Assembly (NCBI GenBank): GCA_040755755.1
Contig: JBFLZW010000078.1
Location: forward strand, 1 to 64,000
Source of the DNA: a bacterium
GTDB taxonomy: Bacteria > SZUA-182 > DTGQ01
Direction of reading: 5' to 3'
DNA length: 64,000 nt
Shown: positions 1-64,000 of the stretch, piece by piece
Numbering within the stretch: position 1 is the stretch's first letter
Layout: every line of letters begins with the position of its first letter
The notes under the pieces: generated by a model
Told to the model about the DNA's origin: nothing
Databases searched by the model: none
Seen by the model: only the letters and a program-made list of their open reading frames with translations
Made by a program: the position numbers and the translations under genes

Positions 1-240
1 CTGGAAGCAAGCAAAAAGTAAAAAGGCACAAGGAGGAACTTATTTTACTTTTACTTTTCAATGATATCCTCTGCGTCTCAGCGTCTCTGCGGGAGAATTA
101 CTAATTCTTATGTAAGTGCCATTCTCCCTATCCCCCCTCCAGGGGAGAATGCCGGGGTGAGGGGGATAACGTGAGAAATGCCGATACAATAGCCACCCGG
201 CAAAATTCACATCTCAAATCTCGAACATGGGGACAATAAT
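1..240. other. Left-edge intergenic stretch with palindromic debris
   Basis: No gene is supported here. The stretch contains a GCGTCTCAGCGTCTCTGCG segment of the dispersed CAGAG-repeat type near 75-92. Near 121-165 there is a G/C-rich imperfect palindrome (TTCTCCC paired with GGGGAGAA) of a kind that recurs elsewhere in the window. The last 30 bases lead into the start codon at 241 with only a weak purine run (GGGGACAA). Confidence 0.5.
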
Positions 241-1146
241 ATGAAAAGACACATCTTGGCTGTAGTGATTATCATCGTGATGCTGGCAGGCGTTCTGGCA
301 GGTTCCGGTAACCTGCACGCTGTTTTTTTCCCTTCCGCTTCCCGTATCCTGGGAATAGCCAGGCTGCATTCTGCCGTTACAACTGACCAGTCGGTTTATC
401 CACACGGGCAGCCGGTCGAGATAACCTTCGAGGTGACTAATCCGGGGAACCGGCCGGTTACGCTCGATTTCACCGGCGGCCGGGGATTTGAGGTAGTAAT
501 CAGAAATTCTTCGGGTATCAGGGTCTGGAGGCTTTCTTCGGATCCTGATGATCTCAGAGACCTGACCACCATAGAATTGGGTCCGAACGAGACCCAAAAA
601 TTCCAGATACCATGGGACCAGAAGGATTATCATGGCCTGCCTGTCCCCCCCGGCATCTACTGGATCAGGGCTGTTTTAATCCCTGCCAACAATGTGGGTT
701 GTGCTTCGTCCACTCAAGTCAGGATTATGCCGGCAGGGGCTTCGGATGCCTCTATCCGGGATTACCAGAACAGCGGCTGTAAAGAAGACTCAGGCCGGGG
801 AGCTGAAGAAGAGAGGGAGGAATTTGCCGCTGATTACCGGGACCGTCTGCTGTATCTCGTGCACCGAAATGCCGTATATAATTGCTGTCTTGAAGAGATT
901 ACCGTTACCCTGAATATGGCGGATGGAATCATCTGGATTTTCGAGGAGGAGAAACTGGATGGTGACGGATGCCGCTGCCTGTGCAGGTATGATATTACAG
1001 CCACCATTGCCGGTTTATCTCCCGGAGCTTATACCATAAGATTTTATAACCGGAAGACCGGCCGGTTCCTCGGTGAAATCCCGGCGGTGGTAATCCCCTG
1101 GATGTCACCCCTCTCCCTGCCTGCCTTCGATCTCATGTCGGAATGA
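241..1146 (+). CDS. Secreted protein with BsuPI (proteinase-inhibitor-like) domain
   Basis: A 301-residue exported protein. Residues 1 to about 27 form a signal peptide (basic MKRH, hydrophobic core, cleavage near LHA). Residues about 53-148 match the BsuPI family, named after the Bacillus intracellular proteinase inhibitor: the pattern of QPVEITFEVTNPG, a GF-V-I strand, then GLPVPPGIYWIRA is typical of that small beta-sandwich. Residues about 190-290 look like a second beta-rich domain with a cluster of cysteines (two CC or CxC groups), seemingly ending in another GxYTIRFY-type Ig-like strand. BsuPI domains in secreted proteins are mostly of unknown target, so inhibition of a protease is only a family-based guess. 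It stands alone, with no operon partner on either side. Confidence 0.75.
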   Translation: MKRHILAVVIIIVMLAGVLAGSGNLHAVFFPSASRILGIARLHSAVTTDQSVYPHGQPVEITFEVTNPGNRPVTLDFTGGRGFEVVIRNSSGIRVWRLSSDPDDLRDLTTIELGPNETQKFQIPWDQKDYHGLPVPPGIYWIRAVLIPANNVGCASSTQVRIMPAGASDASIRDYQNSGCKEDSGRGAEEEREEFAADYRDRLLYLVHRNAVYNCCLEEITVTLNMADGIIWIFEEEKLDGDGCRCLCRYDITATIAGLSPGAYTIRFYNRKTGRFLGEIPAVVIPWMSPLSLPAFDLMSE

Positions 1147-1196
1147 CACCAGGTATAAATCTTCGTGTATCAAATTAATTGACTTATTTAATAGAA

Positions 1197-1230
1197 TCCA
1201 ATAGAATTTATTTCGATTTATTCTATTGGA
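1197..1230 (+). promoter_or_regulatory. Perfect 11-bp inverted repeat covering the tnpA ribosome-binding site
   Basis: TCCAATAGAAT at 1197-1207 is exactly reverse-complementary to ATTCTATTGGA at 1220-1230, with a 12-base loop. The right arm ends in GGA of the GGAG Shine-Dalgarno just before the ATG at 1237. A transcript entering from outside would fold the ribosome site into the stem, which is how some insertion sequences limit transposase made by read-through. It could instead be a binding site for the TnpA MerR-like domain near the left end. Confidence 0.55.
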
Positions 1231-1236
1231 GAAAAG

Positions 1237-1818
1237 ATGAAGACATTAGTTGAATATGCAAAGGAAAACAGGATTCATTATCGCACCGCCTGGAACCATT
1301 TCAAGGAAGGGAAGATTCCTGGCGCATTCAAAAACGAATACGGAAAAATCCTGATTCCAGATGAAAACATTAAACCTGAATATGTTGTCTGTTATGCTCG
1401 TGTTTCTTCGTCCGAGAATAAGAAGAATCTTGATTCTCAAGCAGACAGATTAGTGGCTTACTGCAATGCGAAAGGATACAAGGTTAAACGGATCGTAAAA
1501 GAACGTGCTTCCGGCTTAAATGATAAACGTCCAAAGTGAGTAAAACTCCTGGAAGATCAGGAAGTAAGTAAAATTATTGTTGAACATCAGGATCGTCTTA
1601 CCCGTTTTGGGTTTAACTATATCAATTTGTTCATGAAGTCGAAGAATTGCCAGATTGAAGTGATAAATGAAGCAGCTAATGACAAGGAAGACCTGATGCA
1701 GGATTTTGTAAGCTTGGTTACCTGCTTTACAGCAAAGTTATATGGCCTGAGGCGAAGCAAACGAAAAACTGAGAAGTTAATCAAGGCGCTGGAAGATGAA
1801 AATAACACGGTCAAGTAA
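1237..1818 (+). pseudogene. tnpA: IS607-family TnpA serine resolvase interrupted by one in-frame TGA
   Basis: Reading from the ATG at 1237 (GGAG six bases upstream), residues 1-45 form the MerR-like helix-turn-helix (MKTLVEYAKENRIHYRTAWN start) and residues about 50-65 carry the resolvase motif YARVSS with its catalytic serine. The frame stops at TGA 1537-1539, directly after KRPK. It then continues in the same frame through VKLLEDQE, the conserved EHQDRLTRFGFNYI and the E-helix/C-terminal part to a stop at 1816-1818. One base change therefore separates this from a normal 193-codon gene. The window's other genes use TGA as stop, so recoding is not a good explanation. Any product would be a 100-residue fragment with the HTH and the serine but without the rest of the catalytic domain. 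Confidence 0.85.
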
Positions 1819-2863
1819 GACAAGTTTGAAGTTTTTAACTCAAAAGAAACGGGATATCCTGTATGGCATCATGGATGAATATTCTCGTTTGGTCAATATA
1901 TTCATCGTGATGTTTTGGGATAAGGATTTCAAAATCAGCGGCCTCACCAAAGAGATCACCAATCTTGCCGCATCCTGGCTGTCTGCCCGAATGCGCCAAT
2001 GCGCTGCCCGTGAAGCTCTCGGCATGGTCAATGGAGCCAGAAAGAAAGCGATAGCCAGAGGGGAAGATCCAATTAGGCCGGTTCATAGCGGCAGGAAAAT
2101 GACACTTTCAGCTCAAATTGTGGCCATTGAGAAGGGGCGCAATTCTTTTGATCTATGGTTGGTTCTCTCCTCTGTTGGAAACAGCATCAAACTCCATATC
2201 CCACTTAAGCGCCACCGCCATTTTAATTGGTTTCGTGAATGGAAAATATCAAACACCGTGATAATTCATCGGGACTATGTTCAATTCTCTTTTGAAAAGG
2301 AAACCGGGCCTAAGAAGACGGAAGGCAAATCCATTGGAGTGGATGTGGGGATTAATCACCTTCTGGCTACTTCAGACAAGGAATTGATTGGTTCCGAGGT
2401 CAAGCCACTCATAGACAGTATCAAACGTAAGAAGCAAAATTCCAGGGCCTATATTCGAGCCAAGAAAACCCTTTCTTACTATCTTCACAAGATCGTCAAG
2501 GATAGTTTACCCTGGAAAAGTTTGAAGCTGGTAGTGGTAGAAAAATTACAAGACCTCAAAAAAGGCAAACAACCCAAGAGAGGGAAAGCATTCCGAAAGA
2601 CGCTCAGTAACTGGAATTATCGGGAGTTGCTGAATATATTGCAGATGCGCTGTGAGGAAAACCGTGTTTTCTTCCGGTCGGTCAATCCCTGTAAAACCAG
2701 TCGGACATGCCCCGCATGTTCCCATACTGAGCGGGGTAATCGAGTCGGAGAAAATTTCAAGTGTCTGAGGTGTGGGTACTCAGAACAGGCCGACATTGTA
2801 GGCTCACTGAATATTTTGACTCGTTTTACCACCGGACGATATGGTGCCGGTTTCCAAACTTGA
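1796..2863 (+). CDS. tnpB: TnpB, IS607-associated RNA-guided nuclease (OrfB family)
   Basis: A 355-residue TnpB, a family shown to be RNA-guided DNA nucleases ancestral to Cas12. The RuvC-like triad is complete by eye: Asp183 in GVDVGIN, Glu249 in LVVVEKLQDL and Asp333 in QADIVGSLNI. A zinc ribbon lies between the last two (Cys305, Cys308, Cys323, Cys326; CPAC and CLRC). The start overlaps the end of tnpA by 23 bases, the usual IS607 arrangement, and no strong Shine-Dalgarno is seen. The span between RuvC-I and RuvC-II is rather short for the family. It appears intact even though its tnpA is broken, so it may persist as a stranded nuclease. Confidence 0.9.
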   Translation: MKITRSSKTSLKFLTQKKRDILYGIMDEYSRLVNIFIVMFWDKDFKISGLTKEITNLAASWLSARMRQCAAREALGMVNGARKKAIARGEDPIRPVHSGRKMTLSAQIVAIEKGRNSFDLWLVLSSVGNSIKLHIPLKRHRHFNWFREWKISNTVIIHRDYVQFSFEKETGPKKTEGKSIGVDVGINHLLATSDKELIGSEVKPLIDSIKRKKQNSRAYIRAKKTLSYYLHKIVKDSLPWKSLKLVVVEKLQDLKKGKQPKRGKAFRKTLSNWNYRELLNILQMRCEENRVFFRSVNPCKTSRTCPACSHTERGNRVGENFKCLRCGYSEQADIVGSLNILTRFTTGRYGAGFQT

Positions 2864-3001
2864 TTGATGGATTTTCTATGAGATTCTATCAATTAGGTAA
2901 CTATACATCTGCTTTCCACCTGTGATATAGTAATACACAAGGATGAAGGCGGCTGCTGTGCAGGCCGAGCAGTGGAAACAGATAAAGCTGAGGGAGGATA
3001 C

Positions 3002-4012
3002 ATGAGAATATTAGTTACCGGTGGAGCAGGCTATATCGGCAGTCACACCTGCTGGGAGCTGTTGCAGGCTGGATACGAGATTATTGTAGTGGATAATCTT
3101 TCGAACAGCCAGGAGGAATCTTTAAAGAGGGTCCAGCAGCTGAGCGGCAAGGCACTTCAGTTCCATAAGGTCGATCTGCTCGACAGGGAGCCCCTGGCCG
3201 CTGTTTTCGACCATTCCCGGATCGATGCGGTCGTTCATTTTGCCGGTCTCAAGGCGGTCGGAGAGTCGGTAGCCATGCCTTTGCGCTACTATCATAACAA
3301 TGTCACCGGAACGCTGGTGCTGCTTGAGGTTATGACAGAGCACAAGGTTAAAAACCTGGTTTTCAGCTCATCCGCCACGGTCTATGGAGATCCGGCCAGG
3401 GTCCCGATTACCGAGGATTTCCCTCTTTCGGCAACCAATCCGTACGGACGGTCAAAGCTGATGATCGAGGACATCCTGAGAGATGTCCATCGTGCGGACA
3501 GGAGCTGGAATATTGCCCTCCTGCGCTACTTCAATCCGGTAGGGGCGCATCCGAGCGGGAGGATTGGAGAGTCCCCGAACGGTATCCCCAATAATCTCCT
3601 GCCCTATATTTCCCAGGTGGCAGTCGGCAAGCTCTCCGAGTTGTCCGTATTCGGAAACGATTACCCGACCCGTGACGGCACGGGCATCCGGGACTATATC
3701 CATGTGGTCGATCTGGCTGCCGGTCACCTCAAGGCACTGGAGAAACTGACTGAAAAGCCCGGTGTGGTCACCTACAATCTTGGCACTGGCCGGGGATACA
3801 GCGTTCTTGAAGTGATCGAAGCCTTCGAGCGGGCTTCGGGAAGAAAGATCCCTTACCGGATAGCTGACCGCAGACCGGGGGATATTGCCACCTGCTACGC
3901 CGATCCATCAAAAGCCGAACGTGAGCTGGGCTGGTTCGCAGTCCGAGGAATCGATGAAATGTGCGCCGATACCTGGCGATGGCAGTCTTCAAACCCCAAT
4001 GGGTATGAATGA
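3002..4012 (+). CDS. galE: UDP-glucose 4-epimerase
   Basis: A cytoplasmic NAD-dependent epimerase interconverting UDP-glucose and UDP-galactose, supplying galactosyl units for envelope polysaccharide. Residues 7-13 hold the Rossmann motif GGAGYIG; the catalytic serine is Ser124 and the YxxxK pair is Tyr148/Lys152. The 336-residue length is normal. An upstream ATG at 2972 is in frame, but the ATG at 3002 is preferred: it has GGAGG four bases upstream and it puts the glycine-rich motif at the usual distance from the N terminus. The gene follows the IS element by about 140 bases and has no operon partner; a palindrome follows it. Confidence 0.93.
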
Positions 4013-4030
4013 ACGTATCTTAAAATCTTC

Positions 4031-4090
4031 GTAACTATTCAGGCACAGAGGCACAAGGTTACCTTTGCCCCTTTGTGCCTGAGCAGTTAC
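4031..4090. repeat. Dispersed palindrome, CACAGAG type, after galE
   Basis: The two halves of this 60-base stretch form an imperfect hairpin of about 28 pairs: GTAACT and CAGGCACA on the left meet TGTGCCTGAGCAGTTAC on the right. It belongs to the same family as the palindrome at 6591-6633. It may help end the galE transcript, but there is no U-run. Confidence 0.6.
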
Positions 4091-4507
4091 AAATCTTCTA
4101 ACCATTGAGTGCCTCTTCGTCCCTCATTCCATTCTTCATAATTAAATCTTCAAAAACTAAATATTATATTAAAATTCCGTAATATAAAGTTTAAGCATAT
4201 CGTCTGATAATCACAAATATTCTTATATTTTAGTATTGGGCAGCAAACAAGATGGAAATATTCCGGAAATAAAGCAGTCTCATCCCCCGATACTATGGGC
4301 TCCTCCCTTTATTGGCCAGGCTGCTCACTATTACGCGTATGCTTGTCTTAAGAGACTACCATGAGTTTCTCACCAGGTTTTCAAGGAAAGGGGGTGAAAA
4401 CCATGAGCTTATTCTCTCCGTAGGAAAACCATCCAGGGTAAGTCAACACAGCTCCATCCGTAATTAATGATCGGTTTGTTTGTATCTATGAAAAAAGGAG
4501 GACGGTT
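4091..4507 (+). other. Intergenic region upstream of the di-heme cytochrome, with a possible leader peptide
   Basis: An AT-rich first half (about 4130-4235) is followed by a G/C-mixed half. Within it, AAGGGGGTGAAAACC precedes an ATG at 4403 that opens a very short frame (MSLFSP then stop), which could be a translated leader. No known riboswitch was recognised. The Shine-Dalgarno AGGAGG for the next gene is at its end. Confidence 0.3.
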
Positions 4508-6568
4508 ATGAAACTCATGAATAAAAAAGCACCAGGTATAATTTTTATGGTACTTATCGCAATTATCGGTGCATTCCAATGGCGGGCCTATCACAGCCGT
4601 AAGCCAGCAACGGAAAATGACCGGTATGAGGCTGTCGGCATTGGGAATGCCCAAAAGCTTCTGGCCACTTACAATCACTGGAAGGTATTGTGGACACGGG
4701 CTGGAGGGGAGCAAAATCTGGCCCTGTCACTTGGCTATTCCAAGGGCCGGTCAGTCATGTTTACCAGGGCAAGGGGACAGGCAGTAATCAATCTGATTGA
4801 CGGCTCGGTCTGCGTCAATATATCCGGCCTGCCTGAAAAGGAAACATTTGATGTCTGGATGATTGGCCGTCGTCCTGACCCGGCATACAGCCAGAAACCC
4901 TGCACCGGCCAGGATAGAGCGCAGGATACGATAAACCTTGGCACCTTGAAAGGCGAGGGCGGCAAGGCCCGGCTTCAGGTTCAAGCCGGCTTCAAGGTTC
5001 CGGCAGGACTTGAAATAGAGCATATAGTCGTGGCCAGAACCGGCCAGTCCCCAGACCGAAACGGTTTGCTCTTTGGTTCACCCAGCCTTTTCCAAAAGCT
5101 CTATTACAGCGAAATCTCCGGTCGGCTGGCTATGCTCGGCAAAGCCGAAGGGTTGCCGGATGCAACCTCGACGGGCAGCGCTCTCTCCTGTGCTGCCTGC
5201 CGGTTTTTCGTTCCCTCCCCGGCCTATGCGGATTTTGGAGAAGATGGAGGAACAGCAGTATTGAACTGTCTTAAACCACTCATCGACCGGGGTGAACAAC
5301 TTTTCTTTACCGAGACATTCGAAGGAAATGGCCGAACCTGCGGAACATGCCATCCGGCCACCAATAATTTTACTCTTGATCCGGCCTATATCGCAACATT
5401 GCCGCCGAGAGATCCGCTTTTTATTGCCGAGCATAACCCAAACCTGGCCGAGCTTGAAAAACCGGAATTGCTGCGGAAGTTTGCCCTGATCCTCGAAAAT
5501 GTGGACGGATTCAGTGATCCAACCAATATATTCGTCATGCGCGGCGTTCCCCATTTACTTGGCCTGTCAAATACCATCCTGTCAAACCCCGCTCAACCTG
5601 GAGAATTTCCGGTGCAGAGGACTGGCTGGGGAGGTGACGGCGCCCCGGGGACAGGTTCTTTGAGGGAATTTGCAATCGGTGCAGTACGGCAGCATTTCAC
5701 GAAAACCCTGGATCGGGTTGAGGGAAGAGATTTCAGACTGCCAACCAATAGTGAGCTGGATGCCCTGGAAGCCTTTCAGCTCTCCCTGGGCCGCCAGGAG
5801 GAACTCGACCTGGAAGCGCTCCATTTAAAATCAGAGATAGCAGAGCTTGGTAAAGAGACCTTTCTGGATAGAACCTTTGATGATCCCCGGGCTGGCAAGT
5901 GTCAGCGTTGTCATGGGAATGCCGGAGCGAACAGCACCTCAACTTTCTTTAACGATAATCGCAACACCGGCGTTGAGGTTATGGAAGACCAGCCAGCCAG
6001 GCTCATCGATCCCACTATCCCCGTGGATGGCGGATTCGGCCAGGAGGATCCCGGTCCTCATGGGGGCTTTGGCGATGGTACCTTCAATATCACCTCGCTG
6101 ATCGAGGCGGCAGACACTCCGCCCTTTTTCCATAATAATTCGATCAATACGATTGAAGGTGCGGTCGGCTTCTTCAACGATGATGCCTTTAATAACTCGC
6201 CCAGTGGAAGCACACACCAGGGGCTGGTCAAGCTGGAATCCACCCAGGTCCAGGCAGTTGCTGCCTTCCTTCGGGTAATCAATGTCCTGGATAATATCCG
6301 CTCCTCTGACAGTTACGATACCCGTGCCAAAGGTGCGAATCTTTGCAGAGGGATGAAACTCCTGAAAATCGCGATTTCCGAGACCGAGGATGCCATCGAG
6401 GTCCTCAGAGGCGGAGCCTTTTTACACCCGGATGCCGTATTGCTTCTGGAGAAAGCCGGACAGTTTGAGAAACTGGCCTTAGCAGCGGGCAATATCAACT
6501 CTAGGAATTCCTTGATCGATAAAGCTATCCATCAGAAGAGTGCTGCACGGGAGCTTATGGTTTGGTAA
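4508..6568 (+). CDS. Membrane-anchored di-heme cytochrome c peroxidase-like protein
   Basis: A 686-residue protein with an N-terminal membrane helix (about residues 9-24) and an AGGAGG Shine-Dalgarno. Residues about 65-180 resemble the extracytoplasmic part of RskA-type anti-sigma factors (FDVWMIG, then NLGTLKGEGGKARLQV, then IEHIVVAR); this is a weak match by eye. Residues about 225-242 look like a leftover signal peptide (C-A-A-C to AYAD), followed by a MauG/CcpA-like cytochrome region with heme motifs CGTCH (278-282) and CQRCH (465-469). The likely role is a periplasmic di-heme peroxidase or oxidase, taking electrons from other cytochromes. It looks like a fusion of an anti-sigma-like sensor half with a once-separate exported cytochrome. 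The next gene downstream is a Tat-exported protein that may act with it. Confidence 0.75.
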   Translation: MKLMNKKAPGIIFMVLIAIIGAFQWRAYHSRKPATENDRYEAVGIGNAQKLLATYNHWKVLWTRAGGEQNLALSLGYSKGRSVMFTRARGQAVINLIDGSVCVNISGLPEKETFDVWMIGRRPDPAYSQKPCTGQDRAQDTINLGTLKGEGGKARLQVQAGFKVPAGLEIEHIVVARTGQSPDRNGLLFGSPSLFQKLYYSEISGRLAMLGKAEGLPDATSTGSALSCAACRFFVPSPAYADFGEDGGTAVLNCLKPLIDRGEQLFFTETFEGNGRTCGTCHPATNNFTLDPAYIATLPPRDPLFIAEHNPNLAELEKPELLRKFALILENVDGFSDPTNIFVMRGVPHLLGLSNTILSNPAQPGEFPVQRTGWGGDGAPGTGSLREFAIGAVRQHFTKTLDRVEGRDFRLPTNSELDALEAFQLSLGRQEELDLEALHLKSEIAELGKETFLDRTFDDPRAGKCQRCHGNAGANSTSTFFNDNRNTGVEVMEDQPARLIDPTIPVDGGFGQEDPGPHGGFGDGTFNITSLIEAADTPPFFHNNSINTIEGAVGFFNDDAFNNSPSGSTHQGLVKLESTQVQAVAAFLRVINVLDNIRSSDSYDTRAKGANLCRGMKLLKIAISETEDAIEVLRGGAFLHPDAVLLLEKAGQFEKLALAAGNINSRNSLIDKAIHQKSAARELMVW

Positions 6569-6590
6569 CTCAAAGGGGCAGAGGGGCAAA

Positions 6591-6633
6591 GGCACAGAGG
6601 CACAAAGTTGTCTTGCCTTTGTGCCTCTGTGCC
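6591..6633. repeat. Dispersed palindrome with 17-bp perfect arms
   Basis: GGCACAGAGGCACAAAG at 6591-6607 is the exact reverse complement of CTTTGTGCCTCTGTGCC at 6617-6633, with a nine-base loop. The flanks (AAAGGGGCAGAGGGGCAAA) extend the similarity to the element at 4031-4090. It lies between two genes read in the same direction. Confidence 0.75.
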
Positions 6634-6794
6634 CTTTAAGGATGTTGACTATCGGATATGAGCGAAATGGATGGACAGATTGACAGAAGTTGTGTTAATC
6701 TCACCTATATAAATAATAGTGGTTCTCAAGGGAAATCTCAGAATTATCCGAAGGGGTGCAAAAGCACGAATATAGTCCGATCAGAGAGAGAGTG

Positions 6795-7751
6795 ATGTCT
6801 GACCAGGATAAACAGCAGCAGGATGGCAAGTTAATCTCCCGCAGGGATTTCCTCTGGAAATCCTCGGCGGCTCTCATGGCTGCCGGCGGGCTCACAGCCG
6901 GATGCAACAGCCGTCCGGGCAGCCCCGGCTATCATCAGCCGCACAGCGGCCAGGCACCTTCGGCAGATCCCGGCTCATGGTGGCATAAGGAGGGGTTTAT
7001 CGTCCATGAGGCGGTAGATACCAGTCGGCTGGCCGAGGGGATCATCCGTGCCCGTGTTGATGGCTCGTGGCGGGAGTTCGCGGTGGTCGAGCTGCCTGAA
7101 CGGTTTGTGGACTGGAGTCTCAGAGCGCGGCTGGCGCGCCTTTCAAGGATGCTCGACTTTGGCGGGATAGATCCGCGGGATCTGGCCGGATCGCACAACG
7201 CCTGCGTGGCCACCTACGGCGGCCCCTGCCGTGATTCGGCCATATCGCTCAATACAGCCTATAAGGGAATGGGATTTTCGGTGCATGCTGCAAAGCTGGC
7301 TGAAACGGTCCACAAGATCACCGGGGAGCGATTGAGGATCGAGCAGGATACAGCCGGTGATCCAGCCAGGGAAATTCAGGCCAAGGTGAGATTTCTCGCT
7401 GAATTCTACCATAATAATGCTTCGAACTTTGACCGCACCAAACAGGTCTCGCTGGAGATTTTCACCTCACCCGATTTCCAGACCCACACCTTTCTCAATA
7501 TGATGGTCAATCCGATTGTCTCGGCCTCATTCCTTGCCTTTCCCACCTTTGAAATCCGGGCCGTGCCCCAGCTCCTGCACCCGAAAAATCCAGGACTGTC
7601 CGGGCCGGAAAAGGACATGATCGCCTATGTCAATGCCATTCATGACTTCATCCACAGCGGGCCGGGAGAGCGGATAGTCTGCGTGTATCATGTAATCGAG
7701 GTGTTTGACGATACACCGAACGATATGAGCCGGGGAAAGCGCATCGCCTGA
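6795..7751 (+). CDS. Tat-exported (lipo)protein of unknown function
   Basis: The family is not recognised. From the ATG at 6795 the product has 318 residues; an in-frame ATG at 6756 would add 13. The N terminus carries a twin-arginine signal (SRRDFLWKSS, then an Ala/Gly-rich core) ending in LTAGC, a plausible lipobox, so it may be a Tat-exported lipoprotein. Tat export suits proteins folded with a cofactor, but no CxxC, heme or metal motif stands out. The body is mixed alpha/beta with several His residues (YHNNASNF; YHVIEVFDDT near the end). Placement some 225 bases after the di-heme cytochrome suggests a shared periplasmic redox job, which is inference only. Confidence 0.6.
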   Translation: MSDQDKQQQDGKLISRRDFLWKSSAALMAAGGLTAGCNSRPGSPGYHQPHSGQAPSADPGSWWHKEGFIVHEAVDTSRLAEGIIRARVDGSWREFAVVELPERFVDWSLRARLARLSRMLDFGGIDPRDLAGSHNACVATYGGPCRDSAISLNTAYKGMGFSVHAAKLAETVHKITGERLRIEQDTAGDPAREIQAKVRFLAEFYHNNASNFDRTKQVSLEIFTSPDFQTHTFLNMMVNPIVSASFLAFPTFEIRAVPQLLHPKNPGLSGPEKDMIAYVNAIHDFIHSGPGERIVCVYHVIEVFDDTPNDMSRGKRIA

Positions 7752-7811
7752 CGAGCGGGAGAAGAATACTGACCCCTTCCTTCACGCCCCTCCACCCTTA
7801 ATCACTTTTTC

Positions 7812-7976
7812 TCATAATGGTATCTCAACTGAGGGACAGATCATATTGGTCAGTTCGCGGCATTTATGCTTGAGGTGATACCAATCCAGGATAAACTCCT
7901 GGCGTGTCCAACCGCTAGCGATCCGGCTACGGTCAAAAGCCTTCACTATTTCTATCTGCTTCACATTTCCGCTCAG
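7812..7976 (-). pseudogene. Probable transposase fragment after the lipoprotein gene
   Basis: On the minus strand, directly beyond the stop of the lipoprotein gene and in the same frame, about 54 codons read without a stop. They include ASGWTRQEFILDWYHLKHKC, which resembles the conserved LDWYHL region of several transposase families. There is no start codon or Shine-Dalgarno. It is probably a remnant of an insertion sequence beside the lipoprotein gene. The family cannot be settled by eye. Confidence 0.35.
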
Positions 7977-10232
7977 TTAGTAGTTTGGGGTTATAGTCCA
8001 GACGGCTCCTTCGAATCGACCCAGGCCCCAATTCAGGCTCTCTTGCATAGAGGTATTATCCGGGCACCCACTTCCGCCTCCGCCGGTGATCATGTAACGA
8101 ACGGTGGAGCCAAGATCATAGACCTTATAACCGCCTATGCTTACCGTCGCATTTAAGGAATTTCCATAATAATAGGGATCATTAAAGCCTTCACCATGAA
8201 TGGTGTAGCTTACAGGGGCCGGATCGGTCAATTTATCAAACTCTACATACACACGCCAGCCCCAGCCTTCGCCGGATGGAATACATTCAGCTTCACCTAC
8301 GGTGCTTCCCGGGTATCCCTCGGTTTTTAAATCCCGTATGGTGACCACGATTGAGTTGGTTGCCAGTTGAATCCAATCAAGACCTCCAGACACGGAGGTA
8401 AGGCGGTATACATATATCTCAATGGTTTCCATGTCCCCGTCGTTACTGGTGGGCGATGAACGGTAAATCACCTTCGGCGTGGTAGTTTCGATGATTTTTC
8501 CCTCGGTTGTGCCCGATTTCAAAAACCCATATATGCCCTCCGTTTTCCAGTAATATTTAAGATCTTTGGAGTGAGAACCGGTAAAAACCGCATTGAGTAG
8601 GATTTCATCATCAATCTGAACAAAGGCCGGGTCAGGTTCAACGTGCACCTGAGGGCTTTTGGCCACGATTTGAAAGTGAGCATATTGATCCGCTGCTTTT
8701 TGATCTTTAATGACGGCAGACAAATCTATACCGTAGAAAAGAAGATCAACCGCCTTTAAGGTCACATTGAGTTTGGCCACCATTTTCCCAATATTTTCGG
8801 TTGCTTTGACTGATGCGTATTTCTTTAAAAACTTGGCTGTAATATAAGCACCCAGTTTTTTCTGCAACGATTGATTGGTAGCAATACTGGTTATGGTTCC
8901 GGTCAGCGCACCGTAATAGTCGCCCCCGCTAATGGCCGTGGTGACGTCAAAGCCGGTTGAAACGATCATACCCATAATATCGAAGGATGCTTCCGCCAAC
9001 TGCCTGCCGGTCATGTAATTCACCGCATCCACAGGTATGAAAGCAAAAACCGTAGGTATGAGGAAATCCTTAAAAAAGGTCAGAGCGCCCATCATCCCGT
9101 TGGCATTTATCCACGATTTTAAATCCGCATGGCCAGCGATTTCCGGTGGAATAATATCCGAGGCCCAACCCGGACCCACAACGACTGCAGAATAATATGT
9201 CTCCAAGGCATCGGAGGGATCGGTTATCAGATCAATCGGATCGGAATTAACCGGCGCGTAGGGTATGCTGCCCCAGAGGGTGCTGATGGCCGAGCCCAGT
9301 GAACCGGTCAGGCCTGTGGTGGAAGAAAGATATCCATCCGTCACTGTCACCCAATCGCGAATGAAATAGGGGTGCTCTATGCCGCTCTTATCTTTGTAGC
9401 CGGTACGATAGATATAAAACCAGACATGGCGACGGAATTCATTGGTGATGACAAGACCGTCACCATCCGGATTCTGCCCCATGCGGATGCCTGACTGGGG
9501 ATTTGCGCTGATCACGCCGATGGCCGGTGGAATTGCAAAATATCTGATGCTGGAGTACTTATCCGCCAAACCAGTTTCAGTAACCTTCGATCTCTTCGAT
9601 ACATCTCCACTGTTGGTTTGTTTGGACCGCTGGTTGGCCAGGGGGACAAGGGATTCCCGAGCTTCTTTAAGAGCAGCCACGATGACGCTGTCCCCATTCT
9701 CCAGGGCATGCGTGTCCAAACTCAATCGCTCATCAATGACCGATGCCAATCCCTGGGCTTCGGAGGTAGCTTCGATTAGATTCAGGATATGTCCCCACTC
9801 TTCCTGAGGAAGGGTAAACGCTCCTGTTTCCATGAAAAGGAGAGCCGATGCCGTGGAAAGCGCGTTGAGGTCATTGGATACTTCATCTCCTGCTGTGTTC
9901 ACATATCCAAAATAGAGGAGTTCATCATCAGGACCAAAGGCCATGGCCATGGTCGGTGTTTCGCCGGGCTGGCGAACGGAGAACCCCCCATCTTCAGAAA
10001 CAACATGGTCGTCGATGCTCGTGAGGATGCGCACATCCTCCGGGGATAAGGGGAAATTTTCCGGCAGAATGAGCTTTCCTGTCACTTGGGATTCAGCCAA
10101 ATCCTGATCCTCTGTTTTCGTTGGTTCCTGACCTTTTCCTCCTCTGCTGTCTCCACACGCAGTGAACATCATGCCTAAATAGAGTAAAAGAGTTATTATC
10201 ATACCTGCTGCCGGTGGTTTTTTAAGTGACAT
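7977..10232 (-). CDS. Large lipoprotein of unknown function
   Basis: A 751-residue exported lipoprotein. A hydrophobic signal (residues about 10-22) ends in the lipobox FTACG with Cys26, so it is likely anchored to the outer or inner membrane. Residues about 50-110 resemble a small beta-sandwich (GKLILPENFPLSPEDVRILT). Residues about 115-210 are helical. The middle (about 400-530) is helix-rich with Gly/Ala stretches, and the C-terminal 200 residues look like beta-sandwich repeats (VHVEPDPAFVQIDDEILLNA, then VVTIRDLKTEGYPGS). No catalytic motif is apparent. It stands alone on the minus strand; a transposase remnant lies just past its end. Confidence 0.6.
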   Translation of the reverse strand: MSLKKPPAAGMIITLLLYLGMMFTACGDSRGGKGQEPTKTEDQDLAESQVTGKLILPENFPLSPEDVRILTSIDDHVVSEDGGFSVRQPGETPTMAMAFGPDDELLYFGYVNTAGDEVSNDLNALSTASALLFMETGAFTLPQEEWGHILNLIEATSEAQGLASVIDERLSLDTHALENGDSVIVAALKEARESLVPLANQRSKQTNSGDVSKRSKVTETGLADKYSSIRYFAIPPAIGVISANPQSGIRMGQNPDGDGLVITNEFRRHVWFYIYRTGYKDKSGIEHPYFIRDWVTVTDGYLSSTTGLTGSLGSAISTLWGSIPYAPVNSDPIDLITDPSDALETYYSAVVVGPGWASDIIPPEIAGHADLKSWINANGMMGALTFFKDFLIPTVFAFIPVDAVNYMTGRQLAEASFDIMGMIVSTGFDVTTAISGGDYYGALTGTITSIATNQSLQKKLGAYITAKFLKKYASVKATENIGKMVAKLNVTLKAVDLLFYGIDLSAVIKDQKAADQYAHFQIVAKSPQVHVEPDPAFVQIDDEILLNAVFTGSHSKDLKYYWKTEGIYGFLKSGTTEGKIIETTTPKVIYRSSPTSNDGDMETIEIYVYRLTSVSGGLDWIQLATNSIVVTIRDLKTEGYPGSTVGEAECIPSGEGWGWRVYVEFDKLTDPAPVSYTIHGEGFNDPYYYGNSLNATVSIGGYKVYDLGSTVRYMITGGGGSGCPDNTSMQESLNWGLGRFEGAVWTITPNY

Positions 10233-10468
10233 TGCTTTCTCCCTGATTTGTTAGATGGGATGATAAGACATCGCTTTCTCAACTACTTAAAAGTTTAGTG
10301 TAAGATCCGGAAAAATACAAATAATTTTTGGGAAAAAGCTCTTCGAGCAGTCATGAATTGATATCCCGGAGGTGTGCCTGCTGTATCAGAGATTCCACCA
10401 GGGTTGCACATCAAGGGTACGCTCATGTCTCGCATCGGTGAAAAGATAAGCAGAGCTATTGTTTTGTC

Positions 10469-10488
10469 ATTCCCGCGAAGACGGGAAT
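10469..10488. repeat. dRS3-like repeat, copy 1
   Basis: The sequence fits ATTCCC-N8-GGGAAT (N8 = GCGAAGAC), the consensus described for Neisseria dRS3 and seen as dispersed repeats in many other genomes. Confidence 0.7.
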
Positions 10489-10507
10489 CCAGAAGTAAAG
10501 GCACTGG

Positions 10508-10527
10508 ATTCCCGCCTTCGCGGGAAT
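10508..10527. repeat. dRS3-like repeat, copy 2
   Basis: ATTCCC-N8-GGGAAT with N8 = GCCTTCGC, lying in inverted arrangement to copy 1, so that the two together form a longer hairpin. Confidence 0.7.
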
Positions 10528-10618
10528 GACGAGAGATATTAATGCTTGCGAAATTTGTGCGCTCACCGATGCGAGACATGAGCATTATTCATAAAGTGAT
10601 TTTTTCTTCCACTTTGAG

Positions 10619-10675
10619 TTGACAAATGAACTCAGGTATTAGTAATATTATTATGAACACTCCGATTAGAGTGTT
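10619..10675 (+). promoter_or_regulatory. Likely sigma-70 promoter and dyad upstream of pstS
   Basis: TTGACA at 10619-10624 and TAATAT at 10643-10648 are 18 bases apart. Downstream is a dyad AACACTC-N6-GAGTGTT (10656-10675), with a further GAGTGTTA copy just after, that could bind a regulator. No clear Pho box was recognised, so phosphate control is assumed only from the genes. Confidence 0.5.
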
Positions 10676-10724
10676 ATGAGAGTGTTAAGAATAAACCTTA
10701 ACCGTAACCGTCAGGAGGAACATT

Positions 10725-11756
10725 ATGAACAGGAAATCAGGAAATTCAGGGAAATCGGCACAGAAAGTATTCGGCAGCATACTGGCTGCGGCTTGTATTT
10801 TTGGCCTTATCATTGCTTTGGCGAGCGGGGCCAGGTCAGGAGAGCCGGTTATTGATCCCAAAGAAGGGGAGTTGAAGGGCACCATCGCTGTCTCAGGGGC
10901 CTGGGCGCTGTATCCTATGGCCGTCAAATGGGCTGAGGAATTTCAGAAGATCCATCCCAAGGTGAAGATTGATATCGCCGCTGGCGGTGCGGGTAAGGGG
11001 ATGGCCGATGCTCTGGCCGGAATCGTGGATATCGGCATGGTTTCACGGGATATTCATCCGGCGGAGATTCAGAAAGGTGCTTTTTGGATCTCGGTGGTCA
11101 AGGATGCGGTTGTTCCGACGATCAACGAACGGAATCCGCTCCTGAAAGATATCCTGGCCAAGGGCGTCAGGAAGGAAGCCCTTGCCGGTATCTGGGTAAG
11201 CGGAACGATTAAGACCTGGAGCGAGGTTATTGGCGGCAGGATGGCCGGTGATAGCAGCAAGGATGCCATTCATGTCTATACCCGGTCCGATTCCTGCGGA
11301 GCAGCGGAAACCTGGGCCCAGTATCTGGGAAAAAATCAGGAAGACCTTCTGGGTATCGGAGTTTACGGCGATCCTGGACTGGTTGAAGCGGTCAGCAACG
11401 ATGCTCTGGGCATCGGTTATAATAATATCAATTATGCCTATCAGGCCAAGAATAAAGCGCAGGTCAAAGGGATCCGCGTACTGCCGATCGATATCAACGG
11501 CAATGGCCGTCTGGATGAGGATGAAAATTTTTACCAGGACCGGGATGCCATAGCCAAAGGCATAGCCACCGGAAAATACCCTTCCCCGCCTGCCAGGAAC
11601 CTGCATTTCGTTTCTCAGGGCAAACCGAAGACGCACCTGGTCACTGCCTTTATGACCTGGGTCATGACTGACGGGCAAAAATTTGTTCCCGAAGCAGGCT
11701 ACATCAACCTGTCCCCGGAGAAAATCCGGGAAGAGCTCCAAAAGCTTGAAAGGTAA
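10725..11756 (+). CDS. pstS: Phosphate ABC transporter substrate-binding protein
   Basis: A periplasmic phosphate-binding protein of 343 residues that would deliver phosphate to PstCA. A GGAGGA Shine-Dalgarno precedes the ATG. The signal peptide spans residues 1 to about 37 (cleavage near ARSGE). The PBP-like family pattern is visible: TIAVSGAWALYPMAVKWAEEF at the N terminus of the mature protein, AAGGAGKGMADALAG, then DIGMVSRDI, and YTRSDSCGAAETW in the second lobe. An insert near residues 250-265 (DINGNGRLDEDENF) looks like a calcium-loop-type stretch that most PstS proteins lack. It is the first gene of a complete pstSCAB operon; no phoU follows. Confidence 0.88.
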   Translation: MNRKSGNSGKSAQKVFGSILAAACIFGLIIALASGARSGEPVIDPKEGELKGTIAVSGAWALYPMAVKWAEEFQKIHPKVKIDIAAGGAGKGMADALAGIVDIGMVSRDIHPAEIQKGAFWISVVKDAVVPTINERNPLLKDILAKGVRKEALAGIWVSGTIKTWSEVIGGRMAGDSSKDAIHVYTRSDSCGAAETWAQYLGKNQEDLLGIGVYGDPGLVEAVSNDALGIGYNNINYAYQAKNKAQVKGIRVLPIDINGNGRLDEDENFYQDRDAIAKGIATGKYPSPPARNLHFVSQGKPKTHLVTAFMTWVMTDGQKFVPEAGYINLSPEKIREELQKLER

Positions 11757-11767
11757 GGTAAACGATC

Positions 11768-12721
11768 ATGGATACATCCTACACCTTTTCTCAACCGATA
11801 CCTGATCAGCAGGCAGAGCTGGTGGGCCTGCATGGCAAAAGGCTGATCAAAGATAAGCTGGCCGCCGCCTCGATGCTGCTTCTGACCATCTGTTCGAGTC
11901 TGGTGGTGTTTTTCATAGCCCTTCAGCTCTACCAGAGATCACGGCCGATCCTGGCCATGAAGAGGCTGACCGAATTGCTCTTATCGACCTCCTGGCACCC
12001 TTTGCGGGGAGAGTTCGGCTTTCTCCCGTTCATCATGGGCACCCTCTGGGTAACGGGGGTGGCCGTGACGATCGCCGTACCCTTGTGCCTTCTGACCTCG
12101 ATCTACCTGTCCGAGTACGCTCCCAGGGCAGTGCGGGATTGGACCAGGCCGCTCATCGACCTTTTGGCCGGAATTCCATCCGTGGTCTTCGGGCTCTGGG
12201 GTATCCTGGTTATCGTGCCGCTGATTAAAAATCACCTTGCTCCGGCATTCGGGACCTTCTCGACCGGCTACAGCGTACTGGCCGCCGGTATGGTTCTGGC
12301 CATCATGATCTTTCCGGTGATCATTCACGTTTCAGTCGAGGTATTCAGATCAATACCCCACGAGATGAGAGAAGCTTCCCTGACTCTGGGAGCGACCAGG
12401 TGGCAGACCATAAAGCATGTTGTCCTGCGCAAGGCCCTGCCGGGAGTGATCGCAGCCATTGTTCTTGGCCTGTCCAGGGCTTTTGGCGAGACTATGGCCG
12501 TTCTGATGGTGGCAGGCAATGTGGCCAGAGTTCCATCATCCTTCCTTGGCCCTGCCTACCCCCTGCCGGCACTGATCGCCAACAGCTATGGCGAAATGAT
12601 GTCCATCCCCCTCTACGATTCAGCGCTTCTTCTGGCATCGCTCATCCTGCTGCTGATCGTTTTGCTGTTCAATGTCCTCTCACGGATCATTCTGATGAGA
12701 GTTGAAAGGAGTATTCAATGA
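11768..12721 (+). CDS. pstC: Phosphate ABC transporter permease PstC
   Basis: An inner-membrane permease of 317 residues with about six hydrophobic helices, forming the phosphate channel with PstA. The binding-protein-dependent permease signature EASLTLGATRWQTIKHVVLR (about residues 201-220) docks onto the ATPase. IPSVVFGLWG near residues 137-146 is the usual PstC motif. It begins 11 bases after pstS and overlaps pstA by four bases (ATGA), so translation is coupled. Confidence 0.92.
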   Translation: MDTSYTFSQPIPDQQAELVGLHGKRLIKDKLAAASMLLLTICSSLVVFFIALQLYQRSRPILAMKRLTELLLSTSWHPLRGEFGFLPFIMGTLWVTGVAVTIAVPLCLLTSIYLSEYAPRAVRDWTRPLIDLLAGIPSVVFGLWGILVIVPLIKNHLAPAFGTFSTGYSVLAAGMVLAIMIFPVIIHVSVEVFRSIPHEMREASLTLGATRWQTIKHVVLRKALPGVIAAIVLGLSRAFGETMAVLMVAGNVARVPSSFLGPAYPLPALIANSYGEMMSIPLYDSALLLASLILLLIVLLFNVLSRIILMRVERSIQ

Positions 12722-13593
12722 GCATGGACACAGGAAAGGTTATTGACTGCAGAAGGATAGAAGAAAAGATAGTCAAGGCTCTGATGATCGCATCTACCCT
12801 GTTCATTCTGGCAATCCTGGTGCTTATCCTGGCTACGGTGATCGTCAAGGGGCTGCCCACCTTAAGCCTGGCCATGATTACCCAGGCCCCCAAAGGCGGC
12901 TATTATCTTGGCCAGGGCGGCGGAATACTGAATGCCATCCTCGGATCCCTCTCCATCGGTGGAGGAGCGGTCCTTCTGGCCATTATGATCAGCCTGCCGG
13001 TGGTACTGTATCTCAATATCTATGCCCGGGAATCATCCCGCCTGACATCCTTTACCCGCTTTTCCTTTGACGTTTTATGGGGTGTGCCCTCAATCGTCTA
13101 CGGAGCGTTCGGTTTTGCCATCATGCTGTATTTCGGGCTCAGGGCTTCGCTCCTGGGCGGAATTCTGGCGGTAACTCTCCTGATTCTGCCCATTATGAGC
13201 CGGACTATGGATGAGGTGGTCAGAATGGTGCCTGAAGAGCTTCTGGAGGTATCCTACTCCCTGGGGGCAACAAAGCTTGAAGCTGCCCTGAAGGTCGTGG
13301 TCAGGCAGACCCTGCCCGGACTTTTGACCGCTGTTCTGATCGCTTTCGGAAGAGGCATCGGGGATGCCGCCTCGGTCATGTTTACCGCAGGCTTCACGGA
13401 TTATGTTCCCACTTCACTGCTTCGCCCGGCAGCTACTCTCCCCCTGGCCATTTTCTTTCAGGTGGGGACCCCTATCCCTGAAGTCCAGGGCCGGGCCTAT
13501 GCTTCAGCCTTTATTCTGACCATGATGATTCTGGCTATCAGCATCGTTACCAGAGTGTTGACCAGGAGATTTACCAGACATGTCTTACGTTAG
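12718..13593 (+). CDS. pstA: Phosphate ABC transporter permease PstA
   Basis: A 291-residue inner-membrane partner of PstC. GVPSIVYGAFG matches the PstA motif, and the EAA loop is seen as LEVSYSLGATKLEAALKVVV about residues 177-196, followed by helices ending in a basic tail. Start and stop overlap pstC by four bases, and pstB follows after six bases. The size is normal for the family. Confidence 0.92.
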   Translation: MSMDTGKVIDCRRIEEKIVKALMIASTLFILAILVLILATVIVKGLPTLSLAMITQAPKGGYYLGQGGGILNAILGSLSIGGGAVLLAIMISLPVVLYLNIYARESSRLTSFTRFSFDVLWGVPSIVYGAFGFAIMLYFGLRASLLGGILAVTLLILPIMSRTMDEVVRMVPEELLEVSYSLGATKLEAALKVVVRQTLPGLLTAVLIAFGRGIGDAASVMFTAGFTDYVPTSLLRPAATLPLAIFFQVGTPIPEVQGRAYASAFILTMMILAISIVTRVLTRRFTRHVLR

Positions 13594-13599
13594 GAGAAT

Positions 13600-14367
13600 A
13601 TGATAATGGAATCAAGACCCCATGTAAGTGTGCGCAGTCTCAATGTGTTCTACGGCAATGAGCATGCCTTGAAAAATATCACCGTTGATATCCCTGAAAA
13701 ACAGATAACCGCCATTATCGGCCCCTCCGGCTGCGGCAAGACTACGCTCCTGCGGTCCTTCAACCGTCTGGTGGATTCCGGGGATGGGGTCAAAGTGTTC
13801 GGTCAGGTTCTGGTACATGGAGAGGATATCCTCGATCCGAAAATGGAAGTAACCGAGGTCAGGAAAAAGATGGGGCTCCTCTCTCAAAAACCCTATCCCC
13901 TGCCGATGTCAATCTACGACAATGTCGCCTTCGGCCCGCGGATACATGGGATAAAAGATAAAAAGAGGCTGGATGCAATTGTCGAGCATTATCTCAGGGA
14001 ATTAAGCCTCTGGGATGAAGTCAAGGACAGGCTGCATGGACCGGCCTCAAGGCTTTCAGTTGGCCAGCAGCAGAGACTCTGCCTGGCCAGGGGACTGGCT
14101 GTCGAGCCGGAAATCATCCTCGGCGACGAACCAACCTCGGCCCTCGACCCCAAATCGAGCCAGCACATCGAGCGCAGATTTCTTGCTCTCAAGGAAAAAT
14201 ACACCATTGTCATCGTCACCCATATTCTGCGCCAGGCCAGAAGACTGGCTGACTATGTACTCTTTCTCTACTTCGGTGAGCTCATAGAGCATGGACCTGC
14301 CAGGGATATCTTCGAAAACCCGCGGGAGCCGATGACCAGAGAGTACATCATGGGGACTATCAGTTGA
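13600..14367 (+). CDS. pstB: Phosphate ABC transporter ATPase PstB
   Basis: A cytoplasmic ATPase of 255 residues that powers phosphate import. The Walker A motif is GPSGCGKTT (41-49), the ABC signature LSVGQQQRL (152-160) and the Walker B/catalytic Glu lies in EIILGDEP (Glu177). The Q-loop is in SQKPYPLPMSIYDNV, as in other PstB proteins. Either the ATG at 13600 or that at 13606 could start it. It ends the operon; a dRS3-like hairpin lies 30 bases past the stop. Confidence 0.94.
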   Translation: MIMESRPHVSVRSLNVFYGNEHALKNITVDIPEKQITAIIGPSGCGKTTLLRSFNRLVDSGDGVKVFGQVLVHGEDILDPKMEVTEVRKKMGLLSQKPYPLPMSIYDNVAFGPRIHGIKDKKRLDAIVEHYLRELSLWDEVKDRLHGPASRLSVGQQQRLCLARGLAVEPEIILGDEPTSALDPKSSQHIERRFLALKEKYTIVIVTHILRQARRLADYVLFLYFGELIEHGPARDIFENPREPMTREYIMGTIS

Positions 14368-14397
14368 AGACAGGCGTGCTATCCAAATAGCACAGAG

Positions 14398-14417
14398 ATT
14401 CCCGCTTTCGCGGGAAT
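14398..14417. repeat. dRS3-like repeat, copy 3, after pstB
   Basis: ATTCCC-N8-GGGAAT with N8 = GCTTTCGC, a near-perfect 20-base palindrome located 30 bases after the pstB stop. It has no U-tract, so any transcription-ending role is doubtful. Confidence 0.7.
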
Positions 14418-14458
14418 GACGTTTTGGAAGTCTCGAGTATTCAGGAGGAAGGATTGGT

Positions 14459-14486
14459 TTGACTTTATCAGTAAAGAAGGTATAAT
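14459..14486 (+). promoter_or_regulatory. Sigma-70 promoter upstream of the DUF1385 gene
   Basis: TTGACT (14459-14464), a 16-base spacer and a perfect TATAAT (14481-14486). It gives a leader of roughly 100 bases before the start at 14597. Confidence 0.6.
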
Positions 14487-14596
14487 CTATGAATAATTTT
14501 CCATCAGCTTTTCTCATGCCTGAAATTGCAGGCAGGGAAAGGCCCTGGATATTTTCACTCTATGACTAAATTGTAAAAAAATACACGAGTTTATCA

Positions 14597-15481
14597 TTGG
14601 CACGTACAACAACAAGGATTGGCGGGGTTTCTTCCCGTTTCGGGGTAGGAATTCTCTATGGTTCGCGAATCTCTTTTGCCACCCGGCTCAACAATGGAGA
14701 GATTGCAACCTTCTCGCAGGATACTTCAAGCCGTTCATCTATTTACCGGATACCCTTCCTTCGTTCCCTGATGGTTTTCCGGCAACTTCTGCTTGTCTTT
14801 CTGTTAGCACGGAGAAACCTGGTACGGTTGTCAAAAGAGGGGCTGGTTGACCTGCAACGGGGAAAGCGGCTGATTCACGGCCTGTTGTTTCTGGCGTTCT
14901 ATTTGAGCTTTTCGTATTATGTGCTTCCCCTGCTCGATAATCTCGCTCCCGTGCTCCAGGTGGGGATATTTGTCGTGATCCTGATTCTGCTCATCAGGCT
15001 GTTTTTCTTTCTGGTGCTCGGTGATCGGAGCCTGAAATATCATGGGGCGGAACATAAGGTCATCAATACTTTTCTGGCCGGAGATAATCTGATCTTACCC
15101 GCTGCCATGCGTCATCCCCGCTTTGCCTTCCGGTGCGGGACAACCCTGGCCACTTTTTTCATTCTGCTGGAGCTGCTGATTCCGGAATCTGCCTATCGGA
15201 TATTTATCAACCAGTTTGGCTCGACCATGGGCGTTGTTATCTTTTTCTTCCTGCTCCTGGGCCTGGCGTATGAGATACTCTCTGTTCTCTCCAGAAGAGG
15301 GTCAGGCAAATGGCTTTCTTTTCTTACCACCCCTGTTTCCAAAATGCAGATACTGACTACCCGTGAGCCTTCCCTGAGAGAGCTGGAAGTAGCGCTTTCA
15401 GCCATACGAGAGGCTGTCGGCTGGCGTCCCCCCTTATCAGACCCGGTTTTTTTCGACATTCCTGATAATAGCATCCAGTAA
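14597..15481 (+). CDS. DUF1385 membrane protein (YqhQ-like)
   Basis: A multi-pass inner-membrane protein of 294 residues in the DUF1385 family, whose molecular role is unknown. The N terminus RIGGVSSRFGVGILYGSRI corresponds to the family's GGQAVxxGVMM region, and the hallmark KYHGAEHKVINTF lies about residues 147-159 after two or three hydrophobic helices. Two more helices follow, then a soluble tail. The frame can only open at a TTG (14597), as an in-frame TAA lies just upstream, and the ribosome site is weak. A sigma-70 promoter stands about 110 bases ahead. In many genomes DUF1385 sits near prfA/rpmE; here it does not. Confidence 0.8.
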   Translation: MARTTTRIGGVSSRFGVGILYGSRISFATRLNNGEIATFSQDTSSRSSIYRIPFLRSLMVFRQLLLVFLLARRNLVRLSKEGLVDLQRGKRLIHGLLFLAFYLSFSYYVLPLLDNLAPVLQVGIFVVILILLIRLFFFLVLGDRSLKYHGAEHKVINTFLAGDNLILPAAMRHPRFAFRCGTTLATFFILLELLIPESAYRIFINQFGSTMGVVIFFFLLLGLAYEILSVLSRRGSGKWLSFLTTPVSKMQILTTREPSLRELEVALSAIREAVGWRPPLSDPVFFDIPDNSIQ

Positions 15482-15491
15482 TGAGTGATCG

Positions 15492-17246
15492 CTAATCCTT
15501 GTAACTCTCCCGGATCAATTCACTCAGGTAGTTTTCCGGGTCCTGCATTCCGGCTGCGGGAATGGGAAACTCCCGTGTTCCGGTTTTCTTGTTGATGAGT
15601 TTCAACCCGTGCTCGTAGTTCTGAAAGGCATGTCTGAGGAAATCTTCCGGATTTACCTTGATTTCATCCTTCCAGACCCTTTCCATAAGGCAGTCGATCG
15701 CTTCTTCCGTGAGGGATATTTTCACCTCATTCCGGCTGGAGAAGCCCTGCTCAAAGCTTCGGGCTGCATGACAGACAGCCAGCACCTCATCGATCACGGA
15801 ATCAAGGTCCCGGCGCTCTTCCACAATCCGCCTGGTGATGAGCCTGATCCTTTGGTCAGAGAAATTGATGCCGTAATGCTCATGGAACTCCACGCACTTT
15901 TCCCTGATGGACCCCTCAAGGCTTCGCTCCTCCTCTGCCAGGAGCACTCTGAAACGGGCTTCCCGCTGCTGATCCTCCGGGTTTTGGAGTATCTTCTGAA
16001 GCTCGGCTTCCGGATCGTTCACCATAGCCGCGGTGACGACCAGGTGGCGGATGGGGGTAGAGGGAAGGACATGCTCGGATCCCAAAAGGACCCGCTCCAC
16101 GGCACTCACCAGTCCCCGTGCGCCGGTCCGCTCTTTGAAAGCGTTTTCCGCGATGAGCCGCAGGGCATCATCTTCGAACTGAAGGTCGATGCCATAGGCT
16201 TTGAAGTCTTTCTTCTTGCTGGTGATGATCGGGCTCTTCGGATTGCGCAGAATATGGTACAGGTCCTCGACCTCAAGGTTCTCAAAAACCGTCACCACCG
16301 GCAGCCTGCCGATGAATTCCGATTCAAACCCGTATTGAATGAGATCTTCGGCCTTGACCAGCCGCAGATATTCGGTTTTTTCGTCTTTTGATTTCACCTC
16401 GGCACCAAATCCCATGCCCTGCCGGTTCAATCTTTTCTTGATGATCTCCTCCAGTCCTGCAAAAGCCCCACTCATGATGAACAGGATATGCCGGGTGTTG
16501 ATCCTTTTTCGCTCCCGCTTTCCGGTTTTCTGAAATTCCATCATGGCTTCCATCTGGGAAACCGGATCCTGAAGGGTCCTGAGCTCCACCTCGGTTTCCT
16601 CCATCGGCTTGAGCAAAGCCCGCTGCACACCCGATCGGGAAACATCCGGGCCAATCAGATTGGTCGAGGAGGCAATCTTATCCACTTCATCCAGGTAAAT
16701 GATCCCATACTGGGCAAGCTCTATATCTCCGTTGGCCTCATGGACAAGGTCCCGCACCAGGTCCTCCACATCTCCTCCGACATACCCGGTCTCGCTGAAC
16801 TTGGTGGCATCTCCCTTGACAAAGGGGACACCGATCTTTTTGGCAATCAGCTTTATCAGGAAAGTCTTGCCCACGCCCGTAGGCCCGATCATAATGATGT
16901 TATTTTTGATTTCACCTACACTCTCATTCTGATTTTTCTGTTGATTCAGCTCAAACATCCTGACGCGATTGTAGTGGGTGCAGATCTTGGTCGCCAAAAC
17001 CTCCTTTGCTTTATCCTGCTTGACCAGGTATTCATCAAGGTATGCCTTCAGCTCCTTTGGCTTCATATCAAAGTGGATGGGCAGCGGCTCATCCGCCTTC
17101 TCCCCGGCATCTCCCTTGTCCTTGTCCTCTGATTCCCGTTCAGGTCGGGGGCCGAACCCGACCAGCCTGATTCCGGGACCGTACTTTTTGGTCAGGTAGT
17201 TATTGATATCTTTCTCAATCTCTTTAATATCGATATCCTTAGTCAT
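15492..17246 (-). CDS. ClpX-like AAA+ ATPase lacking the zinc-binding domain
   Basis: A cytoplasmic unfoldase-type ATPase of 584 residues. Walker A is GPTGVGKT (121-128) and Walker B IIYLDEVDK (182-190). ATKFSETGYVGGDVEDLV between them and the RTGARGL box later are typical of ClpX/HslU. A QGMGFGA segment occupies the place of the IGF loop that contacts ClpP. Unlike ClpX it has no Cys4 zinc domain; instead residues 1-60 are charged and novel. It also continues about 170 residues past the usual end, with a helical C-terminal region. The ATG at 17246 is preferred to an upstream one because AAGGGGG lies six bases ahead. The proteolytic partner is not in this window. Confidence 0.8.
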   Translation of the reverse strand: MTKDIDIKEIEKDINNYLTKKYGPGIRLVGFGPRPERESEDKDKGDAGEKADEPLPIHFDMKPKELKAYLDEYLVKQDKAKEVLATKICTHYNRVRMFELNQQKNQNESVGEIKNNIIMIGPTGVGKTFLIKLIAKKIGVPFVKGDATKFSETGYVGGDVEDLVRDLVHEANGDIELAQYGIIYLDEVDKIASSTNLIGPDVSRSGVQRALLKPMEETEVELRTLQDPVSQMEAMMEFQKTGKRERKRINTRHILFIMSGAFAGLEEIIKKRLNRQGMGFGAEVKSKDEKTEYLRLVKAEDLIQYGFESEFIGRLPVVTVFENLEVEDLYHILRNPKSPIITSKKKDFKAYGIDLQFEDDALRLIAENAFKERTGARGLVSAVERVLLGSEHVLPSTPIRHLVVTAAMVNDPEAELQKILQNPEDQQREARFRVLLAEEERSLEGSIREKCVEFHEHYGINFSDQRIRLITRRIVEERRDLDSVIDEVLAVCHAARSFEQGFSSRNEVKISLTEEAIDCLMERVWKDEIKVNPEDFLRHAFQNYEHGLKLINKKTGTREFPIPAAGMQDPENYLSELIRESYKD

Positions 17247-17581
17247 AATTTCCCCCTTGCCGAGTATTTTGGGCTCCAGGTAACTATTCAGGTTGCTGAG
17301 CCTGTAGCCTGATAGGCTGTTAGGCTGATGAGCTGTAGTCTCAAAGTTTTCTTTGAGGTTGGGACGCATTGCCTCTTCCTGACAGCCTAAATGCCTGCCT
17401 ACAGCTAGCCTCTCTGCCTCAGTAGTTACAACTCCACTGATATCATTATAGCATAACTCTATAAAAACACAAGATATTGTTATATTTCAATTAGTTGTTT
17501 GCTGTCATTGCCGCATCGCGGCGGAAGTTGATTCTTAGTACACTGCGCGGGAATTAGGCGGCCAGTTGTCTGGTAGTTTAA
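17247..17581. other. Intergenic region upstream of the AAA+ gene with short repeats
   Basis: Between about 17280 and 17420 the motif AGCCTGTAGCCTGATAGGCT and related AGGCTG/CAGCCT words recur in both directions, forming several overlapping small palindromes. No gene was seen. The AT-rich stretch around 17440-17490 would be a reasonable place for the minus-strand promoter of the AAA+ gene, but no clean pair of boxes stands out. Confidence 0.35.
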
Positions 17582-17785
17582 GAGCCTGCCTCCAGCAGGC
17601 CTCTAAAACTCAATGGATGTGGATTGGATATTACGATTGCCGGTTTAGAGTTGCCAACGGCATGTATAGCCGCTTGCCTTCTCGGTGAAGGCAATTATGG
17701 GATGAAAGAAATAGATGTCGATCCTGCCTCAGTGAGGCTCATCAACTTCATTGCCAGAGAGGACTGCAAGGCTGTTTATTTATAA
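17582..17785 (+). pseudogene. Fragment of a secreted repeat-domain protein
   Basis: A 67-codon stretch open between stops, with no convincing start, reads GLDITIAGLELPTACIAACL and then GMKEIDVDPASVRLINFIA. The IDPASVRL motif and the preceding ILG-type strand are characteristic of a domain common in dockerin-bearing and calcium-binding secreted proteins. It seems to be the debris of such a gene. Confidence 0.35.
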
Positions 17786-17899
17786 TCATAGAGAGGACAC
17801 AAAGCGCACAGGGAAAAGCCATCCGATAAGCCCTGTGGTTTGCAGCATAAAAACAAAGATCAATATCCATTTCCAGTCATCCATGCAATCACCTATGAC

Positions 17900-18208
17900 T
17901 TACTTCCAAAGCGTAAGTATGGTAACAATTACCCCTGTGTAGGCGATCAAAAGACCGGCAAACCATTTGACAAGGCTTGATTTTGCTTTTTCCACTTCCA
18001 GCCTGACCGATTCTATTTCTCTACGGGTTAATTCTATCTCTTTGGTCAGTTTAAGCTCTACTTCACGCAGGTCTCCTTTTGTTGTCAGTTCTTTATTTTT
18101 AGTATCAACCAGTTCCTCAATATCTTTCACAATGATTTGCGCTTCTTCTTTGCTGTAAGTCTTTGAGAAGATATTGAATAACTCCATTACCTGTGTACTG
18201 GTGCTCAT
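17900..18208 (-). CDS. Coiled-coil protein with C-terminal membrane anchor, module copy A
   Basis: A 102-residue protein resembling the DUF1640/CCDC90-type family. Residues 1-35 form a conserved head (VMELFNIFSKTYSKEEAQ then VKDIEELV), about 36-80 a charged coiled coil (ELKLTKEIELTRREIESVRL), and about 83-101 a membrane helix (AGLLIAYTGVIVTILTLW). Only a short cytoplasmic or periplasmic end follows, so it looks tail-anchored. It overlaps the stop of the upstream HTH gene by four bases (coupled translation). The paralogous pair at 30677-31263 keeps the same order and overlap. The function is unknown; a membrane effector controlled by its HTH partner is possible. Confidence 0.7.
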   Translation of the reverse strand: MSTSTQVMELFNIFSKTYSKEEAQIIVKDIEELVDTKNKELTTKGDLREVELKLTKEIELTRREIESVRLEVEKAKSSLVKWFAGLLIAYTGVIVTILTLWK

Positions 18209-18396
18209 CTTGCAGCCGCCTTTAGATTCTCAGTGTTTACTCTTAAATCCTCTTCCAGTTCAGCCTTTTTGAAGCGGTATGCATTACCCACTTTAAAGGC
18301 CCTGATTCGTCCTTCATGAATCATTTTAAGTAATGTTCCCTTGGTTATCCTAAAAATCTGGATAACTTCTTGAGTGGTCATATATTCTGTTTCCAT
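18205..18396 (-). CDS. Excisionase-type helix-turn-helix protein, module copy A
   Basis: A 63-residue MerR/excisionase-like DNA-binding protein: MTTQEVIQIFRITKGTLLKM is the helix-turn-helix, and IRAFKVGNAYRFKKAELEE is the wing with the usual VG-YRF and a final helix. Small proteins of this type are known as recombination directionality factors but are just as often plasmid, TA or operon regulators. An AAAGGA Shine-Dalgarno lies upstream. A promoter with a perfect dyad in its spacer lies 40-70 bases upstream, which suggests that it represses its own operon. It is paired with the membrane coiled-coil gene downstream. Confidence 0.75.
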   Translation of the reverse strand: METEYMTTQEVIQIFRITKGTLLKMIHEGRIRAFKVGNAYRFKKAELEEDLRVNTENLKAAAR

Positions 18397-18436
18397 TTCT
18401 TTCCTTTCTAAAATGTTATATTATTATCTCTTCTAA

Positions 18437-18465
18437 ATCATATCGATTTCAACCGAAATCGTCAA
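18437..18465 (-). promoter_or_regulatory. Promoter with operator-like dyad for HTH/coiled-coil module A
   Basis: Read on the minus strand: TTGACG (18465-18460), a 17-base spacer, then TATGAT (18442-18437). The spacer contains a perfect dyad CGATTTC-N4-GAAATCG (18444-18461 on the plus strand). A protein bound there would cover both boxes, so the first gene, an HTH protein, is a likely autorepressor. Confidence 0.6.
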
Positions 18466-18567
18466 GCAAAAAATCTGGTAGCCCATATATAATCACCCAA
18501 GATATAAATGTTGAGGGAAGAGAAGGTGAGGCAACTTTTACTCTATTACTATCATGAGGAAAAATGA

Positions 18568-18675
18568 ACCGTAACCTTGGATGGCGCGACCTCTGATGAC
18601 CCTGATGATGGCATCACATCCTATGGCAACGGTATCTGGCGGGGCGAAAAGCCCCGCCCTTCTCGCTCTTCGTGA
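18568..18675 (+). pseudogene. PKD-domain fragment
   Basis: After a stop at 18565-18567 the frame reads TVTLDGATSDDPDDGITSYG, the hallmark of a PKD domain (LDGSxSxDPDxGxxxxY), and then runs into a G/C-rich hairpin and a stop at 18675. There is no start codon. It is a relic of a secreted or surface protein, about 1 kb from the fragment at 17582. Confidence 0.45.
18638..18658. terminator. G/C-rich hairpin (8-bp stem, GAAAA loop)
   Basis: GGCGGGGC, loop GAAAA, GCCCCGCC. A strong stem but no U-run on either side; a repeat-type hairpin or weak terminator. Confidence 0.4.
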
Positions 18676-18722
18676 CATCTTTCCGACAGGCTCCTCGGCC
18701 AGGCAGGTTTATCAAATTCCCG

Positions 18723-18750
18723 ATAGGCGGGGTTTTCTAACCCCGCCTAT
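18723..18750. terminator. Perfect 12-bp hairpin with 4-base loop
   Basis: ATAGGCGGGGTT, loop TTCT, AACCCCGCCTAT. It lies about 90 bases past the stop of the minus-strand gene ending at 18841 and may end its transcript, although there is no clear U-tract. Confidence 0.45.
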
Positions 18751-18840
18751 TAAAGGGTGGCAGGGGCTGGAGACCCTGTGCACCTGCCTCTTGATTTCTC
18801 CAGGGTAGGCCAGTTATCATAAGCCTCACCCTGGGCTCAG

Positions 18841-19134
18841 TCACTCCCCCACCCGGATAAATTCTCCCATGTCTTTGAAGGAAAAATTGACAAAGATACG
18901 GCTTCCATCAAAATCAAGGACCCGCATATCTCCATCCGGATTCATGTTTTCCACTACCAGGTTAAAATGATTTCCGTACAATTCCCGGCATTTTTCCACC
19001 GAGACTTCAGACAGGATGTACTTTTTCATCCCTTTAGCATGCAGCCTGGCGGTTATATTTTCATCCAGAAGGTTGTTGTAGGTAGTGATAATGAGGATTG
19101 GACCTGTACCGGTAAAAATGATAGCTGCCTTCAT
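18841..19134 (-). CDS. Small conserved hypothetical protein
   Basis: A 97-residue protein beginning MKAAIIFTGTGPILIITTYN. This GTGPILIxTxxxxLxD opening and the ending DFDGSRIFVNFSFKDMGEFI resemble a short, conserved but uncharacterised protein family found in sulfate- and metal-reducing bacteria, sometimes just called cytosolic protein. A much longer frame continues upstream but overlaps the neighbouring gene and lacks protein-like composition, so the ATG at 19134 (GGAG about 14 bases upstream) is chosen. No catalytic motif is known. Confidence 0.65.
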   Translation of the reverse strand: MKAAIIFTGTGPILIITTYNNLLDENITARLHAKGMKKYILSEVSVEKCRELYGNHFNLVVENMNPDGDMRVLDFDGSRIFVNFSFKDMGEFIRVGE

Positions 19135-19279
19135 AGGGGTAATCACTCCTCTCCTTAAGTTAAGCCTGAAAAACAACTTAAACTCAGGGGTACTTATATA
19201 CCCTTTCCATTTATAATTATAGCATATCCGGGGTAAGAAGGCGGGACCAAGATTTAGGGAAAAATTACCAATGGCTGCG

Positions 19280-20008
19280 CTATTCCAGGAGGAGGTCGTG
19301 CAGCTCCTCATCGGAGATGTTCGAGATGTCAAATCCAATCTCCTGGCGGAACCTGGCTGTATCAAAGGCTGGCTTCCCGGATTTTCCGGCTGGGGTTTTA
19401 TCAGGCGGATAGAGCGGTGATCTGTCAGGCTGGCTGGTCTGGAGACTGTCGTCAGACGGACATTTCCGGGGGCTGTTGTCTGACTGGCTGGTCCGTAACC
19501 ATTTTTCCAACTGGTTTCTGAGGGATGGGATTTCGGGGAGGGAAGTATCATCAGGAAGAGCGGCTATTTTTTCCAAAAAGACTTTTATGCTCTCCCCATC
19601 CTGGAAACAGGTATACTTCAGGAGGGTAATATGATACTCTTTCAGGTTTAAGAGCACCTTCCGGATGATGTCAGAGTAAGCGGGAGAGATAAAATAAATT
19701 GATGGAGGAAGGGCAATATCGATTACACCGGAATACAGTTTTTGGAGTATGGGCCGGTTTTCCCGATACCAGCACAGGCACTTGAACGGGCGAAGGAAAT
19801 CGGTCTCCAGACTGGAGGTAGTAATGAAAAAGAGTATCCCTCGCTTGTTTCTGTCGGCGGCAATCAGGTCGATGCAGCCATACTCCTCGTTTCCGAGGGA
19901 TGTATCGACAATAGTTGCTCCGCTTTGAATTTCATCAACCGCTTCGGTGATGATCTCAATGAGTGTCTGCGGATCGGAAATTTGCAGGGACCTGAGTAAA
20001 CGGCTCAT
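19280..20008 (-). CDS. Unknown protein coupled to the MinD-like gene; possible degenerate PD-(D/E)xK fold
   Basis: A 242-residue soluble protein. Residues about 30-65 (GATIVDTSLG, then CIDLIAADRNKRGILFFITT) follow the beta-hairpin pattern of PD-(D/E)xK nucleases (IDLIAxDxxxxLVxIExK), but the acid-x-Lys pair is replaced by F-I-T, so it would not be catalytic. Residues about 165-215 are Ser/Pro/Asp-rich and probably disordered; the C terminus ends with a short acidic helix (SDEELHDLLLE). The start overlaps the MinD-like gene by four bases. The pair may work as a non-enzymatic positioning or polarity unit, which is inference. Confidence 0.5.
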   Translation of the reverse strand: MSRLLRSLQISDPQTLIEIITEAVDEIQSGATIVDTSLGNEEYGCIDLIAADRNKRGILFFITTSSLETDFLRPFKCLCWYRENRPILQKLYSGVIDIALPPSIYFISPAYSDIIRKVLLNLKEYHITLLKYTCFQDGESIKVFLEKIAALPDDTSLPEIPSLRNQLEKWLRTSQSDNSPRKCPSDDSLQTSQPDRSPLYPPDKTPAGKSGKPAFDTARFRQEIGFDISNISDEELHDLLLE

Positions 20009-20823
20009 GGTATTCCCAGAAGATTTTCACTCAGCTCGGAGAGGGCCTGACTGGAAACCGAGGATGATCCCAAAAGAACCAGAGGGCTTCTCGATTTTAT
20101 CGAGCTCCGGGCTTCCTGGTCAAAGGGGATTTCCGGCATGAGGATCTGCGGATCAATGGGGAGATACTTCGAAATTACCCTTTCCAGGTTATCGGCTGTC
20201 CGCCGCGACAGACCGGCTTTCTCATCCGGTCGGGAGACAGCGCCGATAAGGCATTTTGTGCGGAAAGAGAGGGATTTTTTGATCCAGGAATAGGTCCTCA
20301 GCAGGGAATCAGGCCGGGAATCGAGAAAGAAGATCGCCCGGTGAAAGTCCGTGAAGGGATCGGTCCGGGGCAAATCGTCAGGACCGTTTGGCAGGTTGAT
20401 CAGGATAATGTCCGATTCTCCTACTCTCTGATCAGCGAAAATCCGCCTGATAATCTGCCGCGGGCCTGCCTGCTCTCCAGGTATGGCCAGAGTAACAATG
20501 GTAACTCGTGAAAACCCGAAGAGCTTGACACTTTCAATTGTGAGATCCGGGCGATAAATCTTCTCCTGGCGGGGGAAGTCATTGTTCAGATCAACCAGAT
20601 TGCCCATGAGATACCGTACATTGGACTGCTCCAGGCAAAAATCGATTACTGACACACTCCGATTGCGCCGGGCGATTTCCAGCGATAGATTGCAGACGAG
20701 ATATGATCCGGCTTCCGCTGACAGACAGCAGAAAACCGGAAGAAGCCAAAAGGATTTCGAAGGGGAACCTGAACCCTGGTCTGCTTCGGCAGCAGAAAAA
20801 AATGAGGGTAAAATATTCTCCAT
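20005..20823 (-). CDS. MinD/ParA-like protein with a lost P-loop
   Basis: A 272-residue protein with the MinD/FlhG architecture. Residues about 25-75 align with the N-terminal part of MinD: a hydrophobic strand (FWLLPVFCC), then SAEAGSYLVCNLSLEIARRN, then SVSVIDFCLEQSNVRYLMG. The Walker A motif (GKGGVGKTT) is replaced by SAEAGSYL, so there is no lysine to bind phosphate. Later elements are retained: SDIILINLPNGPDD (Walker B-like strand), FFLDSRPDSLLRTYSWIKKS, and LPIDPQILMPEIPFDQEARSS, like the MinD iP-D-x-x-v stretch. It should be unable to hydrolyse ATP. It is coupled to the gene downstream by a four-base overlap. Confidence 0.65.
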   Translation of the reverse strand: MENILPSFFSAAEADQGSGSPSKSFWLLPVFCCLSAEAGSYLVCNLSLEIARRNRSVSVIDFCLEQSNVRYLMGNLVDLNNDFPRQEKIYRPDLTIESVKLFGFSRVTIVTLAIPGEQAGPRQIIRRIFADQRVGESDIILINLPNGPDDLPRTDPFTDFHRAIFFLDSRPDSLLRTYSWIKKSLSFRTKCLIGAVSRPDEKAGLSRRTADNLERVISKYLPIDPQILMPEIPFDQEARSSIKSRSPLVLLGSSSVSSQALSELSENLLGIP

Positions 20824-20984
20824 TCCTGCCTCTTTTTCAGCTTATTAAGATCATTATATGGGAAAAGTTCTATGAATAAACGTGAGATATAATAACATAA
20901 CTATAATTTTTGGTCAAAGGTTATTTATACTGTTTACCGAATAGATACATTTTCCCGTTCAATCTCTTTGTTCTTTTTCGGTAA
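20824..20984. other. AT-rich divergent intergenic region
   Basis: This AT-rich stretch separates the minus-strand MinD-like operon from the plus-strand PII-like operon and should hold the promoter of the former. No definite minus-strand boxes were chosen. The plus-strand promoter begins at 20985. Confidence 0.35.
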
Positions 20985-21013
20985 TTGACAAATGAAGTGG
21001 GATCATTTACAAT
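20985..21013 (+). promoter_or_regulatory. Strong sigma-70 promoter for the PII-like/HD operon
   Basis: A perfect TTGACA (20985-20990), exactly 17 bases, then TACAAT (21008-21013). The start of transcription would be near 21020, leaving about 105 bases of leader. Confidence 0.75.
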
Positions 21014-21124
21014 AAAAATGTGTCGATATATTAATGCCTTACCCAATATCCTGACTTTTATGTATCAGCCGCAAAGGAGAAGGAATAACAGTAAGTACAT
21101 TCTGTGCGGAAGGGGAACCCGTAG

Positions 21125-21466
21125 ATGCATCTTTTAGTTCTCGTATTAAATAAAGAGGAGCTTTTGGATGAAGTGCTGGAAGCCTTTGTCGAGGCCGGCA
21201 TCACCGGTGCCACGATCGTTGACAGCGTGGGCATGGGCCGGACCCTGGCTTACCGGATTCCGCTTTTTGCCGGATTGCGAAAATCGATCAAGACATCCGA
21301 CTACAATAAAATGATTTTTTCGGTAATTCATAATGACGAGATCCTGAAGGATGCAGTAAACATCCTTGATAAAATTATCGATTTTGACAAGCCCGGAACC
21401 GGCCTGTTATTTGTGGTTCCCATCACTTTAGTTAAGGGAATCCGCTTTGAGGAATTATCCTGGTAG
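21125..21466 (+). CDS. PII-like small regulatory protein
   Basis: A 113-residue protein of the PII-like superfamily. MHLLVLVLNKEELLDEVLEA starts a beta-alpha unit, AGITGATIVDSVGMGRTL matches the G-x-T-G-A-T-x-x-x-x-G-x-G stretch seen in PII and its relatives, and GTGLLFVVPI near the C terminus matches the last strand. The classical T-loop tyrosine of GlnB is absent. Such proteins usually form trimers that bind nucleotides and control a partner. The Shine-Dalgarno is GGAAGGGG. The next gene, an HD triphosphohydrolase, overlaps it by 20 bases, so the partner may be that enzyme. Confidence 0.65.
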   Translation: MHLLVLVLNKEELLDEVLEAFVEAGITGATIVDSVGMGRTLAYRIPLFAGLRKSIKTSDYNKMIFSVIHNDEILKDAVNILDKIIDFDKPGTGLLFVVPITLVKGIRFEELSW

Positions 21467-22694
21467 AGTCTCGGAAGAGACAAGGCTGATAGAAAAGATG
21501 GGTGAATCGCAATTGTCCTTACTTGCTCAGGAGATTATTCGAAATAATCAGCAAAGGGAGGAGAAAACCCTTTCTCCTTATGCCTGTAAAAGCCACTCAG
21601 GAAGCCGACAGGAGCCGGAACGGGAAAAAATTGCCGATCACCTGAATATCAGGCCGATATTCTTTCACGACACCGACAAGATCATCCATTCGCTGGCATA
21701 CTCACGGTACATTGATAAGGCCCAGGTTTTCTTTCTGTTTGAAAATGACCATATCACCCATCGGGTTCTTCACGTGCAGTTTGTTTCCAAAATCGCCCGG
21801 GTCATCGGACGATGCCTCAGGCTGAACGAGGATCTGATCGAAGCGATTGCTCTCGGTCATGATATCGGACATGCACCCTATGGCCATGATGGAGAAGCCT
21901 ACCTCGATCAACTGTGCATCCGGCATGGGATCGGCCACTTTTTTCATAACCTTCAAAGTGTCCGGCTGCTGCGGGAGATCGAAAACCGGGGTCATGGCCT
22001 CAATATTTCTCTTCAGGTTCTTGACGGCATCATGTCCCATAACGGAGAGATGGAGAATCAGGTTCTGCTGCCGGATTACCGGAAAACCTGGACATCCTTC
22101 CTGGAAGATTATCAGCGGGGATACCATGAGGAGGCTTATGGCAGGAAATTTCGTCCCATGACCCTGGAAGGCATGGCAGTCCGTATTTCCGACATCATCG
22201 CCTACATCGGGCGGGATATCGAGGATGCCATTACCGTGAAGCTCATCAGAAGAGAAGACCTCCCGGCCCGGGTCGTCAAGGTTCTGGGCGACCGGAACGA
22301 TACGATCATCAATGCCCTGGTTCTCGACCTGATTGAAAACAGCTTCGATAAGGATTATCTCTGCCTGAGCCCTCAGATATTTGAAGCCCTCAGGGAATTA
22401 AAGGAATTCAACTACCGGGCCATCTATCTCAATCCCCGGATAAAGGCCCAGAATACCAAGATTAAAAGAATGTTCGAGCTGCTGTTCGAGCGGTATCTCA
22501 ATGACCTGAAGGAAGGGCAGAAAAACTCCCCGATCTACAGGTTTTTTCTCGATAACCTGGATCAGGTTTATTTCTGCAATACTTCTCCTGAGAGAATGGT
22601 GGTCGATTTTATCAGCGGTATGACCGATGATTTTTTTAATCGCCAGTTCCGGGAATCTTTCTTGCCCGCCTCCTTTGGCCTGGAAATAGGGTAA
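21447..22694 (+). CDS. HD-domain dGTPase-like triphosphohydrolase
   Basis: A 415-residue cytoplasmic enzyme of the dGTPase (Dgt) group, which releases triphosphate from dNTPs. Metal ligands of the HD domain are visible: THRVLHV (His105) and LGHDIGHAPYGHDGE (His138, Asp139). The later KMFELLFERYL and ISGMTDDF elements are typical of dGTPase C termini. The TTG at 21447 has AAGGGA seven bases upstream and would couple translation to the PII-like gene; the ATG at 21498 is the alternative (398 residues). The first 60 residues are not conserved-looking. Confidence 0.8.
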   Translation: MRNYPGRVSEETRLIEKMGESQLSLLAQEIIRNNQQREEKTLSPYACKSHSGSRQEPEREKIADHLNIRPIFFHDTDKIIHSLAYSRYIDKAQVFFLFENDHITHRVLHVQFVSKIARVIGRCLRLNEDLIEAIALGHDIGHAPYGHDGEAYLDQLCIRHGIGHFFHNLQSVRLLREIENRGHGLNISLQVLDGIMSHNGEMENQVLLPDYRKTWTSFLEDYQRGYHEEAYGRKFRPMTLEGMAVRISDIIAYIGRDIEDAITVKLIRREDLPARVVKVLGDRNDTIINALVLDLIENSFDKDYLCLSPQIFEALRELKEFNYRAIYLNPRIKAQNTKIKRMFELLFERYLNDLKEGQKNSPIYRFFLDNLDQVYFCNTSPERMVVDFISGMTDDFFNRQFRESFLPASFGLEIG

Positions 22695-22833
22695 AAAAGC
22701 AGGAGTCAGGAGCCAGAAGGCAGAAGGCAGAATAAAGCCAGCAGGCAGAAGTCAGGAGAGAAGTTATCACGTATCAGTTTTCTGTTTTTTACTGATCACT
22801 GACCACTCTCTCCTGGTCTTCTCAATTTTCATC
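22695..22833. repeat. Low-complexity AGGAGCCAGAAGGCAG repeats
   Basis: The gap contains runs of related words (GGAGTCAGGAGCCAGAAGGC, GCAGAAGGCAG, GCAGAAGTCAGGAG) on the left and CACTGACCACTCTCTCCTGG on the right. Similar words recur at 30400-30440 and, as GTGAACAGTGGTCA, at 47901-47928. They are dispersed intergenic repeats of unknown origin. Confidence 0.4.
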
Positions 22834-23151
22834 CTAACTATTACTTACGACCTCCAGAATGCAGTTTTCAGTACCAAACTGATTCGGTTCGAATTTCGTG
22901 CATTGAGGGTCATTCCGCCATTCACCATCCACGAGATAGCGATATTGGTATCTGCCCGGTTCCAGATCCAGTCTCGCTTTCCAATTACCATCCTTGTCTT
23001 TCTTCATGCTCTGGGTGTAGTCCCAATTATTGAAATCACCCACCAAAGAAACATTGTGGGCTTCCGGTGAGTGAAAGGTAAAATATACCCTCTTTCTTTT
23101 TGGACGGTTATCTGCGGTTTTTGTTGTTGATGACGACTTGTTCGTTGCCAT
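22834..23151 (-). CDS. Glycogen-binding (CBM48/AMPK-type) domain protein
   Basis: A small soluble protein of 105 residues that is essentially one CBM48/AMPK-beta glycogen-binding domain. The pattern RVYFTFHSPEAHNVSLVGDF, then NNWD, then the G-x-W-x-A-x-L-x-L-x-P-G-x-Y-x-Y-R-Y-x-V-D-G-x-W series is textbook for the fold. A basic, Ser/Thr-rich N-terminal 25 residues precede it. The ATG at 23151 is chosen over that at 23172 because GGGAGG lies six bases ahead. Its job may be to bring a partner to glycogen or sense storage; no glycogen gene is nearby. Confidence 0.85.
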   Translation of the reverse strand: MATNKSSSTTKTADNRPKRKRVYFTFHSPEAHNVSLVGDFNNWDYTQSMKKDKDGNWKARLDLEPGRYQYRYLVDGEWRNDPQCTKFEPNQFGTENCILEVVSNS

Positions 23152-23318
23152 TGGTCCTCCCTTGAAAGACAACAGGTTGAGAGTTTTTCAATGAATTCCG
23201 AAAAAATGTTTAGCAAATTTAACCAGTAAAGTCAAGAGAGAAAATGATTATCTTTGAATATTGAGCGCCCATCTCCTGACCATCTGTACCCTCCCAGCTT
23301 ATGCGGGCACTTACGTAA

Positions 23319-23347
23319 TTGACTATCTCATTGAACTTGGCTATTAT
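23319..23347 (+). promoter_or_regulatory. Sigma-70 promoter upstream of tamB
   Basis: TTGACT (23319-23324), 17 bases, TATTAT (23342-23347), about 70 bases before the tamB start. Confidence 0.55.
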
Positions 23348-23415
23348 TAATTATTTTAACCGCGACGATCCAACGCCCAAATTCACAAAATCGAGGGATT
23401 ATTTCTCTACCAATC

Positions 23416-26400
23416 ATGACCAGGCTGAAAAAAGTCATTGTTATCTCTGCGACCCTTATTCTCTTTATTATTATCGGTAGTCTCCCTCTGGGTATTCGGT
23501 TTGGTACAAATTGCCTGGAAAAAAAATTACTGTCTGCAATTAATGCCAGAATTTTAGAAAATCTTTCCGGACAGGTCAAATGGGAAAAGGTCAGGCTCGA
23601 TCTCCTTCGGAACATGCTTGTTTTTGAAGGGGTATCGTTTTTCCCCAATAAACAGGCACAGCCAGTATCCTTATCGGTAAAAAAAATCCAGGCCCGCTAC
23701 AGCTTCAAGAATATTTTCAACACCGGCAGGCTCCTGTTCTCACGGGTAAAAATTGAAGGCCTGCAGGGATCATGGATCGCACCGGATGCTTTCGATAAGA
23801 AGTATCCTTATGACAAGATTCCCCTGGAAGGTGAGCTTGTGCTGGGCACTCTCATGAAGGCAAATGCTTATGTGAGAAAGGTCCGGATAGTGGACAGCCA
23901 TTTTCAGATGGATTTTCCGAAAGCAGGCAGGGAGGTAATTTTCCGGCAGATCGAGCTTTCCGCAGAGTTCCCCCCCAAGGGTCCGATCGCACTGCAGGTT
24001 CATGTTCCCGGCATAAGAATCACCGGGCAAAAGCGGGATGAATGCTTCACCCTGCCCCGAGCCAGTGTGCATCTTGGGAAAGATGCTCTGAGCCTCGATT
24101 CCTTCACCCTGGCTGCGGAGAAAGGAGAGGAAAACATCTCCCTGGAGGGTGAATTGTCGTACTCCGGTGGCCAAACTCCTGGTCTTGCCGTATTTTATCA
24201 GGGGCAGATCAACGGCAAGAGGATCCAGTCTTTATGGCCCAGTCTTCCCTTCAGCAGCTCTCCCCTCATTGTCAAGGGAAAGATCGAAGGACCTCTTGAA
24301 AGCCCCCTGCTCAAGGGAACGCTCCATGTGGCCAGGCTTACTCCTGAAATCCGGGGGAAGTCATCGGGCAGGACAGCGGGGCAGGCATTTCCTGCGATCG
24401 ATAACCTGGAATCCCGCTACCTGATCGAGAAGGGGAAAATCACTCTGAGCCGGGTTTCCTTCTCCACTCTGTCAGGCACAGTTTCGGGGCAGGCTGAATT
24501 TTTTCTCCCCAAACGCACATTTTCTCTGGCCGCTTCTCTCGATGACCTGAAACTGGATCGCCTGGTGCCGACATCCCGTGGCCGCACATTTCCCCTTGAT
24601 ATCATCCGCCGCAAATTCCCTGATGTCAAAGGGAAGGTTTCCTTCCAGGGAGCACTGCTTCAGAGCTGCCGGTTGTCTGGATCAGGGGAATTCGACCTGC
24701 GGTTCAGTGACCGGAGGGCTCAGGGCAGCCCGCTTTTCTGGCAAACGAAATTTTCCCTTGCAGGGGAAAAAAGCCTCCATTTCACCAGCTCCAGCCTGAA
24801 GCTGGCTGGAAATGCTCTGGATTTTCATGGGGATTTTAATCTTTCGGCACGCGAAAACTTGAAAAATCTTCGTTTCGATCTTCACCTCAATAATGTCGCT
24901 TATCTGTCCACGCTCTGGCCGCTCATGGAAAATACGGGAGGGGAATTATCTTTTTCAGGAGATATGGCCGGTGCTTTTTCAGACCCCCGGATTTGCGGTT
25001 CACTGGTCTGGAAGGATGCGGTCTTTAAGAGATACTCCGCCCAGACGGTTGAGGGCATGATCACCTACGATAAAAAATCCGTCATTCTCTCTCACCTTAA
25101 CCTGCTGCAAAATCAGACCCGTGTTTCCATCGATGGAAAAATTTCCACCCGGAACGGGCAGGGGACCCTGCACGCCGAAGCTGATCCGATCTACTATGAC
25201 GATCTTGAAAAAATCCTGAGCCTGCATGCCCCGGTCCTGATCAAGGGAAGAATGGCCTGCACCTCGGATTTCCAGATTCTGCCCCACACCCCCAGGCTGT
25301 TTTTCGGACAGGGAGAGGTGACAACCGGAGAATGGTCCATTGCCGATAAACGGCATCCATTCCTCAAGCAGCAATTTGATACCGTAACCAGCAGGTTCGA
25401 TGTGGATGCGCACACCTTTCACCTTGATCAGACGGTTGGCTGGAAGGGCCGGCAAAAGGTCATGGCCGAATTGATCATTCCCGTCCATCATAACGTCCCG
25501 GCTTCCTTTTTCCGGTTTACCTCGCAAGACTGGAACCTTTCCTGTCTGACTCCGATCCGGGAGCACAAGATACCCCTGGAAGGACGATCATCTTTCCAGG
25601 TCCAGGGGAGCGGAGCGATCGGCTCCGGGGACTGGAACTGGGAGCTCACGGTCCGCCAGCCCCAGTATGAAGGTTTCAGTCTGGACCAGATGATGGCCGC
25701 GATCCATATGCAGGGGAACGAGTATCAGGGAGAGGTGAGGGCAGGGGAGAATACCTTTTCGGTCCGGGGAAATCTGAACCAGGGAATTTCCTACCAGCTC
25801 GATGGCCGGATCCCTCAGTTGAAGGTCGAGCAGGACCTGGCTAACCTGTATGGCATGATTCAACGGAAAGCACTCTATCAGGACCCCAAAAACAATCATC
25901 TCCTGGCCGGGGGGGGGAAAATCTTTGTCGGGCTCTCCGGCAAGGTCAGGGCCTCCGGCTGCCTGCGCGATTTCGAGCAGAGTGAGGGAGAGTTTTTAGC
26001 CACGCAGGCAGCCATCCAGACGCCGCTGCATAACTTCACCGCCAGCCAGCCTTTTACTATCGCTTACCGGCAGGGACGGATTTTCATTTCTGACAGCTCC
26101 TTTGTCGGAGAAGGCGTTGAAGCCAGGATCCGTGGTGAAGCTGATCAGCATAAACAATTGAATATTTCCTTCTCCGGCGCTGTCCCCATGACCTATCTGG
26201 AGCAAAAGTGCAAATTGCTTTCCGGCTCTACCGGAAACCTGCAATTCGATTTTTCCCTGAAAGGCCGGATGGACGCACCCCGGCTTTCGGGCAGGCTGAA
26301 GGCCGTTGATTGCTCGTTCGATCTGCCCCTGCTCAACCGGCGGATCGAGGATATCCAGGGAGACCTGCTGATCGGCGAGCAGACGATAACCATTCCCGGT

Positions 26401-27483
26401 CTTACCGGCACGTGCCATGAAGGCCGGGTTTCTCTGGATGGAAAGCTTGACTGGCAGGGCCTTGCCATTACCTCGGTCGATCTCAATCTCAGGGGAGAGG
26501 ATATTCTCCTGGCTTCTCCGTCGCGGTACAAATTCCTCCTGAAGGGAGATCTGCACTGGCAGGGCGGCAAAGAGTACTCCGACCTGAGTGGAGTGGTCGA
26601 GGTCCAGGAGGGAAGATATCACCGGGATGTCGGATTTTTGCAGGCCCTCCTGACCAAACGGCGAAGGATCGACATCGATGAGAAAAGCCTGAGCAGCTTC
26701 CAGACATCAGGCCTTGAATGGCTCAACAATATGTCGTACGATATCAGGGTCAGCATACCCCAGAACGTATGGGTAAAAAGCTCGTTCTTTACTGCGGAAA
26801 TTGCCAGATCGGACTTCGCCGTCAAAGGAAATAATCCCAATCCCTATCCGGAAGGCCAGATCCGGACCATGAACGGGGCTATCCTCCTGGGAGGGAACAA
26901 GTTTCAGATCGTTTCCGGGCTTCTGGAACTGACCGACCCGCAGCAGCACAGTCCCACGCTGGACATTCTGGCCGTGGCAGACATCGATGCCTACCAGATT
27001 TCAGCCAACATTTTCGGCCCGATCGACGATCCCCAGATCCGCCTGTCCTCTTCGCCCTACCTTTCCCAGACGGATATCCTGAACATGATTGCCCTGGGCA
27101 TCAGCTCCGACGGCGGTGGGGGAGGGGAGTCAGGCGAGCAGGTAACCGTGGGGGGGACCCCGGTGCTTTCCGATATCTTCGGAAATCGGGTGACCAGCTT
27201 TTCCGGTATTGACCTTTTCCGGGCCAAACTCCTGAACCGCGATCTTTTCCGGCTGGACCTCTTCAAGTTTAAGGTAGGAGAGGAAAGCGGGGAGGTTGAA
27301 AAGATTACCGTGGGACGGGATATCACCAAGCGGCTGCAATTGAAATACTCCATCCCGGCCAATGTGGAAGAGCGGGAAATTGCCGAGGCCGGTTATAAAC
27401 TGTCCGATTATGTCAAGCTGATCGGCTCCCAGGATGATCTGGGCACCTATTCACTTGATCTGAACCTGAGCTTCGAATTTTAG
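23416..27483 (+). CDS. tamB: TamB-like translocation and assembly module protein (DUF490)
   Basis: A 1355-residue protein anchored by one N-terminal helix (residues about 6-25) and otherwise made of repeating amphipathic beta-strands, the AsmA/TamB layout that forms a long lipid-carrying groove between the inner and outer membranes. The C terminus has the TamB signature: DILAVADIDAYQISANIFGP, then DDPQIRLSSSPYLSQTDIL, DIFGNRVTSF and GRDITKRLQLKYS. The C-terminal domain would dock onto the Omp85 partner, encoded just downstream. The Shine-Dalgarno is poor (GAGGGA is about 20 bases away). The length is within the TamB range. Confidence 0.9.
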   Translation: MTRLKKVIVISATLILFIIIGSLPLGIRFGTNCLEKKLLSAINARILENLSGQVKWEKVRLDLLRNMLVFEGVSFFPNKQAQPVSLSVKKIQARYSFKNIFNTGRLLFSRVKIEGLQGSWIAPDAFDKKYPYDKIPLEGELVLGTLMKANAYVRKVRIVDSHFQMDFPKAGREVIFRQIELSAEFPPKGPIALQVHVPGIRITGQKRDECFTLPRASVHLGKDALSLDSFTLAAEKGEENISLEGELSYSGGQTPGLAVFYQGQINGKRIQSLWPSLPFSSSPLIVKGKIEGPLESPLLKGTLHVARLTPEIRGKSSGRTAGQAFPAIDNLESRYLIEKGKITLSRVSFSTLSGTVSGQAEFFLPKRTFSLAASLDDLKLDRLVPTSRGRTFPLDIIRRKFPDVKGKVSFQGALLQSCRLSGSGEFDLRFSDRRAQGSPLFWQTKFSLAGEKSLHFTSSSLKLAGNALDFHGDFNLSARENLKNLRFDLHLNNVAYLSTLWPLMENTGGELSFSGDMAGAFSDPRICGSLVWKDAVFKRYSAQTVEGMITYDKKSVILSHLNLLQNQTRVSIDGKISTRNGQGTLHAEADPIYYDDLEKILSLHAPVLIKGRMACTSDFQILPHTPRLFFGQGEVTTGEWSIADKRHPFLKQQFDTVTSRFDVDAHTFHLDQTVGWKGRQKVMAELIIPVHHNVPASFFRFTSQDWNLSCLTPIREHKIPLEGRSSFQVQGSGAIGSGDWNWELTVRQPQYEGFSLDQMMAAIHMQGNEYQGEVRAGENTFSVRGNLNQGISYQLDGRIPQLKVEQDLANLYGMIQRKALYQDPKNNHLLAGGGKIFVGLSGKVRASGCLRDFEQSEGEFLATQAAIQTPLHNFTASQPFTIAYRQGRIFISDSSFVGEGVEARIRGEADQHKQLNISFSGAVPMTYLEQKCKLLSGSTGNLQFDFSLKGRMDAPRLSGRLKAVDCSFDLPLLNRRIEDIQGDLLIGEQTITIPGLTGTCHEGRVSLDGKLDWQGLAITSVDLNLRGEDILLASPSRYKFLLKGDLHWQGGKEYSDLSGVVEVQEGRYHRDVGFLQALLTKRRRIDIDEKSLSSFQTSGLEWLNNMSYDIRVSIPQNVWVKSSFFTAEIARSDFAVKGNNPNPYPEGQIRTMNGAILLGGNKFQIVSGLLELTDPQQHSPTLDILAVADIDAYQISANIFGPIDDPQIRLSSSPYLSQTDILNMIALGISSDGGGGGESGEQVTVGGTPVLSDIFGNRVTSFSGIDLFRAKLLNRDLFRLDLFKFKVGEESGEVEKITVGRDITKRLQLKYSIPANVEEREIAEAGYKLSDYVKLIGSQDDLGTYSLDLNLSFEF

Positions 27484-27496
27484 GATGAATAATTTG

Positions 27497-27558
27497 AACC
27501 ACGAAACACACGAAAAGCACAAAAAAATACTTTCGTGTATTTCGTGTGTTTCGTGGTT
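27497..27558. repeat. CACGAAA-type palindrome between tamB and the Omp85 gene
   Basis: The 19-base arms are perfectly complementary: AACCACGAAACACACGAAA at 27497-27515 and TTTCGTGTGTTTCGTGGTT at 27540-27558. A frame open from 27485 would translate it as NHETHEKHKK, a peptide commonly produced when this repeat is read by accident. In RNA it would make a stable intercistronic hairpin that could alter the ratio of TamB to Omp85 translation. Confidence 0.75.
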
Positions 27559-27598
27559 AATATTCTTTTTTCAGCCCAGAAAGAAGCCAGGATTTGAA

Positions 27599-30400
27599 AT
27601 GTCAAAAGTCTGGTGTAGCTTTTTAGCCGTCGTTATTCTTACATCTCTCCTGCTGATCCTGCCCTCAGCTTCCTGGTCAGCGGAAGATGAAGCCGTATTT
27701 TCCAACCGGGCGGTAACCGACCTTCGAATCGAGGTCAATGATCCGGCTATCAAGCCTCAAATCCAATATCTTCTTGACGTGCAGGTCGGCGACATGTTCA
27801 GCCAGAAAAAAATCGATCAGGGTATCAGCCGGATCAGGATGCTGAACATATTTTCTTCTGTCCAGGTAGAAAAAGAAGCGGATACTTCCGGCGTCAGGCT
27901 GAAGGTAATCGTTCAGAAACAGCCCATCATCGAAGACATCAATATTTCCGGTAACTATCCCCTGTTCAAGAACGAAGTCAATAAAGTCATCAGCGCCCGG
28001 ATAGGCGACTGCTTCAATCCTGCAAACCTTCAGCAGAGTGCCCGTGATATTGAACAGCTCTACCGCTCTGAAGGGTATTATCAGGCCAGGGTATCGATCC
28101 GGTCGAAGGAATCCAGCTTACGGCAGAAGGTCAAAGTCACCTTCCGGATCGAGAAGGGATGGCGAACCAAAGTCCAGGAAGTGGAATTTGAGGAAAATGG
28201 AAAGCCAATCAAAGATGTCTTTGCCTTTCAGAGCATTCTGGGCATGTATGCGGGAAATATCCTGCGGGAGGTCAAACTCAAAAAGAATATCCGGCAGATG
28301 GAGAGTATTCTGGTTAACCAGGGATTCCTGAAAGCGAAGGTCAGCTATCGGGTGGTTCCCCGCTCGGCGGAAAATGCACTTTTAAAGATCATCATCGACC
28401 GCGGCAGGAAGGTTCAGGTAAGCTTTCAGGGAAATCACGCCATAAAGGATGCACAGCTTCGCAGTAAAATCACGCTCTATGAAAACCGCTCCTTTGCCGA
28501 ATTCGATCTTCAGGAAAGTATCGAGGATATCAAAGGGCTCTATCTGGAGAAGGGTTTTTTATTTATCGATGCTTCGTATGAAAAAAAGATTGCCGATAAT
28601 GGGGAAGTCCGGATTACTTTCCATATTCAGGAGGGAGAGAGGGTCTTTCTGGACCGGATTACCTTCAGCGGCAACCAGGGCATTTCCAGCAAGAAACTGC
28701 GCGGGCAGATGCTGATCCTCCAGAAGATAACCCCGTTTCAGCGAAACGCTTTTAACCGGCTGGTCTATGAGGAGGACCTGAAAGCCATAAAGGCCCTGTA
28801 TGCCTTTGAGGGGTATCCCTGGGCTGAGGTCAGTGACGGGGAAACTACCTTGAGCCCTGACCGAAGGCGTATTTCCAAAACGGTTTCCATCCGGGAGGGT
28901 CCCCGGGTGGTGGTGGAGCGGGTTTCTTTTCAGGGAAATCGCCTCTTTCAGGATTCGGTGCTGGAAGCAAACCTGACCTTGCGGCCGGGAACCTTTTTTA
29001 CAGAAAAAAAGTGGCAGGAAGATAGGAAAAGACTGGCTATTTTCTATACCAACAACGGCTATGTTTTTGTCAAAATAACCCCCAGGGTCGATTTCCATAA
29101 GGAGAAGGGTTCAGTGGAAATCACCTATACGATCGACGAGGGGTCGGAGGCGTTTTTCGGCAAATCCATTATCCGGGGGAATGTCAGGACACGGTATCCC
29201 GTCATTCGGGAATCCCTCGATTTTTCGGAAGGAGAAGCCTTCAGCTATCAGAAGGTTGTCGAAAGCAATAAAAATCTCAGTGATCTTGGCATCTTCCGGG
29301 CTGTCAGGGTAAAGCCGATCGGTCTTGAAAAACAGGAGCGGAAAACTGACATTCTGGTGGAAGTGGAAGAGATGAATACCGGCCGGGCCAACCTCGGAGT
29401 TGGCTTCAATTCGAGCCAGGGATACCGGGGGTACCTGGAGCTTCGGGAAGACAACGTGGCCGGAACCTCGCTGGGTACCACCCTGAGACTCGAATATTCG
29501 GGCATCGGCAAGCAGTACAATCTTTCTGACGGCGTCCAGTATGCCCGGAAAGTTACCCTGGGTCTCCATGATCCCCTGCTGCTGCCCAGGCAGAAAGTGG
29601 ATGGCAATCTCGACCTGTTCGATAATTACGATGAGAAAACCGGCTATGACCTTCGCCAGAACGGTCTGAAAATCCGTCTGGGAAGATCGCTTAACAAAAC
29701 CACAAAAATTTCCCTCACCTACCGCCTTGAGAGTGCCAGGCTGCATAACGTGGATGCTGCCCTGGATGATACCGATATCCCTGAGTCTGACCGGGAGCTG
29801 ACCATCAGCAGCCTCAAGCCGGCACTCTCGTTCGATACCCGTGACAGTTTCTTTGATCCCCGGCGGGGAATCTATGCTCAGGTCGGATTTGAATTTGCCG
29901 GAGGATTTCTATCGGGAGAAAGCAATTTCTCGAAGCTGACAATCTCGACTGCCGAATTTTTCTCTCTCTCCCGCAGGCTGGTACTTGCTCTTGAAACAAG
30001 CGGCGGTAACGCCTGGGTACCCCTTCACGATAAACTTCCCATTCAAGAGCGGTTTTATGCCGGAGGACTGAACAGTGTCCGGGGATACCTCGAGGATTCC
30101 CTTGGTCCGCGGACTGAGGATGAGGATGTTCCTACCGGCGGGCGGGTATCTCTGGTCAATACCCTGGAGCTGAGATATGACCTCTACCGGCAACTGGACA
30201 GCCTCATTTTCTGTGATGCCGGTAATGTCTGGGACAGCCCGAAAGAACTGGACCTGGCTACGATGCGGGCCAGTGCAGGCCTTGGGCTTCGGCTGGTTAC
30301 CCCGGTCGGTCCGATCCGGCTGGACCACGCCTGGATTCTGGATCGGAGGGAGGGAGAGCCAATCGGCAAATTTTATATCAGCGTCGGACATTTGTTTTAG
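27599..30400 (+). CDS. Omp85-family outer-membrane protein with seven POTRA domains
   Basis: A 933-residue BamA/TamA-type protein. The ATG at 27599 is chosen because it opens a good signal peptide (MSKVWCSFLAVVILTSLL to about ASWSA), whereas the earlier start at 27485 only adds translation of a palindrome. I count seven consecutive POTRA repeats (about residues 36-105, 106-185, 186-268, 269-345, 346-432, 433-513 and 514-592). A 16-strand barrel follows, with the L6 motif SVRGYLED and a C-terminal Phe (VGHLF) for barrel insertion. BamA has five POTRAs and TamA three, so this is unusually long. Linkage with tamB suggests a TamA-like role, but the POTRA number leaves BamA or a dedicated exporter open. 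Confidence 0.88.
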   Translation: MSKVWCSFLAVVILTSLLLILPSASWSAEDEAVFSNRAVTDLRIEVNDPAIKPQIQYLLDVQVGDMFSQKKIDQGISRIRMLNIFSSVQVEKEADTSGVRLKVIVQKQPIIEDINISGNYPLFKNEVNKVISARIGDCFNPANLQQSARDIEQLYRSEGYYQARVSIRSKESSLRQKVKVTFRIEKGWRTKVQEVEFEENGKPIKDVFAFQSILGMYAGNILREVKLKKNIRQMESILVNQGFLKAKVSYRVVPRSAENALLKIIIDRGRKVQVSFQGNHAIKDAQLRSKITLYENRSFAEFDLQESIEDIKGLYLEKGFLFIDASYEKKIADNGEVRITFHIQEGERVFLDRITFSGNQGISSKKLRGQMLILQKITPFQRNAFNRLVYEEDLKAIKALYAFEGYPWAEVSDGETTLSPDRRRISKTVSIREGPRVVVERVSFQGNRLFQDSVLEANLTLRPGTFFTEKKWQEDRKRLAIFYTNNGYVFVKITPRVDFHKEKGSVEITYTIDEGSEAFFGKSIIRGNVRTRYPVIRESLDFSEGEAFSYQKVVESNKNLSDLGIFRAVRVKPIGLEKQERKTDILVEVEEMNTGRANLGVGFNSSQGYRGYLELREDNVAGTSLGTTLRLEYSGIGKQYNLSDGVQYARKVTLGLHDPLLLPRQKVDGNLDLFDNYDEKTGYDLRQNGLKIRLGRSLNKTTKISLTYRLESARLHNVDAALDDTDIPESDRELTISSLKPALSFDTRDSFFDPRRGIYAQVGFEFAGGFLSGESNFSKLTISTAEFFSLSRRLVLALETSGGNAWVPLHDKLPIQERFYAGGLNSVRGYLEDSLGPRTEDEDVPTGGRVSLVNTLELRYDLYRQLDSLIFCDAGNVWDSPKELDLATMRASAGLGLRLVTPVGPIRLDHAWILDRREGEPIGKFYISVGHLF

Positions 30401-30603
30401 GAGCAGGAGCCAGGAGACAGAAGTGAGGAGTCAGGAGGTAATGGTAACTGTCAAATGGGCAAGGTCTTCTCTTTTGGCTGGACGTTTCGAGATTTCCCAC
30501 CAGGTTGAGAACGATTTACTTTCCCACCAGAGGCCGGAAATAAAGGGGCTTTTAAGGATAAGAAAACCTGACAGGATAATGATGTGTCATAGTGAAATTT
30601 CGT
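30401..30603. other. Intergenic region with AGGAGTCAGGAG repeats
   Basis: Begins with the AGGAGCCAGGAGACAGAAG repeat words also seen at 22695. No gene is supported; the promoter of module copy B follows it. Confidence 0.35.
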
Positions 30604-30663
30604 TTGATTACCATAATATTTTTAGGTATACTAAGGATACTGATAGATATTGACGATATTATC
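30604..30663 (+). promoter_or_regulatory. Promoter and possible operator of HTH/coiled-coil module B
   Basis: TTGATT (30604-30609), 17 bases, TATACT (30627-30632). An imperfect dyad GATAGATAT-N5-ATATTATC (30642-30663) lies between the promoter and the AAGGAG site of the HTH gene, a fair place for a repressor. Confidence 0.5.
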
Positions 30664-30676
30664 TTAAGGAGAAGAT

Positions 30677-30865
30677 ATGGAAAATAAAGAATTTATGACC
30701 ACAAAGCAGGTAGCGGAATTTCTAACCCTGAGCATCCCATACATCAAGAAGCTGCTCAGGTTAAAAGCTATCCCGGCTTACAAAATTGGTAAGCGGTGGG
30801 TATTTGAGAAGAACGAAATTTTAAACTGGGTTGAATCTCAAAAACAAAAGGTAGCCACACGATGA
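30677..30865 (+). CDS. Excisionase-type helix-turn-helix protein, module copy B
   Basis: A 62-residue DNA-binding protein of the MerR/excisionase type: MTTKQVAEFLTLSIPYIKKL is the helix-turn-helix, and AIPAYKIGKRWVFEKNEILN is the wing and last helix (the IGKRWVF form is common to the DNA-binding excisionase family). The AAGGAG Shine-Dalgarno is well placed. It overlaps the coiled-coil gene by four bases, exactly as in copy A, although the two HTH proteins differ in most positions. It is probably the regulator of the module. Confidence 0.75.
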   Translation: MENKEFMTTKQVAEFLTLSIPYIKKLLRLKAIPAYKIGKRWVFEKNEILNWVESQKQKVATR

Positions 30866-31263
30866 GCATCGAGGTAATGGAATTATTCGATATCTTTTCA
30901 GGAACCTTCGGCAAGGAAAAGGCTCAGTTAGTAGTGAAGGATATTGAAGCGCTGATAAGTGACCATAAACGGGAATTGGCAGCGAAAGATGATGTCCGGG
31001 AAGTTAGAGATGATGTCCGGGAAGTTAGAGATGATGTCCGGGAAGTTAGAAGTGATATCCAGAAAGTTGATACTAGACTATCTGAAACCGAGCTTAAACT
31101 GACCAAAGAAATAGAATCGGTCAAACTGGAAATAGAGAAAGTCAGATCGGAGATAGAGCAGGCAAAAACCAGCACAGTTAAATGGGTTGTCGGTTGGGTT
31201 GCCGGTCTTTTGATTGCCTATACAGGAGCAATTTTCACCTTGCTTATGTTATTTAAGAAATAG
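30862..31263 (+). CDS. Coiled-coil protein with C-terminal membrane anchor, module copy B
   Basis: A 133-residue paralogue of the protein at 17900-18208. It shares the head (VMELFDIFSGTFGKEKAQLV then VKDIEALI), the ELKLTKEIES coiled coil and the tail AGLLIAYTGAIFTLLMLF. The difference in length comes from a heptad DDVREVR repeated three times, encoded by three identical 21-base units, plus a degenerate fourth. It is a DUF1640/CCDC90-like protein by appearance. Translation is coupled to the HTH gene. Two copies with the same order and overlap argue that the pair is a functional unit. Confidence 0.7.
   Translation: MSIEVMELFDIFSGTFGKEKAQLVVKDIEALISDHKRELAAKDDVREVRDDVREVRDDVREVRSDIQKVDTRLSETELKLTKEIESVKLEIEKVRSEIEQAKTSTVKWVVGWVAGLLIAYTGAIFTLLMLFKK
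30988..31050 (+). repeat. Three exact 21-bp tandem repeats in the coiled coil
   Basis: Units at 30988-31008, 31009-31029 and 31030-31050 are identical, each encoding DDVREVR, one coiled-coil heptad. A diverged unit (SDIQKVD) follows. The repeat lengthens the rod in whole heptads without breaking the frame. Confidence 0.85.
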
Positions 31264-31397
31264 TCGATCCCGGAAGCTGTTAGCGGCAGCATTCCAGAAC
31301 CTAGCTGTCATTGGTCCGAACCTATGGGACCATACCCTCATCCCCTGTCAGGGTAAAAAAGACCTCTGTACGTATAAGCAGCAACAAAGTTTTATAA

Positions 31398-32540
31398 TCA
31401 TAACAGCACGCGGTCAATCACCCCGCCGCCCAGGACCTTATCTCCCTGGTAGAAAACCACAGACTGCCCTCTGGCGATTGATTTTTCCGGCTCCTGGAAG
31501 CGGACCAATACCGCATCATCGTCCTGATTTTCCAGGGGTACGATGATTACCGGACGGGGCCTGTGCCGGTAGCGGATCTGTGCCCAGGCTGCCAGGGGGT
31601 CTCCGGGTGCATCGGTCAGCATCCAGTTCATCCGGGTAGCTATCAGCTCATGGCGGTACGTCTCGGTTTCAGCGCCGACGATAACGGCATTTCGTTCCGG
31701 GTCGATGGAAAGGACATATAACGGTGATGGGTTATAGAGGCCAAGCCCCCGGCGCTGGCCGATCGTGTAGGAGTAAATCCCCTTATGGCTGCCGAGCACT
31801 TCTCCCTGCCGGTTCAGAATCGGCCCGCTGCCCCTGTCCTGATACTCTTTCCGGCTCCTTAAAAATCCGGTATAATCACCCTGCGGGAGGAAGCAGATTT
31901 CCTGGCTTTCCGGCTTATCATGCACCGGCAGATCAAACTCTCTGGCCATGATTCGGATATCTTCCTTAGTATATGAACCCAGGGGAAACAGAATATGCCG
32001 AAGCTGTGCCTGCGTCAGGGTATAGAGGAAATAGGACTGGTCCTTGCGCTCATCCCTGGCCCGCTGCAAATAGAATCTTTTTGATTCCGGGTCTTGAGCC
32101 AGGGATACATAATGGCCGGTGGCCAGAAAATCAAACCCCATCGCGCGGGCTGTGTCAAGGAGAGCGCCGAATTTTATCCCCCGATTGCAGGGAATGCAGG
32201 GGTTTGGCGTCCTGCCAGCCAGATATTCCCGGCAGAAATACTCGACTACCTCCTTCTGGAATTCCTGCCGGACATCGATAGCATAAAAAGGAATGTCCAG
32301 CTTCCGGCAGACTCTTTGAGCATCCTCGGCTCCCTGGTGAGTTTCCCGGCTGGTGAGAGCAGGTCGAGATTCACCGCTGCCGGAAGAAGAAAATTTCGGC
32401 AGCATGAGGTGAGCTCCTGCTACCTCATGGCCCTGCCTGACCAGCAGGCAGGCGGCTGTCGAGGAATCCACCCCGCCGCTCATGGCTACCAGCACCCGTG
32501 AATTTTTCACCGGATTAATTCCGGCTCCTGCGTACATCAT
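31398..32540 (-). CDS. mnmA: tRNA-specific 2-thiouridylase MnmA
   Basis: A cytoplasmic enzyme of 380 residues that thiolates U34 of Lys, Glu and Gln tRNAs, including the tRNA-Gln(TTG) found at 52561. The ATP pyrophosphatase loop SGGVDSS is at residues 21-27. The catalytic cysteines are Cys118 (NPCIPCNRGIKF) and Cys216 (ESQEICFLPQGDY). ATGHYVS and YTIGQRRGLGL are further family motifs. An insert of about 15 Ser/Gly-rich residues sits after the first helix. It follows the UPF0280 gene by 26 bases on the same strand, so the two are probably cotranscribed. Confidence 0.94.
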   Translation of the reverse strand: MMYAGAGINPVKNSRVLVAMSGGVDSSTAACLLVRQGHEVAGAHLMLPKFSSSGSGESRPALTSRETHQGAEDAQRVCRKLDIPFYAIDVRQEFQKEVVEYFCREYLAGRTPNPCIPCNRGIKFGALLDTARAMGFDFLATGHYVSLAQDPESKRFYLQRARDERKDQSYFLYTLTQAQLRHILFPLGSYTKEDIRIMAREFDLPVHDKPESQEICFLPQGDYTGFLRSRKEYQDRGSGPILNRQGEVLGSHKGIYSYTIGQRRGLGLYNPSPLYVLSIDPERNAVIVGAETETYRHELIATRMNWMLTDAPGDPLAAWAQIRYRHRPRPVIIVPLENQDDDAVLVRFQEPEKSIARGQSVVFYQGDKVLGGGVIDRVLL

Positions 32541-32566
32541 ACACCTCGCTGCAAAATAATGATTGA

Positions 32567-33289
32567 TTAACTCCGCCTTATATTTACCTTTCCCCAGAAT
32601 CCTGCCCGGTCATCCTTGATAATGACTGCACCTTCCACTCCCTCGATCATTTGAGCAGCGGCCAGGGCCTGATCGATGTCTTCCGTGGTCTTGACCATGT
32701 TGCCGATCGCGGTGGCAGCGGCATCGGCCAGGGCGGCAGATGGGGAAATGATCACTACGGCGTCCGCCTGGCCAAAGCTCAGGGAGTGCCCGACGGTCCC
32801 GGAAGAGGTGCATATGCCCAGGGGGGACCATTCAGGCTCGATTTCCAGGGAAATTTTATTACTGAAGGGAGATTTCCCGGCAAATATTCTCACCCGGCGT
32901 TGTATGGAGCTGCACAGAAATATATCTCCGCCATTCTCAACAATGACCTGCTGACAATGATTAAGGAGTTCCCGGCCGACATGTTCCGCTACGGCACCGG
33001 CTACTGCCGCCATCGGCCCGACTCCGGCCTTCCGGCTGGCCAGGATCATGGAGGAGACAATCCCTGTGGCATTGCTGTCATCGGGCAGAGGCTCCAGGCT
33101 GGTCAGAAAGACAGGGTTTTGGCCGATGTACTGCTCCAGCACAGCCCGGCAGCTCAGCGTCGCTTTTCGCGCCTGCTCCTGCAAATTTTTCTCTGCCAGA
33201 ATAAACAAATCCGTCTCCCTGACGACAACCGGGAAAGAAGTCAGGTCGTCAGACTGGCACCCGTGGCGGTATATTCTTGGTTCATACAT
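32567..33289 (-). CDS. UPF0280 family (ApbE-like) protein
   Basis: A 240-residue protein of the UPF0280 family, distantly related to the flavin transferase ApbE. YEPRIYR, then ETDLFILAEKNL, GVGPMAAVAGAVAEHVGREL, VIVENGGDIFL and GICTSSGTVGHSLSFGQADA with a following AxADAAATAIGN are its typical blocks. The exact function is unknown; in methanogens members have been thought to act with coenzymes. It heads a small operon with mnmA. Confidence 0.85.
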   Translation of the reverse strand: MYEPRIYRHGCQSDDLTSFPVVVRETDLFILAEKNLQEQARKATLSCRAVLEQYIGQNPVFLTSLEPLPDDSNATGIVSSMILASRKAGVGPMAAVAGAVAEHVGRELLNHCQQVIVENGGDIFLCSSIQRRVRIFAGKSPFSNKISLEIEPEWSPLGICTSSGTVGHSLSFGQADAVVIISPSAALADAAATAIGNMVKTTEDIDQALAAAQMIEGVEGAVIIKDDRAGFWGKVNIRRS

Positions 33290-33384
33290 ATCAATGCATT
33301 ATACCAGCTATGACCGTAAAAGGGTACACAAAAATTATGATGGGATATGATGGAATGCCTGAAATCCGGCAGTCTCGAAAATGC

Positions 33385-33412
33385 TTGCTATATTCTTATA
33401 ACATGGTATTAT
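33385..33412 (+). promoter_or_regulatory. Putative promoter upstream of the SatD-like gene
   Basis: TTGCTA (33385-33390), 16 bases, TATTAT (33407-33412); a fair sigma-70 match about 115 bases before the start. Confidence 0.4.
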
Positions 33413-33525
33413 GAGAGCCTTGAATTATCACCGAGGTTATCAGTGGGATTATCACTGAACAGGTACAGGGACAAAACCCGGGAACATATGACGGGGCAAA
33501 ATCAGAGGTCAAAAGGTCATAACCC

Positions 33526-34542
33526 ATGAAAAATGAATCGCAATCCTTATCTATTGGCATTTTCGCAGATCTTATCGGTTTACAGGATCTTCCCAGCCGC
33601 GGGCAGTTGCTGGGACGCCTGCGGATGCTGATGGACAAGATCAACACCACATTTCGCGACACCATCAAAGTTGATTTCATGATCATCACCGATACGGAAT
33701 TCAAGGCCGCAGTTGACCGGAGTTTCCCCATGCAGGACTTTCTGGCTCTCTACGAAGAGGAATTCGGAAAAGATGTGGGAACCCACATCGGGATCGGGCT
33801 CGGAGCACTGGGGTCTCCCCAGGAAAAGGAGCCCGGCGGATGCTTCTATGCTGCCAGGGGGGCCATGACTCAGGCCAGAAAGACTGGACAGTATATAGTT
33901 TTTCAGGGATTCGAAGTGAATGAGGCCATTAATGCCCTGTTCTACTTTATCCATGAGATGAATGAGGCGATGACCGAGCGCCAGCGTAAAATCATTGATG
34001 TTTATCGCAAGAGCGGTGATATCGTCTCCGTAGCCAGTGAATTGTACCTTCCCAAACAGGCTGTGTTCGATTCGATCAAAGCCGCCAAGTACGATGTCTA
34101 TAGCGCTGCCTGGCGCGGATTGCAGGAGCTTTTAAAGCTTGATATCCAGCTTCCCGCACCAGCAGGCGATCGACAGCGGCAGCAACAGCCTTATCAGCAA
34201 CAGCAGCAATCTGCATACCGTGGCAAGGGTTATCAACGGGAATCAGCCCGCGGTCGCCGTGACCGTGAAGCTGGCCGCGGTCGCCGTGACCATGAAGGCG
34301 ACCGTGAAGCCGCTGGCCGCACGTATCGGGGCCGTGAAGGCGATCGTACCTCTCGTGACCACGAAGCGGGCCGGGGCCATGAACAGGGCCGCAGCCATAA
34401 GTCAGCCTCCGGCTATCGATCGGCCCGTGGTGAAAGTCATCGACCGGGAAGGCCGGGGCCCAAAAGCCCGCGATCGAACAAACCCCGGCCAAACAAACCG
34501 GGCGGACAGAAAAAGGCCAGGCATCCACGAAACCCTCAATAA
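33526..34542 (+). CDS. SatD-like protein with a long Arg/Gly/Asp-rich disordered tail
   Basis: A 338-residue protein. Residues 1 to about 200 resemble the SatD family: IGIFADLIGLQDLPSRGQLL, then a strand MIITDTEFKAAVDRSF, HIGIGLGALGSP and GCFYAARGAMTQA, followed by a helix-turn-helix-like ending (DIVSVASELYLPKQAVFDSI). SatD proteins are small, poorly understood proteins with a cyclase-like fold. The usual GDEF-like acidic turn reads TDTEF. Residues about 212-338 are Gln-rich and then made almost only of Arg, Gly, Asp, Glu, His and Ser (RGRRDREAGRGRRDHEGDRE), finishing in a Lys/Pro/Asn-rich end; this looks like an RGG-type nucleic-acid-binding disordered tail. It stands directly upstream of the 18-heme cytochrome, but no link is evident. 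Confidence 0.6.
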   Translation: MKNESQSLSIGIFADLIGLQDLPSRGQLLGRLRMLMDKINTTFRDTIKVDFMIITDTEFKAAVDRSFPMQDFLALYEEEFGKDVGTHIGIGLGALGSPQEKEPGGCFYAARGAMTQARKTGQYIVFQGFEVNEAINALFYFIHEMNEAMTERQRKIIDVYRKSGDIVSVASELYLPKQAVFDSIKAAKYDVYSAAWRGLQELLKLDIQLPAPAGDRQRQQQPYQQQQQSAYRGKGYQRESARGRRDREAGRGRRDHEGDREAAGRTYRGREGDRTSRDHEAGRGHEQGRSHKSASGYRSARGESHRPGRPGPKSPRSNKPRPNKPGGQKKARHPRNPQ

Positions 34543-34783
34543 TATAAAGCCAGAGGGCATTCAAACTTGTTATGCCTGTTTCTATTTTACTGCTTGATGT
34601 ACTTCATTCGTATGGACATGAGGGTGTCCATCTTTCCACCTGGTAGCTTCCATGCCATCAAGTGTTCTCCACAAGCGTGAGGATTCAGCTTGCGCCTGCT
34701 TTGATCGTCCCCCCTTCAATCCATCCGAGAACCAGGTCTTTATCAGCCGATTTAGTTAATAAAAGGAGCTTTGCACCTACGTC
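34543..34783. other. Leader region of the multiheme cytochrome gene
   Basis: Contains a small perfect hairpin, ATGGACA-TGAGGG-TGTCCAT at 34612-34631. An AGGAG lies about 16 bases before the start at 34784, farther than ideal. No gene was seen. Confidence 0.35.
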
Positions 34784-36334
34784 ATGATCATGCCCCGGCC
34801 CTGGGTTATCGCAGTGAGTTTACTTGTGCTCTTCCTCTCCATCAAATCCGGCACCTGGACAGCAGTATCCAGCTCCATCGACCGGGCAGCGGCATCCGTC
34901 CGAATGGCATACAATCCCGGCGACAGCACGCCATCATTCTCCCCTGGCGACCGCATAGCCCCATCCATCCTCGCACCATCCCCCTCAACAACCGCCCCCA
35001 CCCCCCCCTCCGCCCGCGCACCATCCAGCCGCAGGCGTGAAGTCCCTGTCCATCAGAAAGCTGGCTTTCGCCTCAACGAGAGCCATACGAAAGTCGGCTG
35101 TACTGCCTGTCATCCCAAACGGCAGCGCACGGGGGGGAAGGAAAACGCGGGGAAGAAGAAGGAGAATTGCGGATTCTGCCACGGTTTTCAGCATGATCTC
35201 CCGGCAGGATTGACCTGCACGATGTGTCACTCCCTGGAGTCTTTTTCCCGGATTAATGATTATCGGCATCTTCTCAATGACTTCTGGCGGGTCGGGGTGC
35301 ATAGGACGCTCTCCTGCCGTGAGTGTCATCCTGACCTGCGATTCAAGGGGACACCGCGAGAGTGCGTTTATTGCCACGTGGAGAGAAGGCAGGATGCTCC
35401 TCCTCCTCACGGGCTGAAGCTGGGCAATGATTGCCAGCAGTGCCATTCTCCGTATGGCTGGCAGCCGGTAAAGTTCCAGCACCCAGGATTTATCCTGGGG
35501 CCGGCCCATCGAAGCCTGAACTGTCTGGATTGCCATCCGGGCTATGAGTTTACCAATGTCCAGCCCTATTGCTATAGCTGCCATAAACGGGAGTTTCACG
35601 GCCTGGCCGGGTTTGATCATGCCGCAGCCGGGCTGCCCTACGATTGCCGCAAGTGCCATAGTCTGTACGCTTTCACCGCCCCGGTCTCCTACCGCGACCA
35701 CCAGTCCGGGCTCATCACCCAGGGAAGACACAAGAGCGCAGCCTGTCTGGATTGCCATCGGCAGCGGGTCTTTTACGGGCTCAGCGGAGAGTGCCGGAAC
35801 TGTCATCAAAAGGACTATAACGCTGCAAAAAACCCGAACCATGCATCCAGCGGCTTTCCCCTTGACTGTACGCTATGTCACGAGTCCACCGATTTTTCCT
35901 GGGAAAGCGGCTGGAAAGACCACCTGTGGTGGCCGCTCCAGGGTATGCACGCACTCCAGAGCTGCATCGATTGCCACCGGGACGGTGTTTATGCAGGAAA
36001 GAGCCCGCTCTGTGTGAGCTGCCATCAATCCGACTATGCGGGAGCAAAAGAGCCGGACCACCAGGCAATCGGATTGCCGACCAGTTGTGATCAGTGTCAC
36101 CGGGACAGTCATACCTCCTGGAATCAGGCCACCTTCAATCATCCCTTGCCCCTGACCGCTCAGCATGCCGGTATCGGCTGCACGGAATGTCACAAGGAGC
36201 CGGGCAATTTCGCCGCTTTTGTCTGCACGGATTGCCATCTGCGTCAGAACACAAGTCCCCTTCACCGGGGGGTGAGCGGATATAGCTATGACAGTCAATC
36301 CTGCTATTATTGCCACCCTCAAGGGCAGAGCTGA
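34784..36334 (+). CDS. 18-heme c-type cytochrome
   Basis: A 516-residue exported cytochrome. A signal or anchor helix (PRPWVIAVSLLVLFLS) is followed by a Pro/Ser/Thr-rich linker to about residue 90. The remainder holds eighteen CxxCH motifs by my count, beginning with CTACH, CGFCH and CTMCH and ending with CTECH, CTDCH and CYYCH. The hemes come in pairs in repeating units of about 50 residues, with H-x-x-L-x-C-x-x-CH and F-x-H patterns that supply distal histidines. This suggests a long heme wire in the periplasm. The next gene, 17 bases downstream from its preferred start, encodes an outer-membrane barrel, so the pair may pass electrons across the outer membrane, as porin-cytochrome systems do. 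Confidence 0.88.
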   Translation: MIMPRPWVIAVSLLVLFLSIKSGTWTAVSSSIDRAAASVRMAYNPGDSTPSFSPGDRIAPSILAPSPSTTAPTPPSARAPSSRRREVPVHQKAGFRLNESHTKVGCTACHPKRQRTGGKENAGKKKENCGFCHGFQHDLPAGLTCTMCHSLESFSRINDYRHLLNDFWRVGVHRTLSCRECHPDLRFKGTPRECVYCHVERRQDAPPPHGLKLGNDCQQCHSPYGWQPVKFQHPGFILGPAHRSLNCLDCHPGYEFTNVQPYCYSCHKREFHGLAGFDHAAAGLPYDCRKCHSLYAFTAPVSYRDHQSGLITQGRHKSAACLDCHRQRVFYGLSGECRNCHQKDYNAAKNPNHASSGFPLDCTLCHESTDFSWESGWKDHLWWPLQGMHALQSCIDCHRDGVYAGKSPLCVSCHQSDYAGAKEPDHQAIGLPTSCDQCHRDSHTSWNQATFNHPLPLTAQHAGIGCTECHKEPGNFAAFVCTDCHLRQNTSPLHRGVSGYSYDSQSCYYCHPQGQS

Positions 36335-36351
36335 AAAAGGGAAGGGGTGAT

Positions 36352-37728
36352 ATGGGGAAGAGAATAATTACCCTGTCCGGCTTCCTGATCCTCATAACCC
36401 TTGCGGGAGCTTTGCGGACACTGTGCCTGGCTGCTGAAGTTGAAGCGCAAGCGCCAGCCCAAGCCCATTCTCAAGCTCAAACTCACGGAGAGAAGATTAA
36501 ATTTCGCGGCCAGATGCGGGCGGATTTTTCCCAATATTCGTATGAAGGGGCAGGGGATGGCAGGTGGCAGGCGGGTACGCGGTTCATGCTGAAGTCGGTT
36601 CGGCTTCCGGTCGAAGGGCTGGGGATGGAGACAGACTTTCGGTATCGGTATTACAACAGCGAGTGGAAGCGCAGCCTGAAGGCCCTGTATGAAATGGCGG
36701 TTTTTCACCGTCCGTCCGCTGAGGGCATCTATTGGAAAGGAGGGCGGTTCAACCTCTATGATCTTTCCGGCATCGGTGAGCTGGATGGTGTGGCCGCAGG
36801 GTGGAGCTTTTCCCGGAATTTTCTTGGCGGCCTGTACCGGGGATCGGAGCCGGACCTGACTGAAATCAAGACAGACACTGATTACCGGAAGACCGGCTTA
36901 TTCCTCAATTACCACCAGCCGGGCGGGTTTCAGGCCATTGGTTCCTGGAATCAGATCACCTATGCCGGGCTGCGTGAGCGGACGTTTCTCTATGACCAGC
37001 TCTTTGTGCCGCTCTGGAAAAGGATCTACTGCTACCAGCATGCGGAGTACGAGCTTGGACCGCAGACAGAAGACCAGTTGAGCCGGTTTTTTTTCAACGG
37101 CCGCTTTGATCTGAACCGATCCATCTCCATGACCGGCTCGTATTACCAGGGGAAAGGGTATGATTATCACCGGATGCTCCTTGAGAAAACCAAGGCCGGG
37201 CTAACACCCGCCACCGAAGATCTTGAGCCGTATTACTGGTATCAGGACCTTGGCTTTCGGCTCAGCGGAAAACCAACGCAGGGACAGCGGATCAGCGGCC
37301 ATATCTCAGTGGCCCAAAGGGAGAGGGGAGGGGACATTTTACCGCGCTGCGGGGTCAGCTATTTTATCGATGGGCTGCCGGGAGGGCTGCTCGGAGAAAG
37401 GGTAGGGGGGGGAGTGAACTTCAGCCGGTGCATTGAGGCTCAAACCATCGGAAGCCGCCGGGGAGCGCAAACCCGCAGGGACATGCTCTCCCTTGAAATG
37501 AATAGTGAGCTGAAGGACTGGCTCACCGTAAGCCTTGGCTATACCAATTATACCTTTCAACTGGTGGAGGAAGGGACCGAGATTATTTCTCCTCCTGATT
37601 CCAGCGAATATGAGCTTGGCTTTTCTGCCCGGGTCAGCCGGAAATTCCTGATATACGGCTCTACCCGCTATAGGGTGGATAACTATAATTCCTGGCAGAA
37701 TTACCTGTCACTGATATACCGGCTGTAG
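36352..37728 (+). CDS. Outer-membrane beta-barrel, probable partner of the 18-heme cytochrome
   Basis: A 458-residue protein with a signal peptide (GKRIITLSGFLILITL to about CLAAE), a short Ala/Gln-rich stretch, and then amphipathic strands to the end (FRGQMRADFSQYSYEG, MLKSVRLPVEGLGMETDFRY, SGYTNY-like strands, finishing YLSLIYRL). This alternation and the aromatic end strands are those of a barrel of perhaps 20 strands. The ATG at 36352 follows AAGGGG closely and is preferred over the one at 36310. There is no CxxCH. Adjacent to a multiheme cytochrome, it fits the MtrB/PCC-porin role: a sheath for the cytochrome through the outer membrane. It is not obviously homologous to MtrB (no N-terminal CxxC was seen). 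Confidence 0.7.
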   Translation: MGKRIITLSGFLILITLAGALRTLCLAAEVEAQAPAQAHSQAQTHGEKIKFRGQMRADFSQYSYEGAGDGRWQAGTRFMLKSVRLPVEGLGMETDFRYRYYNSEWKRSLKALYEMAVFHRPSAEGIYWKGGRFNLYDLSGIGELDGVAAGWSFSRNFLGGLYRGSEPDLTEIKTDTDYRKTGLFLNYHQPGGFQAIGSWNQITYAGLRERTFLYDQLFVPLWKRIYCYQHAEYELGPQTEDQLSRFFFNGRFDLNRSISMTGSYYQGKGYDYHRMLLEKTKAGLTPATEDLEPYYWYQDLGFRLSGKPTQGQRISGHISVAQRERGGDILPRCGVSYFIDGLPGGLLGERVGGGVNFSRCIEAQTIGSRRGAQTRRDMLSLEMNSELKDWLTVSLGYTNYTFQLVEEGTEIISPPDSSEYELGFSARVSRKFLIYGSTRYRVDNYNSWQNYLSLIYRL

Positions 37729-37767
37729 CATCCATCACCCCGACCCTCCATAACAACTCGAAGGGGA

Positions 37768-37799
37768 GGGCGGGTTTTTAGCAAAAACAGGACCCGCCC
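37768..37799. terminator. Hairpin between convergent genes
   Basis: GGGCGGGT (37768-37775) pairs with ACCCGCCC (37792-37799), and TTTT/AAAA inside extend the fold. It lies between the barrel gene on the plus strand and the lipoprotein gene on the minus strand, and could serve either. Confidence 0.45.
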
Positions 37800-37837
37800 G
37801 CCCCCTGCCCGGCAGATTATTCAGGAAGCACTAAAAA

Positions 37838-38416
37838 CTATAGGTTTTTCAAATAGATAACATAAATCAGCCTGTCTCCGCCTTCTACCTGAGTGGCGGC
37901 AATCCGCAAACTGTAGTTGTATGGCCAGAGAGTTGAAAAACGGGAACGCTCCGGCTTTTCCGGCTCCTCCGGCATCCGGAAATAGAGGAGTCCGTGCTTT
38001 GTTTCTCCAGGATTAATAACCATACTCTTCAGCTCCACTGCATTCAGGTACTCATCGATATATTTCTCAGGCCATGCCTCCGAGGCCAGGAGGGGATAGA
38101 TAATCTGGTCAGCCTTGAGTAAGAGCACCTCGCTGCTTTGGATCTGATATGTCTTGCTGCTTCTGTTTGAAATAATTACCTCAAGGACTAAAATGTTCCT
38201 TTCCGTAAAGTCTAATCCAAAGGCTTGACAGGATTTATCCTTATCGAAATAATCATCCACCGCGATAATGAGCCCCTTTTTATTTTGTCCCTGGGGGTAG
38301 AGGTCAGCTCCACGGGAAGGAAGAGGTGGAATTCTGAACTGCCGGTGTGCACATCCGGCAGCAGTGAAAATCCCAATCAGGAAAAACATTTTCAGGAATA
38401 AGTATATTTTTTTCAT
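37838..38416 (-). CDS. Lipoprotein of unknown function
   Basis: A 192-residue lipoprotein: MKKIYLFLKMFFLIGIFTAA then the lipobox AAGC with the lipidated Cys22. The mature part reads like one beta-sandwich (ERNILVLEVIISNRSSKTYQ, then VELKSMVINPGETKHGLLYF, then SLRIAATQVEGGDRLIYVIY), similar in outline to DUF4352- or LEA-type accessory domains, but no family is certain. It is read opposite to its neighbours and stands alone. Confidence 0.65.
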   Translation of the reverse strand: MKKIYLFLKMFFLIGIFTAAGCAHRQFRIPPLPSRGADLYPQGQNKKGLIIAVDDYFDKDKSCQAFGLDFTERNILVLEVIISNRSSKTYQIQSSEVLLLKADQIIYPLLASEAWPEKYIDEYLNAVELKSMVINPGETKHGLLYFRMPEEPEKPERSRFSTLWPYNYSLRIAATQVEGGDRLIYVIYLKNL

Positions 38417-38733
38417 GACTAATTACCTCAATATATAAAGTTGCGCTTTATACCTCATTTCTATTTTGGCATATTAACTTTGGTAAAACAACATGTTTCC
38501 ATTTCAGGCCGATTTTTTAAGATTAAAAAACACGGTTTATCCTTCGGATTTATCGGCCTTATAAAGGTTTCATTTCAACTGCTTCTTTAAAGTTTACATA
38601 ATATCCCTTATCAGACGTTAAAGCAGGAGGAATCCAGGGAGATCATAAGGGAGATCATAACGGGATGAAAAGCTTTTCCGTCTGATTTTATTGGCACGGA
38701 TCATTAACTACCGGTCACTGAAAAAAGGAGGAG
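38417..38733. other. Divergent intergenic region
   Basis: Mostly AT-rich. Near 38637-38660 the words GGGAGATCATAA and GGGAGATCATAACGGG form a short direct repeat. No gene is supported. It should hold promoters for the lipoprotein (minus) and the Pro-rich protein (plus), but no boxes were convincing. Confidence 0.35.
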
Positions 38734-38739
38734 ATGTGT

Positions 38740-39342
38740 ATGTCGGGAAAAATAGGAAAAGTATGCTTTGTTTTTTCTTTTGTCGCATTTTTTCTCTGTC
38801 TGGTATGTTCTCCCATCACTCATGCAGTTCCGCTAACCGCTACCACTGCCACAGCCTTCACCACCATCAGTCCTGGTGATACCTGGGTGGCTTTGCCACC
38901 CTATAATACCCTGTGGCCGTTGTGGTCGCCCCCGCTGTCACCAGTCAGCTCACTTACCGGACTTCCCACACCGATAGTCACCAGCCTTACGCCGGCTACG
39001 GTTTTACCGGTTCAGCCCGGATTAACATGGGACCCGGCACTGGGATATCCCTGGTTGCTCTATAATACTCCGTCAGGAATGGCCTATTATGATCCTCTGG
39101 CCGGAGTTAATCTCTGGCCCCCGAAAATTTTAGTCAACACTATTACCGGAATTCCCATAACTCTCACCTTACCAATTGGTTATGCTACCTTACCGCCAAC
39201 TTCCTCGCTCTGGCTCTTTTCCACCGTGCCTGCCGCCAACCAGAGCTATATTGCATCCTATTACCAGTTTGTTCCAGCGGGCACGGTTGCAGCCCCACCT
39301 GCTTTGACCTCATTGCTCACTGCACTCCAATTATTACTATGA
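38740..39342 (+). CDS. Secreted Pro/Leu/Thr-rich protein of unknown function
   Basis: A 200-residue exported protein. The ATG at 38740 is chosen because GGAGG lies eight bases upstream, whereas the ATG at 38734 is only two bases from it. The signal peptide ends near THAVP. The mature part is rich in Pro, Leu, Thr, Trp and Tyr (WVALPPYNTLWPLWSPPLSP), with almost no charge and no cysteine, suggesting a sticky beta or surface matrix protein. Aligned pieces such as NTLWPLW, NLWPP and SLWLFS hint at weak internal repeats. No family is recognised. A strong terminator closes the gene. Confidence 0.6.
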   Translation: MSGKIGKVCFVFSFVAFFLCLVCSPITHAVPLTATTATAFTTISPGDTWVALPPYNTLWPLWSPPLSPVSSLTGLPTPIVTSLTPATVLPVQPGLTWDPALGYPWLLYNTPSGMAYYDPLAGVNLWPPKILVNTITGIPITLTLPIGYATLPPTSSLWLFSTVPAANQSYIASYYQFVPAGTVAAPPALTSLLTALQLLL

Positions 39343-39360
39343 TTTATTTTGACAATACTG

Positions 39361-39396
39361 AAAAAAATCAGGGTCATTGCCGACCCTGATTTTTTT
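39361..39396. terminator. Rho-independent bidirectional terminator
   Basis: A run of seven A, then ATCAGGGTC, loop ATTGCC, GACCCTGAT and a T-run: arms at 39361-39375 and 39382-39396. It ends the Pro-rich protein transcript and isolates the operon that begins at 39556. Confidence 0.88.
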
Positions 39397-39555
39397 TATT
39401 TCCTAACCGCTGAGAATGTCGTATAGTCATAGCACTTATGTCGCTTTTTTTACCATAATTGCATGATCATATTGCTATTATCGCCAGGATTTGTTATCAT
39501 ATCGAAATAACGGTAATGAAATCCTTTCATATTCACAGGGTTCAATAAGACATCG

Positions 39556-42500
39556 ATGAGAAGTAGTGCTCCCGGCATCATTTACAGCAGGATAAGATTA
39601 TTCCTTATCTTGCATTTTCTCCTCGCCCTCCCCTGCTCCCTGGTGTCGATCAGCCATCCTGATGCCGGGGAATGGCGTGTTCCCGAATTCAACCTGCAAG
39701 GAACAGCCCCCAATACCCCCGCCGTCCAGGTTGGAGAGCTGAAAAAATCCATTGATTCAACTGCCAATCAATTAGTCCGGAACATGACAGCATCCTCTTC
39801 CCTGCCTGCTGACCGCTGGATCACTCTTCTTCTGCGCAATTCGTCCTCTTCCGACTTTATTCTGACTGATATTGTCACCAAACTTGGCCGGAAATTGACT
39901 CACTATAACTTCTGTCTTGAAGATTCCGGCATTTTTCACCGGAATACCGTTAAAAAGTTTGCCATCTCGGATATCCCGAACGGGAGGAATGAGCTTTTCA
40001 TCACTTTTTTGCTGCAGGAGCTGTCAGATAGCGGCAGCCAGGATGGAAAGATCACGGCGAAGAGAAAGGGGCCGGGGGGAACAGCTCCCCTGAAAGGCTG
40101 CTCTCTGCTTTCCGACTCCCGCTGCCTGCATAAAAAACCGCTCGTCGATACGAGAGTGGTCAAAAAATGCTCCTTCCGTTTTTCCTGGCCAGGAGAGCAG
40201 GCCCTCTCGAAAGTCATTATTTTCGATGACAGCAATGCTCCTCAGATTCAGGACATGCCGACGCAAAGCCTGGAGGTAGCCAGAGGGCTTTTTCTCAATC
40301 AGGATTACCTCGCCTGCCTGTGGAATCTGAGCAACTTTTTCAAAGAGTCTGCCAGCCTGCCGAAAAATCCTGCGGGCCGGACTTTGGATGATCGTGCAGG
40401 TCAAACCTCGACTGTCGATTTTCAAGCCCTCATGGCCGAGGCTTCCTTCCTCAGGGCAGAATGCTTTCTCCACCTTGAAATGTATGCTGAGGCAATTTCC
40501 GCCTATCAGGAAGTGCGGAAAAAGTTTCCCCGGAGCGATTATTACCACCTGTCTCTGCTCCACCTTGAAATGGCTCATTATCTGGCAGGCCACTACAGCC
40601 AGGCCGTCATTGATTTCGAGCAGTTTGACTCCCTGGCAGGAGACAGGATTCTTGATCCTGCCCGCTATATTGCCGCTAGATCCCTGTATCAGGAAAAAAA
40701 GTTTACTCAAGGGGCCAATCTTCTCCGCCGTATTTCTCCCGCTTCACCCTGCTTCCTGCCAGCACGGTATTTACAGGCGCTTTGCCATCTGGCGGTCCGG
40801 GAAAACGATGCTGTGGTGGAGGATCTGGAAGCCATCATTCATCTCCCCTCCCCTGCCGCCATTCCCGCATCCGGTATGGAGGAACTGCAGATCATTCTGG
40901 GATCTGAAAGTCTGAATGCCGGGCACCTGGTCCAATCAGCGCATCTTCTTCTTGGCAGGCTGTGGTACCAGGAGAAGGAATATGAGAAATCCCTGAAGGA
41001 GTTTGATGCAATTTCGGCCAAGAGCCCTCAGTACCTGTCGGCCCTTATCGGAAAAGGACTGATTTTTCTTCAACTGCGACAGGAAGAGAAGGTGAGGAAA
41101 ATTCTCGATGAATTGACTCCCCAGGGTCTTGAAAGCAGATTCCTCTCGGATGCCCGCTTCAGTCTGGCTGACAACCGGCAAAAGACGGGCAGGTACCGGG
41201 AAGCTTATGCCCTGTATCAGGAGTCGATACACCAGTGCCGGGAAGGTCTTGCAGCCATCGGGAACCTTCAAAAGGATCAGCAGTATCTGGACAACCTGCT
41301 GCGCTTTGTCCTCGATGCCCGAAAGCCCCGATCATCTTCGCCGACTCCATCCCTGACGGCCATGGTTCCGCCGACTTCCTGGATCTATCAGGAAGTTGCC
41401 GACATACTCTCTTCACAAGGCAGCCTGTCCTGCTGGCATGATCTTGAGAGGATGGAGAAAGTCCTTCAATCCATGAGAAGTCTGCTCCTTGCGCCGGAAC
41501 CCGGTTATCCGGAGAAGATCAAGGGCTTATCCCGGCTCATGGCCCGGCCCGAAGAGATAACCGAAGAGATGAAAGGGGCGCACGGGGAGGATCCCTCATC
41601 CCCGGCTGATCCCAATCAGCCGGAGCTTGAAAAAATCAGGCAGGCGGCTTTTCGGGAAATTGTCAATCGGGAAAACCGATTCGGGCTGGTCAGGGAGGCT
41701 GTCATCACCCGGTTGAAAAGCGATATTCAGGAAGCCCTGGGCATGATCAGCCATCGGCTCTCTGAAATTCATGACCGGGCATGCCTTGAAATCGAACATG
41801 CAGCCCTTCAGGAAAAATTATCAACCCCAGATGAAAAATCCCTGGCTGCCCTGAAAAAAGTCATGACTACCCATGAGTCTTTTATCAACCGGTATCCGCA
41901 AAGCCCGTATCTTGAAAAGATCCTTTTTCAACTGGCCGAGTACTCGTATCTCCATGCTTCTCTTGATTACCAGCGGATGCTCAGGGCTGTGGAAGGAAGC
42001 AAAAATCCGGCTGATTTTCTTCTGGAAACCAGACCGAACTTCGATCAGGCCATTAAGCTTTACGAGAGGATACTTTCTCAGTTTCCCCACGGTCGCTATA
42101 CGGAAAAAACCCTGTATGCCCTGGCCTATACCTACCAGGAGCAGGGGGCGATCATTCTGGCCAGGAGTGTTTTCCAGCGCCTGATCCAGGATTTTCCCGA
42201 TACCTCCCTGGCAACCGAAGTCCAGGTCCGTCTGGGAGAAATCTTCTTTGACGAGAACAAGTTCGCTCAGGCTGCCGAGTATTACGACCGTGCGGTAAAG
42301 TCGGGAAGACTCCCCGGACAGTATCGGAACAATGTTCTTTACAAGCTCGCCTGGTCCTTCTACAAACAGAGTCAGGACCACAAGGCCCTGGAATTATTCA
42401 TCTTGCTGGCAGACGAATATGCACGGAGCAATAATAATCTTCTGCTGAAGGAAATGATCTACCAATTGGCTAAAATGGGCAGTGAGTATGATTCCCTGGA

Positions 42501-44853
42501 AAAAGTCACAAAGCTTTTATCGCCTGTCGAGGAGAAGAGCTACCACTTTCAGGTTGTGAAGACCATGGCCGACATTTTATTCAATGAGGAAAGATTCAGG
42601 GAGGCTATCGAGGCCTACCGCCGGGTAATAGACCGCTACCCCCTTAATGCCGAAGCTCCGGTCTTTCAGGCCAGAATCGAACAGTGCTGCCTCAAGCTGG
42701 CCGATCCCAAAGCAGCCAATGCAGCCAGGGAGCACCTGGTGCTCAACTACGGAGAAAACACTCCCTGGTGGGACAATAACCGGGATGAAGCCATCAGGAA
42801 ACAGGTGTCGTTGCTCATCGATGAGTCCATCCGCAATTCCACCCTGTATCTGATGGAATCGACGGACGAAAAGGATTATCAGGAACTGATCAGATTCTAC
42901 CGGCAGAATCTGAATCGCTTTCCCAGTGCGGAACAGGTTTATACGATCGGCTTTCTGCTGGCCGAATGCCTCTATAAAACCCGTCAGTATGAGCAGGCCA
43001 TCGCCGAATACAGCCAGGTTGTTCAGAATAAGGCGTTCAGGAAATTTACCGAGGATGCAGCCTACAAGAAGATCATCTGTCTCGAAAAGCTGATAGAGCA
43101 CAAAGCCCCTGCCGGGACTCAGCAGCAGGGACCTGCGCCGGAAGGCAAGGCAGCGGGAATAAAACCGGAGGACTGGAGCCCGGAAGAAAAGCAATTCCTG
43201 GCTGCCTGCGATCATCTGATGCAATCTTTCCCCAAAAATGTGCATCTGCCGGAAGTGCTCTACAAAAAGGGAGAATTATACCTGACCAAGGGTCAGCCGC
43301 AAAAGGCGATCGACACGTTCGACTACCTGATTCAGCATTTTCCTGAGAGCGATATTCGCCCGTCAGCCTTGAAAATGCTGGCCAAGGCCCGCTTCAACCA
43401 GGAGAAATTCGAACTGGCTGCCAGGGTATATTCCGAGATCGTGGCTGACTGTGACCAGAAATTGAAGGGCAGGGAAGATGCCGAGGTTGTATCGGCCCGC
43501 AGAAATGCCTATAAAATGATGGCCCTGTCGAGCTATAAAGAGGCCGAGCTTTTGACCAGGGAAGGAAAACCCATCGAGGCTGCACAAAAGTTCGAGGCCA
43601 CGGCGGATGAGTTTCCCCGCGAGCAGATTGCTGACCTGGCCCTGTTCGAGGCAGCCAGGATTTACCAGGCTCAGGGTCAGCCCCAAAAAGCCCATCAGAT
43701 TTTCGAACGGATCCTGGAACAATACCCCGGCTCGGAATATGCTCCGCAGGCACTCCTTTTGATCGCTCAGGAACAGGAGAAAAACCGGCAGCTTGCCGAA
43801 GCCGCCCGGAATTACGAAAGGCTGTACCGAGACTATCCCCGGTTTTCAGGGTCCGGCAAAGCCCTCTACAGGGCGGGAAGATTATTTGAAGAGGTTGAGG
43901 ATTGGGCTAAAGTCATCACCATATTCAGCCTCTATCAATCCGATCTTCGCCCTGATCCGGCCCTGGCCCTTGAAGTCAACTTCCGCCGGGGATATGCTCT
44001 CATGAAAAGCGGCGGCAATACTCAGGCTGAAGCGGCCTTTCAGGTTGTTCTCGATACCTATGAGCGGTATAAGGCGCAGGATGATACGCTCAAACCGTAC
44101 TACCCCGCCTGGGCCCGGTTCCTCATCGGTGAGATGTCCTTCGAGGCCTATGACAAGGTCAGATTGCAGGACAGCAGCGACCGGGGGATGAAACCAAAAC
44201 TGGATATGCTGAAAAAAGTGCTCGAAAACTATACCAAAGCCACTGATTTTAAAATCGCCGAATGGGCTATTCAGGCTATTTTCAAAATGGGGCTGGCTAT
44301 GGATAAATTCGCTGAGGAGCTTGGGGATTTTTCAGCAGGTCAATCATCGGAAGAGCTGCCAAAAGACGAAGCTTCTTACCTGCTCAATATTCAACTCCAG
44401 ATGAAGATTATCGAATTCCTGGAAAAGGCCGGAATGTTTTACCGGCAAAATATCCAACTGTCAGAACACAATAATATACAAGATGATACCTGGATAGCCA
44501 AATCGAAAGAGAATTTTACTCGAGACTATTGGCTGGCAGGGCAGCGGTATGAAAAAATCTATTCGCTCATCAAAGATGCGCCGGTTCCTGACTCCCTCGA
44601 TGAAGAGCAGGTCAAAAGTTACCGGCAGGCACTTCTGGAAAAGGCTCTGCCCTATCAAAGTCAGGCTGCCGAGATGTATGCTAAAAATACTCAGGCATCT
44701 GCCTTCCGGATCGAGTATAATTCCTGGATAGGGCAATCGTACCAGAGACTGGCTATTGTGAGACCTGAAAGATACCGGCGGGACGAAGAACGGCCGCTGG
44801 CCGAGAGTCGATCACGATTCAGCCTTCCTGAGCAGCTCCTGTTGAGAGAATGA
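39556..44853 (+). CDS. Giant periplasmic TPR protein, first gene of the ExbBD/AgmX operon
   Basis: A 1765-residue protein with an N-terminal signal or anchor (RLFLILHFLLALPCSLVS) and a long array of tetratricopeptide repeats covering most of residues 230-1500. Many repeats have the YbgF/BamD-like form (for example LYERILSQFPHGRYTEKTLY, and QAAEYYDRAV). A Ser/Pro region and a coiled-coil segment (about 680-750) interrupt the array, and a helical domain without clear repeats closes it. Such proteins act as scaffolds in the periplasm; the huge TPR protein of myxobacterial gliding clusters (AgmK/GltI) is a functional parallel, not a proven homologue. Five to six genes follow in tight order. The ribosome site is weak (AAGAC). 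Confidence 0.8.
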   Translation: MRSSAPGIIYSRIRLFLILHFLLALPCSLVSISHPDAGEWRVPEFNLQGTAPNTPAVQVGELKKSIDSTANQLVRNMTASSSLPADRWITLLLRNSSSSDFILTDIVTKLGRKLTHYNFCLEDSGIFHRNTVKKFAISDIPNGRNELFITFLLQELSDSGSQDGKITAKRKGPGGTAPLKGCSLLSDSRCLHKKPLVDTRVVKKCSFRFSWPGEQALSKVIIFDDSNAPQIQDMPTQSLEVARGLFLNQDYLACLWNLSNFFKESASLPKNPAGRTLDDRAGQTSTVDFQALMAEASFLRAECFLHLEMYAEAISAYQEVRKKFPRSDYYHLSLLHLEMAHYLAGHYSQAVIDFEQFDSLAGDRILDPARYIAARSLYQEKKFTQGANLLRRISPASPCFLPARYLQALCHLAVRENDAVVEDLEAIIHLPSPAAIPASGMEELQIILGSESLNAGHLVQSAHLLLGRLWYQEKEYEKSLKEFDAISAKSPQYLSALIGKGLIFLQLRQEEKVRKILDELTPQGLESRFLSDARFSLADNRQKTGRYREAYALYQESIHQCREGLAAIGNLQKDQQYLDNLLRFVLDARKPRSSSPTPSLTAMVPPTSWIYQEVADILSSQGSLSCWHDLERMEKVLQSMRSLLLAPEPGYPEKIKGLSRLMARPEEITEEMKGAHGEDPSSPADPNQPELEKIRQAAFREIVNRENRFGLVREAVITRLKSDIQEALGMISHRLSEIHDRACLEIEHAALQEKLSTPDEKSLAALKKVMTTHESFINRYPQSPYLEKILFQLAEYSYLHASLDYQRMLRAVEGSKNPADFLLETRPNFDQAIKLYERILSQFPHGRYTEKTLYALAYTYQEQGAIILARSVFQRLIQDFPDTSLATEVQVRLGEIFFDENKFAQAAEYYDRAVKSGRLPGQYRNNVLYKLAWSFYKQSQDHKALELFILLADEYARSNNNLLLKEMIYQLAKMGSEYDSLEKVTKLLSPVEEKSYHFQVVKTMADILFNEERFREAIEAYRRVIDRYPLNAEAPVFQARIEQCCLKLADPKAANAAREHLVLNYGENTPWWDNNRDEAIRKQVSLLIDESIRNSTLYLMESTDEKDYQELIRFYRQNLNRFPSAEQVYTIGFLLAECLYKTRQYEQAIAEYSQVVQNKAFRKFTEDAAYKKIICLEKLIEHKAPAGTQQQGPAPEGKAAGIKPEDWSPEEKQFLAACDHLMQSFPKNVHLPEVLYKKGELYLTKGQPQKAIDTFDYLIQHFPESDIRPSALKMLAKARFNQEKFELAARVYSEIVADCDQKLKGREDAEVVSARRNAYKMMALSSYKEAELLTREGKPIEAAQKFEATADEFPREQIADLALFEAARIYQAQGQPQKAHQIFERILEQYPGSEYAPQALLLIAQEQEKNRQLAEAARNYERLYRDYPRFSGSGKALYRAGRLFEEVEDWAKVITIFSLYQSDLRPDPALALEVNFRRGYALMKSGGNTQAEAAFQVVLDTYERYKAQDDTLKPYYPAWARFLIGEMSFEAYDKVRLQDSSDRGMKPKLDMLKKVLENYTKATDFKIAEWAIQAIFKMGLAMDKFAEELGDFSAGQSSEELPKDEASYLLNIQLQMKIIEFLEKAGMFYRQNIQLSEHNNIQDDTWIAKSKENFTRDYWLAGQRYEKIYSLIKDAPVPDSLDEEQVKSYRQALLEKALPYQSQAAEMYAKNTQASAFRIEYNSWIGQSYQRLAIVRPERYRRDEERPLAESRSRFSLPEQLLLRE

Positions 44854-44863
44854 GGGAGATTCC

Positions 44864-45895
44864 GTGACAAAGACAAAGGCAAAAACAAAGGCAAAGACAA
44901 GGAAACCACAGAGACACAGAGACACAGAGGGGAACAGGGTATTATTGTCTGTGTGCCTGTATGTCTTTGTGGCTGCCTGTATTCTTGTGAGCGGATGCGG
45001 GAAGGCTGCGCTGAAAATCCAGAGCCCGCTGGGAAAGGGCATCTACCAGGCCAATCTTCTCTATCAGGATGCCAACTATCAGGAATGCCGCCGGGTATTG
45101 GAAAGCCTGCTGCCTGCCTATCCCGACGATCCTCACCTGCATTACAATCTGGGACTGACCTATGCGCGACTGAATCTGTACAGCCAGGCCAGAGATGAAT
45201 ACCTGAAGGCTCTGAGGCAGAAGGGAGGGAACATTTCCCAGATTCATCAGGGGCTTGGAGACCTGTACCGGCAGCAGCGCCTCTACACCAAAGCCATTCT
45301 TGAATATCAGCGGGCGCTGACCCTGATGCCTGATTCGATAGAGGCCATGATCCACCTGGCCGGTACCTACGAAGAAACGGGCAAGATAGAACTGGCTGTT
45401 AAAGAATATAAAAGCGCTCTCCGGGTTAAAGCACTGCCTGAGATTTACCTGAATTTAGGCAATATTCACTATAAGTTACGGCAATATGAAGAGGCTATAT
45501 CTGTATATCAGAAGGCCCTGCGCATGGACCCGAACCGGGTGGAGGTGTATAATAATTTAGGGCTGGCCTTGGAGAGGAAGGGAGATTCGCAGGAAGCAGC
45601 AGCATGGTATCAGAAAGCCATCAGGCTCGATAGCCGTTTCCTTCCGCCCTATATCAACCTTGGGGCATTTTACCGGTCAGCCGGAAAATACGATATGGCC
45701 AGGGAACAATACTTGCACGCTTTGAAACTTAAGCCCGATTGCCTTGATGCTGTGTTAAACCTGGGTATTTTATATGACCTCTACCTCGCTGATCCGCAGG
45801 AGGCCATAAAAAACTATCGGCAGTATTGTCAGGGGGGCGGCCCCAGGTCTTCGGAGGTAAAACGATGGATCGAAAATCTTCAGTCCGGGAAATAA
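44864..45895 (+). CDS. TPR lipoprotein whose signal peptide is encoded by a palindromic repeat
   Basis: A 343-residue lipoprotein. The GTG at 44864 has AGGGAG nine bases upstream. Residues 1-20 are extremely basic (KTKAKTKAKTRKPQRHRD), residues about 25-37 hydrophobic (LLSVCLYVFVAACIL), and VSGC with Cys45 or nearby gives the lipobox. Residues about 58-340 are seven or eight TPRs of the O-GlcNAc-transferase type (LGDLYRQQRLYTKAILEYQRAL; NLGLALERKGDSQEAAAWYQKAI). A dispersed palindrome (44904-44974) is read in frame and encodes both halves of the signal. It lies 10 bases after the giant TPR gene and overlaps the cytochrome start by 31 bases. It resembles GltE/AglT-like TPR lipoproteins in role. 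Confidence 0.8.
   Translation: MTKTKAKTKAKTRKPQRHRDTEGNRVLLSVCLYVFVAACILVSGCGKAALKIQSPLGKGIYQANLLYQDANYQECRRVLESLLPAYPDDPHLHYNLGLTYARLNLYSQARDEYLKALRQKGGNISQIHQGLGDLYRQQRLYTKAILEYQRALTLMPDSIEAMIHLAGTYEETGKIELAVKEYKSALRVKALPEIYLNLGNIHYKLRQYEEAISVYQKALRMDPNRVEVYNNLGLALERKGDSQEAAAWYQKAIRLDSRFLPPYINLGAFYRSAGKYDMAREQYLHALKLKPDCLDAVLNLGILYDLYLADPQEAIKNYRQYCQGGGPRSSEVKRWIENLQSGK
44904..44974. repeat. In-frame CACAGAG-type palindrome
   Basis: The left arm ACCACAGAGACACAGAGACA (from about 44905) and the right arm ending ATGTCTTTGTGGCT (to 44974) are complementary over about 27 positions with some six mismatches. It is the same family as 4031-4090, 6591-6633 and the debris at 54555. Here it is coding. 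Confidence 0.65.
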
Positions 45896-46749
45896 TTGCT
45901 CCGGGTGTGGCAGTGAGTCTTGTTATGATCATGCTCGCTTGCATCCTCCTCTGCCTGCAGGCCGATGCGGCGGCATCAGAAACACCTTCTGCCCCCTCTG
46001 CTGCCGAACTGCCTGATATCAGTTCCGAGAGGATCGACATGGAGGAGATGAAAATTCAGGGAACCATTGACAAGCCCAACATCATGTATGTTATTCCCCG
46101 TGCCAGGATCGAGATTGAAATGAAATTGAACGATGACTACTTTCTCCTCTCATCCGCCGACCCCAATATGGCGGCGATCAGGCATGATCTGGAATTTCAG
46201 CCTGTTGAGAAGAAAACAGCATCTCCTGCCGAGCCGATCCCCCCCTCCCCTCTCCCGGCATCCTTTTTTTTCATCCAAAGGCCAGAGATCAACGCCGGGA
46301 GCTGTGTTTCCTGCCACTATCCCGGAATGGACATTCCCAAAGGCAGCTCCACACCGCTCCTGCTTCAGGAGCTGAATCAGAGATGCCTCCAGTGCCATCC
46401 TGCCCGCTACTATCATATCTGCTGGAGAGAGGTTGAGAAGACGGCCTTTCAGTCTCCTGACCAGAGTGAAAACAGTTGCCAGAAATGCCACACCCCCTGG
46501 ACCCAGCCACCGGGAACACGGACACAGGATGGAAAGACAAAGGGGAGCCGGATGAAATGGCAGTGGAGTCAGTGGACGCAGCCAAAGGAAGACTCCTGGC
46601 GGGGAACACGGACGTATTGGCAGTGGGCTCAACCCAGGGAATCCTGGCAGCCCAGGAAAAAGCAAGATACTACGAGTGAGGAATTATCGGAGAAAAAAAA
46701 TGATATCGACACCTTCTGCATTACCTGTCACAAACACGACGAGAGATGA
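45865..46749 (+). CDS. Membrane-anchored tetraheme c-type cytochrome with Trp-rich insert
   Basis: A 294-residue protein with an N-terminal helix (VAVSLVMIMLACILLCLQ) that anchors or exports it. The ATG at 45865, with GGAGG seven bases ahead, is preferred over a TTG at 45826. Heme motifs are CVSCH (147-151), CLQCH (174-178), CQKCH (205-209) and CITCH (285-289). Between hemes three and four there are eight tryptophans in about 50 residues (KWQWSQWTQP, then YWQWAQP), an odd, repetitive, positively charged stretch. The start lies inside the end of the TPR lipoprotein gene and ExbB follows after 13 bases. A cytochrome in the middle of an ExbBD operon suggests a redox input or a redox-dependent assembly role; that is inference. 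Confidence 0.82.
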   Translation: MDRKSSVREIIAPGVAVSLVMIMLACILLCLQADAAASETPSAPSAAELPDISSERIDMEEMKIQGTIDKPNIMYVIPRARIEIEMKLNDDYFLLSSADPNMAAIRHDLEFQPVEKKTASPAEPIPPSPLPASFFFIQRPEINAGSCVSCHYPGMDIPKGSSTPLLLQELNQRCLQCHPARYYHICWREVEKTAFQSPDQSENSCQKCHTPWTQPPGTRTQDGKTKGSRMKWQWSQWTQPKEDSWRGTRTYWQWAQPRESWQPRKKQDTTSEELSEKKNDIDTFCITCHKHDER

Positions 46750-46762
46750 TAAGGAGAGGTAA

Positions 46763-47389
46763 ATGAGCATCTTACAACTTATCAAGCTGTTCTTCATCGA
46801 GGGCGGTTTTTTCATGTACGCTATCCTGGCAGCTTCGATTTTTGGCCTGGCGATTATCTTTGAACGATTCTACAAGGTTGGGTTCCGGTTTAGAATCAGC
46901 TCCGAGAGGTTTATGGCCAGAATATTTGCGCACCTTAAGGCTCAGGAAATCGAGCAGGCCATTCAACTGTGCAGCCAATCACAGGCCCCGCTTCCGATCA
47001 TCATCAGGGCAGGGCTGGAAAAACATAATCAGAGTGAATCAGAGATACAGAATGCCATTGATGAAGCCACTCTGGAGCAGTTGCCCCGCGTTTCCCGAAG
47101 AACCGAATACCTCAACCTGATCGCCAATATTTCTACCCTGATGGGACTTTTGGGAACCATTCAGGGTCTTATTCAGGCCTTCCATGCCGTCAGTCACGTG
47201 GATGCGGCTCAAAAAGCCACCATGCTGGCAGGAGGAATCGCCATGGCTCTGAATACTACAGCCTTTGGTCTGATAGTCGCTATTCCCTGTATGGTCAGCT
47301 ACTCCATCCTCAATTCCCTGTCAGACCGGATACTTGACGATATTGACCAATTCTCCCTGAAATTGATTAATTTCCTGAAGCAGCACTAG
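46763..47389 (+). CDS. MotA/TolQ/ExbB proton channel family protein
   Basis: An inner-membrane channel protein of 208 residues that would pair with the ExbD-type proteins to turn proton flow into work. Three helices are seen (FFMYAILAASIFGLAIIFE at the N terminus; ANISTLMGLLGTIQGLIQAF; AFGLIVAIPCMVSYSIL). The conserved TM2/TM3 block, GLLGTIQGLIQAF then GGIAMALNTTAFGLIVAIP, is typical for the family. A GAGAGG site lies upstream. The gene sits between the cytochrome and two exbD-like genes. Confidence 0.92.
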   Translation: MSILQLIKLFFIEGGFFMYAILAASIFGLAIIFERFYKVGFRFRISSERFMARIFAHLKAQEIEQAIQLCSQSQAPLPIIIRAGLEKHNQSESEIQNAIDEATLEQLPRVSRRTEYLNLIANISTLMGLLGTIQGLIQAFHAVSHVDAAQKATMLAGGIAMALNTTAFGLIVAIPCMVSYSILNSLSDRILDDIDQFSLKLINFLKQH

Positions 47390-47417
47390 GTTACGGTAAA
47401 CAAGAATAGGATCTGTC

Positions 47418-47900
47418 ATGCCCCGGTTGATTGAAAAAAAGCGAAAAGTAAATAAAACCATAGAGCTTTACCTGACTCCGGTCATGAATATCTTTCTCAA
47501 TATCATCCCCCTGCTCCTGGTGACGGCTGTTTTTATTCAGACTTCGGTAATCAATCTCTCCCTCCCCTCCCAAACTGCCGGTTCAGCTCCGGCCCAAAGT
47601 CAGGTAGCGGATGGGGCCAATGCCAGGAAACCGAAACAGCTCCTCATTTTGTCGATTGCTGCCAGGGGATTTTATCTTATTCTTGGTGACAAGCTCCTGA
47701 AGATTATCCCTAAAGGAGATAACTACGACTTCGATAAACTCGAAGCTATCCTTCGGAAAGTCAAGGAGGCGTTTCCTGAGCAGGAAAGCATTGTCATCGA
47801 ATCGGAAGATGATATCATCTATGACCATCTTATTCATACTATGGACAGATGCCGGGCCTGCGGCCTGGTGGACATTGTCCTTTCGGCGAGTAAAAACTGA
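47418..47900 (+). CDS. ExbD/TolR-like protein 1, with Asn in place of the channel Asp
   Basis: A 160-residue protein with the ExbD layout: a basic N terminus (RLIEKKRKVNKTIELYLTP), one membrane helix (NIFLNIIPLLLVTAVFIQ) and a periplasmic domain with the final YDHLIHTMDRCRACGLVDIV, close to the usual YxxVIxxMDxxRxxGxxxI. In ExbD and TolR the helix starts LTPxxDV, and its Asp is needed for proton transfer; here that place is Asn24 (LTPVMNIF). It may be a structural subunit paired with the second ExbD, which keeps the Asp. Confidence 0.82.
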   Translation: MPRLIEKKRKVNKTIELYLTPVMNIFLNIIPLLLVTAVFIQTSVINLSLPSQTAGSAPAQSQVADGANARKPKQLLILSIAARGFYLILGDKLLKIIPKGDNYDFDKLEAILRKVKEAFPEQESIVIESEDDIIYDHLIHTMDRCRACGLVDIVLSASKN

Positions 47901-47928
47901 GTGAACAGTGGTCAGTGAACAGTGGTCA
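47901..47928. repeat. 14-bp direct repeat between the two exbD genes
   Basis: GTGAACAGTGGTCA occurs twice in a row (47901-47914, 47915-47928), right after the stop of the first exbD. Related words appear at 22795-22810. Confidence 0.6.
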
Positions 47929-47951
47929 GTAATAAGGAGAAAACAGCTTAC

Positions 47952-48473
47952 ATGGCTAACGAGAAGAGCACAAGCAGAGCGATTGTCCGACGACGCCTGG
48001 CCAGGGCCAGACGAAAGCGGGATGCCTTTGTTCGCCTGACTTCCCTGATCGATGTCTTTACCATCCTGTTATGTTTCCTGATCAAGAGTTTTTCAGCCAG
48101 TCCGGAAGTTACTCTGATAGCTGAAAATCTCCAATTGCCGGTTTCAACCGCAACTCAATCTCCGGAAGTCGCAACTACTGTTTCCGCCACCCGCGAGGCT
48201 GTGCTCCTGAACGGTGAATTTGTCGATACCATCGAGAATTTCAGATCGCAAAAAGAAATGCTGAATTCCAGATTATACGAAAAATTAATTCAGGATAAAG
48301 AAAGGTTTCTCCTGATTGCCCGGGAAAATCCTGGTCAGCTCAAGTTTCGGGGGAAAATCATTATTCAGGCAGATAAAAAAATTCCGTATCAGGTTATCAA
48401 GAAGTTGATTTATACCAGTGGACAGGCAGAGTTTGGGAAAATTTCTCTTCATGTTCTTCAGAAAGAGACATAA
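47952..48473 (+). CDS. ExbD/TolR-like protein 2, with the conserved Asp
   Basis: From the ATG at 47952 the product has 173 residues; a GTG at 47922 in the direct repeat would add ten. The N terminus is strongly basic (RRRLARARRKRDAFVRL). The single membrane helix begins LTSLIDVFTILLCFLIKSF with Asp34 in the position needed for proton transfer. The periplasmic part ends in IPYQVIKKLIYTSGQAEFGKI, as in ExbD proteins. It is likely to form a heterodimer with the Asn-containing partner within the ExbB pentamer. Six bases separate it from the transducer gene. Confidence 0.85.
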   Translation: MANEKSTSRAIVRRRLARARRKRDAFVRLTSLIDVFTILLCFLIKSFSASPEVTLIAENLQLPVSTATQSPEVATTVSATREAVLLNGEFVDTIENFRSQKEMLNSRLYEKLIQDKERFLLIARENPGQLKFRGKIIIQADKKIPYQVIKKLIYTSGQAEFGKISLHVLQKET

Positions 48474-48479
48474 ATAATC

Positions 48480-50228
48480 ATGGCGTTCCAATCGAAAAGG
48501 GTGACTGGTGCCCAGCAGCCCGATACGGCCCAGAAAGAAAAAAAGCTGGTTCTGCAGATTCATCTGCTCAGAGAGCCGGGTGATGGCGAAAAAGTGCTTC
48601 TCAATAAATCATCGGTCACTGCCGGTTCTCAACCAGCCAATGATCTGGTCATTCCCTGCCCGCTGAAGAGATTCACTTTTCTGAAAAAAAGGCGAAGTGG
48701 TGGCTATGAGCTTTTTATTCCCGGAGAAATGACCGGCATCATCGGTCATCCTGACCAGACAGATACGGTCTCTATCGACAGTCTCCGGAACCTCAATCTG
48801 CTGCCCCGGAAAAATCAGGGTCATACCCTTTTTCTGCCTGTGGGGAACAGGGCCGAGCTTTCCTATGGAGGCGTGCGCCTCGATCTGGGATACGTACCGG
48901 AGCCGCCCCCTCCACCCCGCAGCAGGGAGGAACAGGCGTCGGAGGACGTTCTGGAACATGGTTTTCTCGAAGGCGACCAGAAGGGTTTCTGGACCATGTT
49001 TCTTCTTTCCCTCTGCCTTCATGTATTATTCATCCTGTACGTGTACATGGCTCCTCTGCCTCCTCCCTCTCAGGAGCAAACTACGGCAGCGGAAATTCCG
49101 GAGCGGCTCGTCAGGCTGATACTCAAGGAGGAAGAGAAGCAGAAGGATATTCAGGCCAGCAGGCTCCTGAAAGAGGAAAAAAAGGCCGCTCCGCTCACCC
49201 AGCCCCCGGTGCAAAAGACCAGTCCGCCGGTCAAAGAAGCCAAACCCGCTCAGCAGCCAGCCCAAAAGGCTCAAATCAAGCCCAGGCAGGCTGAATCCTC
49301 TTCCGGCAAAGACAAGCCTCGACAAAAAACAGCCCAATCTGTATCCTCCTCCGGAGCCTCCGGAGAACCAAAACCCTCTCTGGTTGCCTCAACAGATGGA
49401 ACCACAGCAGCCAAAGATGGAGGATCAGATGTGCTCAGGCAGGGCGAAGGGCAAACTTCCGTCTCTTCACCGGAAAAGAAAGTTGACCTCAACTCGATCG
49501 GCATTCTGGGCATGATTTCATCCCGTCAATCATCCCGCTCTCCATCCTCCCCAGGCATTGATTCCCAGCTTAACCTTCTGGCTAAAAATGCGATCAATAG
49601 TGGAAAAACCCTGGTCAGGCAAATCGAAAAATCCTCTCCGCCATTGCAGGCCTTTACCGGCGAGGGATTGAATGATGAGCTGCCCCTCGGAGACGGGGAA
49701 GGCGGTGAGGAACCTGGAAATGCCCATGATGCCGGAAAGGGAACCGAAGGGAAAAAGGCCAAAGAGGCAGAAAAATCCAGATCAAAAACTTCATCATCAG
49801 CATCATCAGCCAAAAAGGTAGATGATCTGGTGGCCATGCACCAGCAGACCGACACCGTAGAGCTTCCGGTCAAGGGTGATCTTGCCCTCCAGAAGATCGT
49901 CGATGTTAAAACTTCAGGACCGAAAAGCCAGTTTCGTACCCCGCAGGCCATTCTCGAAGTGGTGTCATCTTATAAATCCAGCATTATCCATTGTTACAAC
50001 AAGGCACTCAAGGTATATCCCAGGCTGGAAGGCAGGCTGGTGGTCGAATTTACGATCACTGCACAGGGGGAGGTTGTTGACGTAAAAGTTGTCTCCTCTA
50101 CCCTGCCCAGGTTCGACTCCGGCCTGGATGCATGCGTGACCAATATGATCCAAAGCTGGCGTTTTGCTTCGATTCCAGTGGGTATAACTACCGTGGTCTA
50201 TCCCTTCGTGTTTTTCCCTGCCATGTAA
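48480..50228 (+). CDS. AgmX/PglI-type energy transducer (TonB-like)
   Basis: A 582-residue protein that would carry the ExbB/ExbD force to the outer membrane. Residues 1-150 are a cytoplasmic beta-rich domain (FHA-like in look: LVIPCPLKRFTFLKKR, then LFIPGEMTGIIGHPD, then LSYGGVRLDLGYVPEPPPPP). One membrane helix follows (FLLSLCLHVLFILYVYMA), then a long Pro/Lys/Ser-rich periplasmic spacer. The final 100 residues (AILEVVSSYKSSIIHCYNKA to VVYPFVFFPAM) have the AgmX/PglI C-terminal pattern, with the two conserved cysteines and the W-x-F-x-x-x-P block. AgmX is known from Myxococcus gliding. It ends the operon. Confidence 0.85.
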   Translation: MAFQSKRVTGAQQPDTAQKEKKLVLQIHLLREPGDGEKVLLNKSSVTAGSQPANDLVIPCPLKRFTFLKKRRSGGYELFIPGEMTGIIGHPDQTDTVSIDSLRNLNLLPRKNQGHTLFLPVGNRAELSYGGVRLDLGYVPEPPPPPRSREEQASEDVLEHGFLEGDQKGFWTMFLLSLCLHVLFILYVYMAPLPPPSQEQTTAAEIPERLVRLILKEEEKQKDIQASRLLKEEKKAAPLTQPPVQKTSPPVKEAKPAQQPAQKAQIKPRQAESSSGKDKPRQKTAQSVSSSGASGEPKPSLVASTDGTTAAKDGGSDVLRQGEGQTSVSSPEKKVDLNSIGILGMISSRQSSRSPSSPGIDSQLNLLAKNAINSGKTLVRQIEKSSPPLQAFTGEGLNDELPLGDGEGGEEPGNAHDAGKGTEGKKAKEAEKSRSKTSSSASSAKKVDDLVAMHQQTDTVELPVKGDLALQKIVDVKTSGPKSQFRTPQAILEVVSSYKSSIIHCYNKALKVYPRLEGRLVVEFTITAQGEVVDVKVVSSTLPRFDSGLDACVTNMIQSWRFASIPVGITTVVYPFVFFPAM

Positions 50229-50337
50229 AGGCAGTGCTGATACTTCATCCAGCCGATATTATACTGATAATATACTGAACCGGAAATTTGCCCCGGCTAT
50301 CTGCCGCAGACAAAATTAACGAAAGATACTCCCGAAG

Positions 50338-51504
50338 ATGAAAAACGCTGGATCCCAAGATACAGAAAAGCCATCGGGAATGGCCCATCTCATTACCCTG
50401 TTCTTCTGTGGTGATGTCATGACCGGCAGAGGCATTGATCAGGTGATGCCCTGCCCCAGTGACCCTATCCTCTATGAGCCATACATGACAGATGCCAGAG
50501 GATATGTGGAAATTGCCGAGGAGGCAAACGGCCCGATCCCCAAGCCTGTCAGCTTCTCCTATATCTGGGGGGATGCTCTCACTGAATGGGAACGGATGAA
50601 GCCGGACCTCAAGATAATCAATCTTGAGACCAGTATAACCGAAAGCGGCGATTACTGGGAGAGCAAGGATATTCACTATCGGATGAATCCGGCAAACATT
50701 CCCTGTCTGACAGCAGCCGGGATAGACTGCTGTGCTCTGGCCAATAATCACATTCTCGACTGGGGATATGCAGGTCTGGCTGAGACAGTGAGGACACTGA
50801 AAAGGGCCAGGGTGCACGGCACCGGAGCTGGCCGGAACCTGAAAGAGGCACAGAATCCGGCAGTGATGAAGGTCAGGGGCAAGGGAAGAGTAACGGTGTT
50901 CTCCTTCGGATCGCCAACCAGCGGAATACCGCTTGCCTGGGCTGCTTCTGAAGACAAGGCTGGTGTGAACCTGCTGAAAGACTTCTCCGGGGACACAGTC
51001 AGAGATATTCAGGAACAAATCCGGGAACTGAAGCAGCCGGGAGATATCGTTGTCGCCTCGATTCATTGGGGAGGAAACTGGGGTTATGAAGTTTCTCGTG
51101 AAGAGAGGGAATTTGCCCGCAAACTGGTCGATGAAGCGGGCGTTGACATGATTCACGGCCATTCCTCCCACCATGTGAAGGGAATAGAGGTCTATCGGGA
51201 TAAACTGATAACCTACGGCTGCGGCAATTTTCTGGACGATTATGAAGGCATCGGCGGCCATGAGGCTTTTCGTGATGATCTTGGCCTGATGTTTTTCGCA
51301 AAGCTTGATCCTCTGACCGGAAAACTTGCTTCCCTGCACATGACTCCGACGCAGATTAAAAATTTCAGAGTGAACCGGGCATCCGGAGCCGATGCACGCT
51401 GGTTAAGCGAGGTCCTGAACCGAGAAGGGAAAAAATTCGGGACAGCGGTGGAATTGAGCAGGGACAAGACTCTGATCCTCAGATGGCAGAAGACTGGAGT
51501 ATAA
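50338..51504 (+). CDS. CapA-family metallophosphatase-like protein
   Basis: A 388-residue protein of the CapA/PGA_cap family. The order of motifs is normal: FFCGDVMTGRG (residues about 22-32), IINLETSIT, CALANNHILDWG, VVASIHWGGNW, IHGHSSHHVKGIEVY and ITYGCGNFLDDYEG. CapA was named for poly-gamma-glutamate capsule production, but most bacterial relatives with the calcineurin-like fold have no confirmed substrate. Unlike CapA itself there is no membrane helix, so it is probably cytoplasmic. The start has only a weak ribosome site. It is separated from the AgmX operon by 110 bases. Confidence 0.88.
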   Translation: MKNAGSQDTEKPSGMAHLITLFFCGDVMTGRGIDQVMPCPSDPILYEPYMTDARGYVEIAEEANGPIPKPVSFSYIWGDALTEWERMKPDLKIINLETSITESGDYWESKDIHYRMNPANIPCLTAAGIDCCALANNHILDWGYAGLAETVRTLKRARVHGTGAGRNLKEAQNPAVMKVRGKGRVTVFSFGSPTSGIPLAWAASEDKAGVNLLKDFSGDTVRDIQEQIRELKQPGDIVVASIHWGGNWGYEVSREEREFARKLVDEAGVDMIHGHSSHHVKGIEVYRDKLITYGCGNFLDDYEGIGGHEAFRDDLGLMFFAKLDPLTGKLASLHMTPTQIKNFRVNRASGADARWLSEVLNREGKKFGTAVELSRDKTLILRWQKTGV

Positions 51505-51649
51505 TATATCCCCTCCCCCTCCCCTGCCGAATACTTGAAAATGTGAGAAGTTTGAGCTATTATCCTCCCTGATGCATACACCATCAAATCTTGCCGAAGA
51601 TACGGGAGCATTACCAGATTGTTACGGCGGGGGAGTAAAAACGGTCGTT

Positions 51650-51706
51650 GGGGTCAGCCCTTGAAATTTGACAAATAAAGGATGTCAAATTTCAAGGGCT
51701 GACCCC
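51650..51706. repeat. GGGGTCAG-type palindrome with 23-bp perfect arms
   Basis: GGGGTCAGCCCTTGAAATTT (from 51650, arm to 51672) is exactly complementary to the arm at 51684-51706, with an 11-base loop; GTCGTT and AACGAC outside extend it. Such elements often flank REP-associated or IS200-like transposase genes in related bacteria. None is present here. Confidence 0.75.
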
Positions 51707-52108
51707 CAGAACGACACTTACAGAAGCCAAGTGTGGATTGTCGAGCCCTTTGCTTTTACGAAAATCTCAACTCTCGGAGTCGAAGAGCAGCGAGTGCTGG
51801 TTATTGCGGATATCACCTCCCCCCGCCAGAGATGGGAGCGATTGGGTGATGGCTATCGGCTCGAGGCGCACTTCGTTCTCTGGGAACAGGATAATGTCCT
51901 GCAAATTCCTGCCGGTGCCGCGTTTCGGTACGGAGAAAACTGGGCAGTATTCGTGGTGAAAGATGCCAGGGCCTGCCGCCGATTGGTTGTCATCGGCCAT
52001 CGCAGTGGATTAACTGCCGAGGCACTCTCAGGACTTACTGAGGGGGAAGTTGTCATTACTCACCCAAATGAATCGATTGAGGATGGCAGCCGCATTTACC
52101 CACGATGA
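51668..52108 (+). pseudogene. C-terminal remnant of an RND-efflux periplasmic adaptor (HlyD/CzcB type)
   Basis: The frame starts inside the palindrome and then reads the end of a membrane fusion protein: VEPFAFTKISTLGVEEQRVLV, then the beta-barrel (VIADITSP, then RLEAHFVLWEQDNVLQIPAGA) and the last domain (WAVFVVKDARACRRLVVIGHRSG to GEVVITHPNESIEDGSRI). The signal peptide, coiled coil and lipoyl parts are missing. There is no RND pump nearby. A palindrome insertion or recombination at about 51715 seems to have removed the 5' part. Confidence 0.7.
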
Positions 52109-52117
52109 TTCAAGGTT

Positions 52118-52513
52118 TCATGGAGAAAGCGGTCCTTTTGGTTTTTTCCCGAAAAGCTCGCTGTACTCATCGGGAAGACCGGATAAAATATCCTCCAGCT
52201 CACCCGGCGAGACTGCTTCCTGAAGTACCTTCATCACTGCCTGTGCCTGTTCGATTGCCCGGTGAAGCCGCACATCTGCCCGTGCGCTGACCCGGCTGTA
52301 GAAATCTTCCAGCAGGAATCGCTCGGTGTTCCTCCCTTTAATGAAATACTCCTTCAATTCCTTCGGAAGCTGCGCAGCCAGCTCGTCTCGTTCCGTTCTG
52401 GAAAGCCGCTCACTCAAGGTATCAAGGGTGGCTTCGGTGGCCAGTATCGCTTCATCAAGGGATTCAAAGCCGGCGAGCTTCCTGACCCGCTCAACAAATT
52501 CATGATAGCGCAT
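52118..52513 (-). CDS. DUF2267 protein
   Basis: A 131-residue helical soluble protein: MRYHEFVERVRKLAGFESLD, then TEATLDTLSERLSRTERDEL, then AAQLPKELKEYFIKG and a second repeat of the same kind ending LSGLPDEYSELFGK. This AxxALxxLxxRLxxxExxxLxxQLPxxLR pattern defines DUF2267, an uncharacterised family sometimes linked to stress genes. The last residues (KKPKGPLSP) are basic and Pro-rich. It lies just downstream of tRNA-Gln on the same strand and converges with the efflux remnant. Confidence 0.85.
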   Translation of the reverse strand: MRYHEFVERVRKLAGFESLDEAILATEATLDTLSERLSRTERDELAAQLPKELKEYFIKGRNTERFLLEDFYSRVSARADVRLHRAIEQAQAVMKVLQEAVSPGELEDILSGLPDEYSELFGKKPKGPLSP

Positions 52514-52560
52514 CGCTTTATCCTCTTTTGGTTACTCTCATTCTGTTGGCATGCTTATAC

Positions 52561-52630
52561 TGTGGGGCCTGGATTCGAACCAGGATAGGCAGAGCCAAAG
52601 TCTGCTGGCCTACCATTAGCCGACCCCACA
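52561..52630 (-). tRNA. tRNA-Gln (anticodon TTG)
   Basis: On the minus strand, a 70-base cloverleaf: acceptor TGTGGGG/CCCCACA (7 pairs), D stem GGC/GCC, anticodon stem GCAGA/TCTGC with loop CTTTGGC giving anticodon TTG, and T stem CCTGG/CCAGG with TTCGAAT loop. The 3' CCA is not encoded. Confidence 0.95.
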
Positions 52631-52757
52631 TTGTGCTGAAAACCGTCCTCATGCCTGGAGGCTTCAGATTCAGGTTCTTATCGGTAATATCCTGATTTTG
52701 ATTTTAATGAGAAAATCCATTTGCAGGGTTCCTCCAGAATCATCCCGAAACAGATTA

Positions 52758-52787
52758 TTAGACATCTGAAATTTTATATAGTATAAT
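52758..52787 (+). promoter_or_regulatory. Putative promoter upstream of the dockerin gene
   Basis: TTAGAC (52758-52763), 18 bases, a perfect TATAAT (52782-52787). The leader to the start at 52939 (about 145 bases) contains CCCTCGCCCGTGAGGG palindrome debris near 52850-52915. Confidence 0.45.
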
Positions 52788-52938
52788 ATGATACATATAA
52801 GTGAGTATCTACTGATTTGACGATGCCAGGATTCGGAGGTCACCTATACTCCCTCGCCCGTGAGGGCGTCTCTTCTCCCTCACCCCTTTGGGGTTCAGGG
52901 GCTTTTATGGTTAGTAGCATGAAATTGGAGGTAAAATT

Positions 52939-54069
52939 ATGAAACAGCACTTCAGGCTGAGAAAATTTTGGGGTTTCGTATCAAGTTGGGTATGCTTTGT
53001 TCTCATCACCGGGACCGCAGGCTTCCAGGCGCAGGCCCTGGCTCAGGGAATCATCATTGATCATACCTGTACGGACATAAGCCGGATTCCGGAACACTGG
53101 ATCCAGAAGGCCAAGGCCAGCCTGCGGATCAGCTACGGGCATACTTCTCACGGCAGCCAGATCGTAAGCGGAATGGGAGTTATCAAAGGCGAACCTGGCT
53201 CGTTATACTGGTTTGACCGCAGCGGGACTCAAGGCGGTCTCTCTCTTCATGACTGCGAGCCAAGTGGTGATCTCGGGAACCCTGACCGTACGAGCTGGGC
53301 CAAAAGAACCCGCGATCTTCTCGACAAACCAGGCAATGACCGGAATCTCATCATCTGGTCCTGGTGCGGCCAGGTGTCCACTGCCTCGGAGCAGGACATT
53401 ACAACCTATCTCGATCTGATGAGCCAGCTTGAGCAGGATTATCCCGATGTAACCTTCGTCTATATGACCGGACATCTGGACGGCGGAGGCAGGAACGGAA
53501 ACCTGAACAAGCGCAATGAACAGATTCGGGAGTTTTGCCGGGCAAAAAATAAGATCCTGTTCGATTTCGCCGATATTGAAAGCTATGACCCCGACGGCAA
53601 TTACTTCCTGGATAAAGCGGCTCATGACAATTGCGACTACCAGGATGGATCGGTGAGGAAGAATTGGGCCAGGGAGTGGTGTGCTGCCAATCCGGGTAAA
53701 TGTTCCTCATGCACCTGCGCTCATTCGCAATCCCTGAACTGCGACCTCAAAGGACGGGCTTTCTGGTGGATGCTGGCCAGGCTTGCCGGATGGAATCCTG
53801 AGGCCGTCGAATGTAACGGTGACCTTAATCAGGATGGAGGGATTACACCGCAGGATGCCCTGATCGTTTTTCGGTGTTATTTTAATCTTGGCCCATGCTC
53901 TGTGTGCACCGATGTGAACCAGGACAGCGTAATTACCCCGGCTGATGCACTTTGCCTGTTCAAGAGGTTTTTAGGGCTGCCTTCCTGCTTCGACGGGGTG
54001 AGTTGGCAAAAAGCAGTCTACCCCCCTGGGTTTTGGGGGGACCTTTCCGGAGGGATTTGCCGGGGATAA
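52939..54069 (+). CDS. Secreted protein with C-terminal dockerin repeats
   Basis: A 376-residue exported protein. The signal peptide runs to about AQALAQG. The main domain (about 40-285) begins with IIIDHTCTDISRIPEHWIQK and holds SYGHTSHGSQI, FVYMTGHLDGGG and a final His (ACAHSQSLNC), arranged much like an SGNH-type hydrolase with possible active Ser and His residues, though no confirmed enzyme family is recognised. Residues about 292-350 are two dockerin-type calcium loops (GDLNQDGGITPQDALIVFR; TDVNQDSVITPADALCLFK). Dockerins bind cohesins in cellulosomes; isolated ones also occur in non-cellulolytic bacteria. No cohesin was seen here. The last 25 residues are Gly/Pro-rich and may not be conserved. 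Confidence 0.78.
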   Translation: MKQHFRLRKFWGFVSSWVCFVLITGTAGFQAQALAQGIIIDHTCTDISRIPEHWIQKAKASLRISYGHTSHGSQIVSGMGVIKGEPGSLYWFDRSGTQGGLSLHDCEPSGDLGNPDRTSWAKRTRDLLDKPGNDRNLIIWSWCGQVSTASEQDITTYLDLMSQLEQDYPDVTFVYMTGHLDGGGRNGNLNKRNEQIREFCRAKNKILFDFADIESYDPDGNYFLDKAAHDNCDYQDGSVRKNWAREWCAANPGKCSSCTCAHSQSLNCDLKGRAFWWMLARLAGWNPEAVECNGDLNQDGGITPQDALIVFRCYFNLGPCSVCTDVNQDSVITPADALCLFKRFLGLPSCFDGVSWQKAVYPPGFWGDLSGGICRG

Positions 54070-54094
54070 AAGGCCAGCAGGGAGGAGATGGCCC

Positions 54095-54511
54095 TTACTC
54101 CCCAAACAACTCCCTTTCGGAAAGGGATTGCAGATAAGCTACACCTGCTCGCTTGAATTCTTCAAGAGGAAGAGACTGATTGAGCTCATTGATCCGGCAG
54201 CGAACCGCAGGAGATATCGTGATCCGACACCGCTGCTGCCGCACCGGGCAGTTGGCGGTCAGGGCGCACTGGCCGGTACTTTCAACCCGCACGGGAATAT
54301 CTTCTCCCAGTACGGTACGGACTCCATCACGGATGCACTGCGATTTTCCTTCCAGAATGATTTCGTAAGCCGGAGAGCTGATATCCTGCATCCGCTCTTT
54401 CATGCGCAGGGCCAGCGAGACACCGTAAAATAAACTCGGACATATGTGGCCATGCACTTTCCCGGCCTGCTCAAGCTGCACCTGCAGATGAGCATTCTCC
54501 CTCATAATCAT
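54095..54511 (-). CDS. FmdE-like protein
   Basis: A 138-residue protein of the FmdE family, named for subunit E of formylmethanofuran dehydrogenase but widespread in bacteria without methanogenesis. The key motif HGHICPSLFYGVSLALRM (His-x-His and Cys) is in the N-terminal half, followed by CIRDGVRTVLG, ALTANCPVRQQRC, as in the family with metal-binding Cys. The ATG at 54511 has GGAG six bases upstream; the frame can be extended to 54562 but only into palindromic repeat debris. The C terminus (AGVAYLQSLSERELFGE) lacks the zinc ribbon of longer members. Neighbours give no clue to the substrate. Confidence 0.8.
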   Translation of the reverse strand: MIMRENAHLQVQLEQAGKVHGHICPSLFYGVSLALRMKERMQDISSPAYEIILEGKSQCIRDGVRTVLGEDIPVRVESTGQCALTANCPVRQQRCRITISPAVRCRINELNQSLPLEEFKRAGVAYLQSLSERELFGE

Positions 54512-54554
54512 TCTTTTCTCCAGTCTCTTCCAAAGATTAACCAGAGTTTTTTCT

Positions 54555-54620
54555 CTGTGCACCTCTGTGTCTCTGGGCTTCTCTGGGGTGTCCTTTGTAT
54601 TTGCCTTTGTCTTTTCAGTC
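54555..54620. repeat. CAGAG/CAAAGG repeat debris between spoVR and the FmdE-like gene
   Basis: CTCTGTGCACCTCTGTGTCTCTGGG and TTTGTATTTGCCTTTG words match the repeat found in frame at 44868-44931, read on the other strand. Only one arm appears to be present. Confidence 0.45.
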
Positions 54621-56072
54621 GTTCCAGCGGGAGGAGCTTGGCTGTCTCACTTCCTTGATCTCGAACTGATCGCCGTAGTCGTAATGAAGCTGATAATTCC
54701 GGCCCTTTAAAACCGTCTCCATCACTACCGGACGGCTCCAGAGCCGGTACAGGTAGCGCATGGTATGCTGGGCATATCCCAGATCAAGCTCACGGCCATC
54801 ATATTGGTGGCGCAGGAGAAGCTTCTGCTGGTGCTCGTAATTGGCATCGATGATATGGATGACCGGTACCCGGTTCATGCCCACATTCAGGATCAGGGTA
54901 TCCCGGACTTTTTTCCAGTTCTCCTCATCGGAGACTTTGGTAATGACCCGGTCATTGCCCTGCTGCTCGTGCTGGAAAAGGTCAAGCTCCTGCATCAGCT
55001 CTCTGGTCAGATACTGGCGCAGGAAGGACTGATCCCGGTCCGATTCCCTGATCTGGAAGAGTTTTTTCAGCCCTTCGCCTCCGGGAAGACCCAATTCCTC
55101 CCTGTCTTCGCGTTCCGGGTTTTCCCATCGCTGGAAGATATTTTCAAACATCTTGAAACCAAGGTGATAGGGATTCAGGCCGCCCACATGGGGACAGATC
55201 ACCTGGTTGTGCCGCTTCATGAATTCAAAATGCAGTCCCTGGGGAAGGTCTAGGCGGTTCAGGATCTGGTAGTGCCAGTAGCTGGCCCAGCCTTCATTCA
55301 TGATTTTGGTTTCAATCTGCGGCAGAAAGTACTGGTTTTCTTCGGCTACAATGGTCAGCAGGTCTTTTTGCCAGTCTTCGAGCAGAGAATTGTAGTCCCG
55401 GATAAAGGATATCAGATCCTCCTCGGGCTCGAAGGGGATTTTATGAATATCAGGAGCCACATAGGCGGGCCTTCCTTTCAGGTAGTCAAAATCCTCATAC
55501 TGCTTTTGAGCCCGTTCGAGGGCCTGATTGCGCTGCTCCTTCAATGAGAGTCTCCGGACCCGCAGGTTGCGCCGGCTCTGATATCTCAGGGCATGGGCCG
55601 CATCGATAATTTCCTCCACCGCCCGCTCACCGATGCTGGGATCTTCGATGTACTCGCGGATGCGGTCCGCATGGGACTTGAACATCTCGATCACATAGCC
55701 TGAGGGGGTATTGGCGAAGGTGATGTTGTTCTTAAAGAAGTCATTATGTCCGTAAACATGGGCAATGGTCAAAATCTGAAGCAGCAGGGTGTTGTCTTTC
55801 ATCAGATACGCCAGGCAGGGATTGGAATTAATGACCATTTCATACGGCAGGCCGCTGACTCCCAGTTTGTACATTGTTTTCTGGCGCTCGAAGGCCTTGC
55901 CGAAAGACCAGTGCGGGTAATGAGAAGGCATGCCGGTATAGGCCATGTAGCCGAGCATATCGTTATGGTCGCAGATTTCAAATTCCTGCGGATAGCAGTC
56001 CAGCCCGACCTCATGCACTATTTTGAGGATTTTTTCATCCCATTCTTTTAAATCCTTGATTTGATAATTCAT
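54615..56072 (-). CDS. SpoVR family protein
   Basis: A 485-residue cytoplasmic protein of the SpoVR family (YcgB in E. coli). It retains DCYPQEFEICDHNDMLGYMA, the MPSHYPHWSFGKAFERQ block, VINSNPCLAYLMKDN, HVYGHNDFFKNN and the C-terminal KIMNEGWASYWHYQI stretch. Its role is not known except as the third partner of the PrkA-YeaH-SpoVR stress/stationary unit. Its start overlaps the end of the YeaH-like gene by four bases (ATGA), so the three genes are translated together. Confidence 0.94.
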   Translation of the reverse strand: MNYQIKDLKEWDEKILKIVHEVGLDCYPQEFEICDHNDMLGYMAYTGMPSHYPHWSFGKAFERQKTMYKLGVSGLPYEMVINSNPCLAYLMKDNTLLLQILTIAHVYGHNDFFKNNITFANTPSGYVIEMFKSHADRIREYIEDPSIGERAVEEIIDAAHALRYQSRRNLRVRRLSLKEQRNQALERAQKQYEDFDYLKGRPAYVAPDIHKIPFEPEEDLISFIRDYNSLLEDWQKDLLTIVAEENQYFLPQIETKIMNEGWASYWHYQILNRLDLPQGLHFEFMKRHNQVICPHVGGLNPYHLGFKMFENIFQRWENPEREDREELGLPGGEGLKKLFQIRESDRDQSFLRQYLTRELMQELDLFQHEQQGNDRVITKVSDEENWKKVRDTLILNVGMNRVPVIHIIDANYEHQQKLLLRHQYDGRELDLGYAQHTMRYLYRLWSRPVVMETVLKGRNYQLHYDYGDQFEIKEVRQPSSSRWND

Positions 56073-57238
56073 CCTTCATTCCTCACCTTGGCCCGGTCCC
56101 TGCTCAGGAATTTTTTCAGGGCAGGCCAGACATCTTCTTTGCTGCGGATACCAAGAATGACAAAATTTTCAGTTGCCAGGGGCTCGAAGATTTTCATCAT
56201 CGATCCCCAGGAGAAGGTGTCAAAGGGTTTGATTTCGCCATAGCCAAACAGGTTGCAGATCTGCTTGAGCTCCTGGGCATATCTGAGCGCTTCCTGATTG
56301 TCCTCGGTAAAGTTATCCCCGTCCGAGCAATGAAAAGCGTAGATATTCCACAGCGACGGATGATATCGCTCCTTGATGATCTCGAGGGCCTTTTTATAGC
56401 CTGACGAGATCATGGTTCCACCCGATTCGCCCCGGTGGAAGAACTCATTTTCAGTCACTTCCTTGGCCTCGGTATGGTGAGCGATGAATACAACTTCGAC
56501 GTTCTGGTACCTGCGGCGTACAAACTGGTACAGGAGGAAATAGAAACTCCTGGCCAGATATTTTTTGGTGATATCCATGGATCCCGAGGTATCCATGACA
56601 CAGAAGACCACGGCATTCGAATGCTCCTTGATATCGACCACGATCCGGTTATAGCGCAGGTCATTCTCGTGGAAGGGAAAACGGTCCTCCTCCTCCACAT
56701 GACTGGCGATCTTGCGGCGGATGTGCTCCTTCATGGTCCATCGGCGGTTCAGCCGGGGCCGGATGCCAAGGTGCTTGACCCCTTTGGGCTTCATGAGCCG
56801 CTCGGACTCAATGATATGGAAGCGCTTTCGCTCCATGTCCGGCAACTCGAGATCTTCGAACAGATAATTGATGGCCTCCTCCAGGGTGATTTCGGTTTCG
56901 TAGATGTCATCACCCGGCCGGTTTCCCGGTCCGGCCGGTCCGGTCCCCTCATTCTGGGGATTCCCTTTCTGCACCACGTCTCCCGGCTTGGCCTGGCCGT
57001 TTCCGGTGCCTACGTCAGGATTGTTATGGCCGAAAATAAACTGGTACTCCTTGATCCCCCGGATAGGGATCTTGATCCGCTTGTCGCCGCTCTGGCCGAT
57101 AATCGACTCCTCGGAAATGATATTCTGGATATTCTGCTTGATCGCCTCTTTCACCTTTTCCTTGTGGCGTTTGCGATCTCTGGCGCTGCGGTCACTTCCG
57201 CGGGCGGCACCGCGCTGAAAGGTTCGAAATATGGTCAT
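56069..57238 (-). CDS. YeaH/UPF0229 (DUF444) protein
   Basis: A 389-residue cytoplasmic protein with a C-terminal von Willebrand A-like domain: FCVMDTSGSMD (MIDAS DxSxS) near residue 215, then FIAHHTEAKEVTE and GGTMISSGYKKALEII, as in YeaH. The N-terminal third has the RGAARGSDRSARDRKRHKEK basic region. It is the middle gene of the prkA operon and is believed to be an accessory or substrate of the kinase. The gap to prkA is 15 bases. Confidence 0.93.
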   Translation of the reverse strand: MTIFRTFQRGAARGSDRSARDRKRHKEKVKEAIKQNIQNIISEESIIGQSGDKRIKIPIRGIKEYQFIFGHNNPDVGTGNGQAKPGDVVQKGNPQNEGTGPAGPGNRPGDDIYETEITLEEAINYLFEDLELPDMERKRFHIIESERLMKPKGVKHLGIRPRLNRRWTMKEHIRRKIASHVEEEDRFPFHENDLRYNRIVVDIKEHSNAVVFCVMDTSGSMDITKKYLARSFYFLLYQFVRRRYQNVEVVFIAHHTEAKEVTENEFFHRGESGGTMISSGYKKALEIIKERYHPSLWNIYAFHCSDGDNFTEDNQEALRYAQELKQICNLFGYGEIKPFDTFSWGSMMKIFEPLATENFVILGIRSKEDVWPALKKFLSRDRAKVRNEG

Positions 57239-57253
57239 GGGAAAATCACTCCC

Positions 57254-59194
57254 TTAATCTTTCCAAAGGTTATTGGCAGCATAGCGCAAAACCACCTCAC
57301 AGCAGTGGGGGCAGTAATTATTGAATTCAATCATGGTCTTGACCATAATCTCGTATTTTTCGTTCTGCTCCCTGTCCCGGGTTTTGGCTTTGGTGACAAT
57401 GCGCGAAAGATCCCGGACCGAGGTCATCAGTTTTTTCTCGATGGCATCGCGAAGCGGTGCATAAGACTTGTAATTCACTTTTTCACCACGCCTGAGCAGG
57501 GCGAACATATAACTGGTGACATCCTGCCGGAAGCCTTCAGCCGCAGAGACGGTAATGCCGATCTGCTCCTCGATGGAGCGAAGAAGCTTCTGATCAGGCT
57601 CAAGCTCTTCCTTGGTATTGGGGTCCTTGACTTTGGTCCGGTTCACGTAGGCTTCGGCATGGTCCAGGTAATTCTGGAACAGGGTTTCCGCCTGCTCGGC
57701 ATAGGAATGGACGAAAGCCTTGGTGACTTCCTTTTCCAGGATATCCAGATACTCCTTGTGCAGGGTGTCCTGCAAAAAGCCAAGATAGCGCTTTCGCACA
57801 TCATCGGCCAGGCTCATCTCCTTCACCTGGGCGATCATGGCCTCGCGGATGGAAATGGGGTTGATGCAGTTATGCTCGGCCTCCGAGATGGCATTATCGA
57901 TGCTCTTCATGACAAAGCGGGTGGAGATGCCGGACATTCCTTCATTGACTGCCTCTTCCCGCAGCTCTTCGGCATCGATCTTCTGGTGATAGCCCTTTTC
58001 GACGATTTCCTGGCCATTATAGAGCTTCAGCTTGGTCATCAGGTCGCACTTGTTGGTGGGCTGAAGCCTGGTCAGAATGGCGAACATCGAGGCGATCTCG
58101 ATGGTATGGGGAGCGATATGCGCCGTAAATTTGCTCCGGTTAATAATCTTTTTGTATATTTTGACTTCCTCGTCCAGCTCCATCACATAGGGAACTTCCA
58201 CCTTGACGATACGGTCAAGAATGGCTTCGTTGGTGTGGTCCGCTTTGAATTTCTCCCACTCGGCTTCATTGGAATGGGCCAGAATCACGCCGTCGAAGTA
58301 AATCATCGAGTGCTTGCCGGGCGCAGGAATCATTTTTTCCTGGGTGGCCGTGATCATGGTATGCAGATACTCAGTTTCATTTTTGAACACCTCGATGAAT
58401 TCCACAATTCCCCGGTTTCCGGCGTTAAAAGCACCGTTCAGGGAGAGAACTCGCGGGTCATCTTCTGAGTACAGGTCAAGTTTGGAAATATCCTCACTGC
58501 CGATCAGGATTGAGGTGTCCTGGTTGTTGGGATCAACCGGCGGAACAACGCCGATTCCCCGGCGCGAGCGAATGGAAAAATCCACGGTTTCCACGGGGAA
58601 TTTCTCGTATTCCTTATTAAATTCGTTTTTCAGACGGAACCGGCAGATAGGACAGAGGTCTCCTTCAATGGGAATGCCAAGGAGCTTTGAAAAATCTTCC
58701 CGCAGATGGTGCGGGAGGAGATGGAGGGGCTCCTCATGCATCGGACACCCCTTCAGGCAGTAGATGGGGTCCGTCTCCTCAAGACCGGCTTTCAGCTTCT
58801 CCATCAGGCTCGATTTTCCGGCTCCCACCGGGCCTACCAGATACAGTACCTGCCTGCTTTCCTCACCACCCATGGAGGCAGAGTGAAAGTAGCGGACAAT
58901 CTGATTGATCACCTTATCCATGCCGAAAAATTCATTCTCGAAAAAGGCATACTTGCGCACGGTCTCGTGCCGTCGAAGCCTGCGCAGCCTCGGATTATCT
59001 TCCGGATGCTCTACCCGGACTCCCGGTTCGGTAATTACCTTGTAAAGACGGCCATGAGCCAGTTGAGCAATGGCAGGATTTTCTTTCAGTATTTCCAGGT
59101 AATCAAGAAATGTTCCTTCGAAATGCTTTCGATTGCGCTCTTCTCGATCCTTTCGGATCAGCGTTTTAAAATCGACATTATTCGACACAGACAT
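57254..59194 (-). CDS. prkA: PrkA serine protein kinase
   Basis: A 646-residue AAA+-like protein with a C-terminal kinase-related part. The P-loop GPVGAGKSS is at residues 121-129, and YCLKGCPMHEEPLHLLPHHL with CPICRF further on are typical of PrkA. A GGGAGG Shine-Dalgarno lies eight bases before the ATG. PrkA (YeaG) acts in nitrogen starvation and stationary phase in E. coli and in sporulation of Bacillus, with proposed kinase and more recently protease activity. Here it heads the prkA-yeaH-spoVR operon. Confidence 0.95.
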   Translation of the reverse strand: MSVSNNVDFKTLIRKDREERNRKHFEGTFLDYLEILKENPAIAQLAHGRLYKVITEPGVRVEHPEDNPRLRRLRRHETVRKYAFFENEFFGMDKVINQIVRYFHSASMGGEESRQVLYLVGPVGAGKSSLMEKLKAGLEETDPIYCLKGCPMHEEPLHLLPHHLREDFSKLLGIPIEGDLCPICRFRLKNEFNKEYEKFPVETVDFSIRSRRGIGVVPPVDPNNQDTSILIGSEDISKLDLYSEDDPRVLSLNGAFNAGNRGIVEFIEVFKNETEYLHTMITATQEKMIPAPGKHSMIYFDGVILAHSNEAEWEKFKADHTNEAILDRIVKVEVPYVMELDEEVKIYKKIINRSKFTAHIAPHTIEIASMFAILTRLQPTNKCDLMTKLKLYNGQEIVEKGYHQKIDAEELREEAVNEGMSGISTRFVMKSIDNAISEAEHNCINPISIREAMIAQVKEMSLADDVRKRYLGFLQDTLHKEYLDILEKEVTKAFVHSYAEQAETLFQNYLDHAEAYVNRTKVKDPNTKEELEPDQKLLRSIEEQIGITVSAAEGFRQDVTSYMFALLRRGEKVNYKSYAPLRDAIEKKLMTSVRDLSRIVTKAKTRDREQNEKYEIMVKTMIEFNNYCPHCCEVVLRYAANNLWKD

Positions 59195-59709
59195 GTTTTT
59201 CCTCCCTGCGACCTCTCCTTAATAAGTAAGGATACAGTCAAAAAATCTTATAAATACTTAACCTGGTGGTAAAAATCGATCCCCGTGGCAATATTGTGGC
59301 AATATGAGGATCTTAAGCAAGCAAAGGTACAATACAAGTAAATGCATAAAACTTGCCAATACAATTCCACCAAGAATATATTTACTTACTCCTATATCAG
59401 AGATCAATATGGCAACTAACTTAATAGACGGACTCTTATCCTATTATGTTATTGGATGAAAAAAACAAAATCAAGGACGAGATAGAAAGCAGGATTGTTT
59501 AATTTTAGAACATGGGTGGTCAGATAAGTGGCAGGGGGAGGAGGGAAGGCTCATAAGTACAGGAGAAGGTTCACAATGTCGGTTTTTTGGTTAATGCGTT
59601 GAATTTGCTGTTATTAATAGCAGCCCTTTCCTCCTCGTCCCTGAAGGGGAGAGGGCTCTTTTGGTAAGTAGCCTGCTGTTCATGACATTGCCCTCCTGAT
59701 GGACGACAA
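59195..59709. other. Intergenic region upstream of prkA
   Basis: AT-rich on the left, with a direct repeat GTGGCAATATTGTGGCAATAT near 59285-59305. At 59618-59658 there is a pyrimidine-rich imperfect palindrome (AGCCCTTTCC with GGGGAGAGGGCT). No gene is supported; a very short frame (MATNLIDGLLSYYVIG) at 59410 is not thought real. The prkA promoter should lie in the left part. Confidence 0.35.
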
Positions 59710-60393
59710 TTAAAATTCCCAATCTGGCCCTGGGCATTCGACAGTTATAATATCGTTCCTGGTTGGGTGTTTGAAGGTCAGAGATTTAGCCAAAAGCCGG
59801 ATAGTGTTATCGGGAAGGGGTGACGGAGCGCCATATTTGACATCGCCGACAACAGGGTGTCCTGCGGCAGCCAGTTGAGCACGGATCTGGTGTTTTCGTC
59901 CGGTGTGGAGGGTGATCTCAAGGAGGGATTTCCCCTTGTGCTCCTTCAGGGTCCTATAGAACAATACCGCATTTCGGGCTCCTGGATCTGACTCTTCGGC
60001 CAGTCTGGCCCCTTTGTCTTCCCTCTTGAGAAAAGAGAGCAAAGAACCTTCTGCCGGACTCATCTCCCCATACACTTGTGCCCAGTATATTTTAGTAATA
60101 CTCCGGGAGCGAAACTGCTCCGACAGCCGGGAGGCGCCTTTGGATGTTTTGGCCATGACGACCACTCCGGACACCGGGCGGTCAAGGCGGTGGATCAGGC
60201 CAAGAAAGACGTTCCCTGGCTTTTTGTACCTATCTTTGATATACTGTCTGATCATATCCATCAGGGAGATGTCTCCGGAAATATCCCCCTGGACCAGAAC
60301 ACCGCCAGGTTTATACACGGCAATGATATGATTGTCTTCATAGAGAATGTTCAGATTCTCCTGCCCCGGCAGGGAAAAGGATTTTGTGACCAT
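59710..60393 (-). CDS. RluA-family pseudouridine synthase
   Basis: A 227-residue RNA-modifying enzyme. The signature LIHRLDRPVSGVVVMAKT contains the catalytic Asp in HRLDRPVSG, and the C-terminal TGRKHQIRAQLAAAGHPVVGD is the second RluA block. It lacks the S4 domain and is short, like RluA/TruC-type members. The ATG at 60393 (GAGG nine bases upstream) is taken instead of a TTG at 60408. It is divergent from the RsmG-SPOUT gene, whose start is only 47 bases away, so both promoters lie close together. The exact tRNA or rRNA site cannot be told. Confidence 0.9.
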   Translation of the reverse strand: MVTKSFSLPGQENLNILYEDNHIIAVYKPGGVLVQGDISGDISLMDMIRQYIKDRYKKPGNVFLGLIHRLDRPVSGVVVMAKTSKGASRLSEQFRSRSITKIYWAQVYGEMSPAEGSLLSFLKREDKGARLAEESDPGARNAVLFYRTLKEHKGKSLLEITLHTGRKHQIRAQLAAAGHPVVGDVKYGAPSPLPDNTIRLLAKSLTFKHPTRNDIITVECPGPDWEF

Positions 60394-60440
60394 ACGATGG
60401 GTCCTCAATCAGCGAAAAATACAACAAAAAACAGATCAAT

Positions 60441-62075
60441 ATGGCAAAGAACAGAGCGAAACGGACAACAAAAGGAACAGAAAGGCATAAAGCCGGCCTT
60501 CGGCCTGACAGCGGGAAGCTTCAGCACCGCGAGAAACTTTCTGGCCGGGAAAAACTTCCTGCCCGGGAGAAACTTACCCCTGGGCTGCCCTCACTCAAAG
60601 AGTGGTTCCAGAGGAGTAATCTATCACTTACCGACAGGCAATACAAGCAGCTTTGGCAGTATCATAACCTGCTGCGGAAAAAAAACAAAGAGTATGACCT
60701 GACCCGCATCGTTCAGTTCGATACCATGGTTCTAAAGCATTATATCGACAGCATCCTGGTTGCCAGGCTTCTGGACTGGAACCTCCCCTCCCCCCTTCTT
60801 GATCTTGGTACCGGTGCAGGACTGCCAGCCATTCCGCTGAAAATTGCCTGCCCTGAGACCGAATTCATCCTTTCCGAGGGGCGGCATAAAAGGATTCAGT
60901 TCCTGCATGAAGTGGTGGAAGCCCTGGATTTGCAGAAAATCGAAATTTACGGCCATAAAACTTCTGCCTCTTTCAGCCGTCCAATCAGGGGAGTCATTAC
61001 CCGGGCTGTTGAGCCTATGGCCGAAACTCTGGCCAAGGTAAAAAAAAGCCTGCAACCGGGAGGATGGGCGATCTTCATGAAAGGTCCCCAGTGCGACGGG
61101 GAAATTGCAGAAGCAACTGAGAGCATGGGACGCTTTTACCGGCTCGACCGGGATGTTGCCTACACCATTCCCCATACTCCCCATCAGCGACGGCTGGTTA
61201 TCTTCGAGCGGCTCTCTGACCCGATGGAAGCTGAACCGGGGAAACATCGGATACCGCTCATAGAAAGCCCGGCCAATGAAACCTTCAAGCAAATAAAAGC
61301 CCTTTTGACCTCACGGGGGATAAAAAAAGAAGGTCATGCTCTGGTGTTCGGTCAAAAAATCATCGCTGAGATCATGCGGGATTTCCCCGGCCTGTGCACC
61401 GGCCTGATTCTCTCACCATCAGAGGAAAAAGCCGGTGAGCAGGGTTTACCGGAAGACATCCTCAGGGAACTTCACCTCGATCCTGGGCAGGTGTCCCTCT
61501 ACCGCTTAAGCCGTCCCCTCTACCGCGAGCTGGATATCTTCGGAACCGGGGCCGATATTCTGGTAGTGCGAACACCTTCTCTCCAAACCTGGCAGGCAGA
61601 TGAAACCACGCCGGGATGCACCCTGATGATTCCCTTTCAGGACCCTGAAAATACCGGCGCGGTTATTCGAAGTGCAGCCGCTTTCGGGGTCAGGGAGATC
61701 ATCCTGCTTCAGGAAGCAGCCAATCCCTATCACCCCAAAAGCATCAGGGCCGGTGGAAGTGCTGTCTTTCGAGTGAGTTATCGCAAGGGCCCATCCATTC
61801 AGGAGATTCAGCCGCTTATCCAGGCAGCGCGCAGAAAGGAAGTCCATCTGATTACCCTGTCTATGGAGGGAGCTGATATCAGCCGGTTTGAATTTCCGGA
61901 CAGCTTCATCCTGCTGCCCGGCCTCGAAGGCCCCGGCCTGCCCCAAGACCTCAGGTCCCAGGCCCTGGCCACCCCTCTGGCCATCCCCATGGAGCCCGGC
62001 CTTGAGTCGCTGAATGCAGCTACGTCTGCGGCCATCGCCCTGTATGAATGGAGGAGGAAAAGGAGGAAAGAATAA
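60441..62075 (+). CDS. Fusion of RsmG-type and SPOUT (TrmH/SpoU)-type rRNA methyltransferases
   Basis: A 544-residue protein. Residues 1-50 are a basic tail with a repeated REKL word. Residues about 52-258 are RsmG/GidB, the 16S rRNA m7G527 methyltransferase: LLDLGTGAGLPAIPLKI (SAM loop, from residue 119), then RHKRIQFL, ITRAVEPMAETL and FMKGP. Residues about 278-544 are a TrmH-like SPOUT enzyme: IPFQDPENTGAVIRSAAAFG (397-416), GGSAVFRVS (438-446), LLPGLEGPGLP (491-501) and ESLNAATSAAIALYEW (522-537), which together form the trefoil-knot SAM site. There is no stop or break between them. SPOUT members of this kind methylate ribose 2'-OH. Both halves keep their motifs, so the protein should be bifunctional. 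Confidence 0.85.
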   Translation: MAKNRAKRTTKGTERHKAGLRPDSGKLQHREKLSGREKLPAREKLTPGLPSLKEWFQRSNLSLTDRQYKQLWQYHNLLRKKNKEYDLTRIVQFDTMVLKHYIDSILVARLLDWNLPSPLLDLGTGAGLPAIPLKIACPETEFILSEGRHKRIQFLHEVVEALDLQKIEIYGHKTSASFSRPIRGVITRAVEPMAETLAKVKKSLQPGGWAIFMKGPQCDGEIAEATESMGRFYRLDRDVAYTIPHTPHQRRLVIFERLSDPMEAEPGKHRIPLIESPANETFKQIKALLTSRGIKKEGHALVFGQKIIAEIMRDFPGLCTGLILSPSEEKAGEQGLPEDILRELHLDPGQVSLYRLSRPLYRELDIFGTGADILVVRTPSLQTWQADETTPGCTLMIPFQDPENTGAVIRSAAAFGVREIILLQEAANPYHPKSIRAGGSAVFRVSYRKGPSIQEIQPLIQAARRKEVHLITLSMEGADISRFEFPDSFILLPGLEGPGLPQDLRSQALATPLAIPMEPGLESLNAATSAAIALYEWRRKRRKE

Positions 62076-62098
62076 TAGAAAAGGTTTATTGATACGGC

Positions 62099-62659
62099 CT
62101 ATTGATGGTGAATGATCCTTTCGTGTTCTTCAAATCCTGCAGCCACCATTTCCAATTTCTTGTCCAGCCGATCTATTTTTCTATCCAGATGGTCCGTCTT
62201 TTCATCTATCTTTTTATCGAGTTGGATGACCTTCTTATCGAGTTGGATGACCTTCTTATCAAGTCGGGCGACCTTCTTATCAAGTTGGATGACCTTCTTA
62301 TCAAGTTGGATGACCTTTTTATCAAGTTGGATGACCTTCTTATCAAGTTGGACGACCTTCTTATCAAGTTGGACGACCTTCTTATCAAGTTGGATGACCT
62401 TCTTATCAAGTTGAGCTATCTTTTTATCGAGTTGCTTATGCATGGTAAATATCATAGCCTGGGTTTCGTCAATTCTTTTATCCAGTTCCTCTGTCCGCCT
62501 GTCCAGCTTTTCACTTAAAGAGGCTACTCCTTCAGCTACCACCTGAACCTTACCGGTAAGATCCTCAACCACGATGCCAAACCGATGCATAGTATCTTCC
62601 ATGATACCAAACCGATGCATCATAACACTTTCAATAAATTCTTTCAGTTCACTATCCAT
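62099..62659 (-). CDS. Heptad-repeat coiled-coil protein
   Basis: A 186-residue protein that is nearly all coiled coil. Residues about 10-30 carry the short duplicate MHRFG twice (MMHRFGIMED, TMHRFGIVVED). Residues about 85-150 are a tandem array of LDKKVIQ-type heptads, roughly ten copies encoded by 21-base units, ending with DHLDRKIDRLDKKLE. There is no membrane helix. It resembles the charged coiled coils of the two membrane-anchored proteins at 17900 and 30862 in using 21-base heptad units, but shares no head domain. The function is unknown. An AAGGA site precedes the ATG. Confidence 0.65.
   Translation of the reverse strand: MDSELKEFIESVMMHRFGIMEDTMHRFGIVVEDLTGKVQVVAEGVASLSEKLDRRTEELDKRIDETQAMIFTMHKQLDKKIAQLDKKVIQLDKKVVQLDKKVVQLDKKVIQLDKKVIQLDKKVIQLDKKVARLDKKVIQLDKKVIQLDKKIDEKTDHLDRKIDRLDKKLEMVAAGFEEHERIIHHQ
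62205..62420 (-). repeat. Array of about ten 21-bp tandem repeats
   Basis: The plus strand shows units of the type AAGTTGGATGACCTTCTTATC following each other with 0-4 differences; each codes one heptad on the minus strand. Variation is mostly at one or two positions per unit (V/I, Q/R). Confidence 0.88.
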
Positions 62660-63380
62660 GCTTTATATCCTTATTTTTTACTCCCCTCCCTTTATTTGTG
62701 AAAACAAGAAGCCGGAGGAAAAGACGAATGAGAACCTGTGATACAGGAGTCCCATGCCTTTTTCGTTATTCTACAATATAAACCGGGAAATTGCAAACAG
62801 CTTGTTCAAGCAAATTGAGCATGACCTTAAGTTCCTGGATTCAGCTATGGCTGCGGCTATTATGGCTCTGCGGCTGTTGCCTTTATGGTATGAGTAAGCA
62901 GTATAAATGAAGAAGGAGACAAGGCAGCAGCAATAAGCCATTGGGATTCACTTTCGACTTGCTAAAGTTAACTGGAGTTATTATAATTTATCAATAGATT
63001 GCCTTATCTCGAAGAGAAGTTCCCCGGTAAAGTTATTGCTGGAGGAAAAATGGGTTTATTCCTCCCATTTTTCCGGTAAGGAGGTGAGATTGGATAAATA
63101 GAGATCATTAGTCTTAACGACCTGCGTGCATTATTCAATCTACAATTCAAGACTCAATAGTGTTGTACTCGATGATGAGCCCATTTGGTCCATCATCCAG
63201 TCCGCGCCTCCCCCCAACGGAACAAGATGGCCACGGCAATGATACTCTCTTTCCCCCACAATCCATACACACAGCAGGACTCAGCGCCACCGCATTTACT
63301 CTGATACAAGCCACGATGATATAAACCCATGCCAAGGGCTCATGAACCAATCAGCTTTATCATTGGAAGGAGATAAGACC
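62660..63380. other. Long intergenic region before the last gene
   Basis: No gene is supported in either strand. Features seen: a TGGCTGCGGCTATTATGGCT stretch with internal repetition near 62845-62880, the hairpin at 63044-63074, and a GGAGG-containing stretch after it. Most of it is unexplained. Confidence 0.35.
63044..63074. terminator. Perfect 11-bp hairpin
   Basis: GGAAAAATGGG (63044-63054), nine-base loop, CCCATTTTTCC (63064-63074). Its low G/C and lack of a U-tract make termination uncertain; it may be a regulatory leader structure for the gene at 63381. Confidence 0.4.
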
Positions 63381-64000
63381 ATGCAACATAACACCGGAAG
63401 CAGTACTGTCTTCTTGAATCAAGGCTTGGGGAGGATACCTGCCGCTGATAAGTTCGCATTCAAACTCGTGCCACTCATGGTGGCTGTCATTCTTCTGTTG
63501 ATGATCTCAGCAGGTATGGCTGCCGATTCTGCTACCTGTCCGCCACCTGACGGTACTCCAAAGAATGGTGATGCCAACGGAGACGGATGTAATGATTGGC
63601 TTATCGATAGAGAGACCGACCGCCAGGGAAACCAGGTGGAAGTCTGGTGTCTGGACCTGGGGGCTGCTGGTCCCGGTGGCGGTGATTCCTTTGGCTACAG
63701 GTATATCCCCCAAGGGGGAACGCCTGTCTGGGTAGGCAAGTGTGCATTTAATGGCGGAATTAACCGGTACAGCAAGTCCATGGATCCCAATACCGGTCAA
63801 TGGAAGGGATTGCAGTGGAAAAACTGGGATGATAGCAGTACTGATGGTGAAGGAACACCAGGGGTGATCGATGACTGGTTTTGGACCTATGATATACCCC
63901 AGAGAAAGTTGACTACCAAAAAAACGCACGATAACAGAACCATTGCTCAACAGGATGGCAATGCGCCGGTGGATTTTGGCGATATTACCTTCGCGAGTCT
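63381..64000 (+). CDS. Secreted protein, truncated by the window's right edge
   Basis: An open frame from the ATG at 63381 (GGAAGGAG upstream) runs without a stop to the end, 206 codons. A long basic/hydrophobic signal (FKLVPLMVAVILLLMISAGM, cleavage near MAADS) starts about residue 28. The mature part begins with a calcium-loop-like stretch (NGDANGDGCNDWLID) and continues with Trp/Gly/Asp-rich sequence (VEVWCLDLGAAGPGGG; WKGLQWKNWDDSS). The family is not recognised; thrombospondin type 3-like calcium binding is possible. The rest lies beyond the window. Confidence 0.65.
   Translation, partial: MQHNTGSSTVFLNQGLGRIPAADKFAFKLVPLMVAVILLLMISAGMAADSATCPPPDGTPKNGDANGDGCNDWLIDRETDRQGNQVEVWCLDLGAAGPGGGDSFGYRYIPQGGTPVWVGKCAFNGGINRYSKSMDPNTGQWKGLQWKNWDDSSTDGEGTPGVIDDWFWTYDIPQRKLTTKKTHDNRTIAQQDGNAPVDFGDITFAS

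Follow-up and report, generated by a model that had tools for sequence, protein, structure and literature searches.

A probable tetrahaem GltF-like subunit in an operon of the Agl/Glt core complex type

The operon and its features

The window, the whole 64,000-nucleotide stretch of DNA that was analysed, contains seven closely packed ORFs, all on the + strand, and their coordinates, their packing and the results of family searches agree with those given in a preliminary description of this DNA. The features to which the analysis refers are as follows.

39358..39402 (approximate), +: intrinsic-terminator-like hairpin, MFE -23 kcal/mol, z -8, with a T-run after the stem
39556..44853, +: exported TPR protein of 1765 aa
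44864..45895, +: TPR lipoprotein in the GltE position, lipobox LVSG-C
45865..46749, +: GltF/CglF-like slot protein (core at residues ~55-85) with a tetrahaem C-terminal extension, the cytochrome
46022..46182, +: within the cytochrome gene, the conserved GltF-like core RIDMEEMKIQGTIDKPNIMYVIPRAR with its flank, matched by an HMM of haem-free proteins (E 3.1e-11)
46303..46731, +: tetrahaem module with the motifs CVSCH, CLQCH, CQKCH and CITCH, all four invariant in three species
46763..47389, +: ExbB/TolQ/AglR-type proton channel subunit, from family matches
47418..47900, +: ExbD1 (AglQ/AglS-type), transmembrane Asp replaced by Asn
47922..48473, +: ExbD2, transmembrane Asp kept, ATG 47952 a possible alternative start
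48480..50228, +: GltG-like transducer with an FHA-fold domain, one TM helix, a long linker and a TonB-type C-terminal domain

The genes for the two TPR proteins are 10 bases apart, and the second overlaps the cytochrome gene by 31 bases if the cytochrome starts at ATG 45865, which is most likely. Gaps of 13 and 28 bases then separate the cytochrome from ExbB and ExbB from ExbD1. The distance from ExbD1 to ExbD2 is 51 bases with ATG 47952 as the start of ExbD2, or 21 bases counted from an upstream GTG, and 6 bases precede the AgmX/GltG-like gene. Family searches identified the products of the first two genes as TPR proteins and gave matches to MotA_ExbB (8.8e-30), to ExbD (9.4e-18 and 3.6e-13) and, for the last gene, to the AgmX/PglI C-terminal domain (NF033768, 6.3e-24). 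The cytochrome gene encodes four CxxCH motifs and matches Paired_CXXCH_1 (8.7e-7). A strong upstream terminator had been reported, and the hairpin and T-run confirm it; this element isolates the operon from the genes upstream.

The cytochrome had also been described as a membrane protein. Based on hydropathy and inspection, it has a single N-terminal hydrophobic segment, ending ADAAA-S, that reads as a cleavable Sec signal, so that a periplasmic location is more likely than a membrane-embedded one. Phmmer and profile searches of the PDB for a structural relative gave only E values of ~0.95 and 0.16, and an AlphaFold model of the protein is uninformative (mean pLDDT 52).

A conserved slot between the TPR lipoprotein and ExbB

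Relatives of the operon were located in named MAGs by an ExbB search. The order of all seven genes is identical in a congener (L012), including a four-CxxCH protein between the TPR lipoprotein and ExbB, and the order TPR, TPR, TPR lipoprotein, slot protein, ExbB, ExbD, ExbD, AgmX/GltG is present in MAGs labelled Nitrospinae, Nitrospirae and Deltaproteobacteria, with a close version of it in Chitinispirillaceae and Fibrobacter. In these other phyla the slot gene encodes an exported protein of ~100 residues that has no CxxCH. With the full order kept in the congener and the haem-free order kept in several phyla, a chance arrangement is excluded, and the operon is of an established type, the Agl/Glt "core complex", a cross-phylum envelope machine and the one from which Myxococcus gliding evolved (Luciano 2011, PMC3169522).

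The cytochrome fills this conserved slot and is not an extra, inserted gene. The haem-free slot proteins share a core such as IKVEGTVEKPRVIFIIPRSKLW, for which the counterpart in the window is IQGTIDKPNIMYVIPRARIE (phmmer 4e-6 to 4e-4), and an HMM built only from haem-free slot proteins has the window cytochrome as its sole match (3.1e-11) among the 446 ORFs of the window. The existence of a haem-free slot family rules out the cytochrome as an accidental neighbour. The slot gene directly follows the TPR lipoprotein gene and adjoins motor or GltG genes; when a short stretch was fetched around each slot protein of the first batch, 75 of the 88 were found beside TPR, ExbB/ExbD or GltG genes.

For comparison with authentic GltF, also known as CglF (PMC4488436), a genuine glt cluster (L076) was fetched from a genome whose GltG reaches a full score (1033 bits); its GltE (771.8 bits) and GltF/CglF (131.7 bits, cut-off 90) are likewise over cut-off. 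A slot HMM built without GltF matches this GltF at 2.2e-6 and the GltF of a second genuine cluster at 7.4e-6, and the CglF model NF033764 in turn matches 13 of 31 slot proteins. By these reciprocal matches, GltF belongs to the same family as the slot proteins. The protein of the window scores below the CglF cut-off of 90 bits (15.9 bits, E 0.0096, for a core fragment, with the full protein not among the matches), so its homology to GltF rests on the intermediate slot proteins. The 2011 survey assigned gltF to its Group A, confined to Myxococcales and Bdellovibrionales (PMC3169522). As relatives across many lineages occupy the same slot, GltF looks like a core part of the complex that is not specific to myxobacteria, and the range given in 2011 is extended. 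That paper also notes that other bacteria have an additional, unnamed gene in the core operon (PMC3169522); this gene may be the slot protein. GltF, which the literature places in the cell envelope, has in addition been likened to a TonB box, and GltG and GltJ to TonB, in work cited by a review (PMC9389320).

Of 386 genomes, 57 have slot proteins, as do 4 of 77 from the phylum of one Nitrospinae copy and 27 of 395 from that of the Deltaproteobacteria copy; the search also covered other genomes of the window's class. Counted at E <= 1e-3 and with duplicates removed, there are 114 distinct slot proteins, and CxxCH motifs are present in three, those of the window, the congener (G001, with a slot protein identical to that of L012) and a member of another genus of the same family (G003). 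The G001 and G003 proteins keep the core and all four CxxCH motifs, with 61% and 42% identity to the window protein over the matched stretch (58% and 38% over the full alignment). The G003 operon is split across two contigs (L075 and L080), and the fourth genome of the family (G002) has no detectable slot protein. Among ~860 genomes, the combination of a GltF-like core and a haem tail was not found beyond this family. With haem motifs in 3 of 114 proteins, all from one family, the tail looks like a single gain, and a literature search found no paper describing haem in such a cluster. The statement in the preliminary description that the cytochrome is not part of the known sets thus holds for the haem tail, which is new, but not for the slot, which is a standard GltF/CglF-like part.

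The three species show no variation in the four CxxCH motifs, in one further His (H184) or in several aromatic and acidic positions, and a CHP-Y-H-CW-E-EK block around the motifs is invariant across the two genera. Between the window protein and its congener, dN is highest in the Trp-rich linker (0.53) and lower in the region of haems 1 to 3 (0.20) and in the core (0.16). With dS at ~1.1-1.2, near saturation, for both the haem region (1.13) and the core, dN/dS is ~0.18 in the haem region and 0.14 in the GltF-like core. Judged by these comparisons, the haem domain is under purifying selection. Proteins for cytochrome c assembly are encoded in the genome (PF01578, twice). After the signal, the window protein has three His outside the CxxCH motifs, one of them conserved, for four haems, and the sixth ligand of at least one haem is probably either not a His or supplied from outside the protein. 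Haem ligation is not predictable from a single invariant His outside the motifs.

Motor, transducer and TPR proteins

The operon encodes one ExbB/AglR-type channel protein and two ExbD/AglQ,S-type proteins. ExbD1 has Asn at the position of the transmembrane Asp and ExbD2 keeps the Asp, a division found across core complexes: the Asp is absent from ExbD1 in 53 of 55 distinct segments (Asn in 39, Ser in 12, Cys in 2) and present in ExbD2 in 47 of 47. Nearly every complex of this type therefore has one ExbD subunit without the proton-carrying Asp, and this near-universal loss suggests that core-complex motors may run as asymmetric ExbD pairs. Both members of the ExbD pairs linked to AglR-like proteins have the Asp in two genomes with a genuine GltG.

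In an AF2 model of the transducer, an FHA fold at the N-terminus is followed by a single TM helix, a disordered linker and, at the C-terminus, a domain of TonB type, and the best PDB matches of the model are TonB C-terminal domains and FHA domains, with probability ~1.0 but E values >= 3e-3. The transducer scores 79.7 bits where full-length GltG requires 650. The first FHA domain of a Myxococcus-type GltG is missing from it, and its alignment is to the domain that follows.

Residues ~790-1765 of the 1765-aa TPR protein, the C-terminal ~970, match GltD-type proteins, and residues ~270-590 match the product of the first TPR gene, which is separate in other core operons; read in this way, the protein is the product of two genes fused. 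TPR similarity alone would be weak evidence of homology to GltD, and the BLASTP match to the protein in the GltD position of a genuine glt cluster (7.8e-34) is joined by a match of a C-terminal stretch past the repeats (6e-5). GltC was considered for the first TPR gene and rejected, as there is no match to NF033756 in the window or in the Nitrospinae or Nitrospirae copies. The TPR lipoprotein scores 66 bits against the GltE model NF033758 (cut-off 225) and higher against other TPR families; its lipobox and position fit GltE.

The Agl/Glt likeness proposed in the preliminary description is then one of real homology, documented by the GltG architecture, the GltD similarity, the GltF-like slot protein and the presence of one ExbB with two ExbDs.

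Proposed mechanism, alternatives and known systems

The explanation that we favour, and regard as probable, is that the operon encodes an Agl/Glt-type core complex with a tetrahaem GltF-like subunit. Its parts are not all equally secure. Little doubt attaches to the anatomy of the machine, but opinion is evenly balanced on whether the haem has a functional role beyond that of a structural domain, by passing electrons or sensing redox state at the machine; it is the sequence constraint that favours such a role over a purely structural haem. By homology with the Agl/Glt motor and the experiments in Myxococcus (PMC3169522), in which AglR contacts GltG in a two-hybrid assay and GltF and GltD are present at focal adhesions, a pentamer of ExbB with the ExbD1/ExbD2 pair would be powered by the proton-motive force and would pull or rotate the GltG-like transducer. 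Spanning the periplasm, this protein would act through its TonB-like C-terminal domain on a GltF-like/GltE-like/GltD-like assembly at the outer-membrane side. With a tetrahaem c-type domain on the GltF-like subunit, the periplasmic partner of the motor would be redox-active. More tentatively, the tetrahaem subunit might act as a redox-dependent gate on the proton-driven machine, or carry electrons along the pulled periplasmic linkage. If so, force and electron transfer would meet in one complex.

The haem domain could instead be a structural or vestigial graft on a machine that works as in its haem-free relatives, the tail adding only bulk or stability. We consider this unlikely. It would fit the large majority of slot proteins (111 of 114) that have no haem motifs, the few conserved candidates for distal ligands, and a second, haem-free Glt cluster kept in the same genome (contig 13, L078), which encodes ExbB, two ExbDs and a 117-residue GltF-like protein (CglF, 1.2e-4). 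Such a graft is harder to reconcile with four CxxCH motifs and a surrounding block that are invariant over two genera and with a dN/dS close to that of the core. As the second cluster is haem-free, haem is specific to one of the two machines of the cell. The preliminary description would have taken the link between cytochrome and machine as accidental if homologous clusters usually lack the cytochrome. Such clusters are indeed usually haem-free, yet we judge the link to be no accident, since the haem domain forms one protein with a conserved subunit of the machine and is retained across two genera. What had been taken for an added cytochrome is a fusion to that subunit, specific to this lineage.

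The preliminary description had further suggested that the proton-driven machine perhaps assembles or moves surface electron carriers, and an 18-haem cytochrome and a barrel encoded upstream could then be its cargo. Their proximity in the window, and a cytochrome b and a pentahaem protein encoded ~1.3 kb downstream of the operon in G003, are in keeping with this idea. The 18-haem cytochrome, however, could not be matched in any of the family's three other genomes and is separated from the operon by the terminator, and haem-free relatives of the operon exist in many lineages. The proposal is improbable as a whole, the link to the 18-haem cytochrome was not upheld, and that protein is probably unrelated to the operon.

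That the complex is a gliding motor in this organism is quite doubtful. Homology to Agl/Glt parts would allow it, as would the second cluster, which also encodes a GltG-like protein (1.6e-33), a GltC-like protein (NF033756, 1.7e-31), a myxobacterial-type barrel (TIGR04565, 2.5e-24) and a large TPR protein. Against this, GltA, B, H, I, J and K are not recognisable among the seven operon genes, the core complex alone has been judged insufficient for motility (PMC3169522), and an Asp common to AglQ and AglS is missing from one ExbD. An ordinary TonB or Tol-Pal system beside an unrelated cytochrome gene, suggested by the ExbB, ExbD and TonB-like domains, is very hard to sustain given scores far under the equivalog cut-offs for TolQ (91 of 221 bits), ExbB (55 of 206 bits) and likewise TolR, an operon without TolB or Pal, and a slot gene kept beside TPR, ExbB and GltG genes.

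An Agl/Glt-type core complex with a haem-bearing GltF-like subunit is thus a known type of machine in which the tetrahaem GltF variant, GltF as an apparent core part and the suggested asymmetric ExbD pair are new. The core complex is widespread, and a natural variant with a chromophore on GltF offers a handle, through its colour and by redox titration, on a subunit that is among the least understood.

Among known systems, the Fibrobacter succinogenes region FSU_2397-FSU_2403 likewise has TPR, ExbB, ExbD, ExbD and TonB-like genes together. The cluster is raised on cellulose (PMC6851124), which suggests surface or envelope transport as a possible general task of such clusters; the text consulted does not describe it as Glt-like and reports no haem. 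Four CxxCH motifs and the Paired_CXXCH_1 match liken the haem domain to doubled-CXXCH or cytochrome c7-type multihaem proteins, from which it differs in its fusion to a motor-complex subunit and in having one conserved His outside the motifs. Like GltF/CglF of Myxococcus xanthus (89 aa, MXAN_4868), the slot protein is exported, has an I-x-G-x-(I/L)-x-(K/R)-P core and is encoded directly after the gene in the GltE position, but it has 294 aa and four CxxCH motifs, precedes ExbB rather than GltG and is under the CglF cut-off. A close parallel is the Agl/Glt core complex itself, Group B of Luciano 2011 (PMC3169522), in which AglR, Q and S and GltC, D, E and G are encoded in a single operon in non-gliding bacteria. 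The window operon shares with it the single operon, one ExbB, two ExbDs, a GltD-like TPR protein, a TPR lipoprotein and a GltG-type transducer with an FHA fold and a TonB-like end, and differs from it in the tetrahaem GltF-like subunit, the fusion of two TPR genes and the lack of a recognised GltC in the operon.

Residues of the ExbD pair

The Glt-type operon of the window encodes two ExbD subunits.

47418-47900, + strand, ExbD1
47922-48473, + strand, ExbD2

In the window and the core complexes among loci L013-L228, the transmembrane Asp is missing from ExbD1 in 53 of 55 distinct segments, with Asn, Ser or Cys in its place, and is kept by ExbD2 in all 47 distinct segments. In two genomes with a genuine GltG, both ExbD proteins of the pairs that adjoin AglR-like genes have the Asp.

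Genes around the operon

Immediately 3′ of the operon, on the same strand, is a PGA_cap capsule-synthesis-type gene (50338-51504), and 23416-30400 holds a TamB-like gene and, directly after it, the gene of a multi-POTRA Omp85 protein. An 18-haem cytochrome gene (34784-36334), for which no counterpart was matched in the three other family genomes, overlaps a 472-aa ORF (36310-37728) that has no Pfam match. In G003, from another genus of the family, genes for a cytochrome b and for a multihaem protein (five or more CxxCH motifs) lie ~1.3 kb downstream of the operon (L080, 4107-5742), an arrangement that the window does not share.

The slot protein and its relatives

In the tetrahaem slot protein, a Trp/Gln-rich segment (KWQWSQWTQPKE, TYWQWAQP; 46545-46680) separates haems 3 and 4. 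It is found in the two congeners, the window genome and G001, and is missing from the G003 slot protein. The window genome also encodes a second Glt-type cluster, in which a TIGR04565 barrel accompanies proteins resembling GltF, GltG and GltC.

L078 (G000:C13:118000-137900), 913-11240, second Glt-type cluster, haem-free

Haem-free GltF/CglF relatives occur across many lineages (L076, a genuine glt cluster, L077, L095 and the slot loci), a range that runs counter to the 2011 description of GltF/CglF as confined to Myxococcales and Bdellovibrionales (PMC3169522).
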